Source of the DNA: a virus
IMG/VR virus record: IMGVR_UViG_3300036832_000372
Span: 1 to 54,572 of that record
Strand: one strand, 5' to 3'
Length of the DNA: 54,572 bases
Part shown: one piece after another, positions 1 to 54,572 of the stretch
Position numbering within the stretch: position 1 is the first letter of the stretch
Layout: each line of letters opens with the position of its first letter
The notes under the pieces: model-generated
Database searches by the model: none
Told to the model about the DNA's origin: nothing
The model's input: the letters and a program-made list of their open reading frames with translations, nothing else
Made by a program: the position numbers and the translations under genes

Positions 1-1
1 T

Positions 2-109
2 CCACGCCAGTGGAGCGCGCTTCTGACCCCCGGCGGTGATAGTACGGATCAGCGTCTTAGCGCGATAGGCGAGCTCCTGGCGAGCTCCACGGGTGGACTG
101 TCACGGTGA
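2..109 (+). CDS. C-terminal end of an upstream gene (partial)
   Basis: The second forward frame is open from the window edge to a TGA at 107-109, giving a 35-residue tail that ends in TGGLSR. The other two forward frames stop early, at 37-39 and 24-26. The stop overlaps a GTG at 106 in the GTGA arrangement common in this window, which supports translation here. Too little is present to name a family. The reading frame is inferred only from openness and overlap. Confidence 0.35.
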   Translation, partial: PRQWSALLTPGGDSTDQRLSAIGELLASSTGGLSR

Positions 110-147
110 GCCGTGGTAGTCCGTTTAGACTGAGTCGAGGGACGGGA

Positions 148-711
148 ATGCCCTGGTTACTCGCGGTAGTCGAGCACGATGAGGCGACACTCGATCGCGT
201 GGTCCGGGCTGGCTACGACCCCATGATGGTCTACGTTAGGCGCTTGACTGTCAGGCGCGGCATCGTCGAGAAGAGGCTCTCCCCCGCCTTCCCTGGCTAC
301 ATCTTCGTCAGGTTCCCGGACAGCGTTCGCCGCCTCCTCGAGGTGTCGGGGATCTTCACGTTCGTCAAGTGGCGCAGCACCGAGACCGACGAGCTAGAGG
401 TCGCTACGGTCTCCGACGCCGTGGTCGATGCCCTGACGACCGACGCCGAGGAGATCGGTGAGAAGAGGTACGTCCTGGCGGAGCCCGAGCGCGAGGAGCT
501 CTTCTCTGTCGGGGACCGGGTCAGGGTCATCGGGTCGAGCATATGGGCGGGCAAGTACGGCACCATCCGAGAGATAGGGGGAGCATCCATAGCCGTGGGC
601 TTGAAGATGTTCAGCAAGGAAGTGCTAGCGAAGTTCGAAGAGTTTGAGCTGACTGTAGTGTCGGCGAGGCGCAACCGTCGGCGAAGGAAGTATATCCCTC
701 TAGCGGCCTGA
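148..711 (+). CDS. NusG/RfaH-like transcription elongation or antitermination factor
   Basis: The 187-residue product looks like a NusG paralogue. Residues 1-95 resemble an NGN domain, starting MPWLLAVVEH and carrying FPGYIFVRF at 48-56, the counterpart of the FPGYLFV motif of NusG proteins. Residues 118-145 (FSVGDRVRVIGS, then GKYGTI) fit a KOW domain. The family binds RNA polymerase and alters pausing or termination. I chose ATG 148 because GAGG at 137-140 is well spaced and the NGN fold begins there. GTG 106, overlapping the upstream stop, would add 14 residues. Its place ahead of the late genes suggests a role in late transcription, which is inference. Confidence 0.8.
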   Translation: MPWLLAVVEHDEATLDRVVRAGYDPMMVYVRRLTVRRGIVEKRLSPAFPGYIFVRFPDSVRRLLEVSGIFTFVKWRSTETDELEVATVSDAVVDALTTDAEEIGEKRYVLAEPEREELFSVGDRVRVIGSSIWAGKYGTIREIGGASIAVGLKMFSKEVLAKFEEFELTVVSARRNRRRRKYIPLAA

Positions 712-865
712 CTCAGGTCGCGGGCATCCGCTTCGGCAGGATCGGGGGCGCGGATGGGCGAGCAAGATTAGCTCGGAAGTCGTAAGGTTGGCTAAATTTA
801 TTTAAGTTCCCCATGGAACTTGCTGAGATATAAAACATTCCGGTGTCTGATCGGAGTGCTTTAAT
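712..865 (+). promoter_or_regulatory. AT-rich intergenic gap with a perfect inverted repeat
   Basis: This 154-base gap has no supported gene. Its second half is AT-rich relative to the surroundings. It contains AAGTTCC-CCAT-GGAACTT at 804-821, a perfect 7-bp inverted repeat with a 4-base centre. No T-run follows, so it is not a standard intrinsic terminator. It could be an operator or an RNA hairpin upstream of the gene at 866. I could not assign a convincing -35/-10 pair. Confidence 0.35.
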
Positions 866-1219
866 ATGGCTGCAACAAAACCGGTGAAGTCTTACTTGCA
901 GATTGTCGATGGTAAGTACATCGATGAGGAGTTTCCGAGGGCCGTCGAGAAAGCAGTGATGAGAGACGACAAGATCTTGATTCAGAAGCTCACTTTCCTG
1001 TTGTTCAAGGATATCACTAGCCTTGACAAGAAAGTAGAGCGCATCATGAACAAGGTCGAGCTCTACCGCACCCTGGCCTCTCACGCTACGGACTCTCACG
1101 ACCGGCAGACGTACCTCGAGTGCGCAGAGGTCTTGACGCAGCGCGTCAGGATCGCTCTGAACGAGACGAACGAGAGAGTGGCTCAAGTCCACAAGATCAA
1201 GGGCACCGGCGGTGAGTAA
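866..1219 (+). CDS. Hypothetical helical protein
   Basis: The 117-residue product is charged and predicted by eye to be mostly helical, with heptad-like stretches such as LDKKVERIMNKVELYRTL and QRVRIALNETNERVAQV. No family was recognised. It is the first gene after the AT-rich gap, and its end overlaps the next gene's GTG start by 8 bases, so the two are probably translationally coupled. Its position just ahead of a terminase-small-subunit candidate suggests a packaging or head-related role, but nothing in the sequence proves that. Confidence 0.65.
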   Translation: MAATKPVKSYLQIVDGKYIDEEFPRAVEKAVMRDDKILIQKLTFLLFKDITSLDKKVERIMNKVELYRTLASHATDSHDRQTYLECAEVLTQRVRIALNETNERVAQVHKIKGTGGE

Positions 1220-1667
1220 GTCGTTCCCGAACAGCGCCAGAGCGATAGCCTCCAGGAAGAACGGCTTCCAGAAGGGGCACAAGCGCATCGGTGGGAACGT
1301 CAAGGGCTCCAAGCATAAGTTCACCATGAGGATGAAGGACGCGATCCTTCACGCCATGGAGCTCGCGGGGAACAAGCAGCAAGATCCTCAGACGGGTGAG
1401 TTCACCAGGCCGGGCCCAGGAGGTCTCGCTGGGTTCATGGAGTACCTGGTGCTCCACAGGGAGAAGTTGTTCTGCAATGCCTTCGGCTCGAAGCTCCTGC
1501 CGCTGACTCTCGACGGCTTGCTCGACCCGCAGAAGGAGACTCTGACTGAGGAAGAAGTTGCAGCGCTGTGCGCGACGTATGGCGTCCCGTTCGAGAAGAT
1601 GGCGCCAGCCGAGATCCGCAGCAGACAACCGAAGATGATCGATGTCACGCCCAGCGAGAGCTCATGA
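1212..1667 (+). CDS. Candidate terminase small subunit (DUF5681-like N-terminus)
   Basis: The 151-residue product has a basic, glycine-rich N-terminus, KNGFQKGHKRIGGNVKGSKHKF at about residues 17-38, resembling the GNPKGRPKGS region of DUF5681-type phage proteins often found next to large terminase genes. The rest is helical and acidic near LTEEEVAALCATYGVP. It starts at GTG 1212 inside the previous gene and ends overlapping the next. Small terminase subunits recognise phage DNA and load it onto the large subunit. That function is inferred from position and the basic motif, not from a seen catalytic or HTH signature. Confidence 0.5.
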   Translation: MSKSFPNSARAIASRKNGFQKGHKRIGGNVKGSKHKFTMRMKDAILHAMELAGNKQQDPQTGEFTRPGPGGLAGFMEYLVLHREKLFCNAFGSKLLPLTLDGLLDPQKETLTEEEVAALCATYGVPFEKMAPAEIRSRQPKMIDVTPSESS

Positions 1668-1926
1668 GCTCCCCGTCCGCCTGGCCTTCCGCGAGGAGGG
1701 CAACTTCTGGAACGCCTACCTCGCGCTCTCAGACACGATGGAGCGTGCTACGCTGATCGGCTCGGTGAGGATCGGCCCGATGATGGCCGACCCTGACCTG
1801 AAGCGTCAGTTCATAGATCTGATGAAGAGTGTGATGCAGCACGCGATCGAGGAGGCGATCGGCGTCTCAGTAGACCACTTCAACGAGAGGACTGCTCCAG
1901 AGAGCGAGAGGTCAGGTAATGCGTGA
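1642..1926 (+). CDS. Conserved hypothetical protein
   Basis: The 94-residue product begins with a short basic lead, then VRLAFREEGNFWNAYLAL and RIGPMMADPDLKRQFIDLMK. This resembles a small conserved family I have seen in alphaproteobacterial phages and prophages, with the pattern FREEGxxWNAYLA...M...IGS. Its function is not known to me. It overlaps the upstream gene by 26 bases and the next small gene by 8, consistent with an operon leading to the large terminase. Confidence 0.65.
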   Translation: MSRPARAHELPVRLAFREEGNFWNAYLALSDTMERATLIGSVRIGPMMADPDLKRQFIDLMKSVMQHAIEEAIGVSVDHFNERTAPESERSGNA

Positions 1927-2086
1927 GCACCTCACTATTATTCGCGGGCTTCTGTCTGAGGTATTGGAAGGTATGCTCAAATCAGACCTGACGAGTTCGT
2001 CATCTTTTGTCAGTGAGCTCAGAGCTGAGATCGCGTGGTTAGATACTGAGTTAGCAGGTGAGCACGTTCAGTCGCAGAGCAGCTGA
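1919..2086 (+). CDS. Small hypothetical protein, 55 aa
   Basis: A short frame beginning MREHLTIIRGLLSEVLEG runs from ATG 1919 to TGA 2084-2086. It fills the otherwise empty gap between the previous gene and the large terminase, overlapping each (8 and 29 bases). The product is an acidic amphipathic helix followed by a serine run and ELRAEIAWLDTELAGE, with no recognised family. The tight nesting between two genes and the absence of any other open frame in the gap support it as real, but it is short. Confidence 0.5.
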   Translation: MREHLTIIRGLLSEVLEGMLKSDLTSSSSFVSELRAEIAWLDTELAGEHVQSQSS

Positions 2087-3491
2087 GGCGATCATCCACG
2101 CCGAGGCCGTCGGAGCCAGGAGAGACTTCGCTGCCTACCGGAAGATGATCCGGCCTGGGATGAAGTGGAACTGGTTCACCCAGAGGATCAGCGACGAGCT
2201 GCACGAGTTCTACGAGAGGATGGTCAGCGGCGAGCGCCCCAAGCTGGCGATCATGGCGCCGCCCCAGCACGGGAAGTCTAGCGTCGCTGAGGACTTCATC
2301 TCGTGGCTAGCGGGCAAGTCGCCGAATCTGAAGACGATCTTCGCGTCTTACTCCGAAGACCTTGGCGTCAGGACGAACCTCGGCGTCACTCGCGTGATGA
2401 CGTCCGACAGGTATAGGAGGATCTTCGCCACGCGGATCGGCCTGGCGGGCTGGGTGTGCAACACTAACCTGGTCGAGTACTGCAGCTCGACGGGGTCTCT
2501 CCGCAACACCACGGTCAGAGGTCCCATCAACGGGATGGAGCTGCACCTCGGCGTCATCGACGACCCGATGAAAGGGAGAGCCGAGGCGAACAGCGAGACG
2601 ACGAGGAACGCCACGTGGGACTGGTTCGCCGACGACTTCGGCCCTCGCATGGCGGCCGACAGCGGCATGCTCTGGATCATGACCAGGTGGCACGTCGACG
2701 ATCCCCTGGGTCGCGTCATCGAGCGGTACCCCGAGGTCAAGATCCTCAAGTTCAAGGCGGTCGCCACCGAGGACGAGGAGCACCGCAGCAGGGGTGAGGC
2801 GCTGTTCCCCGAGTTCAAGCCCCTCGACTTCTTGCTCGAGCGCAAGAGAGTGATGAGCGAGGCCTCGTGGGAGGCCGAGTACCAGCAGGAGCCATTCGTC
2901 GTCGGCGGCGGGATGTTCCCGATCGACAGGATGAGCATCATCCCGGTGTTCGATCGATCTGAGATCATGAACTCTGTCCTCGCCGTCGACAAGGCAGGGA
3001 CAAAAGATGGCGACGGCGCTTATACAGCGATGGTGCTGATGCACAAGCTGAAGTCGGGGCGCTTCCTGGTCGAGAGCGTGCTGCGTGGGCGCTGGGCGGC
3101 TCTCGAGCGCGAGCAGCTGATCAAGTCTGCGGCCGAAGCGTGCCTCATGAGCCTGCGGCACGTCGGCGGGGCGCTGACGGTCGTGATCGAGCAGGAGCCC
3201 GGCTCTGGCGGCAAGGAGAGCGCTGAGTCTACTATTCGAAACTTGGCTGGCTTCAACGTCATCGCCGATCGCGTCAGCGGCGCTAAAGAGGTCAGGGCCG
3301 AGCCGTTCGCCGCCCAGGTCCAGGGCTCGAACGTGTGGATGGTCGCCGGCCCGTGGGTCCGCGACTACCTGTCTGAGCTCGAGAGCTGGCCGAACGGCAA
3401 GACTCTGGACCAGGGCGACGCCTCGGCGATGGCGTTCAACCACCTCACTAAAGACAACTACGACTATAGCTATTCGGGGTTCACAACATAA
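2058..3491 (+). CDS. terL: Terminase large subunit
   Basis: The 477-residue product is the ATP-driven packaging motor and headful or site nuclease. The ATPase half carries a Walker A-type MAPPQHGKSS at 66-75, a Walker B-type GVIDDP at 165-170 and the coupling segment IMTRWHVDD at 207-215. The nuclease half has the expected acidic residues in AVDKAGTKDGD (from 309), VVIEQEPG (from 375) and DQGDASAM (from 451). Length and motif order fit the Terminase_6 type. It starts at GTG 2058, overlapping the small gene before it, and its TAA overlaps the next ATG (TAATG). All expected catalytic positions seem intact. Confidence 0.95.
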   Translation: MSTFSRRAAEAIIHAEAVGARRDFAAYRKMIRPGMKWNWFTQRISDELHEFYERMVSGERPKLAIMAPPQHGKSSVAEDFISWLAGKSPNLKTIFASYSEDLGVRTNLGVTRVMTSDRYRRIFATRIGLAGWVCNTNLVEYCSSTGSLRNTTVRGPINGMELHLGVIDDPMKGRAEANSETTRNATWDWFADDFGPRMAADSGMLWIMTRWHVDDPLGRVIERYPEVKILKFKAVATEDEEHRSRGEALFPEFKPLDFLLERKRVMSEASWEAEYQQEPFVVGGGMFPIDRMSIIPVFDRSEIMNSVLAVDKAGTKDGDGAYTAMVLMHKLKSGRFLVESVLRGRWAALEREQLIKSAAEACLMSLRHVGGALTVVIEQEPGSGGKESAESTIRNLAGFNVIADRVSGAKEVRAEPFAAQVQGSNVWMVAGPWVRDYLSELESWPNGKTLDQGDASAMAFNHLTKDNYDYSYSGFTT

Positions 3492-3721
3492 TGGCGATGA
3501 CCTTCGGCGGCGCTCTCGAGCACATGAAGAACGGCGGGACGTGCTACCGCGAGAACAAGGGCAAGGACGTCTGGATCGGGATCTTGGAACCAGGCTCTAA
3601 TTCCAAGATGACGCAGCGGTACATCTACATCCACTACTCTGACGGAAGTCAAGTCCCCTGGTGCCCGCGCCATGGCGACATCTTGGCCAGCGACTGGATC
3701 AAGATCGCGATCAAGGAGTGA
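3491..3721 (+). CDS. DUF2829 / Tad2-like protein, candidate Thoeris anti-defence
   Basis: The 76-residue product matches the DUF2829 layout. Its N-terminus MAMTFGGALEHMKNGG is the counterpart of the FGEALEALKxG start, and its C-terminus DGSQVPWCPRHGDILASDW is the counterpart of the DGTxVPWxPSQxDLLAxDW end. Established knowledge is that Tad2, a DUF2829 protein, sequesters the cyclic ADP-ribose-type signal made by Thoeris defence. The usual GWNGK segment is replaced here by RENKGKDVW, so ligand specificity may differ. The gene starts on the terL stop codon. Family membership is fairly secure; an anti-defence role is inference. Confidence 0.75.
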   Translation: MAMTFGGALEHMKNGGTCYRENKGKDVWIGILEPGSNSKMTQRYIYIHYSDGSQVPWCPRHGDILASDWIKIAIKE

Positions 3722-3769
3722 TATCTTCTCAGACCCAGTGGAGAGACCGCCCCCTGGAGTGGGAAGTTG

Positions 3770-4006
3770 ATGAGCTACCTGGGGCCGGTCCGACCGAGGC
3801 TGCGAGTGACTCTTCAGGGAGAGCTGGCGGAGGTCCTCCGCCGGAGGGGCGACAGAGTTCTTCTGACTGACGCTGACGGCCTCGAGTGGTGGATGAAGAT
3901 AGCGCCGTTCCGAGAGGCCGCCGAGCCGATCAGCTGCCGCCTCAACGACGGCGGCCCTTGCCTGGCAATGACGCTCAGGACGTGCCGATGCAGAGAAGGG
4001 GTCTGA
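3770..4006 (+). CDS. Hypothetical small protein
   Basis: The 78-residue product (MSYLGPVRPRLRVTL onward) reads as a small beta-rich protein with LRVTLQGELAEVLRRRGDRVLLTDADGLEWWMKI, then a cysteine-containing end with C-rich RTCRCREGV. GGAG at 3757-3760 serves ATG 3770, or a TTG three bases earlier. No family was recognised. Its stop codon lies inside the left arm of a strong hairpin (3997-4027), so the end of this gene may also be the end or processing point of a transcript. Confidence 0.55.
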   Translation: MSYLGPVRPRLRVTLQGELAEVLRRRGDRVLLTDADGLEWWMKIAPFREAAEPISCRLNDGGPCLAMTLRTCRCREGV

Positions 4007-4027
4007 TGAGGGAAATGTCAGACCCCT
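3997..4027 (+). other. GC-rich hairpin spanning a stop codon
   Basis: AGGGGTCTG at 3997-4005 pairs perfectly with CAGACCCCT at 4019-4027, and an A-T plus a G-T pair extend the stem inward. The loop is about 11-13 bases. The TGA of the preceding gene (4004-4006) is within the left arm. No T-run follows, so it is a candidate factor-dependent terminator or processing hairpin rather than a classic intrinsic terminator. Confidence 0.5.
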
Positions 4028-4083
4028 CAGTGATTCAGCGTAAGGACGGTCAGTAGACCTCAGGATTGTGGTATCTTTTTACC

Positions 4084-4599
4084 ATGATCAAGTTCTTATC
4101 TTGGCGAGAGTCGCCCTTATCTAGGAAGCTGTTCGCTGACACTGGCGGCCGAGGCCGCTACATGATTCATCCCACGGCCGACGGCAGATTTCATCTGCGC
4201 CTCAGCGGATCTCCCGTCGGTATCACCGACTCTGTCACAGAGGCGAAGAGGTTAGCGAGAGATAACTTCAGGGCGATGACTGATGCTCGTGAAGGTGGTT
4301 CTCATCTGGGTGCTCGCCAACGTGGCTGTAGCTCTCTTGCTCATGGCTCGGGGCGACCGAAGGAAGCGGTATCTCCAGGAGTACCGCCGTCAATTGAAGT
4401 CTTCTCGACGCTCGTGAGGAGAGAGGATATGCCAGACGATACCTCGCAGGACCACATTCGCATCCGCATCGACCAGATCCGCGATGTGCGGTACTGGGCT
4501 GGTAGGTTTGGCGTGACAGAGCAGGAGCTGAGAGACGCGGTGGTTAAGGTCGGTACCCTAGTCCGCGACGTCAAGAGTGAGCTAGGCGGCCGCGGCTAG
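4084..4599 (+). CDS. Hypothetical protein, in-frame run-through into a DUF3606 domain
   Basis: From ATG 4084 a single frame stays open to TAG 4597-4599 (171 residues). The first 65 or so residues form a plausible domain with RYMIHPTADGRFHLRLSGSP and a helix VTEAKRLARDNFRAM. Residues about 69-115 look unlike a protein domain and coincide with a better-looking membrane protein in another frame. The last 56 residues are a DUF3606 protein that has its own start. A lost stop from a one-base indel near 4280 would explain this: one frame over, TGA 4281-4283 overlaps the next ATG. No good ribosome binding site precedes 4084. Confidence 0.45.
   Translation: MIKFLSWRESPLSRKLFADTGGRGRYMIHPTADGRFHLRLSGSPVGITDSVTEAKRLARDNFRAMTDAREGGSHLGARQRGCSSLAHGSGRPKEAVSPGVPPSIEVFSTLVRREDMPDDTSQDHIRIRIDQIRDVRYWAGRFGVTEQELRDAVVKVGTLVRDVKSELGGRG
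4283..4417 (+). CDS. Small single-span membrane protein, 44 aa
   Basis: The frame from ATG 4283 to TGA 4415-4417 encodes MLVKVVLIWVLANVAVALLL, a clean transmembrane segment, followed by a strongly basic tail (RGDRRKRYLQEYRRQLKSSRR). It lies out of frame inside the longer 4084-4599 frame. Its codons look far more protein-like than the overlapping frame at the same place. It is followed 11 bases later by the DUF3606 start with a good binding site. The basic tail suggests a cytoplasmic C-terminus. Function unknown; a holin or inner-membrane accessory role is possible but unsupported. Confidence 0.5.
   Translation: MLVKVVLIWVLANVAVALLLMARGDRRKRYLQEYRRQLKSSRRS
4429..4599 (+). CDS. DUF3606 family protein
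   Basis: The 56-residue product matches the small DUF3606 family along its length: a short polar lead MPDDTSQDHIRIRID, then DVRYWAGRFGVTEQELRDAV and KVGTLVRDVKSEL, as in the family's EVRYWxxxFGVSxEELxxAVxxVG core. GAGGAGAGAGG (4416-4426) is a good binding site for ATG 4429. DUF3606 proteins are usually stand-alone, roughly this size, and common in alphaproteobacteria; their function is unknown. The helix pattern has been likened to a small HTH-like or DNA-associated fold, which I cannot confirm here. Confidence 0.75.
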   Translation: MPDDTSQDHIRIRIDQIRDVRYWAGRFGVTEQELRDAVVKVGTLVRDVKSELGGRG

Positions 4600-4603
4600 C
4601 CCC

Positions 4604-4642
4604 GTGCGGGTTGCATTGTCTCGGGGACTCTGCAGCCCGCAC
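4604..4642 (+). other. Strong 12-bp hairpin upstream of a start codon
   Basis: GTGCGGGTTGCA at 4604-4615 pairs with TGCAGCCCGCAC at 4631-4642 with a single G-T pair, leaving a 15-base loop. It sits right after the DUF3606 stop and ends about 5 bases before the GGAGGA binding site of the gene at 4657. No T-tract follows. It could terminate, protect or be cleaved from the transcript, or modulate access to the binding site. Confidence 0.5.
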
Positions 4643-4656
4643 TCTCTGGAGGATCA

Positions 4657-4881
4657 ATGACACCGCTGCAGACGGTCATAACCTATCTGTCAGCATTCAC
4701 GTTAGCGCTCATCACGGCAGGCGTCTTGATACTGCTGCTCGTCAATGCCTGCAGCGCAGGAGATCACCACTGGGTCTGCAGCTACGCATCGCTGTCTAAC
4801 CCGGCGCACAGCGGAAGGCACAGCATAGATCCAGTGGTGACTGGACAGCCGTCGACGGGAGATGGTACTGTCGGGCAATGA
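4657..4881 (+). CDS. Small membrane protein or lipoprotein-like protein
   Basis: The 74-residue product has one hydrophobic segment at about residues 8-30 (ITYLSAFTLALITAGVLILLLV), then NACSAGDHHWVCSYASL and a polar tail. The VNAC at the end of the segment is only a poor lipobox, so a plain N-terminal membrane anchor is more likely. GGAGGA lies just before ATG 4657. It ends ATGA-overlapped with the next small gene. No family was recognised. Small anchored proteins in phage accessory blocks include lysis and superinfection-control proteins, but nothing here distinguishes these. Confidence 0.6.
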   Translation: MTPLQTVITYLSAFTLALITAGVLILLLVNACSAGDHHWVCSYASLSNPAHSGRHSIDPVVTGQPSTGDGTVGQ

Positions 4882-5057
4882 TTAACTTGTCTGAGCATCT
4901 CCCAATGGACTGCAAGGCGGCGGAAGAGTTCATAGAGAAGCGGCGCGCTCAGGAGCGGCGCCTGATGGAGCTTCGAGCTCAAGAGATCGAGGACGACATT
5001 CCACTCGAGAGGAGAGGAACACATGAGCAGGACAGCGGTTCTCGTGAGAGACTCTGA
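4878..5057 (+). CDS. Small charged helical protein, 59 aa
   Basis: A frame from ATG 4878 (overlapping the previous TGA as ATGA) to TGA 5055-5057 encodes MINLSEHLPMDCKAAEEFIE, then a highly charged helix KRRAQERRLMELRAQEIEDD. It covers the gap between two genes and runs 35 bases into the next one. The composition suggests a soluble helix or coiled coil. No family was recognised. The start/stop overlap and lack of any alternative in this gap are the main support. Confidence 0.5.
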   Translation: MINLSEHLPMDCKAAEEFIEKRRAQERRLMELRAQEIEDDIPLERRGTHEQDSGSRERL

Positions 5058-5346
5058 CGGCAAGGACCACATCATCGTCACTAGCAGCATAACGGGCGTG
5101 GACTTCGACCCTGGGAAGCCAGCCGTCCCGGAGCAGCCCGCCGTCGAGGCCAAGGAAGCTAACCCCGGCCGACCCGCCAACGGCGCCGACCCTGGTGAGC
5201 CGCCGACGGCCGCCGTCGAGGCGAAAGAAGCTGTGCCCGCCGACCCTGGTGTACCCCCGACGGCGACGATCAACTACGGCGGCGGCAGCGCCAAGGTCCA
5301 CGCCACGGCGGCTCAGGTCCTCGAGATCCTCAACGCCACAGGATGA
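5023..5346 (+). CDS. Hypothetical protein with Pro/Ala/Glu repeats
   Basis: The 107-residue product starts with a short beta-like domain (TAVLVRDSDGKDHIIVTSS), has a low-complexity middle and ends in a second folded-looking patch, GSAKVHATAAQVLEILNATG. The middle is made of two imperfect copies of a unit carrying AVEAKEA and DPGxPPTA (about residues 40-82). Such linkers separate two small domains or act as spacers. GAGGAGAGGA precedes ATG 5023. No family was recognised. The stop overlaps the next ATG (ATGA). Confidence 0.6.
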   Translation: MSRTAVLVRDSDGKDHIIVTSSITGVDFDPGKPAVPEQPAVEAKEANPGRPANGADPGEPPTAAVEAKEAVPADPGVPPTATINYGGGSAKVHATAAQVLEILNATG

Positions 5347-5609
5347 TCACCGAGCGCCACAGGGTCGAGTGGCACGGAGCTGGCCGCAAGGCTCAGCTGC
5401 AGGCTGACCCTGACTACCCTCACGGTATATCTGTCAATCTGTCTGACTCTGACGAGCGGTCGTGCCAGGTCATCCTGCCGTACCCGGCTCCTGAGTGCGG
5501 CTACTGGCAGGTTACGTGTAGTGAGTGTGGCTTTAAGATAGCCATCTCGGCCGCTGGCCGCGCTGACGACCCCACCGACGTGACCATAGCCTGCAGAGGG
5601 CACGACTGA
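5343..5609 (+). CDS. Conserved hypothetical protein with a four-cysteine patch
   Basis: The 88-residue product has C52, a CxxC at 59-62 (CSEC), and C84, which could bind a metal. The segment PECGYWQVTCSECGFKIAI followed by AGRADDPTDVTIAC resembles a conserved small family seen in alphaproteobacterial phages, pattern CGYxxVxCxxCGxxxAxxxAGRxDDP. Its function is not known to me. It overlaps both neighbours by a few bases, so it is part of the same translational chain. Confidence 0.65.
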   Translation: MITERHRVEWHGAGRKAQLQADPDYPHGISVNLSDSDERSCQVILPYPAPECGYWQVTCSECGFKIAISAAGRADDPTDVTIACRGHD

Positions 5610-6049
5610 TGGCTACCTCTTGGTTCAGCTACGTCCCCTACGCCGTCCGGGCGATGCAGTACCGCGGCGAGATCGAGGCGCTCGTCGAGGAAGCTATCCC
5701 CGTCATCAGGAGAGCTCTCACCATGGTCCCGGAGCTTCAGAAGCTGTTCGACAAGGCCAAGGCTCTAGCCGTGAAGATTGCGCCCGAGCTGTTCAAGTCT
5801 TCGAGCCAGCAGGAGCAGCTGCCGCTCGGTCCAGCTCCGCGGACAGTGAGCCCATCGACGTCGTCGAAGTACGACGTCGAGTGGCTCCAGACGACGCTCA
5901 ACCACAAGACGCCAGGGATGACGCCCCTCGCAATCGACGGGATCTACGGCCCTGGCACCAAGGCTCGAGTCGAGGCGTATCAGCAGGCTCACGGTCTCAA
6001 TGTCGACGGCTGGGCCGGCATCGAGACGATGACTTCGCTCCTCAGTTAG
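5609..6049 (+). CDS. Peptidoglycan-binding-domain protein
   Basis: The 146-residue product ends in a PG_binding_1-type three-helix domain (about residues 88-146) with VEWLQTTLN, AIDGIYGPGTKARVEAYQ and GLNVDGWAGIETMTSLL, closely matching the family's LQxxLxxxG...VDGxxGPxTxxAVxxFQ pattern. The N-terminal 75 residues are helical (IEALVEEAIPVIRRALTMVP) and no hydrolase motif is visible. It could be an accessory cell-wall-binding protein or act with another enzyme; calling it an endolysin would need a catalytic domain that I do not see. It starts in a TGATG overlap. Confidence 0.8.
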   Translation: MATSWFSYVPYAVRAMQYRGEIEALVEEAIPVIRRALTMVPELQKLFDKAKALAVKIAPELFKSSSQQEQLPLGPAPRTVSPSTSSKYDVEWLQTTLNHKTPGMTPLAIDGIYGPGTKARVEAYQQAHGLNVDGWAGIETMTSLLS

Positions 6050-6193
6050 CAATTAGCGCTGCGGCGCTGATCGAGTCGGGCTGATCCGGCTCGCACTCAG
6101 GGAGGTGTCCCTCGGCGTCCAATTCACGGGTGACACGAGAATCAGCACCAGCTGGGCGCCTCCACAGGCGCCTGGCTCCTCACGGAGGCACCT
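6050..6193 (+). other. Intergenic gap holding several hairpins
   Basis: No gene is supported here. The strongest structure is AGCTGGGCGCCT (6150-6161) with AGGCGCCTGGCT (6166-6177), a 12-bp stem including two G-T pairs and a CCAC loop. A smaller AGCGC-TGCG-GCGCT stem lies at 6055-6068 just after the stop codon. There is no T-run after either. The large hairpin ends about 6 bases before the GGAGG of the next small gene. Confidence 0.5.
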
Positions 6194-6319
6194 ATGAAAG
6201 ACAAGAAGACGACTGAGAAGAAGCCGCAGCCCGTAGAGGAAGAGGTCGAGATCGGTGTCCCGACTCTCACTGTGAACCGCCCATCTGACAGACGCAGAGC
6301 CGATGACGACGGTAGGTGA
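6194..6319 (+). CDS. Small charged protein, 41 aa
   Basis: ATG 6194 is preceded by GGAGG at 6184-6188 with normal spacing. The frame runs to TGA 6317-6319 and encodes a lysine-rich start (MKDKKTTEKKPQPVEEEVEI), then GVPTLTVNRPSDRRRADDDGR. The product looks disordered. No family was recognised. The very good binding site is the main evidence; it sits between a strong hairpin and the next coiled-coil gene. Confidence 0.5.
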   Translation: MKDKKTTEKKPQPVEEEVEIGVPTLTVNRPSDRRRADDDGR

Positions 6320-6359
6320 GTGGATCGACTTCGCATTCCACCTTATAAGAGGTGACCCG

Positions 6360-6761
6360 ATGCCTATGATCCTCATCGACTCTGCCGAGTGGAATAAGAT
6401 GGTCAACAAGATCAATTCACTAGGAGTGAAAGTCGACACTCTCCTGGCGCAGTCAAAACCCGTCGACATGACACGATTGGAGGAACTCATGGCTGACACT
6501 CACAAGTCGCTCGATGACATCATCTCTGACATCCAGGAGCTCAAGACGCGTGAAGAGGGCTTGATCGAGCTGGTAAGCGGCGTCCGTCAGCAGATTGACG
6601 CTCTCGGCTTGCCACCGGACCAGCAGGCCAAGGTCGATGCCATCTTCGACGCGGTCGAGGAGCGCAAGCAGGCGATCCAGAACGCCATCGACGCCAACAC
6701 GCCTCCACCGACGACTCCTCCTCCGACAGATCCGAATGCGCCCCAGGTGAATCCGCTCTGA
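6360..6761 (+). CDS. Coiled-coil protein with proline-rich tail
   Basis: The 133-residue product is largely coiled coil (MTRLEELMADTHKSLDDIIS, then QELKTREEGLIELVSGVRQQ), followed by QQAKVDAIFDAVEERKQAIQ and a TPPPTTPPPTDP tail. ATG 6360 is chosen because AGAGGTGA lies just upstream; ATG 6303 would add 19 residues and overlap the previous small gene. Similar short coiled-coil proteins with PTP tails are frequent in phage structural operons. No enzymatic motif is seen. The role, perhaps a virion or membrane-associated accessory, is unknown. Confidence 0.65.
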   Translation: MPMILIDSAEWNKMVNKINSLGVKVDTLLAQSKPVDMTRLEELMADTHKSLDDIISDIQELKTREEGLIELVSGVRQQIDALGLPPDQQAKVDAIFDAVEERKQAIQNAIDANTPPPTTPPPTDPNAPQVNPL

Positions 6762-6773
6762 GGTCGTCAGGGT

Positions 6774-6824
6774 CGGCCGCGTCGCCTTATCCCATTACCG
6801 CCTTTCCCCAAGGTGACGCGGCTG
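6774..6824 (+). other. Long GC-rich hairpin between two genes
   Basis: GCCGCGTCGCCTT (6776-6788) pairs with AAGGTGACGCGGC (6810-6822) over 13 positions with one G-T pair. Two further pairs at the base extend it to 6774-6824. The loop is 21 bases and pyrimidine-rich. It occupies most of the gap before the gene at 6835. No T-run follows the right arm. This is the longest stem I found in the window. Confidence 0.55.
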
Positions 6825-6834
6825 ATGGATCGAG

Positions 6835-7176
6835 ATGATGAGATTAGCTGCTATCATAGTTCTTGCGATGTGCCTCCCGGTCTCTGCTCAGAACCGTGGA
6901 GCCACCAACATGGCCGTCGGTCAGGTCAGCATAACTACGGCTGCCACTCGAGTAGTAGCGTCGCGGCCAGATCGCATCCGTGCCGTCCTCACCAACGGCA
7001 CGACTAGCAACGTGTGGTGCGGTCCTGACAGCACGGTGACCATCGCGACTGGTGACGTGCTGGAGGGCACCTCCAGCCAGAGCACCGGTCACATAAAGAC
7101 CTACGACTATCAGGGCGACATCTGGTGCGTCTCGACTAGCTCCAACAACGTCATCACTTTCCTAGAGTTATACTGA
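6835..7176 (+). CDS. Small exported protein, possible virion decoration domain
   Basis: The 113-residue product has a typical Sec signal, MMRLAAIIVLAMCLPVSAQN, with likely cleavage after VSA. The mature part, VGQVSITTAATRVVASRP through RIRAVLTNGTTSNVWCGPDS and an aromatic beta-rich end, resembles small phage beta-sandwich proteins of the pattern VSVTTxATxIV...VTIxNxGTxxVxxG. Those are usually virion associated, so the signal peptide is unusual. Start may be ATG 6835 or 6838. It lies directly ahead of the portal gene. Confidence 0.6.
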   Translation: MMRLAAIIVLAMCLPVSAQNRGATNMAVGQVSITTAATRVVASRPDRIRAVLTNGTTSNVWCGPDSTVTIATGDVLEGTSSQSTGHIKTYDYQGDIWCVSTSSNNVITFLELY

Positions 7177-7177
7177 C

Positions 7178-8659
7178 ATGGGGATCATCACCAGGTTCGC
7201 GAGCCCGATCTTTGACTCCTTCAGTAATCTCATCACTGGGCTGGGCGTCCTCGGAGTCGACAAGAACGAGAGCACCTACTGGGTGTTCAAGCCGCTCGAC
7301 CTCAACGAGCTCGAGGCGGCGTACCGGTGCGACTGGCTCGCCAGGAAGATCATCGAGATCCCGGCCTACGACTGCACCAGGGCGTGGCGCCAGTGGTTCG
7401 GGACCAAGGAGCAGATCACCGCCCTCGAGGAGACGGAGAGGACGTTCGGCATCCAGCGGAAGATGCTCTCGGCTCTGGAGAAGTCGCGCCTCTACGGCGG
7501 CGCTGCCATGGTCCTGGGCGTCGACAAGGGGACATTCCAGGAGGAGCTGAACCTCGACGAGGTCAAGAGGGGCGACCTCAAGTTCATCCACGTGGTGTCG
7601 CGTCACATGATCGCGGCAGGGCCGCGGGTCCTCGAGATCACCAGCCCGTGGTTCGGCGAGCCCACTTACTACACGCGCAGCAACTCAGTCACCGTAGATC
7701 CCCCCGGCGGTGTTCAGCCGGTCGGTGAGCCGACCATGGGCCAGCGGCCCGGCGACATGCTGTACATCCACCCTAGTCGGGTCGTGCGCCTGGTCGGCCA
7801 CGAGTACCCTGACATGGAGCGGAGCCAGGACGCTTGGGGCGACTCTGTCCTCATGCCCGTCCAGGATGCGGTGAAGCGAGCCGGGATCGTCCAGTCCGCA
7901 CTGACGACGATCATCCACGAGTCAAAGCTCGACGTCATCAAGGTCCCTGGCCTCACCGCCAAGATGCAGACGGACGTGGGCACGCAGGCTGTACTGCAGA
8001 GATTCGCGCAGGCCAACCTCGGGAAGAGCGTCGTCAAGGCTCTCCTGATCGACAGGGAAGAGGAGTGGGAGCGGAGCCACCTGACGCTGAGCGGCTGGGA
8101 CGGCCTGATGAACGCGTTCTTCCTGGTGTGCTGCGCCGCCGCCGACATCCCGGCCACGCGGTTCATGGGCCGCGAGCCGTCAGGCATGAACTCTACCGGC
8201 GACAGCGACACACGGAACTACTACGACCGCCTCGCGGCAGACCAGGTCGTGAAGTACACGCCAGCGCTCCAGCGGCTCGACGAGGTGATGATCAGGCACA
8301 CCTTCGGCAGCCGCGACCCCGACATCACTTACAAGTGGAACCCGCTCTACCAGCTGAGCGACACGGACAAGGCCGACGCCGAGCTGAAGGCGGCTCAGGC
8401 GTTCAAGATCGACGTCGACTCGGGCATCATCAGTCCGCACGTCCTGCAGGCTGGTCGGCAGGGGCATCTCGTGACCTCTGGCTGGCTGTACCCGGGCATC
8501 CAGACGGCGATCTCCGACGAGGCTGAGTGGGATGCCGAGGCCGGCTTAGAGTCATCTCGCAGCGCTAGCAAACCCGCTGCTCCAGGTAAAGACGAACCTC
8601 CTCCTAACACTGGCGGCGAGCCCGGGAAGGGCAGCCGCGGTGGCAACGATGAGCCCTAG
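7178..8659 (+). CDS. Portal protein (DUF1073 / Phage_portal_3 type)
   Basis: The 493-residue product is the dodecameric head vertex through which DNA is packaged. Family hallmarks include CDWLARKIIEIPAYDCTRAW at about residues 51-70, SRLYGGAAMVLGV at about 103-115, and the SGMNSTGDSDTRNYYD segment near residue 336. Length fits the family. The C-terminal 45 residues are a Pro/Gly/Ser-rich disordered tail. It is followed with a 20-base overlap by the Mu F-like gene, the usual order portal then F. Confidence 0.9.
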   Translation: MGIITRFASPIFDSFSNLITGLGVLGVDKNESTYWVFKPLDLNELEAAYRCDWLARKIIEIPAYDCTRAWRQWFGTKEQITALEETERTFGIQRKMLSALEKSRLYGGAAMVLGVDKGTFQEELNLDEVKRGDLKFIHVVSRHMIAAGPRVLEITSPWFGEPTYYTRSNSVTVDPPGGVQPVGEPTMGQRPGDMLYIHPSRVVRLVGHEYPDMERSQDAWGDSVLMPVQDAVKRAGIVQSALTTIIHESKLDVIKVPGLTAKMQTDVGTQAVLQRFAQANLGKSVVKALLIDREEEWERSHLTLSGWDGLMNAFFLVCCAAADIPATRFMGREPSGMNSTGDSDTRNYYDRLAADQVVKYTPALQRLDEVMIRHTFGSRDPDITYKWNPLYQLSDTDKADAELKAAQAFKIDVDSGIISPHVLQAGRQGHLVTSGWLYPGIQTAISDEAEWDAEAGLESSRSASKPAAPGKDEPPPNTGGEPGKGSRGGNDEP

Positions 8660-9536
8660 TAGTTCCTCCCCGGGCAGTGGGCCAACCTCTGTCCGCACTG
8701 CGCCGCCTAGGTCGGCGGCGCTCTTTTCTAGCGATCCAACCAAGACGGGGAAGATTAGGACGATCTTCACAGCTGACGCTCTGATGCGCCTGGGGAAGGT
8801 CAGGGCAGCGACGAGAGTCGCCGTCGTCGACAGCGACACGCTCGGCCTCAGGGGCGGCCAGATGGCCTACCACCCGGACGAGATCAGGCTCCAGGCCTTC
8901 GACATGTGGCTGAAGGGGCAGCTGTCGCTGGTCGACCAGAACCACTGGTGGGACAAGTACGTGACTCTGGCGTGGAAGCACGGTGCCACTCACGCCTACC
9001 TCGACGCCGGTGCCACGGTCCCTCCGACGCTGCCCCTAGTAGATCAGACGCTGCTGAGGCGCGTCGAGCCCGACGTCTCGGCCATAACGGCCGTGATCCT
9101 GCAGCAGAGCTCTCGAGTCGCCGAGCGGGGTGTCCTCCAGGGTGAGAGACCTACCCTGCTGTGGCGGCAGCTCGCCGAGGTCTTCGAGAAAGTCGGGGCT
9201 GAGCGCCTGAGGCTCATGGCGGACCACTACACCGTCGCCGCGCACAACCGAGCTCGCCTCGAGGTGTACCGCCAGGCTGGTCAGACTAAGGTCGGCGTTG
9301 TTCCAGAGCAGAGGAGACGCCGAGTCAGAGACTCGCGAATGGTGTGCGACGAGACCCTAGTCGGTGTGCTCACCGCTGGTGACATTGACGTGTGCGACGA
9401 GTGTGAGGATTTTGCTGACGGCATGCCGTACGACATCGACGAGGTGAACGCGACGCTGCCGCTCCACCCTAGGTGCCGGTGCAAGTGGTACCCGTGGTTC
9501 GACATGCGGTTCGCTCACGACCATGACAGATCCTAA
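8640..9536 (+). CDS. Mu gpF-like head morphogenesis protein
   Basis: The 298-residue product has a long helical body (for example FEKVGAERLRLMADHYTVAA) and a C-terminal Mu F-type signature: CDECEDFADGMPYDIDEV at about 252-269, then LPLHPRCRCKWYPW at about 272-285. The cysteines and histidine probably bind a metal. Such proteins are minor head components needed for capsid assembly, sometimes ejected with DNA. It starts at GTG 8640 inside the portal gene. A shorter relative of the C-terminal motif occurs in the protein at 16887. Confidence 0.85.
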   Translation: MATMSPSSSSPGSGPTSVRTAPPRSAALFSSDPTKTGKIRTIFTADALMRLGKVRAATRVAVVDSDTLGLRGGQMAYHPDEIRLQAFDMWLKGQLSLVDQNHWWDKYVTLAWKHGATHAYLDAGATVPPTLPLVDQTLLRRVEPDVSAITAVILQQSSRVAERGVLQGERPTLLWRQLAEVFEKVGAERLRLMADHYTVAAHNRARLEVYRQAGQTKVGVVPEQRRRRVRDSRMVCDETLVGVLTAGDIDVCDECEDFADGMPYDIDEVNATLPLHPRCRCKWYPWFDMRFAHDHDRS

Positions 9537-9711
9537 CACAGTCATGAGCCGCATCGTCCTGCGTGACGAGATCAACGGGCGTATCCTCTGCATCAACGAT
9601 CCGATGAAGCTGAGAGTGATCCTCGAGTTCATCAACGGAGTCAATCGTGATGAGGCTACTGATCGCGACAGCGATGACACTGATGACAGCAGCATCGTCC
9701 CAGGCGTTTGA
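9523..9711 (+). CDS. Small hypothetical protein, 62 aa
   Basis: ATG 9523 overlaps the end of the Mu F-like gene, and the frame extends 62 bases into the next gene. The product, MTDPNTVMSRIVLRDEINGR through KLRVILEFINGVNRDE and an aspartate-rich end, looks like a small beta-alpha domain with an acidic tail. No family was recognised. The large overlap with the following signal-peptide gene is unusual, yet the frame fills an otherwise empty 110-base gap. Confidence 0.45.
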   Translation: MTDPNTVMSRIVLRDEINGRILCINDPMKLRVILEFINGVNRDEATDRDSDDTDDSSIVPGV

Positions 9712-9997
9712 CAGCGAGAAGTACCAGGGGGTAGATCCCAACATCAGCAAGTGGTTCCAGGACCAGCACAGCCCCACTGGCGTGCCGTGCTGCAGCGTAG
9801 CCGACGGCCACCGCACCGACTACGACATGCGGCCTGACAACCACTACTGGGTGCCGATCGAGGGAGAGTGGCAGCAGGTGCCGTCAGAGGCCGTGATCTA
9901 CAACTCCGGCAACCCGGTGGGTGAGGCGATCGTCTGGTACGTCAAGGTCAAGAGCGGGTACAACATCAGGTGCTTCGTCCCCGGCGGAGGTGTATGA
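9650..9997 (+). CDS. Exported cysteine-containing protein
   Basis: The 115-residue product begins with a Sec signal, MRLLIATAMTLMTAASSQAF. The mature part carries a WFQDQHSPTGVPCCSVADGH segment, then PIEGEWQQVPSEAV and NIRCFVPGGG. This resembles a family of small periplasmic proteins in Bradyrhizobium-type genomes and phages with the pattern W...G..CCxxAD......G.W..VP......NPVG.AVV......C F. Function is unknown. GGAG 9637-9640 serves ATG 9650 or the GTG just before it. Finding it inside the head operon is odd. Confidence 0.65.
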   Translation: MRLLIATAMTLMTAASSQAFDSEKYQGVDPNISKWFQDQHSPTGVPCCSVADGHRTDYDMRPDNHYWVPIEGEWQQVPSEAVIYNSGNPVGEAIVWYVKVKSGYNIRCFVPGGGV

Positions 9998-10230
9998 ACT
10001 GGGTCATGTTCACCGCTCCTGACGGCGAGCCGCTACTGATGGATCTCGCTGAGATGAGCCTGGTCAGGAGGCCGCTGCCAACCGAGCAGGTCGGGAGCCA
10101 CGTCGGGGCGGCGATCTTCTCTGGAGGCAACCGGTGGCTGATCCGCGAGACCTTCGAGGAGGTCGTCGGCGCGATGATGAAGTCTGGCATCAAGATCAGC
10201 TGGCCAGACGGGACTGACTTCTCCTTCTAG
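9994..10230 (+). CDS. Hypothetical protein
   Basis: The 78-residue product (MNWVMFTAPDGEPLLMDLAE onward) ends with RETFEEVVGAMMKSGIKISW. GGAGG at 9986-9990 directly precedes ATG 9994, which overlaps the previous TGA as ATGA. The pattern of an aspartate-rich strand followed by SNRWLI-type strand and a helix resembles small phage accessory proteins that read a default value or flag residue, but I recognise no named family. It is probably co-translated with the exported protein before it. Confidence 0.6.
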   Translation: MNWVMFTAPDGEPLLMDLAEMSLVRRPLPTEQVGSHVGAAIFSGGNRWLIRETFEEVVGAMMKSGIKISWPDGTDFSF

Positions 10231-10240
10231 AGGATACGCG

Positions 10241-10405
10241 ATGGCCACTCAGGACGAGATGGACTTTGTCGAGGCGATAAATTTGATCCGCGAGAGCGAT
10301 GACTACAGCTTGCTGATCAACTACCTGATGACGATGCGGCCGCTGTCTGACGCTAACAAGGTCGACGTCGGCAGCGTCCTGAAGAGGCTAGTCGAGTCGC
10401 TATGA
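10241..10405 (+). CDS. Small helical protein, 54 aa
   Basis: The frame from ATG 10241 to TGA 10403-10405 encodes MATQDEMDFVEAINLIRESD, DYSLLINYLMTMRPLSDANK and VDVGSVLKRLVESL. AGAGGA at 10229-10234 is a reasonable binding site, and the stop overlaps the next ATG (ATGA). The product is a compact set of short helices, with no recognised family. Coupling on both sides supports it. Confidence 0.55.
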   Translation: MATQDEMDFVEAINLIRESDDYSLLINYLMTMRPLSDANKVDVGSVLKRLVESL

Positions 10406-10650
10406 CCGTCATCCGCGAACCCACCTTGAGCACTCTGTGCAGGATCAACAGGAACAACCAGTCCTACACGAGCGCGGACACGTGCCGCTATGTGATCGGG
10501 ACTGAGCGGGGCTACGAGTGCGCCAAGCTCTCTGGCTTCAAGGACGCCATCGACCAGGCCGTCCTCAGCGGCCTTCAGGCGGCGGTGGGTGACAACTGCC
10601 CTGGCATCGGGATGTCGCGGCCAGCGCTGCCGTATGGCGCCACGGTGTAG
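10402..10650 (+). CDS. Hypothetical protein
   Basis: The 82-residue product has three cysteines in its first half (TLCRINRNNQSYTSADTCRY and YECAKLSGFKDAI) and one in DNCPGIGMS near the end. No family was recognised. It sits between a 54-residue helical protein and the protease-scaffold gene, 2 bases before the latter. The spacing and overlap show it belongs to the head operon; function is unknown. Confidence 0.55.
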   Translation: MTVIREPTLSTLCRINRNNQSYTSADTCRYVIGTERGYECAKLSGFKDAIDQAVLSGLQAAVGDNCPGIGMSRPALPYGATV

Positions 10651-10652
10651 CC

Positions 10653-12215
10653 ATGCCGCTGACCAAGAAGGGTAAGAAGATCAAGAGGTCGCTGTTCGGC
10701 TCGTACGGCAAGAAGACGGGCGAGCGCGTCTTCTACGCCATGCGCAACTCGGGTCAGATCTCCGGCGTCGACAGGCGCCGTCGCAGGAGTGGATCATCAT
10801 TCGAGGGAGAGGTCGAGTACGACCCGTTCGGCCGCCAGGTCGCGACTTACGAGGTCGACCCCGACGGCACCGTCGTCGAGTACGACCCGTTCGGCCGCCT
10901 GGTCTCAACTTACGAGGAGGAAGACTCCGTGCTCAATCCAGTGTTCGCCGTCATAGGCGACGTCAGAGTCGAGCCGCCGACTAAGGTCCAGCTCTACGAC
11001 GCGATCGAGATCGACGACGCCGCCAAGGTCTCCTTCACCGAGGACGGCTTCCTCAAGGCGATGCCGCGCATCGCTCGGACTGGCGTTCAAGTCTACGGAG
11101 GAGACGAGTGTGGCATCGACTTCGCGGACGTCGTCAAGGTCTACCGGCCTCCGTCGGCTGTGTTCGACTCTAAGGCGATCCACAGCTATACACATCTTCC
11201 TACGACTCTCGAGCACCCCGACAGGCCAGTCACCACCGACAACTGGAAGGAGCACGCCACCGGGGAGACCGGCGACGAGGTCCTCAGGGACGGCGGCACG
11301 GTGAGAGTCCCGATGATGCTGCGAGACTCTAAGGCGATCGCAGCGTGGAAGGACGGCACCAAGAAGCAGCTCTCGGTCGGCTACACGTGCGACCTCGTGT
11401 GGGCTCCTGGTGTAGTCCCGCACGGAGAGATTCACGCTGGAGAGGCGTACGACGCTATCCAGACCAACATCAGGGCAAACCACCTCGCTCAGTGCGCCGC
11501 TGCGAGAGGTGGCCCAATCCTCTCGATCGGCGATAGCACAAAGGAGAACGGTATGAACGCCCCAGTCCTGAAGACCGTAATGGTGGACGGCATCCAGTGC
11601 GAGATGACGGACACCGCGGCGCAGCTCGTCCAGAAGACGATCGCTACCTACCAGGCTAAGATCGACGCCTTCAAGAAGAAAGACGAGGACGACGATGAGG
11701 AGATGGAGGACGCCAAGAAGCAGATCTCCGCTCTCGGCGACACCATCAAGGCGAAGGACGCCGAGATCGTGACTCTCAAGAAGGCCGTCGAGGACGCTCG
11801 GTTGAAGCCTGAGCAGATCGATGCCATGGTGAGGGATCGTGCTGACGTATTTTCGAAAGCCAAGCTCGTTCTTGGTGACTCATACAAGTTTGAGGGAAAG
11901 ACTGTTGAGGACGCTCGGCGCGCTGTCGTGAGTGCTCACCTCGGCGACGTCGCCAAGAGCTGGGACGACAACCAGGTCAGGGCCAGCTTCGACAGCATCA
12001 TCGCTATGCTGCCGAAGAACCAGACCCAGCGGGGCACCATCGACCACGCGGTCTACGTGTTCGCTGGCCGACCTGGGTACGTCGAGCAGACCAACCCGCA
12101 GGCGATCAGGGACGCCGCCTACGCTGACTCGGTCCGCGAGCTGAACGACGCCTGGAAGCCCCAGGCAGTTCGCGACGCCGAAGCGGCCGCTCGTCGTGCT
12201 GCCGGCAGCTACTAA
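10653..12215 (+). CDS. Prohead protease-scaffold fusion (DUF2213)
   Basis: The 520-residue product matures the capsid and supplies the scaffold. Residues 12-40 carry the SYGKKTGERVFYAMRNSGQI motif seen in several phage head proteins. Residues about 95-300 are DUF2213, with conserved LEHPDRPVT (H188), QLSVGYTCD (S241) and RANHLAQ (H277) as likely catalytic or structural positions. Residues 300-400 are a charged coiled coil (KKKDEDDDEEMEDAKKQISA), the scaffold. Residues 54-91 hold a tandem duplication, EYDPFGR twice. A strong internal start at 11553 suggests a separate scaffold product. Confidence 0.85.
   Translation: MPLTKKGKKIKRSLFGSYGKKTGERVFYAMRNSGQISGVDRRRRRSGSSFEGEVEYDPFGRQVATYEVDPDGTVVEYDPFGRLVSTYEEEDSVLNPVFAVIGDVRVEPPTKVQLYDAIEIDDAAKVSFTEDGFLKAMPRIARTGVQVYGGDECGIDFADVVKVYRPPSAVFDSKAIHSYTHLPTTLEHPDRPVTTDNWKEHATGETGDEVLRDGGTVRVPMMLRDSKAIAAWKDGTKKQLSVGYTCDLVWAPGVVPHGEIHAGEAYDAIQTNIRANHLAQCAAARGGPILSIGDSTKENGMNAPVLKTVMVDGIQCEMTDTAAQLVQKTIATYQAKIDAFKKKDEDDDEEMEDAKKQISALGDTIKAKDAEIVTLKKAVEDARLKPEQIDAMVRDRADVFSKAKLVLGDSYKFEGKTVEDARRAVVSAHLGDVAKSWDDNQVRASFDSIIAMLPKNQTQRGTIDHAVYVFAGRPGYVEQTNPQAIRDAAYADSVRELNDAWKPQAVRDAEAAARRAAGSY
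10812..10899 (+). repeat. 63-bp tandem duplication inside the protease gene
   Basis: A 25-base exact match at 10812-10836 recurs at 10875-10899, offset by 63 bases (21 codons), and similarity continues a little past each copy into an ACTTACGAGG match. It encodes VEYDPFGR twice, so the reading frame is kept. The near identity at the DNA level suggests a recent duplication. Confidence 0.85.
11553..12215 (+). CDS. Internal in-frame scaffold protein start
   Basis: Inside the DUF2213 gene, AAGGAG at 11541-11546 stands 6 bases before ATG 11553, which is in frame and encodes Met 301. The resulting 220-residue product would be MNAPVLKTVMVDGIQCEM followed by the charged coiled coil and the C-terminal half, with no protease domain. 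Phage lambda makes its scaffold Nu3 in this nested way from gene C. The binding site is better than that of the full gene, so abundant scaffold from this start is likely. This is inferred, not shown. Confidence 0.6.
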   Translation: MNAPVLKTVMVDGIQCEMTDTAAQLVQKTIATYQAKIDAFKKKDEDDDEEMEDAKKQISALGDTIKAKDAEIVTLKKAVEDARLKPEQIDAMVRDRADVFSKAKLVLGDSYKFEGKTVEDARRAVVSAHLGDVAKSWDDNQVRASFDSIIAMLPKNQTQRGTIDHAVYVFAGRPGYVEQTNPQAIRDAAYADSVRELNDAWKPQAVRDAEAAARRAAGSY

Positions 12216-12378
12216 GAGGTGCCAGAACTGTGGGGCGCCCATCAAGCGAAGGGTGATGCTCACAGCGAAGTACTGCTCTCCGTCCTGCAGGCAGGCTAGC
12301 GCCATGCGTGCCTACAAGAAGCGACAGCAGATCTCAAAACAGAAGGAGCTTGTAAATGACTGTCGTCGTTCAGAATAG
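12196..12378 (+). CDS. Small zinc-finger-like protein, 60 aa
   Basis: The product has C9-x2-C12 (RCQNCGAP) and C27-x3-C31 (KYCSPSCRQ), a treble-clef or zinc-ribbon pattern like small CxxC...CSxxCR proteins, then a basic helix SAMRAYKKRQQISKQKEL. It starts at GTG 12196 inside the protease-scaffold gene and overlaps the cement gene by 23 bases. Its role is unknown; binding nucleic acid is possible given the basic helix. The start has no clear binding site, so translation coupling is assumed. Confidence 0.55.
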   Translation: MLPAATKRCQNCGAPIKRRVMLTAKYCSPSCRQASAMRAYKKRQQISKQKELVNDCRRSE

Positions 12379-13210
12379 TTATGCTCCCTACATCCGCCCT
12401 GCGGTAGAGGGTATGATCGCGGACCAGATGCCTCACGCCGTCGTCACTAGGATCTGCGAGACGGCAGCCGGGATCGGCTTCGGCAAGGCTGTCAGCCAGG
12501 GCACGCTGAGCCCGAAGGGCGTCGTCCTCGGCGGCACTACCTACGTCGGCATCACCTGCCGAGACATCACGCTGAGTCTGTCCAACCTCGACCCCAATGC
12601 TTCCACTCCGTTTCCGCTCGACAAGTACGGCTACAAGACCAACATGGCGGTCATGACGCGAGGCCACATCTGGGTCAAGGCGTTCGGCAACGTCGCCGCC
12701 AACGACGGGGTCTACTTCGACGCTGCGGCGGGGACGCTGGGCAACAGCGCTACGGGTCAGGCGGCCACCGGCTCGATCACGTTCTCTGGTCAGCCTAAGG
12801 ACGGTGACACTCTGGTCATCAACGGCGTCACCGTCACCTTCAAGAACTCTGGGGCGACCGGCGACGACGTCAACATCGGGCCCACGCTGGGTGACACCCT
12901 CCTGGCGGCTGCGACCAAGTGGGAGGCCTCGGGCACCGCCGGTCTCGCTGCGGTGCATTTCGCTGCAGACCCCCCGCTTCCCACCGGCGTGACCGTCGGG
13001 TCGGGCGCTAACGCTATCATCATCGACGCTGCGGCCGTCGGCACCGCCGGCAACGCCTTCGCTCTCAACGTGGCTGGCTGCTCGGTAGCGACGGCGTCAG
13101 CCGCCACTCTCCTCGGCGGCACGGCTGCGGCGACGATCGTCACCGGAGCGCACTGGATCGCTCCCGTCATATCCGGACAGCTCGGCCTCATCTCGGTGTT
13201 CGGCGGCTGA
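12356..13210 (+). CDS. Capsid cement/decoration protein with inserted beta-domain
   Basis: The 284-residue product lies between scaffold and major capsid and resembles Gp24-type structural cement proteins, with AGIGFGKAVSQGT, NMAVMTRGHIWVKAFGNVAA and NDGVYFDAAAGTL. Residues 139-255 form an insertion (ITFSGQPKDGDTLVINGVTV, DVNIGPTLGD, AAAVGTAGNAFALN, TLLGG) that matches a beta-rich module common in phage structural proteins. The cement fold resumes afterwards with HWIAPVISGQLGLISVFG. AGGAG at 12343-12347 serves ATG 12356. The same kind of insertion occurs in the tail sheath at 38382. Confidence 0.75.
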   Translation: MTVVVQNSYAPYIRPAVEGMIADQMPHAVVTRICETAAGIGFGKAVSQGTLSPKGVVLGGTTYVGITCRDITLSLSNLDPNASTPFPLDKYGYKTNMAVMTRGHIWVKAFGNVAANDGVYFDAAAGTLGNSATGQAATGSITFSGQPKDGDTLVINGVTVTFKNSGATGDDVNIGPTLGDTLLAAATKWEASGTAGLAAVHFAADPPLPTGVTVGSGANAIIIDAAAVGTAGNAFALNVAGCSVATASAATLLGGTAAATIVTGAHWIAPVISGQLGLISVFGG

Positions 13211-13287
13211 TCTACTTCTTCTTTGACGCGTCTCTTTCAGGGCGAGGCGCAGCGAAGATCAAACCATCCTAGATGGAGGAATTTGAG

Positions 13288-14262
13288 ATGTACGGTATCG
13301 GTCACAACAGTCGCCGGTTCTTCGGCGACATGCCAAACGAGCAGGCGTCCCTGAGCTTCCTCGTCTCACAGATCACTTACATCGAGCCGACGGTCTACAG
13401 GATCAAGTATCCAGAGCTCTTCTACAGAGAGCTAGTGCCAGTCGACTCGACGGCGTCAGAGTGGACCAAGTCGATCACGTTCTTCTCGATCGACCAGGTC
13501 GGAGCCGCGGACTGGTTCCACGCTCAAGCTAGCGACGTGCCTCTCGCTGACGTGACTCGAGCCAAGTTCGAGGTCGGCATCGAGATGGGCGCCATCGGCT
13601 ATCGGTACAACACCGAGGAGATCCAGCAGGGCATGATGATCCCGAACTTCTCGCTGACGACGGAGCGCGCCAGCGCGGCGCGGCGTGCGGCTGAGGAGTT
13701 CCTCCACAACATCGCCATCTACGGCAACACGACGAAGAACTGGCAGGGTCTCATCAACAACTCTCTGCCCGTGGTCATCAACACTGCCCACACCTGGGCC
13801 TACGACCTCGCTCAGGCGCCGCCTCTGACCTCGGCGCTGATGAATGACATCAACCTCGCCCTGACAAACATCTGGCAGAGCTCGATGGGCATTGAGATGA
13901 GCGACACTGTGCTGCTGCCGTTCTCGGCGATGAGCCAGATCGTGATGGCTCAGCTGCCCAACACGACGATGAACCTCTTGCAGTGGCTCAAGCAGAACAA
14001 CATCGTGTCGGCTCAGACGGGTGCGCCGATCGAGATTCGCGCAGTGCGCGGCCTCGACACCGCAGGCGCGTCTGGCAACGGCCGCATCGTCTGCTACAAG
14101 AAAGACCCAGAGGTCATCAAGATGCACGTCCCGATGCCGCACCGCTTCCTGCCGGTGTGGCAGCGTAGTCCCCTGGTCTACGACATCCCCGGCATCTTCC
14201 GTGTCGGTGGCCTCGAGATCAGGCGGCCGCAGACCGTTCGGTACATCGATGGGGTAGTGTAA
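13288..14262 (+). CDS. Major capsid protein (DUF2184)
   Basis: The 324-residue product is the HK97-fold shell protein of the DUF2184 type. Family-like segments include YIEPTVYRIKYPELFYRELV near the N-terminus, AKFEVGIEMGAIGYRYNTEE, ERASAARRAAEEFLHNIAIY, and the C-terminal IVCYKKDPEVIKMHVPMPHR and IFRVGGLEIRRPQTV. The start is ATG 13288, since GGAGGA at 13275-13280 is correctly spaced for it; the upstream in-frame ATG 13273 is itself part of that binding region. A 77-base gap before it may help high expression, but I saw no clear promoter. Confidence 0.9.
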   Translation: MYGIGHNSRRFFGDMPNEQASLSFLVSQITYIEPTVYRIKYPELFYRELVPVDSTASEWTKSITFFSIDQVGAADWFHAQASDVPLADVTRAKFEVGIEMGAIGYRYNTEEIQQGMMIPNFSLTTERASAARRAAEEFLHNIAIYGNTTKNWQGLINNSLPVVINTAHTWAYDLAQAPPLTSALMNDINLALTNIWQSSMGIEMSDTVLLPFSAMSQIVMAQLPNTTMNLLQWLKQNNIVSAQTGAPIEIRAVRGLDTAGASGNGRIVCYKKDPEVIKMHVPMPHRFLPVWQRSPLVYDIPGIFRVGGLEIRRPQTVRYIDGVV

Positions 14263-14741
14263 TGAGAGATGGTCCCGTAGATCTTGACTCGCTGCGCCAG
14301 AAGGTGCCGCCTCAAGCAAGCGACATGGTGACTCCAGTCACCATCGTCAAGCCGACGCCGCACCCGGCTGTCCCTCAGATGGTCATGCTGGCGGACGACA
14401 GGCGGCTCAGGTCTGACCACCACACGGTGACGGTCAGGAACACGAGCCACAACCAGGCTCACATCATCGTCGACCGCCACATGAACTGCCACGAGCTGAG
14501 GCCCGGGGAGTCGAAGCAGGTCGACATGCTCGACGACGAGGTCGCGGCGTTCCGCGAGCTCGGCAGGCCGAACCGCGGCGTCTACTCGTCTGGCCACCTG
14601 GCCGGCATGCCTCTGCCGGCGCACCCGCTCCAGTTCCCGGAGATGCCTCTGCCAGAGTCAGCGCGGATCGACGACGGCGGCGGTGGCGACAGCGGTCCCC
14701 CGTCAGCTCCTGGCAAGATCAATAGGTCTGGTAGAGGCTGA
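14262..14741 (+). CDS. Hypothetical protein after the capsid gene
   Basis: The 159-residue product begins in a TAATG overlap with the capsid stop. A small beta domain is suggested by HHTVTVRNTSHNQAHIIVDR and the GESKQVDML turn, and the last 35 residues are disordered and Gly/Pro/Ser-rich. Its place between capsid and DUF4054 adaptor implies a head or neck component. I recognise no family; a capsid accessory protein is the simplest idea. Confidence 0.6.
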   Translation: MRDGPVDLDSLRQKVPPQASDMVTPVTIVKPTPHPAVPQMVMLADDRRLRSDHHTVTVRNTSHNQAHIIVDRHMNCHELRPGESKQVDMLDDEVAAFRELGRPNRGVYSSGHLAGMPLPAHPLQFPEMPLPESARIDDGGGGDSGPPSAPGKINRSGRG

Positions 14742-15166
14742 TGGCCACGACGGCTGACATCGCGTCGTTTAGGTCTAACTTCAGCGAGCTGAGTAGTGCG
14801 ACAGACGCTCAGATCGCGGGAGCTATCAACGTCACTGACGTGATGCTCGGTGACGGTCTGAACTGGCCGAGCCAGAGGGACTTCACCCTGGCTCGCTTGT
14901 GCTACATCGCTCACCAGGTGACGCTGCAGCTCGTCCAAGCTGCCAATGCCGCCGGCGGCACCGGGTTTTCTGACATCTACGTCGACTCGATCAGGTTCGG
15001 TGAGAGGAACATCAGGTACGCTCAGCGTCAGGGCGTCGTCGATCCCTCTAGCCTCGACGCTCAGACGGCCGTCCTGGCTACGACCAACCCAGGCCAGATG
15101 TTCCTCGAGCTTCGCGACCGCAACATCTTCCCAGTAGCTCTCGTGAGCACGTTGGATTGGCCGTGA
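14741..15166 (+). CDS. Head-tail adaptor (DUF4054 type)
   Basis: The 141-residue product follows the DUF4054 pattern: ADIASFRSNFSELSSATDAQ at the N-terminus, then IAGAINVTDVMLGDGLNW, a helix ARLCYIAHQVTLQLVQAA and a C-terminal MFLELRDRNIFPVALV. Such proteins form the ring below the portal that receives the tail. It starts in a TGATG overlap and its TGA overlaps the next GTG (GTGA), so it is in the head-neck translational chain. Confidence 0.75.
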   Translation: MATTADIASFRSNFSELSSATDAQIAGAINVTDVMLGDGLNWPSQRDFTLARLCYIAHQVTLQLVQAANAAGGTGFSDIYVDSIRFGERNIRYAQRQGVVDPSSLDAQTAVLATTNPGQMFLELRDRNIFPVALVSTLDWP

Positions 15167-15585
15167 GCAACTGGAGAAACTTCGAGAGGATGGTCGACGA
15201 CGCCGTCGACAACCAGTTCGCAGATCCGGTGCGTCTGATCCCGTGGAAGGGGGGCCAGCGCGTCTCCGACACTGGGAGCCAAGATCCGACGCGAGAGGTC
15301 CTCGACACCGTAGGTGTGTACTGCACCCCCGGTGCTAGAGCTATGGGGGAGGCTGGCACTATCGCCTCCGGCCTCGCCACTAGCGTTCAGACTGGCAGGG
15401 AGTGGGTCTCGATCCAGGAGGACAGGCTCGGCGACCCGAGCGTGTGGAAGATGTACGACCGTGTCTTCCTGCCGAACCAGCTGCCGAACCAGCAGTGGCA
15501 CTCGATCCAGGAGATCCAGCCGTCGGCGACCAAGCGATACAACGTGCTGCTGATTCGTCTTCAGGACCCGACGCCGTTCACATGA
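15163..15585 (+). CDS. Putative head-closure or neck protein
   Basis: The 140-residue product (MSNWRNFERMVDDAVDNQFA onward) contains a beta-strand-rich middle with VYCTPGARAMGEAGTIASGL and EWVSIQEDRLGDPSVWKMYD. Position between DUF4054 adaptor and tail-completion candidates matches the stopper (head-closure) slot, but no signature was recognised. I prefer GTG 15163 (overlapping the upstream TGA) over the TTG 6 bases earlier. Its stop overlaps the start of the next small membrane protein. Confidence 0.55.
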   Translation: MSNWRNFERMVDDAVDNQFADPVRLIPWKGGQRVSDTGSQDPTREVLDTVGVYCTPGARAMGEAGTIASGLATSVQTGREWVSIQEDRLGDPSVWKMYDRVFLPNQLPNQQWHSIQEIQPSATKRYNVLLIRLQDPTPFT

Positions 15586-15788
15586 ATCCCATCAGCGACG
15601 AGGCTGGTCAGACGGCTCGCAGTGTCGTCGACGCTCTCAAGGCGCAGCCATTTGTTCTCGTGCTGCTGTTGATCAACGTGATGTTCGTTGCATTTTTATG
15701 GTTCGGGATGCACGAGCAGGCGGTTCGCAAGGACAAGCTCATCGAGCAGCTGACTAACTATCTGGCGGCATGCCCGCGGAAGGAGTGA
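15582..15788 (+). CDS. Small membrane protein, 68 aa
   Basis: The product starts MNPISDEAGQTARSVVDALK, has one transmembrane span at about residues 23-42 (PFVLVLLLINVMFVAFLWFG), and a short charged tail. The N-terminal pattern (D/E-x-x-x-T-x-R-S-V-x-D-A-L-x-x-Q-P) is shared with the protein at 53923, which is longer. The likely orientation is N-in with a periplasmic tail. ATG 15582 overlaps the previous TGA. Function is unknown; lysis or entry are possibilities, with no evidence for either beyond topology. Confidence 0.6.
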   Translation: MNPISDEAGQTARSVVDALKAQPFVLVLLLINVMFVAFLWFGMHEQAVRKDKLIEQLTNYLAACPRKE

Positions 15789-15792
15789 CGGA

Positions 15793-16671
15793 TTGAGTCT
15801 GTTGCGGCCGATTCTCAGAGCGACTGCCGTAGCAGCTCTCCGTGACAAGACGTGGGCGGCAGATCGCGTCTATGACAGCGACATGACTCCTCTCTCCGCT
15901 GCCGTGTACGGTGGCCCTCCGCAGCCTTACATTGTCTGCTACACGGACACCGACGATATCAACCCTGTCGACAACGTCGCCAAGGTCTACGCTAGCGACA
16001 ACCGGTCTCTGTATCTCGCTGTCGAGATCGGCGTCGCCTCAGCGGTCCGTAACCAGAAGAACGACATCGTGATCCAGTTCGCCGCCACCGACTCGGGCAT
16101 GGAGTGGGCATGCGACGTTGTCTCGGCGCAGACCGTCGCCGCTCTGATCGGCGACACCCAGTCGCAGTGGGGCGAGCTGTTCAAGCGGATGGTCACCAAG
16201 GTCAGGCGGATACAGTCTCGCCGCGGCGGCATGTCGCAGCAGGGCGTCAGGTTCGCCGCCCGGCGACTCGTGTTCCAGATCCAGCCTCTGTGGGACTTCA
16301 TCCCCGGCCAGCGGCCGATCGACAAGCACCCGGTGTGGGACTTCATCACCCTGGCCAGGGCCAACCCCGAGGTCAACGTCGTCGACGTCGCCGGGATTGT
16401 GGAGGGGCTGATCGACGTCACCAGCCTGCCGGACTGGAGAGTCGCTCAGTCCCAGCTGGGACTCACCAGGGACAGCGTCGTGACTCTCAACGTGCCGACG
16501 ACGCCTCTCGGCCCGCCGTACACAGACGCGGACGAGGAGGAGGTGCCGACGATGACGGACATCACGGTGGCAGACGACGAGTCTGGGGGGATCTCGACGA
16601 CAGTCAGCCTCCCCGTTGTCTCGGTCCATCCTCCGGTGATAGACGCACCATCGATAGGAGTCAACCCATGA
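15793..16671 (+). CDS. Putative neck or tail-terminator protein
   Basis: The 292-residue product starts at TTG 15793, with AGGAG at 15781-15785 well placed. The early segment LRATAVAALRDKTWAADRVY, then PYIVCYTDTDDINP and LYLAVEIGVASAVRN, resembles tail terminators, which form the ring that ends the tail tube and joins it to the head. The final 60 residues are acidic and repetitive. Position after adaptor and closure genes agrees. I recognise no precise family, so the functional name is an inference from order and strand pattern. Confidence 0.5.
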   Translation: MSLLRPILRATAVAALRDKTWAADRVYDSDMTPLSAAVYGGPPQPYIVCYTDTDDINPVDNVAKVYASDNRSLYLAVEIGVASAVRNQKNDIVIQFAATDSGMEWACDVVSAQTVAALIGDTQSQWGELFKRMVTKVRRIQSRRGGMSQQGVRFAARRLVFQIQPLWDFIPGQRPIDKHPVWDFITLARANPEVNVVDVAGIVEGLIDVTSLPDWRVAQSQLGLTRDSVVTLNVPTTPLGPPYTDADEEEVPTMTDITVADDESGGISTTVSLPVVSVHPPVIDAPSIGVNP

Positions 16672-16883
16672 TCGAGCTCGCCATCTCCATTCTGTGGTTC
16701 TTGGTCGGAGTCGTTGTCTTATGCGGCATCGTGTGGGTGGCGCTATATGTCTTGAAGATATTCCTGCCGACGCTGCCGCCGCGGTTCGAGCAAGCGGTGT
16801 GGGTGATCGTCTTGCTGCTGGTCCTGATCTACTTGCTGTACGCTATCAGTGGGGGCGGCGTCAGGGTGCCGTCGTTCAGATAG
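16668..16883 (+). CDS. Two-span small membrane protein, holin-like topology
   Basis: The 71-residue product has two hydrophobic spans, about residues 5-32 (LAISILWFLVGVVVLCGIVW onward) and 44-63 (AVWVIVLLLVLIYLLYAISG), separated by a short TLPPRFEQ turn, with a GGGVRVPSFR tail. Two spans and this size fit class II holin topology, but many small phage membrane proteins look alike. AGGAG at 16656-16660 serves ATG 16668, which overlaps the upstream TGA. Its position among neck genes is unusual for a holin. Confidence 0.55.
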   Translation: MIELAISILWFLVGVVVLCGIVWVALYVLKIFLPTLPPRFEQAVWVIVLLLVLIYLLYAISGGGVRVPSFR

Positions 16884-16886
16884 TAG

Positions 16887-17513
16887 ATGTCCGGCGAGAT
16901 ATCCGTCGACACCTCGGACCTCCTGAAGTGGTCGCGGTACATGAGCAACGTACCCAGGCGGACTGGCGCTGCCGTAGCCAGAGCACTCAACACGGTCGGC
17001 GACAACATCCTGAGAGAGTGGATCGCCTATAACGCTGACCAGACGGGGATGTCGATGGACGTCATCCAGCAGCACATTGAGGTCCACAAGGCGACACCAG
17101 ACGACCTGCGGTGGGAGATGGACGCCACCGGCCTGTCACCCAACGCTAACTGGTCGCGACCGTGGCAGTCGTCGGGGGACGAGGCCTTCGACGACGATCG
17201 AGCCCTGGTTAAGATCGTGACCAGGGGTGACGAGCACGTCTGCGAGAAGTGCATCGAGGTGTCTGACCACTCTCCCTACACCATGGCCGAGGTGAGGGCG
17301 ATGAACCCTACCGGCATGTCGAGCCCGCATGGCAGAGACGACGCGACTAACATAGTTCACGCAGGGTGCCGCTGCGTCACTCAGGCGTGGCAGGCCACCA
17401 GGATGCTGCCTGTCACCACCACCGCAGACGCTCCCCCCGAGCTGTTCACCATGCGTCAGCTTGGGCGAGCCATAGCTGACGAGCTGAAGATTGTCTTGAC
17501 GCCGACCAACTGA
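16887..17513 (+). CDS. Tail-completion-like protein with Mu F-type cysteine motif
   Basis: The 208-residue product has an N-terminal half resembling minor tail protein Z/HK97 gp10-like proteins (SDLLKWSRYMSNVPRRTGAA, VARALNTVGDNILREWI). The C-terminal half carries CEKCIEVSDHSPYTMAEV at about 119-136 and HAGCRC at about 157-162, the same arrangement as the Mu F-like protein at 8640. Gp10-type proteins join the tail to the neck. The motif suggests a metal-bound turn. It starts 3 bases after the membrane-protein stop. Confidence 0.6.
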   Translation: MSGEISVDTSDLLKWSRYMSNVPRRTGAAVARALNTVGDNILREWIAYNADQTGMSMDVIQQHIEVHKATPDDLRWEMDATGLSPNANWSRPWQSSGDEAFDDDRALVKIVTRGDEHVCEKCIEVSDHSPYTMAEVRAMNPTGMSSPHGRDDATNIVHAGCRCVTQAWQATRMLPVTTTADAPPELFTMRQLGRAIADELKIVLTPTN

Positions 17514-17521
17514 GGATGACG

Positions 17522-18148
17522 ATGGCTATAGACCCCATGCAGAAGATGCTGTTCCAGATGGCTGAGCTCCGCAGGCAGGCCGCTCACTCGGATCGCGTGG
17601 GCTCGGTCCACGAGATCCAGGGCAACAAGATGCGCGTCAAGCTCGGCAAGAAGAAAGACGGCACCGACTGGCTTAGCCCGTGGATACACACCACCGACCA
17701 CAGAGGGGGTGAGCGGCAGAAGGAAGTCTACGCCGTGGGCCAGAACGTCAGAGTCGCCGCGACGGGCGCTGACTTCAGGCAGGCCACCGTCTCTCCCTAC
17801 GCTCCGAGCCAGAAGCACCCACAGCCCGACCACGCCGGAAGCGCAGGAGACGACGCTCACACCTGGCAGAACGGCGACTCGAAGGTCACCAAGAATGGCG
17901 GGTCGCACAACATCATGCAGGGCGACGGCAGCGACCCGACGGTCAATTGCCGGACCTCGACGTCTGGCGGCTTCACCGGCTTCGTCAAGGCCGACGGCCA
18001 CAATCGGGTCCAGGCCCACAAGGACGGGGTCGTGATCTCGTTCAAGGACGACGAGGCCGTGATCTTCGTCGACAAGGATGGTCCGGCCACGACCGCCCCG
18101 CTCCAGATCCGCAAGTCTGGTGTCAAGGCAGACAACAGCGCTAAGTAG
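17522..18148 (+). CDS. Baseplate spike protein, gpV/gp45-like
   Basis: The 208-residue product looks like the central spike complex of contractile tails. An N-terminal OB-like domain (GSVHEIQGNKMRVKLGKKKD, then WIHTTDHRGGERQKEVYAVG and QNVRVAA) is followed by a glycine/asparagine-rich repeat region, typical of gpV/Mu gp45 beta-prism spikes. The final VKADNSAK is short. I chose ATG 17522 because GAGG 17512-17515 is correctly spaced; ATG 17516 abuts that site. It heads the V-W-J baseplate order seen in P2. Confidence 0.75.
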   Translation: MAIDPMQKMLFQMAELRRQAAHSDRVGSVHEIQGNKMRVKLGKKKDGTDWLSPWIHTTDHRGGERQKEVYAVGQNVRVAATGADFRQATVSPYAPSQKHPQPDHAGSAGDDAHTWQNGDSKVTKNGGSHNIMQGDGSDPTVNCRTSTSGGFTGFVKADGHNRVQAHKDGVVISFKDDEAVIFVDKDGPATTAPLQIRKSGVKADNSAK

Positions 18149-18160
18149 AGGAGGCACAGC

Positions 18161-18388
18161 ATGCCGAAGTCGACTCGACACTACAACATCGCTAGGAGAG
18201 AGGCAGCGAGCGCGGTCTCTGATCGCAAGCCCTACGCCATCACTGACGTGAATCACAGGCCAGACCTCAGAGGGGAGTTCGCTGGCGCCAAGGTCAAGAG
18301 GCAGGGGGACCAGCAGATCGTCCACCTCACGCCGCAGCAGGCTAAGTTCTACATTGACTCTGGCGCGATCGTACCCCTCGACTCATGA
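18161..18388 (+). CDS. Small baseplate-region hypothetical protein
   Basis: The 75-residue product (MPKSTRHYNIARREAASAVS onward) contains VKRQGDQQIVHLTPQQAKFY and ends in IDSGAIVPLDS. GAGGAGG precedes ATG 18161. The LTPQQAKFYIDSGAI segment resembles small phage proteins of unknown role found beside spike or wedge genes, in which a short helix follows VxLTPxQAxYxxxxGxI. The function is unknown. Its end overlaps the wedge gene by 4 bases. Confidence 0.6.
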   Translation: MPKSTRHYNIARREAASAVSDRKPYAITDVNHRPDLRGEFAGAKVKRQGDQQIVHLTPQQAKFYIDSGAIVPLDS

Positions 18389-18978
18389 CTGACATCCTCA
18401 GCGACATCGACCTCGCGGCCGCGGAGTCGACGAGCACCGTGAACTACCCGGTCGTCGACAACGACTTCTTCCGGTCAGTCAATGCGATATGGCCCGAGCT
18501 CCTCAACCACCAGGCGCTCGTCTCTCCAGCTCGAAACGGCATGAATCGGTTCACCGGCAAGCTGATGCAGGGGTGGCCGCACGTCGAGCAGTCGATGGAG
18601 GTGATCTTCGCGACGCCCTACCACGAGAGAGTGCTGCGCCGCTGGGTCGGCAGCTTCGTCCCGATGCTCCTCGGCGAGAACTTCGTCGAGCGGATCGTCA
18701 TGAGATTCTACTGGGCGATCATCACGGGGATAGATCTGTGGGAGCCTGACTACCGTATCCGCCAGGTCTACTTCATGGGGAACGCTCTGTCCGGGTGGTC
18801 ACCGCTGCCGTCGAGCAGCGCGGCCGCTATGGTCCGCCTCGGCGACGCGATCTTCAGGAACGAGGGAGTCTACCGCCCCCGCGGTCACCTTGGCGACTTC
18901 ACTCCCGCCGACACCAAGCAGTCAGCTCTCACCGGCAAGGGTGACGGCCTCTGGGATGTGGAGAGCACTCCGGGATGA
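18385..18978 (+). CDS. W: Baseplate wedge protein, gpW/gp25-like
   Basis: The 197-residue product carries the GPW/gp25 domain: MEVIFATPYHERVLRRWVGS followed by FVPMLLGENF and a strand-rich end ITGIDLWEPDYRIRQVY, matching the family's xxxxxL.T..GERVM.P.FG..L......D...W.PR pattern. It forms part of the wedge joining the sheath to the baseplate. The stretch after about residue 140 (YRPRGHLGDFTPADTKQSAL) is a C-terminal extension. ATGA overlap with the neighbour supports operon order V, W, J. Confidence 0.8.
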   Translation: MTDILSDIDLAAAESTSTVNYPVVDNDFFRSVNAIWPELLNHQALVSPARNGMNRFTGKLMQGWPHVEQSMEVIFATPYHERVLRRWVGSFVPMLLGENFVERIVMRFYWAIITGIDLWEPDYRIRQVYFMGNALSGWSPLPSSSAAAMVRLGDAIFRNEGVYRPRGHLGDFTPADTKQSALTGKGDGLWDVESTPG

Positions 18979-20009
18979 CCACTAATCTCGTCACTACGAC
19001 TCCCACGCGGTTCCCCGTCATCCGGCCGGAGCTGCTGCCGCCGATGGCGGTGCTGCAGCCGATCGACACGGAGAAGATAATCAGCGATAGAATGCAACAA
19101 TTAGTAACTTTTTGGTCGCAGCGCGACCCGCCGAACTCGGCTCAGTACGACGTCGGCGGCCTCGAGTTCGACCCGATCCGAATCAACCAGGAGCTTAACG
19201 CCTACTACGAGCTCCTGATCCGCGATCGCATCAACCAGGCGTGTCGCGCGGTGACGCTGGCGTTCGCTGTCGGCTCCGACCTCGACGCCATCGGGTCGCG
19301 GTACCCCTACGGCGTCCCGCGGATCAGCGTCGCCAACGGCAACACCTACAACGAGACCGACGACGCCTACCGCCTGCGCCTGTGGTTGTCGCCGTCGATC
19401 CTCAGCCTCACCGGCACCGGTCAGGGCACCTTCGAGTCGTACGTCTTCTGGGCGCTGTCGGCGCCGATGTACGCCAACGAAGATCCCCTCAAGCACGCCT
19501 CGGCCCTCACCAAGCCAGGGACCGGCTACGTCTACATCCCCATCCTGTCGTCGACTTGCTCAAATCCCTCCATGTCGTGGACCATGTCTCCGAACGGCCA
19601 GGTGTGGACGCTGCTCCCTGGTACGGTCCCCACTCCCACCGACAACCAGATCAACGCTGTCCAGCAGTACATCACTGAGCCGAACACCGCAAGGAAGGGT
19701 CTCACCGACGTCATTGTGACGATGAAACCGAAGATCACTAACACCGAGATCAACGTCGACTTGTGGCTGTTCCCTGGCATCAACATGCTGACCATGATGG
19801 GGACCGTGGCCAAGGCCGTCGGAGATCTCGTCACGGCGATGCGATGGCTCGGGGCCGACCTGACGCTGCTGTCCTTGGACGGCGCTCTATCGCAGGCCGG
19901 CGTCTACGACCGCAAGATCTACGCGCCTACCACTGACTGCATCGTCAACGTCGATGGTGTCGTCAACGTCACTAAGGCTACGCTGCGCTACAGAGGGACT
20001 GGTGAATGA
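18975..20009 (+). CDS. J: Baseplate J-like protein
   Basis: The 344-residue product is a gpJ-type baseplate wedge protein. Typical segments are LAFAVGSDLDAIGSRYPYGV near residues 95-114, ETDDAYRLRLWLSPSILSLT, a GTFESYVFWALSA strand, IITVTMKPKITN-type strands around VIVTMKPKITNTEINVDLWL, and VVNVTKATLRYRG at the end. J-like proteins connect the baseplate to tail fibres. It begins in an ATGA overlap and ends overlapping the giant fibre gene, so the next genes are probably co-translated. Confidence 0.85.
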   Translation: MTTNLVTTTPTRFPVIRPELLPPMAVLQPIDTEKIISDRMQQLVTFWSQRDPPNSAQYDVGGLEFDPIRINQELNAYYELLIRDRINQACRAVTLAFAVGSDLDAIGSRYPYGVPRISVANGNTYNETDDAYRLRLWLSPSILSLTGTGQGTFESYVFWALSAPMYANEDPLKHASALTKPGTGYVYIPILSSTCSNPSMSWTMSPNGQVWTLLPGTVPTPTDNQINAVQQYITEPNTARKGLTDVIVTMKPKITNTEINVDLWLFPGINMLTMMGTVAKAVGDLVTAMRWLGADLTLLSLDGALSQAGVYDRKIYAPTTDCIVNVDGVVNVTKATLRYRGTGE

Positions 20010-23000
20010 GTCTTCTCAATAACTGCGCATTTATCGCTACTGCTGGTGGCATCACTGACTTCGGTGTGTCTTCAGCGATGGTCGGGTCGCTTACCCCGGC
20101 TCAGAGTGGAGCCGTCAACTCTGCAGTTTACAGCTACTGTGCCAGATCGCTAGATCAGACGCAGTGGGAGATCGGTCGCGGAACGTACAGCACCACAGGA
20201 CCTACGCTCGCGCGGACAACGGTACTTCTCTCCTCGAACGCGAACGCGAAGGTCAACTTTGCCTCGACGCCGATCGTGGCGATCGATGCCCTAGCCGAAG
20301 ACATACCGGCTCCTTACACTCCGGCACGCGCCATCAACTTGGTCCAGCAGTACGGGGTGGATAACACCGGTGCCACCGATGTGACATCGACCGTTCAGGG
20401 GATCATCAACTCGTTCGGCACCAACAGTGGCGCGGAGATCTTCCTCGACGGCATCTTCACCCTGGGGTCGCTGACCCTTCCTGCGGGGTCGGTGTTCAAG
20501 ATTCGATGGGCGGGTGAGATCAGAGTCCCCATAGGCCAGACGTTCGTCATCCCGCCATATCTCGCCATGGAAGGTGAGGCCGGCACTTACGCCGATCAGT
20601 TTGGCCCACAGGGCAGCAACGTTGGATTGATCACGGGATCGTCAACGAGCAATCCTGTGGTTCAGATGGCAGGTGGCACTCAGTCCTCGCTTAGGAATGT
20701 CAGGATCGCCCCACCGGTCGGCATCGGCCTGCAGATAACTCCGAGTGCCACTAGTCTCGGCTCTGGTGTTTATCTCGAGAACGTCACCTGCCGTGCTCAG
20801 CGCGGCAACCCGAATTCCATCCCACTGCAGGTCGACAGTGTCTTTTGGATCAAGATGGTCGACTGCACGTTCATCGGCGATCTCGGCTCGCATCCCCGCC
20901 CGGTGCAGTTTCTCCAAACCATCACACGCACGCAGGTTGCCTACCTGGGACTGATCGATTGTCGCAACCTTCGTCTCAATGGTGGCGGCATCTACTTCTA
21001 CTCGTGCACGGGGCCTCTCAGCTCGGGGTTCTTGTTCGAGGACACGCAGGTCGAGAACATGGTGGCTGGTCGCTCCATGTTCGAGTTCGACACTACGTTC
21101 GCCACCTTCACCGGCTCGATCGCCGCGGGCACCAACACGCTGGTGGTGTCGGCGATGGCTGCCGTCAACACCGGCCACATCGAGATCGGGCAGCTTCTCA
21201 CCGGCACCAATGTCCTTGCCTCGACCTACGTCACCGGCTTTGTCAGCGGGACGCCCGGTGGCGTCGGCACTTATACCGTGTCGCAAACTCACCCTGCCGG
21301 TGTCGCCAGCACGACGATCACCACGCCCGCGGTTATTATCTCTAACATCAAGATCGTTCGTCCCAAGAACTTCGATGCCATCGGCGGCACCTACCTCATC
21401 AAGAACAGCGGAGCCGGGACGCGTGACATCGTCGTTGAGGACTGGGACTCCACCTTCGGTCTCGTCGACCCGGTCTCGGCACCGATCATCGGTGGTGTCA
21501 AGTTGACGGTGCGGCATCAGTTTCCATACTCGTTCGCCATCCCTACGCCGTGGCCGGCGCTGTGGGCTCAGAACTACTCGGTCGACTACTGGGGTGCGCT
21601 TGACGCCAAGCTGATCACCGCCCCGCGCGGTCCGCAGGCCATTGGCGGCTACGCTCTCGCGGTCGAGCAAGATCCGACGACATGGCCAGCGGCGACCGGC
21701 GGCGGTGTCTTGACGACCGGCATCATCGGCGTCGATGGCCTGCCGACCGCGGGCCAGCTGTCGGGACCGAACGGTGCGGCGATCACCCTCAACAACACCG
21801 TCACCAACAGTTTCGCGATCGGCGACTGGCTGATCCCTGGCTGCTGGGTTCAGTCCGATCCGGTGCAGGCTGGGCCAGCCTCGTTCACCGCCTCGATCAA
21901 TGGCACGACAATGTCGGTGTCGGCTGTCGCTAGCGGCTACCTGTCGGTTGGACAGACCATCTCCGCTCCGAGCGGTCCGGTCTCGTTCAACGGCTGGATC
22001 GACGGCGGCACCGTGCTTCACGTCGTGGCGAACACCGTCGTCGGCACGATCCAGGTGGGTCAGCAGATTGGCGGTCCTGGCGTCGCCACTGGCACCGCCA
22101 TCACCGCCCTGGGAACTGGCTACGGTGCGGACGGCACCTACACGATCTCGCCGTCGCAGGCCAACGTAGGCAGCTCTGGTTCTCCGGTTGCGATGAATGT
22201 CGGCGTCAAGGCAGGCACTCTGATCTCAGCGTTTGGCACCGGCACCGGTGGCGTTGGCGACTACACGATCTCGACTTCGCAGAATGCCCAGAGCCAGACG
22301 ATGACCGGCGCTGGCCGCAACCCGGCCAACGTCGAGCTGCTGATGGCACCGACGACGTTCATTCTCGACGCCAATCCAGTCTCCGGTTATCGCGCCTTCC
22401 TCGACAGCGAGCACGGTCCTGCCAAGCTCGGCTCCAACGCCTGGACGTTCCTCTGTCAGGCCCACAAGATCACCACGATCGGCGCCAACCCGGCCAAGGC
22501 GACGCTGGTGCTGATGCGCACGACCTCAGCCGGCGTCACCAACTTCGACAAGCCAGGCGTGATCCACATCCCCTGCTGCGCGACCTTCACCGCCTCGGTG
22601 GCCGCAGGGGCGCTCAGCACCCTCGTCGTGTCCGCGGTCGCGTCCGGCCGCATCATGGTCGGCATGGTGATTGCCGGCGGCGTTGCGGCGGGAAGCAAGA
22701 TTCTCGCGCTCGGCACCGGTGTCGGCGGCACCGGCAATTACACGATCACGGCGCAGGGCGGTGCGGTCGCCAGTCAGGCGATGACCGGCAATCGCAATAT
22801 CCCGGACGCCGACGTTATGACCATGGCGCGGTCGCTGACCGCGTGGTCGTCGCGGGCGCAGCCAGGCGACGTCAGCCTGCTCGACACCCAGAAGCTCATG
22901 CTCGGCGGCGGTGTCCAGTTATTCAGTGCGCCATCACCGCCATCCACTGGCGTCTACAATGTCGGTGCTCGCTGTCTGAACAGCTCGCCTACCCCTGGTG

Positions 23001-25975
23001 GGATCGAGGGCTGGACCTGCACTGGGTCGTCGCCGCTGACGTGGAAGACATTCGGTTTTACCGACTCGATTGCGTTTGGTGGGACGCAGACGTTCAGCAC
23101 CTTGGCGGCGTTTCAGGCAGCGACGTCGTTCCCCTCTGGCCTCACCGAGGTGCGGGTCAGGAACGTGCAGGGGACGTGGCCGCCTGCGGCTGGCAACGAA
23201 GCGGTCCCGCTCAGCTACAAGCCGATCGCGTCGACGCTCGGGCTCTACGGCGAGCTTACGGTGGCGGGCCAGCTGTTCGCGCCGATGTACTCGACCAACC
23301 CGGTCAACGCCGGTGAGTTCGGTATGGTGGCGGACGGCAGCAACGTCACGACGGCGCGTCAGATCATGGGCGCGACAGCAGACGGCACCAATGTGCTGGT
23401 GGTCCCGGGTCTGCCCGCTGTCGGCTTGTTCTCGACTGGCATGAATGTCGCCGACAGCTGCTGGCACTCGCTGGGCGCGGGTGCGATCCCGACTGGCACC
23501 ACGATCACGGCCATCAACAACGACGGAGCCGGTCACGTCGTGTCGCTGACGCTGTCGAACAACGCGCCGACCGGGCAGCATCTCTGCGTCATCTGCTGGA
23601 CCGAGACGATGACCGGCACCGATAACACGCCGATGCTGCAGGCTGCGCTCGACTTCGCGATGCAAAATCGCTATCCCGACATTCGCATCCCGCTTGGGAA
23701 ATACACCTTTAACGACCAAATCAATATGGGTTGGGGCAATACCTATTATGAGCTGCATCTGATCGGGACGGAGCGAGATTCCTATCAATCAGACTATCCC
23801 GGCGTCGTTCTATATTTCACCAAGACCGACCGCATGGCGATTAGCATCCAAGGGGGGCGGAATATCCTGATTTCCGGCCTCGCGATCGTCGGCCGCCACC
23901 GCATTTTTTCTACCTATGCCCAGTGGTTCGCATTGTCGGGAGCGGGATCGATCCTCAGGGGCCAGTCGTCTGATCCACAGGACTACCTCGATCCGCGTTT
24001 CGTGCCGACCGGCAGCAATCCCGGAGGCATCCAAACTCATTGTCCGCACGCCGCGATCACGCAGGACGCCTACTCGGGAGTGCAGCCAACCGACCATTAT
24101 CCCACTCGCACTTATCCGGCGTGGGTCGTCAATGCCGGGCTTCCTCAAGCAAACCAGTACAATCTTGTGGTCTATACCTCGGAAATCATCATCGAGCGGT
24201 GCTCAATCATCGGTTTCGCGGTGCACATCGCCAGTGGATTGAACACCAACAATCAGGGCGACTTCCTCAAGGTCCGCGACATGAACATGTGTGCTGGCGC
24301 TTATGGCCTGTCGGTCAACAATGGCCAGTCGCGTGGCGTTGAATTTCGCAACATCGACTACGCAGGCTTCCATACGCTGTTCTCGTGCTCCAACCTCGGC
24401 ATCGGCACTGGTGAGATCAACGGTCCGCTCGACAACATCCAGGGCGGTCAGAGCTACCAGTCGTTCGACTTCAACAACATGAGCGTGTGCGGCCCGGTCA
24501 CCATCCACAATCATTATTTCGAGGGCCAAATCCGGCTCGGCAATTTCAACGCCTCGGCGTCGTTCGCTCCACTGGTCCAGTTCGTCGGCGGTATCTTCTC
24601 GTTCCATCTCTACAACATTTCCAACTGTCTGATGACGAGCGGCCAATACGGCAAGATCGTGTTGCGCGGCTGTCAGATCGGCGGACCGCAGCGCATCACC
24701 TCGCTGATCGGAAGCTCTGGCGGCGGCGGGCTGGAGATCGACGGCGGCTCCTTCGTTGGCGGGGCGGCGCAGAACACCAGCGCGGCGCTAGTGCAGGCGG
24801 TGAACTTCTGCGGCGGCATCCTGCACGGTACGCCGCGCTTCAACATGGCGGTGCGCGACGATTACCGGGTGAGCCACCTCAACTGCACCTACTTTAACGC
24901 TGTGGGCGGCGGCCAAAGCTCGTGGGTTCACGACGACGAGTACAGCTTCGTCAATACCGCGACCGGTGTCGCCACCCGCGGCATCGCTACCCAGTGCATG
25001 AAGACGATCACCGATATCTTTAAGCGTAAGTGGTTCATGACGATTCCACCGGAAAACCAGCTGGGCATCGCTTCGATGACCGGCGTTGCTTTCAACAACG
25101 ACATCCTGACCTTTAACTGGGCGACCGCTAACCAGAACGCCGCCGACTATCGATACAATATCGCAGTCGGCGATATGCTGATGGCTCCCAACGGCAACGC
25201 CGCCAATGTCGGGACGTGTTGGGTCGTCACTGCGGTCGGCGCGCTATCCGGCGGCAACTATCCGATCACAGCGCAGCAGCAGAACAACCTGATTATTGAC
25301 GCCAGCAACAACTTCGTGAAGCAACTGATTACCGACTTCAGTTTCGCTGGGACCAATTTCCAGATCATCAAGACCGGCGTGGTGATCCCGTCGACGCTCA
25401 ACTACGCTAACTTCTCTGCGGGTAGTCCCAACATCTCTGGCGTCAGCGACGGCTCCGGCATCTCGAAGTTCTTGAACAACTACGCCAACGGCGACATCTA
25501 CTTTGGGCTCGCCAACGTCAACTCGCCCAACCCGTGGCCGATCCAGCCGGGCACAACGATGACGTCGTTCACCGATGGCACGCCAGGGTCTGCGGTGCTG
25601 AGCAAGAACGCGCTAGTCTCCGGCACCTTCCCGCTGTTCCCCTACGAGCTGCGTGGTGGCGGCGGTGGCGGCGGTACCGTCGCATCGACGCGCGAGGTGA
25701 CGATCAACACCAGCTTCACCGCGGCCGACAGCGACGACATCATCGGGCTCAACCCGACGACGAGCGCCTCGTTCACCGTGACGCTGCCGCTGTCGTCGAG
25801 CCGTGGCGGGCGCTCGATCATGATCGCCGATCTCAAGGGCTTCTGTGCCGCGTTCCCGGTCACCGTGGCGATGTCGGGCTCCGACACCTGCCTTGGGCAG
25901 ACGACGCTGACGATCGGCAATGATTTCCAGTCGCTCCTACTTCGGCCACGCGCCAGCGGAGGATGGTTCCTATGA
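20006..25975 (+). CDS. Giant tail fibre/spike with beta-helix domains, 1989 aa
   Basis: This receptor-binding protein has an N-terminal virion-attachment part (AGGITDFGVSSAMVGSLTPA), a first beta-helix-type region with VDNTGATDVTSTVQGIINSF (about residues 115-365), then repeated FTxSIxxGTxxLxVSAVASGxIxVGQxIxG modules near 368-440, 625-770 and 860-930. A second pectate-lyase-3-like beta helix begins near TDNTPMLQAALDFAMQ (about residue 1206). The C-terminus has a TAADSDDIIGLNPTTSASF domain common in phage tail proteins. It probably binds or cleaves host polysaccharide. Tyr TAT codons rise sharply after about 23.6 kb compared with the baseplate genes, suggesting exchange. Confidence 0.8.
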   Translation: MSLLNNCAFIATAGGITDFGVSSAMVGSLTPAQSGAVNSAVYSYCARSLDQTQWEIGRGTYSTTGPTLARTTVLLSSNANAKVNFASTPIVAIDALAEDIPAPYTPARAINLVQQYGVDNTGATDVTSTVQGIINSFGTNSGAEIFLDGIFTLGSLTLPAGSVFKIRWAGEIRVPIGQTFVIPPYLAMEGEAGTYADQFGPQGSNVGLITGSSTSNPVVQMAGGTQSSLRNVRIAPPVGIGLQITPSATSLGSGVYLENVTCRAQRGNPNSIPLQVDSVFWIKMVDCTFIGDLGSHPRPVQFLQTITRTQVAYLGLIDCRNLRLNGGGIYFYSCTGPLSSGFLFEDTQVENMVAGRSMFEFDTTFATFTGSIAAGTNTLVVSAMAAVNTGHIEIGQLLTGTNVLASTYVTGFVSGTPGGVGTYTVSQTHPAGVASTTITTPAVIISNIKIVRPKNFDAIGGTYLIKNSGAGTRDIVVEDWDSTFGLVDPVSAPIIGGVKLTVRHQFPYSFAIPTPWPALWAQNYSVDYWGALDAKLITAPRGPQAIGGYALAVEQDPTTWPAATGGGVLTTGIIGVDGLPTAGQLSGPNGAAITLNNTVTNSFAIGDWLIPGCWVQSDPVQAGPASFTASINGTTMSVSAVASGYLSVGQTISAPSGPVSFNGWIDGGTVLHVVANTVVGTIQVGQQIGGPGVATGTAITALGTGYGADGTYTISPSQANVGSSGSPVAMNVGVKAGTLISAFGTGTGGVGDYTISTSQNAQSQTMTGAGRNPANVELLMAPTTFILDANPVSGYRAFLDSEHGPAKLGSNAWTFLCQAHKITTIGANPAKATLVLMRTTSAGVTNFDKPGVIHIPCCATFTASVAAGALSTLVVSAVASGRIMVGMVIAGGVAAGSKILALGTGVGGTGNYTITAQGGAVASQAMTGNRNIPDADVMTMARSLTAWSSRAQPGDVSLLDTQKLMLGGGVQLFSAPSPPSTGVYNVGARCLNSSPTPGGIEGWTCTGSSPLTWKTFGFTDSIAFGGTQTFSTLAAFQAATSFPSGLTEVRVRNVQGTWPPAAGNEAVPLSYKPIASTLGLYGELTVAGQLFAPMYSTNPVNAGEFGMVADGSNVTTARQIMGATADGTNVLVVPGLPAVGLFSTGMNVADSCWHSLGAGAIPTGTTITAINNDGAGHVVSLTLSNNAPTGQHLCVICWTETMTGTDNTPMLQAALDFAMQNRYPDIRIPLGKYTFNDQINMGWGNTYYELHLIGTERDSYQSDYPGVVLYFTKTDRMAISIQGGRNILISGLAIVGRHRIFSTYAQWFALSGAGSILRGQSSDPQDYLDPRFVPTGSNPGGIQTHCPHAAITQDAYSGVQPTDHYPTRTYPAWVVNAGLPQANQYNLVVYTSEIIIERCSIIGFAVHIASGLNTNNQGDFLKVRDMNMCAGAYGLSVNNGQSRGVEFRNIDYAGFHTLFSCSNLGIGTGEINGPLDNIQGGQSYQSFDFNNMSVCGPVTIHNHYFEGQIRLGNFNASASFAPLVQFVGGIFSFHLYNISNCLMTSGQYGKIVLRGCQIGGPQRITSLIGSSGGGGLEIDGGSFVGGAAQNTSAALVQAVNFCGGILHGTPRFNMAVRDDYRVSHLNCTYFNAVGGGQSSWVHDDEYSFVNTATGVATRGIATQCMKTITDIFKRKWFMTIPPENQLGIASMTGVAFNNDILTFNWATANQNAADYRYNIAVGDMLMAPNGNAANVGTCWVVTAVGALSGGNYPITAQQQNNLIIDASNNFVKQLITDFSFAGTNFQIIKTGVVIPSTLNYANFSAGSPNISGVSDGSGISKFLNNYANGDIYFGLANVNSPNPWPIQPGTTMTSFTDGTPGSAVLSKNALVSGTFPLFPYELRGGGGGGGTVASTREVTINTSFTAADSDDIIGLNPTTSASFTVTLPLSSSRGGRSIMIADLKGFCAAFPVTVAMSGSDTCLGQTTLTIGNDFQSLLLRPRASGGWFL
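21107..22790 (+). repeat. Repeated beta-module coding segments in the fibre gene
   Basis: Three blocks, about 21107-21318, 21882-22312 and 22583-22790, encode versions of the same unit: FTxSI-AGTxTLxVSAxAxGxIxxGQxIxGxxVxxGTxITxxGTGxGGxGTYTISxSQ. The middle block is a chain of partial copies. The unit is widely seen in phage fibres of alphaproteobacterial hosts and is probably a small beta domain. Identity at the DNA level is only partial. Confidence 0.7.
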
Positions 25976-26583
25976 TGCGCAAGGCACTCTGGCTCGCGAT
26001 CGGACTTTTCATCGGGTCACTCGGCGTCGCCATCGGTCAATTCGGCGGCGATGTTGCGCCAGCTACGTTCCTCGGCAACGTCGGCGGGACGCGTGCGCCT
26101 GCAGCGGCGATCCCGCTTTCCCATGCGTTCAGCTTCGCGAACCTGCAGCAGCTGCCAGCGTACACCTATCCGTGCAACAACACTGCGTCACTGGCCGACA
26201 TGCAATCGTGCGCCGCGACCGCACCGACCGCGCCGCTCTACACCGATGGCGCGACGATCTGGATTCACCAGGGGGCATGGGTCGGAAACGGCCCGGTGCC
26301 GACGCCGTCCGGGACCTGCACGGTCTCGGCGCAGGGCGGTGGCACCACGGTCGGCCGCTTCACCGCGGCCGCGTGCGCTGCCGGCACCATCATTCTCACC
26401 TTCAACGTCACCGGCATGGCACCGACGCCGAGCGGCTGGTCGTGCAGCATGGACGACCAGACCACGACTGCGGCGGTCTTCAAGCAGACCGCGAATACCG
26501 CGACCAGCGTAACTTTCACCAATTCTGGTTCGGCCTCGGTCAACGGTGACGCTGTGACCTTCAGGTGTCAGGGGATGCAGTGA
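25972..26583 (+). CDS. Exported cysteine-containing protein in the fibre cassette
   Basis: The 203-residue product has an N-terminal hydrophobic signal or anchor, MMRKALWLAIGLFIGSLGVA. A low-complexity middle includes IPLSHAFSFANLQQLPAYTY, then ATIWIHQGAWVGNGPVPTP and a C-terminal domain with paired cysteines (GTCTVSAQGGG, GWSCSMDDQTT, VTFRCQGMQ) whose strands suggest a beta sandwich. ATG 25972 overlaps the fibre stop and GGAGG at 25958-25962 is its binding site. A similar C-terminal domain occurs in other alphaproteobacterial phage secreted proteins. Function is unknown. Confidence 0.6.
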   Translation: MMRKALWLAIGLFIGSLGVAIGQFGGDVAPATFLGNVGGTRAPAAAIPLSHAFSFANLQQLPAYTYPCNNTASLADMQSCAATAPTAPLYTDGATIWIHQGAWVGNGPVPTPSGTCTVSAQGGGTTVGRFTAAACAAGTIILTFNVTGMAPTPSGWSCSMDDQTTTAAVFKQTANTATSVTFTNSGSASVNGDAVTFRCQGMQ

Positions 26584-29500
26584 TGAGGTACGCTCTCGCT
26601 CTCATATTAGTTCTGCTGACGTCGCTGGCGCACGCGCAGATCCCGCAGGCTGGGATCGACTTCACCCGCAACGCCTGCACCGACCGCGGTGCGCCGATCG
26701 ACTGCTCGCAGTACATCACCACGACGCGTGCGCTCGGCACCTTCTGCACCAGCGCCGCAGGCGTGATGACCTCTGTCGGCGTCAACACGGCGTGCATCAC
26801 CTCGGCCGGGCTCGAGGTGTGGGAAGGCAGGACTAACTACAATCTGCAGTCGAACACCTTCACCGACGCGGGCTGGACGAAGAGTTCGAGCACTGTGACC
26901 GCCGCCGCTGCGCTCGCGCCGGACGGCACGATGACGGCGACCAAGCTGACCGAGAACTCTCTCAACGCCGGGCACTACCTCCGTCGCGTGCCAGATACCG
27001 GCATCAATGCAGGCACCGCGGTCTTCAGTCTCTACCTCAAGGCGGCCGGACGGACTGCCGTAGGTCTGTTGGGATCACCACGTGGCATCGCCATCGATCT
27101 CACCACCTGCACGGCGCAGAGCATGGTGCCGCTCGGGACGGCGCTTCCGAATGGTGCTTATGGTGCGGCGTCACTGGCGAACGGCTGGTGCAGGCTGTGG
27201 TTTGCCGACACGACTGCCATTCAAGCCGGCGTTCTGATCGAGCTGATGACGGGGTTCGCTTCCGGCAACGCCAACTACCTCGGTGACGGCACCAGCGGCG
27301 TCTATGTCTGGCAGGTTGGAGCTCAGCTTGGTGCCTTCCCGACGCCGCCGATCACCACCACGACCGCGACGGTGACGCGACCAGCTGACGTCCACGTAGC
27401 CTCAGATCGGCTGGCGACGGTGCTTGCCAGCGCCACCGGGTCGGTGTCGTTCACCGTTAACGGGTCGCAGGCGGCCGTGGCAGCCACGCTGGTCGATGCC
27501 AACGGCACCGTGGTGCTCGGTAAGACCGCGGGCAATCTCGCCACCACCGGGCTCGGCGCGACGCTGAGCACGGCCAACACCGCGACGTGGACGGCGATCA
27601 ACGATGCCGGCCTCGCCTGGGATGCGGCTGGCGGGATCGCCCAGCTCAACGGCGGGACGGTAGCCACCGATGCGGTGGCTCGCACCCCGGCAGGTCCGTT
27701 CCGCATCGGCTCGACCGGCGGCACTGCCGCATTCTGGAACGGCAACATCACGCGGTTGTCCGCATTCTCCTCGAAGCTTGCGACACCCGGTCGCATCCTC
27801 GATCTGGCGCCGATCCAGATCGCGGCGGTGCCGTCTCTCACTCCGCAGCAGGTTACACTGTCATGGCCGTCGACCTACGGAGAGGTCGTGAGCGTCGACC
27901 GCTGGCAGGACAGCGGCACCCCGACCTCGATCGGCACCAGCGGCACCGGAGGCTTCACCGACAGCGCTGTGCCGGCGGTGAACACGGTCTATTCATATCG
28001 CATCTCGCGAGCGGTGCGCGGCGCCTCGGTGTCTGCGACGGCCCTGGCGGCGATCTCCGACATGACCAAGCCGTTCGTGTGCCCGCTGATCCCAGACGTT
28101 GCGGCGAACCTTCTCGGCGTCGATCGCACCGAGAGCTTCAACGCGCCAGACGGAACGACGGTGGCGTTCACCATTCGAGCTCCGATCGCTGCCAACATGA
28201 CGACTGTCAGCGTGCCTCAGTGTACCACCTGCACGCCGGGAGTGTCAGATGACCGCGCCAACATCATGGCGCAGGTGGCAAGCGGAAAGAAGGTCCAGCT
28301 CTCCGCTGGGGATTACATCATCGATCCCGGCACCAACGCGTATGGCCTGCTCGGTCTCAGCCTGACCGACTTCGCGCTGGTGGGAGCTGGCCGCAGCGGA
28401 GGAGTGCCACTCACTCGTCTTCATCTTAAGCGTGGCACTGGCACTGCTTTACCCAAGGGCATTCAGTTTGGTGGCAATCGCATCCTGCTCAAGGACTTCT
28501 CGATCGACTGGGATATTCTCTGCGACAGCGGTGGCACATGTCACGGCGGCAATGCGATCCCTGGGACCATCTCCACAATTGACTCTGTAACTCAGCGCTT
28601 CACCGTGCAAAATCCATCTTACTACGTCCCTGACCCGACCAAGCCGCCAGATCTGCGAGCTGTCAACAACTATCTGCTGACGAACCGAGCTTGGGACTTG
28701 CGTCAGGGTGGCAGAGTTGGTTTTGACGGAACGTTCAATCCGAACTTTGCCGTCGATGGGCTCTATTATTACACGCTTGCAGGCTCGAGAGGATACTACG
28801 CAGATGGTGGCGGAGCCGTAGGTTTTGTTCGCACCTCGGTAGGTATTCAGCTCGGCGCTGGAGGCAGTGACTACTCGGTTGAGGGCGTCTCGATATTCGG
28901 TGGCGGCGGTCCCGGTATCATCATCGGCTCTGACGGCATCGGATTTCGATTGAGCAACTTCCAGATCACGCGTAAGCCAGACGCGCTGCTAGTCTCTGGC
29001 GAGCAGCCGCGCCTTGCCTCGGTGTTCGGCGACAGCGACGCCAACTCTACGCAGGGCTCGATCTTGATCGAGAACTCTGAGTTTGGCTGGGTTGGCGACG
29101 ACTGGTTCTACAATCGTGGAGCTGCGATCGCGCTCCAGACCCTGACCAGCACCTCGAGCTTTACCCTGACGACCACTGGCGGCAATCCGGGGAGCGGCAT
29201 CGCTGGCCACAACCTCACAGGCGATGCCTTGCAGTTCGTCGACCCGAACACCTTGGCGATCATCGGTGGGGTGACGGTGCCTGCGACGTGGGACCCGCAG
29301 CGTGACAACGGTGACGGCACGTGGTCGCGTACCGCTCACTTCCCTGCCATACCAGGTCTATCTCCTTACATCGGGCTGCCGGCAGTTCAGCTTCCGATCG
29401 TCTACGAGATGCCCTACTCCGGCCCTAACCTGATCGTGCGCAACTCGTGCTTTCACGACGGTCCCAGTCGATTGCTTTTAAAGTCGCAAAACTTCCTGAT

Positions 29501-30137
29501 CGATGGCAACACGTTCGGCAATGGCTACTATTCCATGATCGAGCTGAGCAGCGATCCTGAGATGCTCAAGGAAGGTCCCAACCCTTCCAACGGCATCATC
29601 CGCAACAACAAGATGTTTGGCAACGGCGGCGGTGATCTCAACGCGATCACTGGCACGTCCGCCGGTTACTACCACAGCCAGGGTCTCGGCGGCGGCATCG
29701 TGGTGTACGGCATCGGCGGCTATAATCAGAACAAGGGCTTCATTCCAGGTGCCGTCAACAACGCGGTGAGCGCGCCATACAAGAACATCTGGATCACCGA
29801 CAATCTCATATCATTCACTCAGGGCGTCGGCATGTCGGTGAACGGCGTCGGCAACGGCCTCATCGCCAGGAACACCATCGTCAACGCCAACACTCAACCA
29901 TTCACCGCTGGCTTCGGAGCCACCTACTGCGGCGCTGCTTCGCAGGGCTACCAGTCTGCGGGGTCGAACCAGCCATGGTGTCTGCCCAAGGTGGCGGGGC
30001 AGGGATCGCTGATGACCACGTGGTCGAGCGATGTTGTGATCTCCGGCAACCGGTTCCTCGGCACCAGCATTGGCGGCATCTTCGTCGCGCCTAACAACAC
30101 GCCGTGGCCGCGCGGCATACTGACGATGCTCCACTGA
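26583..30137 (+). CDS. Beta-helix spike-like protein with Sec signal peptide, 1184 aa
   Basis: The product starts with a clear signal sequence, MRYALALILVLLTSLAHAQI. Next comes a carbohydrate-binding-like domain (TKLTENSLNAGHYLRRVPDT and FSLYLKAAGRTAVGLL), a LamG-like segment ending AFWNGNITRLSAFSSKL, an FN3-like piece (LTPQQVTLSWPSTYGEVVSV), and from about residue 535 a long right-handed beta helix (ILLKDFSIDWDI, IIIGSDGIGFRLSNFQITR, NLIVRNSCFHDG, GIIRNNKMFGNG). The helix would suit polysaccharide binding or cleavage. A virion spike would not normally need a Sec signal, so it may be exported or mis-scored. ATG 26583 overlaps the previous TGA. Confidence 0.65.
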   Translation: MRYALALILVLLTSLAHAQIPQAGIDFTRNACTDRGAPIDCSQYITTTRALGTFCTSAAGVMTSVGVNTACITSAGLEVWEGRTNYNLQSNTFTDAGWTKSSSTVTAAAALAPDGTMTATKLTENSLNAGHYLRRVPDTGINAGTAVFSLYLKAAGRTAVGLLGSPRGIAIDLTTCTAQSMVPLGTALPNGAYGAASLANGWCRLWFADTTAIQAGVLIELMTGFASGNANYLGDGTSGVYVWQVGAQLGAFPTPPITTTTATVTRPADVHVASDRLATVLASATGSVSFTVNGSQAAVAATLVDANGTVVLGKTAGNLATTGLGATLSTANTATWTAINDAGLAWDAAGGIAQLNGGTVATDAVARTPAGPFRIGSTGGTAAFWNGNITRLSAFSSKLATPGRILDLAPIQIAAVPSLTPQQVTLSWPSTYGEVVSVDRWQDSGTPTSIGTSGTGGFTDSAVPAVNTVYSYRISRAVRGASVSATALAAISDMTKPFVCPLIPDVAANLLGVDRTESFNAPDGTTVAFTIRAPIAANMTTVSVPQCTTCTPGVSDDRANIMAQVASGKKVQLSAGDYIIDPGTNAYGLLGLSLTDFALVGAGRSGGVPLTRLHLKRGTGTALPKGIQFGGNRILLKDFSIDWDILCDSGGTCHGGNAIPGTISTIDSVTQRFTVQNPSYYVPDPTKPPDLRAVNNYLLTNRAWDLRQGGRVGFDGTFNPNFAVDGLYYYTLAGSRGYYADGGGAVGFVRTSVGIQLGAGGSDYSVEGVSIFGGGGPGIIIGSDGIGFRLSNFQITRKPDALLVSGEQPRLASVFGDSDANSTQGSILIENSEFGWVGDDWFYNRGAAIALQTLTSTSSFTLTTTGGNPGSGIAGHNLTGDALQFVDPNTLAIIGGVTVPATWDPQRDNGDGTWSRTAHFPAIPGLSPYIGLPAVQLPIVYEMPYSGPNLIVRNSCFHDGPSRLLLKSQNFLIDGNTFGNGYYSMIELSSDPEMLKEGPNPSNGIIRNNKMFGNGGGDLNAITGTSAGYYHSQGLGGGIVVYGIGGYNQNKGFIPGAVNNAVSAPYKNIWITDNLISFTQGVGMSVNGVGNGLIARNTIVNANTQPFTAGFGATYCGAASQGYQSAGSNQPWCLPKVAGQGSLMTTWSSDVVISGNRFLGTSIGGIFVAPNNTPWPRGILTMLH

Positions 30138-30138
30138 T

Positions 30139-32652
30139 ATGCTTGGACTAGGTGATGTCAAAGTCATTGGCCTCACGCGGAGGCCTCTCGGCGGAGCATT
30201 CTGGACCTCAGTAACTACGACTAGCCTCACCGTCGGGTCTCCTGTCATCGGAGCTCCTACCTACGCTCAGCCTCTCAATAACTTAGTGCCGTCGGTTGAC
30301 TACTCCTCAGTCACTGCCGGCTCTCCCTACGCGCTGGTCGATGACAGCGGCCTCATCTGGGCGATAGACTCCTCGGGCAACGTCTACCTCAACGGTGTGC
30401 TCTGGTCGATCAGTGCTACCGCCACATTGATCGAGAAGATCGGCAGTACCGCATGGGTGAGCGGCTCCTTCCCCGGTGGCTACCCGTGGGCCTACTACAG
30501 CGCTGGCGTCTTCATCTACTCAGCGACAGGACCTAATGAGCCTCTGCCAGATCCTACGCAGATAGCGTCAGGTCAACCGGTCGTCGGTTCTCCTCAGCTC
30601 AGGTTCGTTCAGCATCTCTCTAGTCCTGTCGATCTAGTCGTAGGATCGCCGGTCTTCGGAGCTCCTCAGGGACCGTCGCCGTTAGGCTCTGCGATCTACG
30701 CTCCTACCGGCGGCACCATCGTAGTCCCTGGGGCCATCTGGACGTTTGGTTCCTACCCTGCAGGTGACACTAACAATAGGTACGTCCTCCGCAACGGAGC
30801 CTACCCTAACGGCAAGCAGCTCGCCGCCTACCAGCTGGAGATCGACACCTCAGGCGTAGTGTGGGTGCAAGCCTACAACGGCCAGTGGTACTACTGGAGC
30901 GGAACTGACTGGGTGCCGTCGCCGGCCGCTCCTAAGCTCGTGGTTAGCGCTTCAGGTCTCACAGTCGGCAGACCAGCCATAAGTTTGCCGACTACGACGG
31001 TGTACAACGTCTACGGTTTCACCGTAGGCAGGCCGGACATCGGGGCACCGAGCTTCATCGGCATCACCGCCATGCCGGATCCGGTGGGGATCCAGCTTGG
31101 TCCGTCGTCGATCCTGGTGGCGCGGCCCGTCATCAACGAGGTGTGTAGGCTCAAGGCAGAGAACCTGGTGGTGTTCTCTCCGGCTATTGACAGCCTCAGG
31201 CTGGCAGTAGCTCTAGATAATAACGAGATCGGCACCACCGACCCGATCATCCGGCCGCTGGATCAGCACACAGGGTCGGAGCTGATCTACCGATCGGCGT
31301 CTGGTCTCGAGAAGGCGATGGCCGACGTCGACGGCTTCAGGCTCACGGCCACTTACGCTGAGTTGATCAAGGATCAGTGGGACCCGTACGCGATCAGCTA
31401 CCACAACTTACCCTTCCTGGCCTTCGCTATGGGCGTCAATCTGTGGGAGGCTGACTGGGACGAGAGCTTCAGGCGATGGTGGGTGGCGAACCAGTGGACG
31501 CTGCAGTCGATGCGCGGGAGCCTCTGGGGCATCACTCAGTTCGTTCAGGCCGTCGGAGGCAAGGTCAGGCACGCCATCGTGCCGCCGGCTAAGTTCTTCC
31601 CCGGGAAGAGTTACACTGACGCGGAGAAGCAAGCTTATGTCGCTAGGTTCCCTCAGCTCAGGCTCTACCCGTACGTCGCTAGAATCCAGCTGCCGTACCT
31701 ATGCTTCTGTTCGAAGTTCATCGTCGGAGTGCCTCCTGATGCTGAGAGAGTATTCAACAAGAACGGATGCTTCATCGGACCGTCGCAGAAGTTCTACCCG
31801 ACCTCGAGTGACGCCGGTGGTCGCTACACACGGAGCGCGGTCCTCTATGATCCGAAGACAGGTGTCGAGACTCCACTGACGTTCCGCGAGATCACTACCG
31901 TGGGTCTCGACGGGAAGACTCAGACAGTCCAGGAGATCGTCACGCCGTCGCGCAGCTCGACCAGGTACTACGTGGGGCAGGAGAACCACTGGCCGCTGCC
32001 AGCTGATCACCCGCCGCGGCCGGCTCAGAACAAGCACTCGATTTTCTTGGGAGCCTATGACCAGGTAGCGTCGCGCATCATTAAGATCGTGGTCCCGAGC
32101 GACCCGACCATCAGTTACGCTAAGGCGACCTACCAGACGATATCGTTCGGCGATGAGAGCCTGGTGTCGCTGTACCCCGACGAGGTCTCTAAGACTCACT
32201 ACTGGCCGAAGAACTCTCTGGCTAACGGCGCTCCCAAGGGGAACATCTATCTTCGCGGCTTCACCTCGAAGTCTTACCTGACCCTGTCGCGAGCCTGGCA
32301 GTATCGATACGAGGTCTGGTACGTGTTCGATCCGACTCGCGTCCCTGACTATCGCAAGGCCAGCGTCTACATGGGTCACGCTCAGTTCGGTCAGCACAAG
32401 TACACGGCCAAGATCAAGATCGACGTCGGCGAGAAGTGGCGACCGTGGTGGTTCCCGCAGCATCGGTACCTGAGAGGGTTCTGGCACCCCTCCGACTTGC
32501 GAAGGATCAACGCAGTTCGTCGTGCTGTCACCGCTTCGATGGCAGTCCGTGACACCGTCGGCATTGACACGTTGATCAAGCGCGTCATCAATACCAACGA
32601 TAGTCTGCCAGTGAATGGTAAGTTCACGGTAGGCGAATTCATCGACGCTTAA
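30139..32652 (+). CDS. Tail protein I-like protein with repeat-rich N-terminus
   Basis: The 837-residue product joins two parts. Residues 1-350 are built from copies of a TVGSPxIGxP-type motif, for example SLTVGSPVIGAP, LVVGSPVFGAP, GLTVGRPAISLP and GFTVGRPDIGAP. Residues about 372-485 fit P2 gpI tail proteins (GLEKAMADVDGFRLTATYAE, DPYAISYHNLPFLAFAMGVN, LWEADWDESFRRWWVANQWT, SMRGSLWGITQFVQAVGG). The remaining 350 residues have aromatic-rich strands. gpI links the baseplate to tail fibres. The order V-W-J-(fibres)-I is that of P2 with a cassette inserted. Confidence 0.8.
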   Translation: MLGLGDVKVIGLTRRPLGGAFWTSVTTTSLTVGSPVIGAPTYAQPLNNLVPSVDYSSVTAGSPYALVDDSGLIWAIDSSGNVYLNGVLWSISATATLIEKIGSTAWVSGSFPGGYPWAYYSAGVFIYSATGPNEPLPDPTQIASGQPVVGSPQLRFVQHLSSPVDLVVGSPVFGAPQGPSPLGSAIYAPTGGTIVVPGAIWTFGSYPAGDTNNRYVLRNGAYPNGKQLAAYQLEIDTSGVVWVQAYNGQWYYWSGTDWVPSPAAPKLVVSASGLTVGRPAISLPTTTVYNVYGFTVGRPDIGAPSFIGITAMPDPVGIQLGPSSILVARPVINEVCRLKAENLVVFSPAIDSLRLAVALDNNEIGTTDPIIRPLDQHTGSELIYRSASGLEKAMADVDGFRLTATYAELIKDQWDPYAISYHNLPFLAFAMGVNLWEADWDESFRRWWVANQWTLQSMRGSLWGITQFVQAVGGKVRHAIVPPAKFFPGKSYTDAEKQAYVARFPQLRLYPYVARIQLPYLCFCSKFIVGVPPDAERVFNKNGCFIGPSQKFYPTSSDAGGRYTRSAVLYDPKTGVETPLTFREITTVGLDGKTQTVQEIVTPSRSSTRYYVGQENHWPLPADHPPRPAQNKHSIFLGAYDQVASRIIKIVVPSDPTISYAKATYQTISFGDESLVSLYPDEVSKTHYWPKNSLANGAPKGNIYLRGFTSKSYLTLSRAWQYRYEVWYVFDPTRVPDYRKASVYMGHAQFGQHKYTAKIKIDVGEKWRPWWFPQHRYLRGFWHPSDLRRINAVRRAVTASMAVRDTVGIDTLIKRVINTNDSLPVNGKFTVGEFIDA

Positions 32653-32668
32653 CGAAGGGAAACCTGTG

Positions 32669-35137
32669 ATGGGCGAGAACGCTGTCATCTTTCGTGACAA
32701 CCAAGAGGTTCAGGCTCAGGATTTCAATAATCTTCAGGACTGGCTTGGTCAGTCGCTCGATCACGTCGTCGAAGACGCGATCGAGCCGAACATGTCTTAC
32801 ACCGGGTTCGCGATCTCGAAGTCAGCTCCCACGCAGGTCTCGGTGCAGCCTGGTCGCCTCTACTCGAAGGGTCAAGTCTACGCCAGGACCGACACAGCGA
32901 CGCTTGACTGCTTCAACGTGCTGCCAGTCACGCAGAAGAAGCAGATCGCCGTAGTGTGCTGGGGGACGACTCTCACTCAGAATACTCAGCCGCGCGACTT
33001 CATCATCGACGCTGACACTGGGGAGGCTCAGCCTCAGGCCGTCGATATGACGACGACGCGATACTGCAATGTCGATATCGTGCCTGGTGTCGAGAGCGCA
33101 TCTCCGCAGTACCCTACGATCGACGCCTCTGATCTCTTGATCGGCTACATCCTGTGCGACCCCACTGGCGTCGTGTCGTTCCAGCAGTCGACGGCTGGTC
33201 AGCTCGACAACATCTCCGACTTGTCGAACAAGATCATCTCACTCCAGAACTGGGCTGGCATCGTCAACGGCCAGATCGCTACGCTGGTGTCAGCGCTGTC
33301 GGCTCTCGCCGCTCAGCTCTCTAACTACACGCTGCTGACGGACTTCCAGAAGCTCGTCACGCTGGTCAACCAGATCTGGGACCTGATCCACCAGCCGCCA
33401 GCTTACATCTGGTACGGCACTGACAACTTCCTCGACGAGTCACTGTCGTTCACCACTGGTAACGTCGATGGAGCTTACTCCGCGAGGATCGAGGAGGGTC
33501 TGCGGTTCCCTGGAGGCACCGGGGTCCAGACGAGCACCCTCAGTCTCTTCAACCCTCAGGACCCCGGCGCCGCCAAGGCTGCAGACGGCTTCACCCTGCC
33601 GACCCCATCGGGAGCTCGGGTGCGGCTCGACTGCTCGTTCCCAGACTACCCGTGGATCGAGGAGAGGCTCCTTCAGTACGTCTACACTAGCTTCACCTTG
33701 CGACACCTGTACCCGTCGCGTCACCGCTTTCGGTGCGGCCCTCTGTGGCCAGTGTGCCCGCCCGCTCAGGTGTGGTGGTACCAGGCTCAGCTCGACCCGA
33801 CGACTCGCATCCTGTCGCTCCTCACCGAGACGTGGGAGCTCAAGCAGTGGGCTCAGATCGCCCAGCATCCAGAGAACAACTGCGACTGGCCGCAGCACAA
33901 GTTCCGTCGCTGGCGGTTCTTCTGGCGCGACTTCGTCGATGTGATGTATTGGTCTAAGCGGTTCGACAACTTCGACCACACTGGCCCGCACATCGCTCAG
34001 ACCTTCCTCAACGCTCAGGACGGCTGGCTCTCTGGCGTGACCTGCTTCATGATGGCTCCCAACGCAGTACCTCTCACGGTGATCGTCGCTGGTACGACCG
34101 ACCAGGGTGAGCCCGACCACCTCAACCAGACGATCAGGCAGGTCGTCATGCAGGGGCCCGATGTCACTGCATGCTTCGCCAACCCGATCCTCGTCGGAGA
34201 CATCTGGGCCCTGGGTGTCACTCCTCGAGGCACTATTCGTCGCTACCCCTTCCTGGTTCCAGTCTACGTGTTCCCGCTTCGGGTCAACTTTCCTCCAGTC
34301 TTCTTAGAGGCAGGGAAGCGATACTCGATATCTTTCTTGTCGCCGACAGGAGATCACCGATTCTCTATCTCTGACCGATGGGAGTGCCTCGGCATCCACC
34401 AGGGTGCCTACTGGGTCAACGGCTCTGGCGGCCTGTACCTGTGGCCGTCGCTGACGACCCCGAAGTCGCTCAGGTTCATGCTCCACTACGCTACGTGGGG
34501 TCAGTGGCAAGACAACACGAACGCCTCTGGAGGCGGTGTTCACATGGAGATCCAGCTCCAACCGCTTCAGATGACGGGTGGGATTGGTGGCATCGACGTG
34601 CTCGCAGATACCATCGTCCCACCCGCTACTGACCTCAGCTACCAGATCCAAGTCAACGGCCAGTGGTACCCGTTCGAGGAAGAGATATCCCCCACTATCC
34701 CTTCTCCACTCGCGTCCCTACCGCCTCTGGTGCCATTCAAGGCCGTATTCACCGGCACGACTGACGTGATGCCGGGAATAAATCTCGCTCAGCAGAGTCA
34801 GGTGCAGCTGACTGGCGGTCAGGCTAGCAGCTTTCACCACATCTCGCAGCCGATCACTCTCGGATCAGCTTGCACTCACGTCAAGGTGATCGCCAAGATC
34901 CTCGACTTCGACTCTAACCACCACTCCTGCAAGTGCTCGATCCACTTCGGCACCACTCACGACATACTACCCACTGTCACTGACGTCACCAACGAGGACG
35001 GCTCGCTCGACAGGTCGTGGGTCTTCACCGACTCGATTGCCTCAGGGGGTCAGTTCTATGTCGAGATCGACGGCACCACCGACAATGCGGTCCCTGGACG
35101 CTTCACCGTCGCTCAGCAAATCACCTACGCCAGCTAG
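32669..35137 (+). CDS. Large baseplate or fibre-base structural protein
   Basis: The 822-residue product starts with FRDNQEVQAQDFNNLQDWLG, a segment like the opening of phage baseplate proteins that read FRxGxxVxAxxLNxLQ. A helical section with coiled-coil-like spacing (about residues 180-240, SDLSNKIISLQNWAGIVNGQ) precedes aromatic-rich domains (PPAQVWWYQAQLD, FRRWRFFWRDFVDVMYW). No enzyme motif is visible. ATG 32669 has AAGGGA at 32655-32660; GTG 32666 is an alternative. It is probably a virion protein attached to the I-like protein. Confidence 0.6.
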   Translation: MGENAVIFRDNQEVQAQDFNNLQDWLGQSLDHVVEDAIEPNMSYTGFAISKSAPTQVSVQPGRLYSKGQVYARTDTATLDCFNVLPVTQKKQIAVVCWGTTLTQNTQPRDFIIDADTGEAQPQAVDMTTTRYCNVDIVPGVESASPQYPTIDASDLLIGYILCDPTGVVSFQQSTAGQLDNISDLSNKIISLQNWAGIVNGQIATLVSALSALAAQLSNYTLLTDFQKLVTLVNQIWDLIHQPPAYIWYGTDNFLDESLSFTTGNVDGAYSARIEEGLRFPGGTGVQTSTLSLFNPQDPGAAKAADGFTLPTPSGARVRLDCSFPDYPWIEERLLQYVYTSFTLRHLYPSRHRFRCGPLWPVCPPAQVWWYQAQLDPTTRILSLLTETWELKQWAQIAQHPENNCDWPQHKFRRWRFFWRDFVDVMYWSKRFDNFDHTGPHIAQTFLNAQDGWLSGVTCFMMAPNAVPLTVIVAGTTDQGEPDHLNQTIRQVVMQGPDVTACFANPILVGDIWALGVTPRGTIRRYPFLVPVYVFPLRVNFPPVFLEAGKRYSISFLSPTGDHRFSISDRWECLGIHQGAYWVNGSGGLYLWPSLTTPKSLRFMLHYATWGQWQDNTNASGGGVHMEIQLQPLQMTGGIGGIDVLADTIVPPATDLSYQIQVNGQWYPFEEEISPTIPSPLASLPPLVPFKAVFTGTTDVMPGINLAQQSQVQLTGGQASSFHHISQPITLGSACTHVKVIAKILDFDSNHHSCKCSIHFGTTHDILPTVTDVTNEDGSLDRSWVFTDSIASGGQFYVEIDGTTDNAVPGRFTVAQQITYAS

Positions 35138-35148
35138 AGGAGAACTGA

Positions 35149-35343
35149 ATGTCGAATGGCAACGAGCCTGTCTACTGGAAGATCACCCCTAACTCCGCCT
35201 TCGTGTTCTCTTACACGGTGTACATGCCGTCAAAGACTTACTACGTCCCCGACGCGATCTACCAGGCAACGGATATCGGGGATGGATCGACGTTCGCCTC
35301 GCACTGCGCGTCGGCCGATCAAGTGATGGGTGTCCCAGGCTAG
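35149..35343 (+). CDS. Small hypothetical protein, 64 aa
   Basis: The product begins MSNGNEPVYWKITPNSAFVF and ends FASHCASADQVMGVPG. GAGGAG at 35137-35142 gives a good binding site for ATG 35149. Aromatic residues alternate with small ones, suggesting a beta structure. No family was recognised. It sits between two fibre-type proteins, so a small virion or chaperone role is possible. Confidence 0.6.
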   Translation: MSNGNEPVYWKITPNSAFVFSYTVYMPSKTYYVPDAIYQATDIGDGSTFASHCASADQVMGVPG

Positions 35344-35354
35344 GAGCTGACCCG

Positions 35355-36641
35355 ATGTCGGGCGACGTCATAGCGATGAAGGATCTCCAGGTGCCGCCAG
35401 CCGGCGCCGTGATGGACTATCTGTTCTTCAACAAGCGCTTCCTCGTCATCTCCAACTCGATCAACGGTCTGGCCGCTCGTCAGGACGAGTATGACGTGGT
35501 CGTCGATACGCTGGTGCAGACTGGCCTCGATCGCATCAACCTGGTCCTGGGGCCGTTCCTCACCGAGCTGCAGGCGGCCTCTGATCTCGGCTTCCTGATC
35601 GTCGAGGCCTGGGGCGGAACTCCGGTTCAGCTCTCCCTCAACGCGGACATCCAGTTCCAGGTCACCTCTCCCGGTCAGCAGGTGTTCACGCCGACGCCGT
35701 ACCTCCTGGCGCTCGACGAGCTTGACTCTACCAACTGGGGCATCCTGTCGTTCACATCGTGGAACCCGGACAACGGCCAGCTCGTAGGGCACGTCATCTA
35801 CGCCACCAAGACGCAGAACTCAGACAAGTGGTCGATCTCCTGCAACTCGGCTCTCCCTGCCGCGATGATGGATCTGCTGACGCAGGCGCAGGCGGCAGCT
35901 GCCACAGCGACGTCAGAGGCGTCTACTATCCAGGCTCTTGTCACTCAGGTGCAGCAGCTGATCCAGATCGTCCAGTCTGGTCCGGTGATATCGGTGTGCG
36001 GCAAGACCGGAGCTGTCAGCTTGGTGCCCGCGGACATCACCGGCCTCGTCACCACTCTCAACGGCTACGCCACGACGGGAGCACTCACCACCGGCCTCGC
36101 CGGCAAGCAGAATAGCAGCGCTCTCCTCACCGCATTTGCGGCGCTGACAAGCGCAGCTGACAAGCTTCCCTACTTCACCGGCGTGGGGGCGATGACGGTG
36201 GCGACGCTCACCGCCTTCGCGAGGACTCTCTTGGCCGTCGCCGACGCCGCGACAGCTCGCACGACTCTCGGTCTCGGTGATGTCGCTACCCACTCCGCGT
36301 CGGAGTTCATGCTAGCGAGCGCCTCAGTCCCCTCGAGCTCGATAGCTCCGGTATTCGACGACCAGACGGTGACGAGCTACTCCATGGGGAGCAGCGACTG
36401 GGGCCGCGTGGTGACGCTCACCAACGCTAGCCCGATCACCGTCACGCTGAGCAGCACCATCGCTAAGGGGTGGAACGCGATCGTCTACCAGGGAGGCGCA
36501 GGTCAGGTCACATTCGTCGCTGGCGCAGGCGTCACTCTGCACAACCGTCAGGGTCAGACGAAGACTGCTGGTCAGTACGCGATGGTGAGCCTGATGGCCG
36601 TAGCCAACGCGGTCGTCGCTCTCGGCGGCGACACCGCGTGA
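35355..36641 (+). CDS. Tail fibre protein with phage-fibre repeats
   Basis: The 428-residue product has an N-terminal attachment-like part, an alanine/threonine-rich coiled coil (LTQAQAAAATATSEASTIQA), then a collar piece ISVCGKTGAVSLVPADITGL and a fibre motif AVADAATARTTLGLGDVATH, which matches the ADxxTARxALGLG repeat seen in many phage fibres. The C-terminal part has beta-rich GAGVTLHNRQGQTKTAGQYA. GGAG precedes ATG 35355. Its stop overlaps the next gene's GTG. Confidence 0.8.
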   Translation: MSGDVIAMKDLQVPPAGAVMDYLFFNKRFLVISNSINGLAARQDEYDVVVDTLVQTGLDRINLVLGPFLTELQAASDLGFLIVEAWGGTPVQLSLNADIQFQVTSPGQQVFTPTPYLLALDELDSTNWGILSFTSWNPDNGQLVGHVIYATKTQNSDKWSISCNSALPAAMMDLLTQAQAAAATATSEASTIQALVTQVQQLIQIVQSGPVISVCGKTGAVSLVPADITGLVTTLNGYATTGALTTGLAGKQNSSALLTAFAALTSAADKLPYFTGVGAMTVATLTAFARTLLAVADAATARTTLGLGDVATHSASEFMLASASVPSSSIAPVFDDQTVTSYSMGSSDWGRVVTLTNASPITVTLSSTIAKGWNAIVYQGGAGQVTFVAGAGVTLHNRQGQTKTAGQYAMVSLMAVANAVVALGGDTA

Positions 36642-37312
36642 TCATCGTCCCGACGGCGCGAGGCTTCCTCGGCGGAGCCAAGTCGTGGGGGCCGCGCACC
36701 GCGCTCTCGGCGCGCAGCGGCAGCGGCTCCGTGGTGTTCTCCGGCCTCACTGTCCCGGCGGGAGCTCTAGTCGCGATCGGCGTCGCTGACCAGAGCGCGA
36801 CGTCGGTGATGGGCATCGTGTCAGACACGGCCGGAAACACCTGGGCTAGCACCGGGTGGACCGACAACAGCGCGGGCGGCTGCAGCATCTTCTGGTCTCG
36901 GATCACCAGTCCCCTGTCTGGTGGGACGATCACCGCGGCAGCGCACTCCGGGTCCACTACGCTCATGAGCGCCGGGGGCATGTGGGCCGCGGGCGCCGCG
37001 CCCTCGCCCTACGACGCGGCGGCCTACGCCACGGCCTCTAACTCGGGCACCGTCGCGCCGACGGTCACGTCCGGCGCGCCGAGCGGTCCGGGCGAGCTGT
37101 TCTTCGCGTTCTGGGCGGGACCGTCGAATGTGACGACGCCGACCTGCGACGCGGCGTGGGAGAGCGACGGCTCCGTCACCGGCACCGCGACGACTGTCTT
37201 GCCGCTCACGGCGGGGAGCCGCGTCAGCGTCGGGGCAGGCGCCGTCACCTTCACGCCGACCCTGAGCGCGATCAAGATAGGCCGCAGCAACATCGCCGCC
37301 TTCCACCTGTGA
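36638..37312 (+). CDS. Beta-rich virion protein related to the fibre at 51622
   Basis: The 224-residue product starts at GTG 36638, overlapping the upstream stop as GTGA. Its core (SGLTVPAGALVAIGVADQSA, VSDTAGNTWASTGWTDNSAG, IFWSRITSPLSGGTITAA) parallels the first 160 residues of the protein at 51622 (PVAGPIPVGSLICVGVSLY, VTDNSGNTYKLAAS, LWAGFFYAPN). The fold resembles small beta-sandwich domains of phage fibres. The C-terminal half has GSRVSVGAGAVTFTPTLSAI. Role unknown, probably virion surface. Confidence 0.65.
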   Translation: MIIVPTARGFLGGAKSWGPRTALSARSGSGSVVFSGLTVPAGALVAIGVADQSATSVMGIVSDTAGNTWASTGWTDNSAGGCSIFWSRITSPLSGGTITAAAHSGSTTLMSAGGMWAAGAAPSPYDAAAYATASNSGTVAPTVTSGAPSGPGELFFAFWAGPSNVTTPTCDAAWESDGSVTGTATTVLPLTAGSRVSVGAGAVTFTPTLSAIKIGRSNIAAFHL

Positions 37313-37319
37313 GGAACAG

Positions 37320-37559
37320 ATGCCCTACTCCTACGAGTACTCGAAGCTGAGGGTAGACGGGGTGTTCACTCTCGCCATCAGCGACATCCAGCCCGACGCT
37401 GACACCACGCAGTACGTTAGGCTGGTCCAGGTCTACACAGACCCCCCGTCCAGCGTCAACCGGAGACCAGTCCTCGAGATAGCCGTCTACGGTGGCGACC
37501 AGCAGGTGTCTGACATGACGCCGATCGAGATCACTCTCCCCGGAGGCATCGAGTTCTAG
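37320..37559 (+). CDS. Small tail-region protein, copy 1 of a pair
   Basis: The 79-residue product has the core YVRLVQVYTDPPSSVNRRPV followed by LEIAVYGGDQQVSDMTPIEI and TLPGGIEF. The protein at 38163 matches this closely: YVRLVQIYADMP, DRRPVVELMLYGGDQ and ISVPGGILY. GAGGAACAG precedes ATG 37320. The two genes flank a larger one and precede the sheath. Family unknown; the small size and duplication suggest a virion decoration or an assembly factor. Confidence 0.7.
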   Translation: MPYSYEYSKLRVDGVFTLAISDIQPDADTTQYVRLVQVYTDPPSSVNRRPVLEIAVYGGDQQVSDMTPIEITLPGGIEF

Positions 37560-37560
37560 C

Positions 37561-38166
37561 ATGCCGCAGGGACACGTCGCCATCGCCAGCGCTGCCTACG
37601 GAGACCCCGTCAGCGGCCTCGTCTTCGCGTTCCGCCTCGGGGGCGGCAGCGACTGCTACCTCTACCAGCTGTGGGGGAGCCTCTCTGGAGGTCCGCAGCC
37701 CTACGCCATGGGCGTCGCCAACGGCATGAACTTCGTGCGTCAGTCGCGGACCCAGCTGTTCGTCCCTGGCGAGGTGTACAGGCAGTCTGCTGGCGGGTCA
37801 GTCGTCACCGACCCTGGCAGCGAACTCTTCAGATTCGACAACTGCATGGCGGCGTGGAACCTGAAGCAGAGCGGCAACGGCGCGGTCGTCACTCCGGTCG
37901 CGATCCAGTACCGCGTGCCGAAGCTGATCCCCCAGGGTCTCCTCAACGTCGCCATCTTCAGCTTCACCTACGCGACCTACGGCGGGTCGCCGTCGCCAGA
38001 TCCGCAGCAGTGCATCGACACCGAGGTCAACCTGACCTTCGACTGGGAGACGACGCCGCCCCCTTTTGACAGCAACCCGGTGAGTCCGCAGCAGCAGACA
38101 GTGGTGCTCGAGCCTGCTCCAGGCGTCGTCACGCAGATGGCTACGCTGAGCGTGAGGCAGAGATGA
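37561..38166 (+). CDS. Hypothetical protein between the paired small genes
   Basis: The 201-residue product begins two bases after the previous stop. It has a glycine- and aromatic-rich N-terminus (GLVFAFRLGGGSDCYLYQLW), a middle with FVPGEVYRQSAGGSVVTDPG, and a C-terminal beta domain (VAIFSFTYATYGGSPSPDPQ, VNLTFDWETTPPPF). No family was recognised. Its position in the sheath-proximal part of the tail operon points to a virion or tail-assembly protein. Confidence 0.55.
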   Translation: MPQGHVAIASAAYGDPVSGLVFAFRLGGGSDCYLYQLWGSLSGGPQPYAMGVANGMNFVRQSRTQLFVPGEVYRQSAGGSVVTDPGSELFRFDNCMAAWNLKQSGNGAVVTPVAIQYRVPKLIPQGLLNVAIFSFTYATYGGSPSPDPQQCIDTEVNLTFDWETTPPPFDSNPVSPQQQTVVLEPAPGVVTQMATLSVRQR

Positions 38167-38363
38167 GCGGACTGATCGTAGTCTCAACTATCGAGCCGGA
38201 CACTAAGAGCAACAGCTACGTCAGGCTCGTCCAGATCTACGCCGACATGCCCGACGTCCTCGACCGCAGGCCCGTCGTCGAGCTGATGCTGTACGGCGGA
38301 GACCAGACTGCTGCTGACAAGTCTCCGCTGATGATCAGCGTGCCGGGCGGCATCCTCTACTAG
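38163..38363 (+). CDS. Small tail-region protein, copy 2 of a pair
   Basis: The 66-residue product (MSGLIVVSTIEPDTKSNSYV, RLVQIYADMPDVLDRRPVVE, LMLYGGDQTAADKSPLMISV, PGGILY) is a paralogue of the gene at 37320 but lacks about 13 N-terminal residues. It overlaps the previous gene by four bases (ATGA). It lies 18 bases upstream of the sheath gene. Conserved positions are in the VRLVQ-Y-D, RRPV-E, YGGDQ and PGGI patches, which may form one beta sheet. Confidence 0.7.
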   Translation: MSGLIVVSTIEPDTKSNSYVRLVQIYADMPDVLDRRPVVELMLYGGDQTAADKSPLMISVPGGILY

Positions 38364-38381
38364 CAACGCAGGAGAACATCC

Positions 38382-40298
38382 ATGGGAACTGCTCCAGTCT
38401 TTGGCCTTCAATTCATCCAGCAAGACGACCAAGCGATGCCGGTCATCGGCGCCAACATGGACGTCATCGGCATCATCGGGCCGTCCTCGACGGCCGACCC
38501 GGAGATATTTCCCGAGAACACGCCAGTCCTCTTCTTCTCCAACGACACCGTCATGCTCTCTCACCTCGGGGCCGACGGCTACATTCCTGACGCGATCAAC
38601 GCGATCAACGCTCAGCTCGCGGACTTCCAGATAGCCGCTCAGCTGGTGATCGTCAGGACGCCGTACGGCGACAGCCTCGTCTCTGAGACGATGAAGCTCC
38701 AGCAGACCATCGCTCGCATCATGGGCGACTCGGTCCTCGGCACCGGCCTGTACGCGTTCCTCAAGGCTCCGAACACACTGTACTGCACGCCGAGGATCAT
38801 CATCGCGCCCGGGTACACCGGCCAGATGGCGAACTCCCTCGACACGCTGACGATCGGCGTCCCCGGCGTCGGGTACATCCCCGGCCAGCGATACGACATG
38901 ACGTTCGCGCTCGGGAGTGGAGAGCAGAACCTCACCACCGCAGTCCTGCCGCAAGCGCACGCCGTGGCTGACCCGAATGGGCACATCGGCGAGAACGAGC
39001 TGTTCATCGACACCTGGGGCGCCTGGTTCACCGTCGCTCCGACGGCTACTCTCCCGGCTCCCGACGGAACTCCCAAGCCGGCGTCGCAGGCGGTCGGTCA
39101 GTTCATCTTCAACGCTCAGCCCGGAGTGGGCTCGAAGATCACCATCAACTCACAGGACGTCACCTTCATCGCTGCCGCCGGTACGCCAACGGCTCACCAG
39201 GTCAACCTCGGAGCTAATCTCTCCGCGACCATCGACAACCTGGTCACCTACCTGATGGGGACTACAGGTCAGGCAGACCCCAACATCGGCCTCTGCACCT
39301 ACCAGAAGATCACCTCGACCTACCTCAGCATGAACGTGACTTCGGTGGCGGCCGCTGCCGCAGCCAACGACATCACGCTGGCGACGACCGTAGTCGGCTG
39401 TCAGTGCTCTCCTACCCTCCAGGGCGGAGCCGACGCCGAGGTCTCGACCCAGGCCACCGTGATGACGACGATGGCGCTCGGAGCCAACCCGGTCTGCGCC
39501 AACATGACTGGCGTCCTCGACACGCTGATCGCCCACGCCATCGTCGAGAGCGCGGGGACCTCGATGATCGCCGACGAGAACTGGAGGACCACTCTCAACT
39601 CCCAGAGGCTCATAGGCCTGTCAGGGGGCGTCAAGATCCTCGACCCGCAGACGGGCGACATCGTGGTGATGCCGCTGGCTCCGCGGATGGCCGGGGCCCT
39701 GGTCGCCGAGGACTTCAGGACCGGGTACCCGTTCCACTCGTGCGCTAACCGCGCGGTTCAGGGCATCGTCGGGCCCGCGAGGTCCATCGCGTTCTCGCTG
39801 ACTGACGGCGAGACCGAGGGCCAGATGCTGCTCGGAGCTAACCTCGGGATCGTCGCCAGGGGCCTGATCGGCGTCGAGAGCGCCATCAGCTCCGGCGGCT
39901 TCATCCTCATCGCCACCGACAACATGGGTGACGACGAGCTGTGGCGCATGTACAACGTCAAGAGAGGGCGGGACTTCATCCACCTGTCGCTGATGCCAGC
40001 CCTGCGGACCTACCTCGGCAGGACTAACATCGACCGGCAGACCGTAGCCAACGTCGAGGAGACCATCGCTCAGTGGCTCGGGCAGCTGACGGCTCTCCAG
40101 CAGATCCTCGGCTACAAGGTCACGTTCTCCGGGAGCCTCAACACCCCCGAGGAGATCAGGCTGGGTCACCTGACCGTGAGCTTCGCGGCCGAGGAGCCGC
40201 CCGTCCTGAAGAGGATCACCACCATGAGCGCCCGGTACAAGCCCGCCATCGACGCCATGGTCGCTCAGCTGGCCGAGCAGCTCGTGTTCAGCGGCTGA
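38382..40298 (+). CDS. Contractile tail sheath protein
   Basis: The 638-residue product has sheath features: an N-terminal MDVIGIIGPSSTADPEIFPE, a middle with PRIIIAPGYTGQMANSLDTL, a C-terminal TDNMGDDELWRMYNVKRGRD and NTPEEIRLGHLTVSFAAEEP. Sheath subunits slide and contract to drive the tube through the envelope. Residues about 240-352 are an inserted beta module (GQFIFNAQPGVGSKITINSQ, VNLGANLSATIDNLVTYLM, AAAAAANDITLATTVVG) related to that in the capsid cement protein. GGAGAAC lies just upstream of ATG 38382. Confidence 0.9.
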   Translation: MGTAPVFGLQFIQQDDQAMPVIGANMDVIGIIGPSSTADPEIFPENTPVLFFSNDTVMLSHLGADGYIPDAINAINAQLADFQIAAQLVIVRTPYGDSLVSETMKLQQTIARIMGDSVLGTGLYAFLKAPNTLYCTPRIIIAPGYTGQMANSLDTLTIGVPGVGYIPGQRYDMTFALGSGEQNLTTAVLPQAHAVADPNGHIGENELFIDTWGAWFTVAPTATLPAPDGTPKPASQAVGQFIFNAQPGVGSKITINSQDVTFIAAAGTPTAHQVNLGANLSATIDNLVTYLMGTTGQADPNIGLCTYQKITSTYLSMNVTSVAAAAAANDITLATTVVGCQCSPTLQGGADAEVSTQATVMTTMALGANPVCANMTGVLDTLIAHAIVESAGTSMIADENWRTTLNSQRLIGLSGGVKILDPQTGDIVVMPLAPRMAGALVAEDFRTGYPFHSCANRAVQGIVGPARSIAFSLTDGETEGQMLLGANLGIVARGLIGVESAISSGGFILIATDNMGDDELWRMYNVKRGRDFIHLSLMPALRTYLGRTNIDRQTVANVEETIAQWLGQLTALQQILGYKVTFSGSLNTPEEIRLGHLTVSFAAEEPPVLKRITTMSARYKPAIDAMVAQLAEQLVFSG

Positions 40299-40418
40299 GG
40301 GAAGCTCGCTGGTACGCTTTTCCCCGTACCCCATCCCTGGGTATGGGGCGGCTGACAGGCCGCTCAGCGGCCACTCTACGCGCAACGAGAGAGATATTAT
40401 CACAAGGAGTGACGCGAC
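40299..40418 (+). other. Intergenic gap with hairpins before the tube gene
   Basis: No gene is supported here. GGTACG (40311-40316) pairs with CGTACC (40325-40330) across CTTTTCCC, overlapping an alternative CCCCAT/ATGGGG stem (40329-40334 with 40343-40348). GGCCGC-TCA-GCGGCC follows at 40358-40372. After these, GAGATATTATC contains a TATTAT (40395-40400) that would suit a -10 box, but no matching -35 is visible. AAGGAG precedes ATG 40419. The structures could end the sheath transcript or punctuate it ahead of the tube gene. Confidence 0.45.
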
Positions 40419-41009
40419 ATGGCAGAGACTATCCTGACGCTCGACCAGGCCAACATGTTCTGCGGCCGCCAGCCGAGCGACGTCAACAACGGCCTCTACC
40501 TCGAGCTGACTGAGGTGAAGCTGCCGGCGCTGAACGAGCAGTACGTCGACCACAGGGCCGGCGGCGTGCCGATCGCCATCGAGATCGACACGATCTTCTC
40601 CAAGCTCGAGTCGACGTTCCAGCTCATCGGCTGGAACCCGAACGTGGCGACTCTGGTCGCCTCTTTCATGGCGGAGCAGAATGTGTTCTGGATCTATGGA
40701 CTCTTGCGAGACAGGCTCACCGCCGAGGCGATGAGGGTCACCGCCAAGATGAGGGGCCGGTTGGGCCTGGCCGACCCCCAGAACTGGAACCGGTCGGGAA
40801 CCCAGCACTGGAACTACGCGATCAAGGGCATCATCTCGTACGACTTAGTCGTCGGGAATAGCCCCATCTACAGCTGGGACTTCTTCGCCAACAGATTCGT
40901 CGTCGGCCAGTGGGACCGCAACGCCTCGATCAACGAGCTCCTTAACATCCCGATCGCGGCGGCTCCGCCGGTCCTCTCTGGGCCGATCGTCACGCCGGGG
41001 ACGCCGTAA
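40419..41009 (+). CDS. FII: Major tail tube protein, P2 FII-like
   Basis: The 196-residue product matches the P2 FII tube family: an N-terminal LDQANMFCGRQPSDVNNGLY, the LPALNEQYVDHRAGGVPIAI segment, EIDTIFSKLESTFQLIGWNP, and ISYDLVVGNSPIYSWDFFAN. The tube is the inner channel for DNA. The final 15 residues are proline-rich. AAGGAG at 40404-40409 provides the binding site. Order sheath, tube, assembly chaperone, tape measure is as in P2. Confidence 0.85.
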   Translation: MAETILTLDQANMFCGRQPSDVNNGLYLELTEVKLPALNEQYVDHRAGGVPIAIEIDTIFSKLESTFQLIGWNPNVATLVASFMAEQNVFWIYGLLRDRLTAEAMRVTAKMRGRLGLADPQNWNRSGTQHWNYAIKGIISYDLVVGNSPIYSWDFFANRFVVGQWDRNASINELLNIPIAAAPPVLSGPIVTPGTP

Positions 41010-41012
41010 GCC

Positions 41013-41525
41013 GTGGACACTCTCCGCAAGTCGGGCGGCTGGTGCGTCGAGCTGACGGTGCCCATCAAGCACGGGAACCGCGTCATCGAGGAGATCGACA
41101 TCAAGGCGCCGTCGATCCGGACCCTCACCAGGTGGCAGCGCGGTCAGATCCCGTCGTCGATGGCTCTCCTGTCAGAGCTGTCGGGGATATCAGAGTCAGT
41201 CCTCGACACCATCACCTACCCCGACGCCGACCGCGTGCTCCTGGCGCTGTTCAACGTCGTGCCGAAGCCGATCCAGAGCGACTTCTCGTCCGGCACCAGG
41301 CCCCTGTCCACGCCGGTGGAGGAGCTGCCCGAGCCCGCTCCCGGCACGAGACCCGTCGCGCAAGACGACCCCAGGTTCCCCTACCACGACGGGCCAGTCG
41401 TCGAGTCAGCCGTCGGCAACGTCTCGGTGTCGCGGCCGCCCGGGACGGAGCCGCCACCCGAGGAAGAGGCTCCGGTCAAGCCCCTGAACTTCGACCCCCC
41501 GCCAGTCATGAGGAAGGTCGTCTAG
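41013..41525 (+). CDS. Tail assembly chaperone
   Basis: The 170-residue product starts at GTG 41013. Residues about 12-100 resemble Mu gp41/P2 gpE-type assembly chaperones (VELTVPIKHGNRVIEEIDIK, APSIRTLTRWQRGQIPSSMA, LLSELSGISESVLDTITYPD). Such proteins coat the tape measure before tube polymerisation. The second half is an unusual proline- and acid-rich tail (ELPEPAPGTRPVAQDDPRFP). A C CCC CCG run at 41495-41501 could support a -1 frameshift, giving an 18-residue extension ending at 41557, but this is only a sequence suggestion. Confidence 0.7.
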   Translation: MDTLRKSGGWCVELTVPIKHGNRVIEEIDIKAPSIRTLTRWQRGQIPSSMALLSELSGISESVLDTITYPDADRVLLALFNVVPKPIQSDFSSGTRPLSTPVEELPEPAPGTRPVAQDDPRFPYHDGPVVESAVGNVSVSRPPGTEPPPEEEAPVKPLNFDPPPVMRKVV

Positions 41526-41526
41526 G

Positions 41527-44500
41527 GTGTCAGACGTCGACTACAACGTACGGATAACTGGGTCCGACGAGACGAAGGCTGCCTTCGAGTCGGCGGCGAA
41601 GAACGCGGTCGAAGCCTCCAAGGTGATGACCGAGGACTTCAAGAAGCTGTCTGATGCCGTCGAGAAGCAGACCCAGCAGATAACGAAGCTCGCCAAGCGA
41701 GCCTCAGGGCAGACGCCGGAGGATCTCGCCGGCGCCTTCGGCAAGGCCGGGGAGAGCGTCATCGGCTTCTCCGAGGGGATGACCAAGGCCCTGTCGGTGG
41801 GCGCCGTCACCGCATTCGCTGTCGCTGCCGTCAACGAGTTTGCCAAGGTCGAGGCAGCTCAGAACCGCGTCCTCGCCACCGGTCAAGCGAACCGCAAGGA
41901 GCTCGAGGAGCTCAACGAGGTGTGGGAGAGGAAGCTAGCCCCCACCATCGGCAAGGGGATAGAGGAGATCAACAAGGACTACGCCATCCTCTTAGCTGGC
42001 AACGCCAAGCTCAAGGATCACTTCGAGGAGATCGAGCAGTACGCCAAGATCACCAGGAGCACGTTCCAGGACAGCTTCAACATGGTCAGCACCGCCACCT
42101 ACGGCGGTCTCAAGCCAGAGGACATCCCGTCGTTCCTGGCCGACCTTGCCAACGCCTACCGGGAGAACGGCAACGCCGCTACCGTGGCGCACGACAACGC
42201 CTCGAAGGCTCTCAAGGAGCTAGGTATCACTGGAGGGGAGTTCCAGAAGCAGCTCGGCGAGGCGATCGCCAATCTCGGGAACGTCACCAACAGCAGCACC
42301 ACGGCCGCCGAGCAGATCACCGCCGTTCTCAAGGAGATCGCTCTCCACAAGGGCGAGTCCGGCATGATGAGGATGATCGATCAGCTCAAGGACGGCAACA
42401 TAAATCTCAATCAGTTTCTCGACATGCTGACGATGAAGAATCATCCTGACTCTCGCAACTTTCAAAGGATGATGGAGAACGATGCACCACTGCGGACGTT
42501 CGCCACCAACTGGGCCGAGGTGATCAAGAATGGACCCGGTCAATTCCATGACGACCTTCGCAAGCTGAGCGAGGACCCGGCCCTCGTAGGTAAGACCGAG
42601 CAGGAGATCAATCGCCTGGGCACCGCGATATCCGCCTTTGGCACTACCATCATCTCTCTCACGCCTGCTAACACGATCATCGGAGGACTCGCCGATGCGT
42701 TAAATCGCCTGAATGATGCGGTGAAGAGCCTCAAGTCAGCGTCGCCTGCCAGCGTCATCAGGGGCATCACCGGTGACATCGTCATCGGGCCGAAGACTCC
42801 TCAGGATCAGCCGAAGGGCGGTCCTGGAAGCCGCAGCGTCAGGCACAGAGGAGGCATCTTCGAGAAGCCGGTCACGACTCCGCAGCGGTTCGGTGGCAGC
42901 GCTCCTGTGTTTAGCGGAAAAAGCTCCTTCGACCTGTCGAGCTGGCCGAAGTCGACCAACATCGAAGACCGCCGCGGCGAGGTCTACCCGGGCGGGGGAG
43001 AAGCCGGTGGCTCAGTCAATCCGCAGTACTTCACTGGCTCCGGGGGCAGCGACAATACTGTGATGGCCTCGCTTCAGGCTGCCAACGAGGATGAAGTCCA
43101 CGCGATGGCGATGCGCGGCTACGGCGATCGCGGAGCCGCCTTCACCCCAGGGGCAGGCGAGTCGCCGTGGTCGCTAGAGGCGCAGGTCGAAGGTTGGGGG
43201 TTTGGCACTGGTCGCGGCGGTGGCGGTGCCGGTTATGGCTATGGCGGCTTCCGCCGCGGCATCGGTGCGGCTGGTAGACGTGGCCGCGGCGGTAGTGGTC
43301 CCGGTGGCAGCGGTCCAGGTGGCAGCGTCGACTCCAGTGGCCCGGGCGGCAGTGTGCAGCAGACAGCACCATGGCCAACGGGAGCAGGTGTGTCCGGTGG
43401 CAAGATGATGCAGACGCCGTGGGGGCCGATGCCGACCGGTAGCGGTCCCGGTGGTGCCGGTACATTGCCGTGGCCTGGCACTGGTGGCGGCTTCGAGGGC
43501 AAGAACGTTCAGTCGATTGTCGCCGATGAGTGGCGAAAGGTCGGCATGTCGGACGCTGGCATCCGTGGCGTGCTTGCTAACATCAAGGAGGAAAGCAGTT
43601 TTGATCCGACGTTGAGACACGCAGACCAGCCGCGATTTTCCGGCGAAGCGCACTTCGCCCACGGGCTGTATCAGGAGGGCGGCGACGAGTGGAATAACTA
43701 CGCTAAGTGGCTCAACGGCAGGGACTGGAGAGACCCGCGACTGCAGAGCCAGTTTGCCGCTGAGAACCTGAAGAAGAACTACCCCAAAGTCTGGGCGCAG
43801 ATGAATCAGAGCGACGCCCAACAAGCCGCGGCTGCCTATGTGCGAGGTTATCTCAAACCAAAAGCCGAGTACCAGGCAAGCCGCGTCGCCGGGTTTCAGC
43901 GCCGTGGCATCCCGACGTTGGATCAGTTCGGCGTCGGTAAGGCGACTGCGAGCACGGGTGCCGCACCCAGCGTCTCTGGTGGCGGTGGCATGGTCCAGAC
44001 CCCGTGGGGGGCGATGCCATCGGGCACTTCTCATGCCGGAATTGCGAGTGGCGGTGATGGCGGCGGCGGCGGCGGCGGTGGCGGTGTTGCCGGTTCGGCT
44101 CGGCTCTCAGCCGTCGAGAATTATGCAGGCGGCAATGATCCGAATCGCGGGGCTTTGCTGGCCGCGGCAAGAGAGGCATCGAAGTATCTGCCAGAGGGTT
44201 ACACCGTCGAAGCTTACTCCGGACAGCGAAGCGGAAAGGATCAAGGGCCGCACCTCTCCGGCAGCGCCATCGACTTCCGCATCAGGGACCCACAAGGAAG
44301 GATGCTGGCCAACTATCAGGACCCCACTCAATACAGGATGTATGAGCAATTTCACCAAGACATTCATTCGGTCTTGCAGCAGACCAATCCTGCACTTGCG
44401 GCGCGTCATCGCTGGGGCGGATATTTCCTTCACGGGTCCAACAATTACGGCGTCATGGATACGATGCACAGCGATCTCGCTGGTCCCGGAAGGATGGCAG

Positions 44501-44979
44501 CAGGTAGCTGGGAGCAAGGACGAACGGCAGGGGGCAGCTTTTACTCACCTAAGAGAGGTGTGACGGTTAATTGGAACGAAGCTCAGAGTCGAGGTATGGG
44601 CAAAGGCTACCGCCGCGGTGACTATCCTAGAGGTTCGCAACCATCCGTAGCTACTCCGGCTGCTGCACCCTACATGCCCGAGATGCTCGACGCCGATCGT
44701 CAGCGCAATATGCCACCGAAAGATGATGATTACGATCCTCTAGGTGGAGCGATCCCTGACAAGTACAACAGGCTCGGCGGGAAGGATCACAGTGAGCTTG
44801 AGAACATTCGCCGCCAGCGCGCGGAGCTGAGCAGACCGATCAAGACGACGATGAACGTTACCCACCCGCGGCAGCACTCGAAGGCCGAGCCACCGGAGCG
44901 TCACGAGTCCCGCATCAACTCGATAGCTCAGTCGCGCCTCGATCGCGGCAGATCTGCCAGTGACATAGGATACGCCTGA
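41527..44979 (+). CDS. Tape-measure-like protein 1 with lysozyme and M15 peptidase domains
   Basis: The 1150-residue product starts at GTG 41527. Residues 1-400 are helical and tape-measure-like, paralogous to the next gene. A Gly-rich linker (about 556-620) and QTPWGPMPTG at 629-638 precede a phage tail-lysozyme domain (657-800), with NIKEESSFDP and likely catalytic E689. A second QTPWGAMPSG (824-833) and polyglycine precede an M15-like D,D-peptidase (858-990), with H909 and D916 in HLSGSAID and H981 in MDTMHSDL as likely zinc ligands. Such domains would digest peptidoglycan during entry. Codon use changes in this enzymatic part. Confidence 0.85.
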   Translation: MSDVDYNVRITGSDETKAAFESAAKNAVEASKVMTEDFKKLSDAVEKQTQQITKLAKRASGQTPEDLAGAFGKAGESVIGFSEGMTKALSVGAVTAFAVAAVNEFAKVEAAQNRVLATGQANRKELEELNEVWERKLAPTIGKGIEEINKDYAILLAGNAKLKDHFEEIEQYAKITRSTFQDSFNMVSTATYGGLKPEDIPSFLADLANAYRENGNAATVAHDNASKALKELGITGGEFQKQLGEAIANLGNVTNSSTTAAEQITAVLKEIALHKGESGMMRMIDQLKDGNINLNQFLDMLTMKNHPDSRNFQRMMENDAPLRTFATNWAEVIKNGPGQFHDDLRKLSEDPALVGKTEQEINRLGTAISAFGTTIISLTPANTIIGGLADALNRLNDAVKSLKSASPASVIRGITGDIVIGPKTPQDQPKGGPGSRSVRHRGGIFEKPVTTPQRFGGSAPVFSGKSSFDLSSWPKSTNIEDRRGEVYPGGGEAGGSVNPQYFTGSGGSDNTVMASLQAANEDEVHAMAMRGYGDRGAAFTPGAGESPWSLEAQVEGWGFGTGRGGGGAGYGYGGFRRGIGAAGRRGRGGSGPGGSGPGGSVDSSGPGGSVQQTAPWPTGAGVSGGKMMQTPWGPMPTGSGPGGAGTLPWPGTGGGFEGKNVQSIVADEWRKVGMSDAGIRGVLANIKEESSFDPTLRHADQPRFSGEAHFAHGLYQEGGDEWNNYAKWLNGRDWRDPRLQSQFAAENLKKNYPKVWAQMNQSDAQQAAAAYVRGYLKPKAEYQASRVAGFQRRGIPTLDQFGVGKATASTGAAPSVSGGGGMVQTPWGAMPSGTSHAGIASGGDGGGGGGGGGVAGSARLSAVENYAGGNDPNRGALLAAAREASKYLPEGYTVEAYSGQRSGKDQGPHLSGSAIDFRIRDPQGRMLANYQDPTQYRMYEQFHQDIHSVLQQTNPALAARHRWGGYFLHGSNNYGVMDTMHSDLAGPGRMAAGSWEQGRTAGGSFYSPKRGVTVNWNEAQSRGMGKGYRRGDYPRGSQPSVATPAAAPYMPEMLDADRQRNMPPKDDDYDPLGGAIPDKYNRLGGKDHSELENIRRQRAELSRPIKTTMNVTHPRQHSKAEPPERHESRINSIAQSRLDRGRSASDIGYA

Positions 44980-47291
44980 TGGCAGACAACGAAACCGTAA
45001 CAAAAGTCGTCGTAACCGCCGACATCAAGCTCAAGGGAGCGTTCGATCAAGCGGCTCGAAGCTTCAATCAGTACTTCAAGGCGACCGACGACTTCTGGAA
45101 GCACCAGACCCAGCGCGTCAAGGACCACGATGACGCTGCCAAGAAGCTGGCCAGGCGGGTGTCGGGTTCGGGGAAAGAGGAGATCGCCGGTGCGTTCGGC
45201 TACGCCGCTGCCGCAGTCGTTGGCTTTGCCGAAGGCATGGCCGAGGCTTCCAAGCACGCGGCCGAGGAGATCGGAGAGTACGCCAAGGAGTCGGTGTTCG
45301 CCGTAGCCGACTACGAGAAGGCCTACAACCGCCTCATCGCGACAGGGAAGATCAACAGAGAGGAGATCGAGCACCTCGAGGAGAGCTGGCGAGCCAAGCT
45401 GGGACCGTCGGTCGACAAGGGCAACGAGAAGCTCATGCAGGACCTGACCAAGCTTCTCAGCCTCAACGAGAATCTCAAAGAATACTTCCCAACATTAGAG
45501 AGAATCACGAAGACGACCGGAGCCAGCTTCACGTCGGTCCTCAACATGGCCAACGCCGCCTGGGTCGCCGGCGTCAAGAACGAGGACATGCCAGAGTACC
45601 TCAAGCGGGTCGGCTGGATGTTCCAGGAGATCGGTCAGCAGGGCATCGCCGCCTCCACCAAGGTGAGTCAGAGATACAAGATACTGGGGATACAGGGAGC
45701 CGAACTCAACAAGGATATCGCCACCGTCGTGACAGGTCTCACCGGGTCGGTGCTCGGCAACGCCTCCCAGGTTGGGGAGAGTCTCATCACCTTCATGGAG
45801 CAGGTCGCCAAGGGCGGCGGCGACTCCAAGATGCAGGCGTTCGTGACCGACCTGAGGACGGGGAAGATGACCCTGATCGAGTTTCTCGACATGCTGGTCG
45901 AGAAGAACGATCCTACCGCCAGGGCCTTCCAGCGTCTCCTCGAGAACGACCCGGTGACCAAGGGTCTAGCTACTGCCTACAAGGAGAGGCAGGAGCTGAT
46001 TCACGAGCTTCACGATAAGCAGTTCCCTGATCTCGAGAAGCACCCGATGGTGAACTCCGAGACGGCGAACGCGATCAACTATCTTGTCTTCGAGCTGAGA
46101 GAGCTGAACAAAGAGGTAGGAAATCTTCTCCACATAGGAGATGCCATAGCGTTCATAGCCAACGCCTTGGAGAGAACTAACTCGGCTCTCAGGCATCTTC
46201 CTGAGTTCACCAAGCCAGAGAACGTCCTCAAGGACGTCGCTGAGCCGAGCACCATCGGCGTGCTGTCCGGCCTGGCTGGCATCATGAAGATGATCCTGGA
46301 GCAGGCTCGCAAGAAGCAGACAGAGCCACCCCCTGGTGAGCCAAAGAAGTTCGCCGAGGGTGGCACCGTCGATCGCGATACCTTGGCGGTGACCAGCGAG
46401 ACCGGTGCCCCAGAGGCGATCGTGGGCGCTGACGGCACCATCAAGAGGATGACCGACAAGGCAACGATATCTACTCTCAACGCTGGTGACAGCGTCGTGC
46501 CGTTCGCCGGCAAGGGCGGTGGCAGTGGCGGCGGTGGAGCGTCAGGCTCTGTAGAGATGCCGAGCGGCCTGCCGAGGCAGCTCACGCCTGGCTTCAACCC
46601 TGACACCGCGAGGTATGGCCCGAGCAGTGAGGGCTGGTACTATACCAAGGGCACCAACTACGGCGGTCATCCGGGTGACCCGAGTCGCGGCATCCCGAGG
46701 ATAGTGGACCCCGGTGACCCGTTTGGCTCGAACCAGGCCCGGGTGAAAGAGGAGCATCAGGGCGTCTCGCTGCCAGGAACTCCCTTCGGAGGCACTGAGT
46801 CGCGCGGCCCTGAGCTCAACCAGACATATCTGGTGCAGCTGCCCGATGGATCTTACACGCTGCAGCGCGTAACCGACACCGGACCCGGGCACAAGGGTCA
46901 CGGTGGGATCGACATATCTGTCGGCGCCATCGTACGCGAGGGCCAGAATCCTCGCAACTTTGGTGGGGATGTCCGCTACAGGAAATACACAGGCGGGCCT
47001 CTGCCTGAGAACATGCGCATCGGCAGGAACGCTGTCACTGCCGGCGGATATCTCGACCCAAGCAGCGGTGAGGGGTCGCTGCCGTATGGCTCACCGGAGT
47101 ACGACATCCCGAACCGGTACCGGCCAGAGCCAGCGCAGGCATTCAGGTCGACGATGAAGGTCAAGATGGAAGTCGAGCCACCTCCGCGTCACCAGATCGA
47201 GCGTGCCGGGCGCCACCAGTCTCAGATCGACACTCATCGCCTGCGTCGCAGGCGTCAGGCTGAGTCCGCCGGCAACATAGGGTTCGCGTAG
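44979..47291 (+). CDS. Tape-measure-like protein 2
   Basis: The 770-residue product is a paralogue of the previous gene: YEKAYNRLIATGKINREEIE and LNMANAAWVAGVKNEDMPEY match VEAAQNRVLATGQANRKELE and FNMVSTATYGGLKPEDIPSF. It has a tape-measure C-terminal signature FAEGGTVDRDTLAVTSETGA (about 458-477) and a later segment LPDGSYTLQRVTDTGPGHKG with GGIDISVGAIVREG (621-655) that looks like a double-psi barrel or RlpA-like loop. No lysozyme or M15 motif is present. It starts in a TGATG overlap. Both tape-measure-like genes end with a basic region and GYA or GFA. Confidence 0.7.
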   Translation: MADNETVTKVVVTADIKLKGAFDQAARSFNQYFKATDDFWKHQTQRVKDHDDAAKKLARRVSGSGKEEIAGAFGYAAAAVVGFAEGMAEASKHAAEEIGEYAKESVFAVADYEKAYNRLIATGKINREEIEHLEESWRAKLGPSVDKGNEKLMQDLTKLLSLNENLKEYFPTLERITKTTGASFTSVLNMANAAWVAGVKNEDMPEYLKRVGWMFQEIGQQGIAASTKVSQRYKILGIQGAELNKDIATVVTGLTGSVLGNASQVGESLITFMEQVAKGGGDSKMQAFVTDLRTGKMTLIEFLDMLVEKNDPTARAFQRLLENDPVTKGLATAYKERQELIHELHDKQFPDLEKHPMVNSETANAINYLVFELRELNKEVGNLLHIGDAIAFIANALERTNSALRHLPEFTKPENVLKDVAEPSTIGVLSGLAGIMKMILEQARKKQTEPPPGEPKKFAEGGTVDRDTLAVTSETGAPEAIVGADGTIKRMTDKATISTLNAGDSVVPFAGKGGGSGGGGASGSVEMPSGLPRQLTPGFNPDTARYGPSSEGWYYTKGTNYGGHPGDPSRGIPRIVDPGDPFGSNQARVKEEHQGVSLPGTPFGGTESRGPELNQTYLVQLPDGSYTLQRVTDTGPGHKGHGGIDISVGAIVREGQNPRNFGGDVRYRKYTGGPLPENMRIGRNAVTAGGYLDPSSGEGSLPYGSPEYDIPNRYRPEPAQAFRSTMKVKMEVEPPPRHQIERAGRHQSQIDTHRLRRRRQAESAGNIGFA

Positions 47292-47292
47292 C

Positions 47293-47841
47293 ATGCCCAA
47301 CACAGCTCAAGCAGGCCTGCCAGACTTTCGCACGACGAGGCCGGACACCACTGGCTGGTACGCTCCCTCGCTCAGCGTCGCTGGCGAGGGCAGCACGAAC
47401 AGGCCTGTCCTCTACAGCTGGGGGCATGTTCTGTTCCAGGTGATGCCCCTCAACGTCCACGAGGTCGACTACGAGTCAGCGACGGACTGGGCGCACAAGG
47501 AGATTGCGGGGGCGCCGATCTACCGCGAGTGGGTCGGTGAGAACGATGAATTAGTTCACCTGAGGGGACGGATCTTCCCCTACCGCATCGGCGGCATGAA
47601 CGAGCTCGAGAGCATGGAGTCGATGCGTCGGAAGGGGGTGCCGAACCCTCTGATCAGAGGTAACCCGGCGATGATGCTGGGATGGTTCGTGTGCGAGCGC
47701 CTCGTTCGCTCCCACACCTTCCTGTCCACTCAGGGCATCGGGCAGCAGGTGACGTTCGAGGCGGTGATGGCGCGGATGCCAGTCCCCGCGTCGGACCAGT
47801 ACTTCGCTCAGATGTGGCAGACCAACGGAGCTGGAGGGTAG
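47293..47841 (+). CDS. U: Tail protein U-like
   Basis: The 182-residue product follows P2 gpU: VLYSWGHVLFQVMPLNVHEV near the N-terminus, then ATDWAHKEIAGAPIYREWVG, ENDELVHLRGRIFPYRIGGM and MRRKGVPNPLIRGNPAMMLG, with WFVCERLVRSHTF before a short end. gpU acts at the top of the tail (terminator or assembly). It lies between tape measure and X, as in P2. Start 2 bases after the tape-measure stop. Confidence 0.85.
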   Translation: MPNTAQAGLPDFRTTRPDTTGWYAPSLSVAGEGSTNRPVLYSWGHVLFQVMPLNVHEVDYESATDWAHKEIAGAPIYREWVGENDELVHLRGRIFPYRIGGMNELESMESMRRKGVPNPLIRGNPAMMLGWFVCERLVRSHTFLSTQGIGQQVTFEAVMARMPVPASDQYFAQMWQTNGAGG

Positions 47842-47842
47842 C

Positions 47843-48115
47843 ATGGCGATCACCGGATTCGAGCTCGTCCAGGTGACGACGGAGTATGTCACAGCAGACT
47901 TGATCATCTGGAAGCGATACATGAACAAGGCGTTCGGCATGGTCGAGCTGATGCTCGACGCCAACCCCCAGCTCGCCTTCGCTCACCGGTCATCGCCATT
48001 CATCCCGGTCGGGACCTACCTGAGAGTGCCGATTGACCCTGGACTCATAGCGGGGCGGCCTCAGCCGAAGAGTCAGGACAGCCTGTGGACTGACAAGCTA
48101 GGCTACACGATCTGA
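47843..48115 (+). CDS. X: Tail protein X-like (LysM-like)
   Basis: The 90-residue product matches P2 gpX: YVTADLIIWKRYMNKAFGMV, ELMLDANPQLA and SPFIPVGTYLRVPI, the LysM-like fold that includes D.xLxxIaxxxxG...v..i...NP.l. Such proteins bind the tail hub or the cell wall. It lies 1 base after U, and its stop overlaps the D-like start (TGATG), the order U-X-D as in P2. Confidence 0.85.
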   Translation: MAITGFELVQVTTEYVTADLIIWKRYMNKAFGMVELMLDANPQLAFAHRSSPFIPVGTYLRVPIDPGLIAGRPQPKSQDSLWTDKLGYTI

Positions 48116-49368
48116 TGGCGCTCACCCTCACTCTCGCTGACCCAGAGATCTTCGATCCTTATTCCTCCCTGGCAGACCCGATCCAGTCGAACCGCCTCCG
48201 CGCCTACGTCAAGATCGAGATCGGCAGCGGCAGCTACTTCATGGACGTCACCAGCAAGGTCGACCCTCACCTGGTCATGGTGAGGATACTGACCGGTGCG
48301 CACATCGAGGACTACCAGTGCGAGATCGAGCTCGACGACAGGGACGGATCACTCCCTATCCCGCCGATCGAGTCGCCGCTGAACATCAGCCTCGGGTGGG
48401 TGGGGGAGAATCTCCATCTAGTGTGGGAAGGCGTCATCCACGACATCGAGCACGGGTTCGGCCGCAAGCAGGGCGGCCGCCGGATGTGGATACACGGTCT
48501 CGGCGCGGAGATGCTCGGAGGCGGCAAGGAGCCGCAGAACAATCACTGGGGCGAGGGAGCCAAGGACGGTCAGGAGAGCGGCATCAAGCTTCCCGTCTCG
48601 ACCGCCCTGAAGGCTGCCGCCAAGGAAGCGAACCACGAGATAGAGGTGCACCCGGACTTCGACAAGACCGAGCTCCAGAAGGACTGGTACCAGCAGGCCG
48701 GCGAGAGCTACTACCACTTCGCCAAGCGGCTGGCCGACGAGTACGGAGCGGTGTTCCGCGTCAAGGCCGGCAACAAGGGCCAGTTCACCAAGCAGGGCCA
48801 GAACATCGACGGCACGCCCACACCGAACGTCATGGCAGTGTGGGGCAAGAATCTGATCGGCTGGAGAGTCAGGCCCGTCTCGACGCGACAGATGTGGGCC
48901 CAGACCAGCGGACACTTCTTTGACGTCGGAAAGTCGATGTGGGATCAAGTCAAGAGCGCTGTCACGGCGTCAACGCCGTTCAACTTCGCCTCAGCTGGGT
49001 TCCAGCGGGCTCAGCCTGCAGCCAACCAGGAGCAGGCCAGCGGACAGAACCAGGGTGACGACGACGGCATCGGTCAGCAGCAGGGTCAGGGCCGCATCGT
49101 CATCAACGGCGAGCCGACCGCTCAGGGCAACTGCATCGTGCAGCTGTCTGGCGCTAGGCCCGGCGTCGACGGCTCGTACTGGGCTCAGACGATCGAGCAC
49201 ATCTACAGCAGGCAGGGCTACGTCACGTGGTGCGACGTCCAGGCGGTGCAACTCACTGACGCCGAGCTCGCCTATCTTCACTTCAAGCCGCCGCTCCCGC
49301 CGCCGCGACCGCCTGAGGCGCCTCAGGCGCCGCCCGCCGTACCGCCTAATCTGCAACAAGGAGTCTAG
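48115..49368 (+). CDS. D: Late control protein D-like baseplate hub
   Basis: The 417-residue product has gpD features: a first domain with VDPHLVMVRILTGAHIEDYQ and CEIELDDRDGSLPIPP, WVGENLHLVWEGVIHDIEHG, then the hub region ESYYHFAKRLADEYGAVFRV. gpD-type proteins form the central hub around the spike. After residue about 320 the chain is Gln/Gly-rich and ends in a proline-rich tail (PPLPPPRPPEAPQAPPAVPP), unlike the compact P2 protein. It closes the P2-like tail module. Confidence 0.85.
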   Translation: MALTLTLADPEIFDPYSSLADPIQSNRLRAYVKIEIGSGSYFMDVTSKVDPHLVMVRILTGAHIEDYQCEIELDDRDGSLPIPPIESPLNISLGWVGENLHLVWEGVIHDIEHGFGRKQGGRRMWIHGLGAEMLGGGKEPQNNHWGEGAKDGQESGIKLPVSTALKAAAKEANHEIEVHPDFDKTELQKDWYQQAGESYYHFAKRLADEYGAVFRVKAGNKGQFTKQGQNIDGTPTPNVMAVWGKNLIGWRVRPVSTRQMWAQTSGHFFDVGKSMWDQVKSAVTASTPFNFASAGFQRAQPAANQEQASGQNQGDDDGIGQQQGQGRIVINGEPTAQGNCIVQLSGARPGVDGSYWAQTIEHIYSRQGYVTWCDVQAVQLTDAELAYLHFKPPLPPPRPPEAPQAPPAVPPNLQQGV

Positions 49369-49370
49369 AA

Positions 49371-49745
49371 ATGGTCGCTTCTCTAGAAGACGTGGTGCTC
49401 GACTTCGGCCTGAACACTCTCCACGCGAACAGTTCGTTCCTCTCGATCTGCGCCGCTGAGCCGACGACGATAGCTGTCGCGTCCAGCACTGGTCTCCTCG
49501 GATACAAGAGCTGGGGCGCCGGTGGCGTGTTTGGAGCGATGGCTCCAGGATCTCCCAACGGGAGGCAGGTGACGTCGAGCCCGATCACTGACGGCACCAT
49601 CACGACCTCTGGCACTGCCTCGTGGTGGGCCGTCTACGCCGCGGGCACTCTGCACGCCCACGGCACTCTGTCGGCCGCCCAGGTCGTCACCGCCGGCAAC
49701 ACGTTCACGTTGACGTCATTCAGCATCCGCATACCCAACCAGTGA
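49371..49745 (+). CDS. Conserved phage virion-type protein
   Basis: The 124-residue product resembles a common phage structural protein. It has a beta-rich C-terminal part with TITTSGTASWWAVYAAGTLH, AHGTLSAAQVVTAGNTFTLT and SFSIRIPNQ, matching the pattern GTATxxAlxd...LLa...l...q.VtaGntftvtsf.i. The N-terminus (LEDVVLDFGLNTLHANSSFL) looks like an attachment segment. Such proteins occur near fibre or baseplate genes. ATG 49371 has AAGGAG at 49359-49364. Confidence 0.7.
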   Translation: MVASLEDVVLDFGLNTLHANSSFLSICAAEPTTIAVASSTGLLGYKSWGAGGVFGAMAPGSPNGRQVTSSPITDGTITTSGTASWWAVYAAGTLHAHGTLSAAQVVTAGNTFTLTSFSIRIPNQ

Positions 49746-49753
49746 AGGAAGTC

Positions 49754-51625
49754 ATGCTCGAAGCAACACTCAGTCCGAACACACACGAGTGCCGCCACGG
49801 CAAGTTCACTATCTTCAACGAGGATGAGCTCGTCGGGATGTCGCTCGCCATGTACGGCGAGTACTCCGAGGGTGAGGTCGTCGTCTTCCAGACGTGCCTC
49901 CGCGAGGGGAACGTCGTCGTCGAGGTCGGGGCTAATATCGGTGCCTTCACAGTGCCGATGGCTAAGATCGTCGGCGAGAGCGGCATGGTCATCGCGTTCG
50001 AGGCGGCGATGGCCAACGTGTCGCTGCTCCACGCTAACGTCAAGCAGAATGACCTGTCCAACGTTGCAGTCATCCCCGTCGCTGCCAGCGACAGGGCTGG
50101 TGAGCTCGAGGTGTCGCGGCAGGACGCTCTCCACGCCTACACCAGGAGAGACATCAACACTGGCGCCTTTCGAGTGCCGTGCCGCACCATCGACAGCCTG
50201 AGCTTGCCGAAGTGCAACTTCATCAAGATCGACGTCGATCGCCACGAGATCCAGGTCCTCAGGGGCGCCGAGGAGACGATCAAGAGGTGCAGGCCGATCA
50301 TCTACGTGGAGAACGAGGACCAGGGGAAGAGCGAGGCTCTGATCGCCTGGCTGGTCGACCACGGCTATCGCCTCTACTGGCACAGGCCGAGCCAGTACAA
50401 CCAGAAGAACTTCCGCGGCGAGAAGCGGAACGTGTTCGGCACGCTGATCTCGATCATGATGCTGTGCGTCCCTGACGACGATTGGAGCTACGACGTCCGC
50501 GGTCTCGACGAGGTGGCGGACATCCGTCAGGATGACGATATGTTCAACCGGGAGATCGTCAGGTACGCGAAGATAGTCCGGAAGCGGCCAGACGACCTGA
50601 TGAGCCGCCTGCTGCAGGCGCACTACCTCAACCTGATGCAGTTCAGCTCTGAGGCCAGAGACCTGATCGCCGAGAACCTAGCGATCGATCCGAGTCACCA
50701 GGCGTCGAGGAACATCAAGGCGCTGATGGACCTCCAGGACGGGAACTGGCACGAGGGCTGGCAGGGGTACGAGCTCAGGTACGGTCACGCTAACCTTCAC
50801 CTCTTCGGCGGCCACCGTCAGCACCTCGACGCCGATGGCAGGAAGATCCCTCGCTGGAACGGCTCCCCCACTCAGGAGCCAGTGCTGATCTGGACCGAGC
50901 AGGGCTTCGGCGATCAGATCATGTTCGCCAGGTTCATGAGGCACGTCCTCAAGCGAGCGCCTCACGCGTTCATGGAGGTGCAGCCTGAGCTGTTCGAGCT
51001 GTTCGAGTACTCTGACTCGACCCTCGGCTTCGAGTTCTACGACGCCGTATTCCGATCTCGGCGGTACCTGCCACAGTACACCAGGCACCTGCCGTTACCG
51101 TCGGTGCCAGCCACTCTCGACGCCGACGAGAGCATGATCAGGATGACCGAGCCGTACCTCATCGTGGACCCCGACACCGTCGCCAACTGGACCTTCGGCG
51201 GCAGGAACCCGTTCGCCGCAGGCCGCGACCCCCTCAACGGGACACGGGTCGGCCTGTGCACCGTCGGGTCCCTGACCTCGGAGAGACCCTACACCAGGGA
51301 CCTCCCGGCGGATCTGGTAGCCGAGTTCGTCAAGCAGCACGGGCCGTTCTTCTCGCTGGAGAGCTCCGGTCAGTTCGAGTCGTTCGCCACCACGGCCGCC
51401 GCCATCATGGCCCTCGACCTGGTCATCACGGTCGACACTTCGATCGCTCATCTCGCGGGGGCGCTGGGGAAGCCAGTGTGGCTGCTCCTCTCGTGGGACC
51501 CCGACTGGCGGTGGGGGCTCTACGGAGAGAAGACGATATGGTACCCGTCGATGAGGATCTTCCGGCAGCCGAAGTTCAGAGACTGGAAGTCAGTCCTTGA
51601 GAGGGTCGGTGCGGAGCTGGCGTGA
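49754..51625 (+). CDS. FkbM methyltransferase-TPR-glycosyltransferase fusion
   Basis: The 623-residue product has three parts. Residues about 20-215 are an FkbM-type SAM-dependent methyltransferase, with motif I VVVEVGANIGAFT (54-66) and FIKIDVDRHEIQVLRGAE (157-174). Residues about 265-345 look like TPR helices (LLQAHYLNLMQFSSEARDLI, DGNWHEGWQGYELRY). Residues 374-623 resemble GT9/TPR-type glycosyltransferases: IWTEQGFGDQIMFARF, FFSLESSGQFESFATTAAAI, VDTSIAHLAGALGKPVWLLL and WDPDWRWG. FkbM enzymes methylate sugars. ATG 49754 has AAGGA 4 bases upstream; GTG 49742 is an alternative. Probable substrate is phage fibre or host surface glycan, which is inference. Confidence 0.85.
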   Translation: MLEATLSPNTHECRHGKFTIFNEDELVGMSLAMYGEYSEGEVVVFQTCLREGNVVVEVGANIGAFTVPMAKIVGESGMVIAFEAAMANVSLLHANVKQNDLSNVAVIPVAASDRAGELEVSRQDALHAYTRRDINTGAFRVPCRTIDSLSLPKCNFIKIDVDRHEIQVLRGAEETIKRCRPIIYVENEDQGKSEALIAWLVDHGYRLYWHRPSQYNQKNFRGEKRNVFGTLISIMMLCVPDDDWSYDVRGLDEVADIRQDDDMFNREIVRYAKIVRKRPDDLMSRLLQAHYLNLMQFSSEARDLIAENLAIDPSHQASRNIKALMDLQDGNWHEGWQGYELRYGHANLHLFGGHRQHLDADGRKIPRWNGSPTQEPVLIWTEQGFGDQIMFARFMRHVLKRAPHAFMEVQPELFELFEYSDSTLGFEFYDAVFRSRRYLPQYTRHLPLPSVPATLDADESMIRMTEPYLIVDPDTVANWTFGGRNPFAAGRDPLNGTRVGLCTVGSLTSERPYTRDLPADLVAEFVKQHGPFFSLESSGQFESFATTAAAIMALDLVITVDTSIAHLAGALGKPVWLLLSWDPDWRWGLYGEKTIWYPSMRIFRQPKFRDWKSVLERVGAELA

Positions 51626-52899
51626 GCGTATTCCTCCACGACCTCGGGTCGACGAGCTCAACGAGCTCGAGAGTATCTATCCCTGTCGCTGGACCTATCC
51701 CCGTCGGTAGCCTCATCTGCGTCGGCGTGTCGCTGTACACTTCTGGTGTTGTCACCGGAACTCCGTCAGTCACCGACAACTCAGGCAACACTTACAAGTT
51801 AGCCGCCTCGAAGCTGCTCCAGTCGTCAGCGCAGAATGCTCCGAGTCTATGGGCCGGCTTCTTCTATGCCCCTAACTGCAAGGGAGTAAATCCTAACACA
51901 CAGATCACCTTCGACTTCAATCCGACGAATACTTCAGCATCTGTAGTGATGTCCGCAGGGTGGGCTAGTGGCATCGTCGCTCTGGTCGATCCTCTCTCCA
52001 CCGTGAAGATGAACAGTGGTAACACCGTCTCCAAGACGACAGTGACGGTCAGCTCGATCGTATCTCTGACGCCCGGTGACCTCATGTGGGGCTTCCTCGG
52101 CATGTCTCCGTGGGACATCAACGTCCAGGCAGCCTACAACGAGGACACTAGCCTCAGGTGGGCGTCGCCACCGTTTCAGAGGTGGTACTCCTACGACGGT
52201 AAGATCGGTCTCTCCGGTCCCACTGTCATCAACCCGAACGGCACTGGCATCGTCACCTGGACGCCGCGCATCCCCACGAGCGACTTCTGGATCGCGATCA
52301 TGTGCGGATTCAAGGTCGCTGAGACGACCAACCTCAGCGCTGTCGGGTACGACGTGGGGCGGCCAGAGATAGGGCCCACTGGGTTCTCAGTCTACGGCAA
52401 CTCGGTGCCTAGGGGGATCACCGTCGGGTCGCCGTTCATCGAGGCGCCCAGCACCAACATATCGAATCCGCAGGTCGTCTGCCTGACTCACCGCGACGAC
52501 GGCATCATGGAGAGCTTGTTCACCAACGTGAACGTCGACTTCACGCTGGAGACAGACTCCAACTCTATCGTCGGCCGAACTGACCCTGGCCGCGGTCAGG
52601 TTCAGCGCGTCACTGTCCAGTATCCTCTAGTCATGGGCAGCGGAGCTATCACTCTCGACTCCACCGGCGCCATGGGGGACATCCCCAACCGGGTCGTCGT
52701 CCTCGAGACACAGATTCAGCAGATGGTCCTGCAGTCCGCTGTCTTCACTCAGGCGCTCGTCGACATCAGGAACCAGATCGCAGATCTCCAGAGAGCGGTG
52801 TCTCAGCTCCAGTCTGCCGTCAACGTCAGCAACATCTACATCCTGCGGCAGCCGATCACTACCGCGTCTCCGACGATCGGCAAGCCAACGCTCGGGTAA
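51622..52899 (+). CDS. Tail fibre-like protein with TVGSP motifs
   Basis: The 425-residue product begins at GTG 51622, overlapping the transferase stop as GTGA. The first 230 residues are beta-rich and related to the protein at 36638. Then VGYDVGRPEIGPTGFSVYGN and PRGITVGSPFIEAPS carry the TVGSP motif shared with the I-like protein at 30139. Residues 360-410 form a coiled coil (RVVVLETQIQQMVLQSAVFT, IRNQIADLQRAVSQLQSAV) that could trimerise, and the end again has SPTIGKPTLG. A fibre role fits this layout. Confidence 0.7.
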   Translation: MSVFLHDLGSTSSTSSRVSIPVAGPIPVGSLICVGVSLYTSGVVTGTPSVTDNSGNTYKLAASKLLQSSAQNAPSLWAGFFYAPNCKGVNPNTQITFDFNPTNTSASVVMSAGWASGIVALVDPLSTVKMNSGNTVSKTTVTVSSIVSLTPGDLMWGFLGMSPWDINVQAAYNEDTSLRWASPPFQRWYSYDGKIGLSGPTVINPNGTGIVTWTPRIPTSDFWIAIMCGFKVAETTNLSAVGYDVGRPEIGPTGFSVYGNSVPRGITVGSPFIEAPSTNISNPQVVCLTHRDDGIMESLFTNVNVDFTLETDSNSIVGRTDPGRGQVQRVTVQYPLVMGSGAITLDSTGAMGDIPNRVVVLETQIQQMVLQSAVFTQALVDIRNQIADLQRAVSQLQSAVNVSNIYILRQPITTASPTIGKPTLG

Positions 52900-52901
52900 C
52901 C

Positions 52902-53084
52902 ATGGACCTCACAGTAGGATCTCCCGTCATCGGCGTCGCGTCTGCCGTCGCAGTCACTACCGTCATAGTGAACTCCACCGTGAAGTCCGCAGTGGGTAGC
53001 GAGCAGTCGGCTGATAGCGAAGTGACGATCACCGCAGCCTTAGACGTCAAGTCGGTGCCTATATACAAGATTTTCTCCACCTGA
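52902..53084 (+). CDS. Small TVGSP-motif protein, 60 aa
   Basis: The product starts MDLTVGSPVIGVASAVAVTT, a fresh copy of the TVGSPxIG motif of the adjacent fibre and the I-like protein, followed by a Thr/Val/Ser-rich beta-like stretch and VKSVPIYKIFST. It may be a fragment or small modular unit from that motif family. It lies 2 bases after the fibre stop. No other family is recognised. Confidence 0.55.
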   Translation: MDLTVGSPVIGVASAVAVTTVIVNSTVKSAVGSEQSADSEVTITAALDVKSVPIYKIFST

Positions 53085-53128
53085 GAAGTGGCACGCCGTC
53101 CGACCCTGAGATGGAAGCCATTTTGAGG

Positions 53129-53155
53129 CCGGTCCGGGCTGACAGTCCGGACCGG
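53129..53155 (+). other. Perfect 9-bp hairpin
   Basis: CCGGTCCGG (53129-53137) pairs with CCGGACCGG (53147-53155) around the 9-base loop GCTGACAGT. It lies in the 95-base gap between 53084 and 53180 and ends well ahead of the next ATG. There is no T-run after the right arm. It is a candidate factor-dependent terminator or transcript-processing hairpin for the fibre block. The rest of the gap shows nothing else I can support. Confidence 0.55.
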
Positions 53156-53179
53156 TATCAGATCTGAGAGGTCAGCACC

Positions 53180-53554
53180 ATGCCTACGCATCACGAAGAT
53201 GTCGAGCTGACGGCAGGCGACAACTGGACGATATCAGGAGACCTCACTGACGTCAACGGCGACCCACTGGACCTCTCCGACGTGGTGACCATCCAGTGGA
53301 TCATGCTCGGTCCCGACGGTCTCCCGTGCCTCCCTGCAGGGTCGGCTGCGATCCTGGTCGTCAATCCTCCTACGCTCGGCCAGATCCAGGTCGTCGTCCC
53401 TAGTAGTGTCACCAAGCTTCTGGAGCCTGGCAGATACTACGATGCCCTGCGGGTGATCCTTCCACAAGAGTACATGGCGACTGTGTGGACTGGGTCCATA
53501 TCAGTCGACTGCAACGCCTTCGACGTGATCGACAACCCGCCACTGCTGAACTGA
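53180..53554 (+). CDS. Phage beta-domain protein, BppU-N-like
   Basis: The 124-residue product has a pattern of small phage baseplate domains, HEDVELTAGDNWTISGDLTD, VNGDPLDLSDVVTIQWIML, then QIQVVVPSSVTKLLEPGRYY and VWTGSISVDCNAFDVI. This resembles the N-terminal domain of BppU-type and related phage proteins (DxxWxxxGxLxDxxGxPLDLSGxxIxWxLxxxxG). No catalytic residue is suggested. GAGAGGTCAG lies upstream of ATG 53180. It may be a virion or tail accessory protein. Confidence 0.6.
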   Translation: MPTHHEDVELTAGDNWTISGDLTDVNGDPLDLSDVVTIQWIMLGPDGLPCLPAGSAAILVVNPPTLGQIQVVVPSSVTKLLEPGRYYDALRVILPQEYMATVWTGSISVDCNAFDVIDNPPLLN

Positions 53555-53566
53555 GAGGAGTAATCC

Positions 53567-53920
53567 ATGCGAGTTCTACCAATCATGCTTGCGCTAGCGC
53601 TCACCGCGTGCAGCGGTGGCAGCTCTGTCAACATAGCTGACCTCGTCACCAAGGTCCAGCAGACCTGCGGCTTCGCCACCTCGTGGGAGGAGATCGCCAA
53701 GGTGATCGCGACGATGGTGTCGGGCTTCGACCCTAACCTCGGGTCAGGCGCTACCGTCGCTGTGGGGATCGGTAACTCGGTTGTCGACGGTATCTGCGGC
53801 GCAGTCAAGAACAAGATCAGCGCGTCTCAGCCACAGGCTCTGCTCACACCGACGGACACGACCGTCGTCGTCAACGGCGTGCCCGTCAAGGGCCGCATGG
53901 TCGCGAACGAGAAGAAGTAG
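53567..53920 (+). CDS. Lipoprotein, candidate outer-membrane spanin partner
   Basis: The 117-residue product has a lipoprotein signal, MRVLPIMLALALTACSGGSS, with lipobox LTAC and lipid-bearing Cys 15. The mature part is helical (VTKVQQTCGFATSWEEIAKV, GIGNSVVDGICGAVKNKISA) with two cysteines, then PQALLTPTDTTVVVNGVPVK. GAGAGGAG precedes ATG 53567. Its immediate neighbour is a single-span membrane protein with a periplasmic coiled coil, the two-component layout of spanins, although gene order is reversed from usual. Lysis function is inference. Confidence 0.65.
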   Translation: MRVLPIMLALALTACSGGSSVNIADLVTKVQQTCGFATSWEEIAKVIATMVSGFDPNLGSGATVAVGIGNSVVDGICGAVKNKISASQPQALLTPTDTTVVVNGVPVKGRMVANEKK

Positions 53921-53922
53921 TG

Positions 53923-54378
53923 ATGAATGCAGGTATTACAGAAGAGGTAGGCTCGACGACGCGCAGCGTCATCGACGCTCTGAGAGTTCAGCCGCTGTCA
54001 ATCGTGCTGATCATCCTGGTCGGTGTGATCCTGACATACGTGTTCTACATCCAGACCCGCCAGCTCGACACCCGCGATCGCAACTTGCAACAGCTGTTCG
54101 ATTCTCAGAAGGATATCCTCGAGCAGTGGCGGCAGGTTTTCAACTATCAGCAAGACAACATGCGTTCGATCGTCAAGGACCAAGGCCAGTTGACCGAGAA
54201 GATGATGGTGTGCATCACCCCGGATATCTTGCGGGCAATCGACGATCAGAAGGCGAGGGGTTTGCTACCTCTGCCACAGGTGCAGCCACAACCTCCGCCG
54301 TTTCGACTTCAGTCTGACCAGTCTGTGATTGTGCTGCCATCGCCACTCCCGACAACTCCTGAAGAGATAAAGCGATGA
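53923..54378 (+). CDS. Single-span membrane protein with periplasmic coiled coil
   Basis: The 151-residue product begins MNAGITEEVGSTTRSVIDAL, spans the membrane at about residues 25-43 (LSIVLIILVGVILTYVFYI), then has a coiled coil (RQLDTRDRNLQQLFDSQKDI, LEQWRQVFNYQQDNMRSIV) and a proline-rich end (LPLPQVQPQPPPF). This topology fits an inner-membrane spanin. It is a longer relative of the protein at 15582. ATG 53923 is chosen over GTG 53920 because it aligns with that relative. It could instead be an unrelated anchored phage protein. Confidence 0.6.
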   Translation: MNAGITEEVGSTTRSVIDALRVQPLSIVLIILVGVILTYVFYIQTRQLDTRDRNLQQLFDSQKDILEQWRQVFNYQQDNMRSIVKDQGQLTEKMMVCITPDILRAIDDQKARGLLPLPQVQPQPPPFRLQSDQSVIVLPSPLPTTPEEIKR

Positions 54379-54572
54379 TCACCATCACTGGCAGAGTCTC
54401 GTGGTTCGGCGGTCCTAACGACAAGGGGGTGAGGCCATCAGAGGGTCTCGCGATCTTTCAGTCGGTGCGGCAGTGCCCCGAGATCTTCTTGGCAAAGCAG
54501 CCCAAGGCCACCTCAGGTCTCGCCAGGAGGCTCGACCCGGAGAAGCTCTACATCGCGATGCGGTGGCCTTGG
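54375..54572 (+). CDS. Conserved phage protein, N-terminal part (runs off the window)
   Basis: The frame opens at ATG 54375, overlapping the upstream TGA as ATGA, and is open to the edge, giving 66 residues. MITITGRVSWFGGPNDKGVR and LARRLDPEKLYIAMRW match a small conserved family in alphaproteobacterial phages with the pattern GxVSxFGGPxDxGVxPSEGLAxx...LARRLxPxxxYIAxRW. Its role is not known to me. The FGGPxDxGVxPSEGL start resembles a barrel-type cell-wall protein, a speculative link. Confidence 0.7.
   Translation, partial: MITITGRVSWFGGPNDKGVRPSEGLAIFQSVRQCPEIFLAKQPKATSGLARRLDPEKLYIAMRWPW

Follow-up and report, generated by a model that had tools for sequence, protein, structure and literature searches.

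A phage tail-operon protein joining an FkbM methyltransferase to a glycosyltransferase: a candidate FlmG-like writer of virion glycans

Why would a contractile-tailed phage encode, among its tail genes, one protein with the makings of both a methyltransferase and a glycosyltransferase, and what would such a protein modify? The question is raised by virus record IMGVR_UViG_3300036832_000372, which in its entirety forms the stretch of DNA analysed here (the window, 54,572 bases). A first-pass annotation of the sequence had described an FkbM methyltransferase, TPR helices and a glycosyltransferase fused in one frame, and had suggested that the protein modifies tail fibres or changes the host receptor so as to block superinfection. 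Genes for the terminase, portal, head protease and major capsid protein lie early in the window; the portal is ~35% similar to many phages, and no tRNA was found in the window. In the head maturation protease frame (10653-12215), residues 56-86, N-terminal to the protease domain, match the Pfam family RHS_repeat (5.8e-05). The features on which the argument turns are as follows.

38382-40298, + strand: tail sheath (phrog_23, 4.4e-37), which marks the phage as a myovirus
47293-47841, + strand: gpU-like tail protein (PF06995, 5.2e-21)
48115-49368, + strand: gpD-like baseplate hub/tail protein (phrog_52 tail protein, 8.9e-20)
49371-49745, + strand: v124, a 124-aa fibre/neck-type virion protein and proposed substrate (AlphaFold2 and Foldseek matches, linkage to the fusion)
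49754-51625, + strand: FkbM methyltransferase, TPR-like and GT9-like glycosyltransferase fusion of 623 aa (P0001)
49787-50482, + strand: FkbM (Methyltransf_21) domain of P0001, residues 12-243 (Pfam 1e-19, TIGR01444 1.8e-28)
50540-50785, + strand: TPR-like helical hairpins of P0001, residues 263-344 (AlphaFold2), the presumed substrate-binding part
50837-51622, + strand: GT9-like GT-B transferase module of P0001, residues 362-623 (PF01075, 21.6 bits)
51622-52899, + strand: putative fibre/adhesin of 425 aa (position, C-terminal coiled-coil-like stretch, relatives)

The fusion reads without interruption from an ATG at 49754 to a stop at 51623-51625, giving the 623 residues first described. Its ATG lies 8 bases past the v124 stop and is directly preceded by the Shine-Dalgarno-like GAAGGAAG, and its 3' end overlaps the next gene in the four bases GTGA (GTG at 51622, TGA at 51623-51625). 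The short gap, the Shine-Dalgarno-like sequence and the overlap place the gene for translational coupling in the tail operon. The flanking genes had been called a virion-type gene and a fibre. For the former the description holds by predicted fold: the AlphaFold2 model of v124 (pLDDT 89) finds, through Foldseek, the necks of Bas63 and Sf14, the tail fibre of phage 7-7-1 and viral tail proteins, so that v124 appears fibre- or neck-like. The latter matched no Pfam or PHROG family and is a putative fibre from its position, its relatives and its coiled-coil-like C-terminal stretch, with ITTASPTIGKPTLG at the end.

Judged by profile scores well over the curated cut-offs, the N-terminal 243 residues of P0001 are an FkbM methyltransferase: Methyltransf_21 matches residues 57-207 with 71.7 bits (cut-off 22.7) and TIGR01444 scores 99.8 bits (cut-off 37.7). 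The motifs of this domain comprise the SAM loop VEVGANIGAF (residues 56-65), an acidic E83 and FIKIDVDRHE (156-165), and O-methyl transfer is its predicted activity. The helical repeats proposed for the middle of the protein are present in the AlphaFold2 model as antiparallel helices (263-277, 282-294, 298-311, 316-328 and 332-344). By sequence their TPR character is weak: no Pfam TPR family matches P0001, and the profile of the fusion family weakly matches designed TPR proteins at residues 241-333 (E 0.5-0.9). The bacterial relatives of P0001 have unmistakable TPRs ahead of the transferase.

The C-terminal module is a divergent one. Glyco_transf_9 (PF01075) matches residues 545-594 with 21.6 bits, just under the cut-off of 22, and is weakly matched in 10 of 13 fusion family members. 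The motifs on which the GT9-type assignment had been made are present and conserved (EQGFGD387QIMF, SERPYTR515D and VD561TSIAH566LAGALGKPVW), so that the fusion has both the GT9-type N-terminal GD motif and the C-terminal D-T/S-x(2-3)-H motif. When the GT part was used for a profile search of the PDB, the sole glycosyltransferase recovered was ADP-heptose heptosyltransferase II (1psw, E 0.44), to which both motif regions align, the N-terminal one not significantly; a TPR-rich profile (A4) was swamped by TPR proteins and was of no use for this part. The donor and linkage of so divergent a domain are not predictable from its sequence. The structure prediction for the whole protein, one of the checks initially suggested, gave a confident model (pLDDT 85, pTM 0.76), for which the best PDB match by fold is the FkbM protein 2py6, the matches listed being filled by methyltransferases.

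Other phages have the same fusion. It occurs in a single frame in more than 20 virus contigs at 42-95% pairwise identity, with v124 upstream in the linked loci, and across 21 aligned fusions 113 positions are invariant. In the FkbM half, G59, A60, N61, G63 (the GANxG of the SAM loop), E83, K158, D160 and E165 are unchanged in 21/21; in the GT half, G384, G386, D387, E510, R511, D561, T562 and H566 are invariant and R515 is kept in 17/18 copies, late alignment positions resting on 13-18 copies because some contigs are cut. In most comparisons with unsaturated dS, dN/dS is ~0.1-0.3 in the FkbM, TPR and GT parts. A chance or frame artefact, or mis-joining, is excluded by the number of contigs that share the fusion and by this purifying selection. 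By the same comparisons both enzymatic halves are maintained by selection, and the presence of two intact, conserved domains supports the original proposal that a single protein of the tail operon has both activities. That P0001 sits among tail genes would also suit a part of the virion, or a factor in its morphogenesis, that has lost catalysis in one domain or in both, for example a sugar-binding accessory; the SAM-loop and GT-B motif residues, however, stay invariant down to 42% pairwise identity and both enzymatic halves are under purifying selection, which makes such a role highly improbable.

We were interested in where the two halves occur outside this phage clade. The closest bacterial proteins are TPR-glycosyltransferases of ~30% identity, whose homology spans residues 254-622 of P0001. 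One lies directly after a flagellin gene (Aristophania), and two are in flagellar loci, those of Rhodovastum and of Salipiger (pPABY5), the latter with an FkbM gene immediately before it. In Azospirillum the relative is found beside a gene for a giant calcium-binding protein and the HlyD and ABC exporter genes of type I secretion, and in Arcobacter p121 it belongs to an operon, SapC-FkbM-TPR/GT-ABC-HlyD, that follows the gene for a giant RTX-like protein. The surroundings of other relatives were uninformative. The Arcobacter plasmid operon (CP146529.1, 77156-91743; locus L035) combines the giant RTX-like protein, SapC, FkbM, the TPR-glycosyltransferase and type I secretion, and its gene content suggests that giant adhesins may be glycosylated in this way outside phages.

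The two activities are also fused in bacteria, in the opposite order: single-frame TPR-GT-FkbM proteins occur twice in Niveispirillum and in G008 and G272. The Niveispirillum pair (NZ_CP025613.1; loci L033/L062) is in tandem, the proteins being 899 and 855 aa long. Among phages, the reverse-order fusion is found in a structural operon of L024 (7395-10208), between the portal and capsid genes, where it overlaps a second glycosyltransferase-like gene (6472-7575). In phage MW202512 the TPR-GT and FkbM genes are separate and lie 3' of the capsid gene, L025 has the two side by side, and L023 has, next to its capsid gene, a GT9-like gene followed by FkbM. The occurrence of both fusion orders, together with repeated adjacency, indicates a single product to which both activities contribute. 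The bacterial pairs and fusions (Arcobacter p121, Salipiger pPABY5, Niveispirillum, G008 and G272) unite the same two activities as the phage fusion, the annotated pairs in flagellar or type I secretion loci. The bacterial fusions, however, are ~900 aa long with FkbM at the C-terminus, whereas FkbM is N-terminal in the phage clade; with FkbM at opposite ends, the bacterial and phage fusions look independent. A recent pick-up from a host was rejected: a search of genome contigs gave only a distant FkbM, and among the matches listed in 385 genomes of one bacterial class there was no FkbM-first fusion, those matches being separate genes or having the TPR-GT-FkbM order. A protein of Burkholderia cenocepacia H19 that looked fusion-like at first was rejected, as it was not readable as a fusion.

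The architecture of the transferase half has a characterized counterpart. FlmG, a 596-aa protein of Caulobacter crescentus, is a cytoplasmic O-glycosyltransferase of flagellins composed of a TPR part and a GT-B part (Ardissone et al. 2020, PMC7591256). Its TPR part binds the flagellin substrate, and the enzyme is required and sufficient for flagellin O-glycosylation in hosts that make the sugar (PMC7591256); evidence cited there places the modification of the flagellin FljK on four threonines. In both FlmG and P0001 a GT-B transferase follows immediately on a TPR region within one protein of ~600 aa. P0001 differs in its extra N-terminal FkbM domain, in its much shorter and weak TPR region and in having a virion-type neighbour, not flagellin; the donor of FlmG is pseudaminic acid. 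The transferase half of P0001 fits an FlmG-like enzyme by analogy, the likeness being one of architecture and of FlmG-like genes beside flagellin.

Tail modification, one of the two purposes first suggested, gains support from the flagellin and adhesin contexts of the relatives and from inheritance with a fibre-like virion gene. The other purpose, a glycosylated and methylated LPS, capsule or flagellin that would block superinfection by related phages, draws on the fact that GT9 members are typically LPS heptosyltransferases; host flagellin is a conceivable substrate too, TPR-GT relatives acting in flagellar loci. There is also precedent in temperate phages, some of which alter the host serotype (PMC12619734). 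Against this, the gene lies in a late structural operon where it is placed for translational coupling, it is tightly inherited with the virion gene v124, and a tyrosine integrase was looked for and not found, either in the window or in nine further records with the fusion, several of them >60 kb, an absence that is suggestive only as the records may be incomplete. The late structural operon, the lack of a detected integrase and the protein substrates of the relatives together disfavour a superinfection block, and we regard modification of the host surface as improbable.

A search with v124 alone recovered 41 loci, in which linkage was scored where the contig continues downstream. The fusion lies 3' of v124 in all 24 testable loci with v124 at least 55% identical, in 2 of 5 at 50-54% identity and in 0 of 9 below that; five near-identical contigs inflate these counts, and the independent cases number ~20. 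The pair is kept in seven loci in whose flanks no homologue of gpU, gpX or gpD was detected (L013, L018, L085, L093, L094, L097 and L100) and in three records without a sheath gene, and in L016/L102 it has a position downstream of the fibre gene and is still together. We entertained the idea that v124 and the fusion are a mobile cassette of substrate and writer, in which a phage protein bearing an O-methylated glycan travels with the bifunctional enzyme dedicated to it between tailed phages that are otherwise unrelated; this we hold tentatively, with the odds somewhat against it.

Several loci show what else can surround the pair. In two of them an endonuclease-like gene separates v124 from the fusion (an HNH gene in L002, 9198-9998, and a NUMOD3-bearing gene in L003, 9261-9998), where the window has only 8 bases; similar-looking ORFs are found in L009 (2984-3481), L005 (7526-7978) and L010 (4301-4756), and the site at which the tail operon is interrupted varies. 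Around v124 and the fusion in L018 are GT9-like, DUF5672 and 2OG-Fe(II) oxygenase genes (3516-4670, 4722-5516 and 7156-7728), which may make up a longer glycan pathway that includes hydroxylation. In L014, three tail proteins (3883-5154, 5165-6172 and 6176-8464) each join a diverged v124-like domain to a different larger part. Lying thus within tail-region proteins of 335, 423 and 762 aa, v124 looks like a reusable tail module.

In the tree, the v124 proteins linked to the fusion group together as a single branch (support 99/96). Five of their residues, E6, I77, T79, W85 and H97, do not vary among 23 linked copies, whereas 11 unlinked copies lack them or rarely have them. Residues 74-86 read DGTITTSGTASWW; here the model predicts a hairpin of strands 72-77 and 81-90, with T79 at its tip as a candidate acceptor site. 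Common ancestry may explain the residues shared by linked v124s equally well as acceptor function.

The same loci bear on whether the enzyme instead targets the fibre encoded after it (51622-52899) or other adhesins, perhaps through SPxIGxP repeats, with v124 only an adaptor in the same cassette. The start of the fibre gene overlaps the stop of the fusion, bacterial relatives adjoin giant repetitive adhesins, and the fibres of fusion loci end in, or repeat, an SPxIGxPxL motif; short motifs resembling it are seen at the start of the fusion protein in L009, and L013 and L014 have them in small ORFs immediately before the fusion. SPxIGxPxL-like motifs, placed at the end or repeated up to 20 times, were seen at the C-terminus of the window protein and in L002 (13213-16524), L014 (8472-11375) and L010 (10636-12945), and the repeats have no relevant Pfam family match. 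Across the fusion loci, however, the fibre is 25-48% identical or undetectable, against 50-84% for v124, and the pair stays together on the far side of the fibre gene in L016/L102. We therefore judge the fibre an unlikely principal target, though a more serious contender than the host surface.

We favour, at a probability of roughly 60%, the reading that P0001 is a dedicated cytoplasmic virion-glycosylation writer that places an O-methylated sugar on a tail protein, with v124 as its preferred substrate. The TPR-like helices would bind the newly made tail protein in the cytoplasm, and the GT9-like GT-B domain would move a sugar from a host nucleotide-sugar donor onto a Ser or Thr of that protein. 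The fused FkbM domain would then O-methylate the added sugar, capping it. FkbM domains act on varied O-nucleophiles, which makes the sugar a presumed methyl acceptor. The preferred substrate would be the v124 encoded immediately upstream, possibly at the TITT hairpin (T76-T79), with the downstream fibre as a second candidate, and the phage may gain stability, masking or changed binding. In this scheme we infer the enzymatic activity, the identity of the sugar, the acceptor residue, the order of the two steps and the benefit to the phage.

Parts of such a system have been described separately. In the TibC/AAH autotransporter heptosyltransferases, a heptosyltransferase acts on serines of a surface protein and not on LPS (PMC4358343). 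TibC is not known to have an FkbM or TPR part. TibC structures gave no PDB match to the GT profile up to E 10, and no BAHT (TibC/AAH) family model was among the 25 best NCBIfam models for P0001. As for phages, passages of PMC12363180, citing Freeman et al. 2023, describe glycosyltransferases of mycobacteriophages Che8, Corndog and Myrna that modify the phages' own capsid and tail proteins, with glycosylation of the capsid and tail tube shielding from antibodies; those passages concern capsid and tail-tube proteins and do not mention a fused methyltransferase. In phage phi3LM21 the FkbM gene p49 follows two tail-fibre genes (PMC5537653); it and the FkbM methyltransferases of XacN1 and DLP6 have the FkbM domain of P0001, but as stand-alone proteins.

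Phage virion glycosylation, FkbM genes beside phage tail fibres and protein heptosylation by a heptosyltransferase are therefore already known. What is new, by the literature searched, is the fused, substrate-paired, FlmG-like form of phage virion glycosylation: the open-access literature searched held no description of a phage FkbM-TPR-GT fusion, of its FlmG-like nature or of its cassette with a virion gene. Nor did it describe the broader association to which our reading, if true, would also point, in which TPR-glycosyltransferases are linked with FkbM enzymes across bacterial flagella, adhesins exported by type I secretion and phage virions. If our reading is true, tailed phages of environmental bacteria would carry an FlmG-like protein-glycosylation system in the tail operon, with methylation fused to it and the likely substrate next door. 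P0001 and v124 would then be a defined enzyme-substrate pair with which to ask what tail glycans do, be it in adsorption, stability or masking, and the fusion itself would be a compact bifunctional glycosylation tool.
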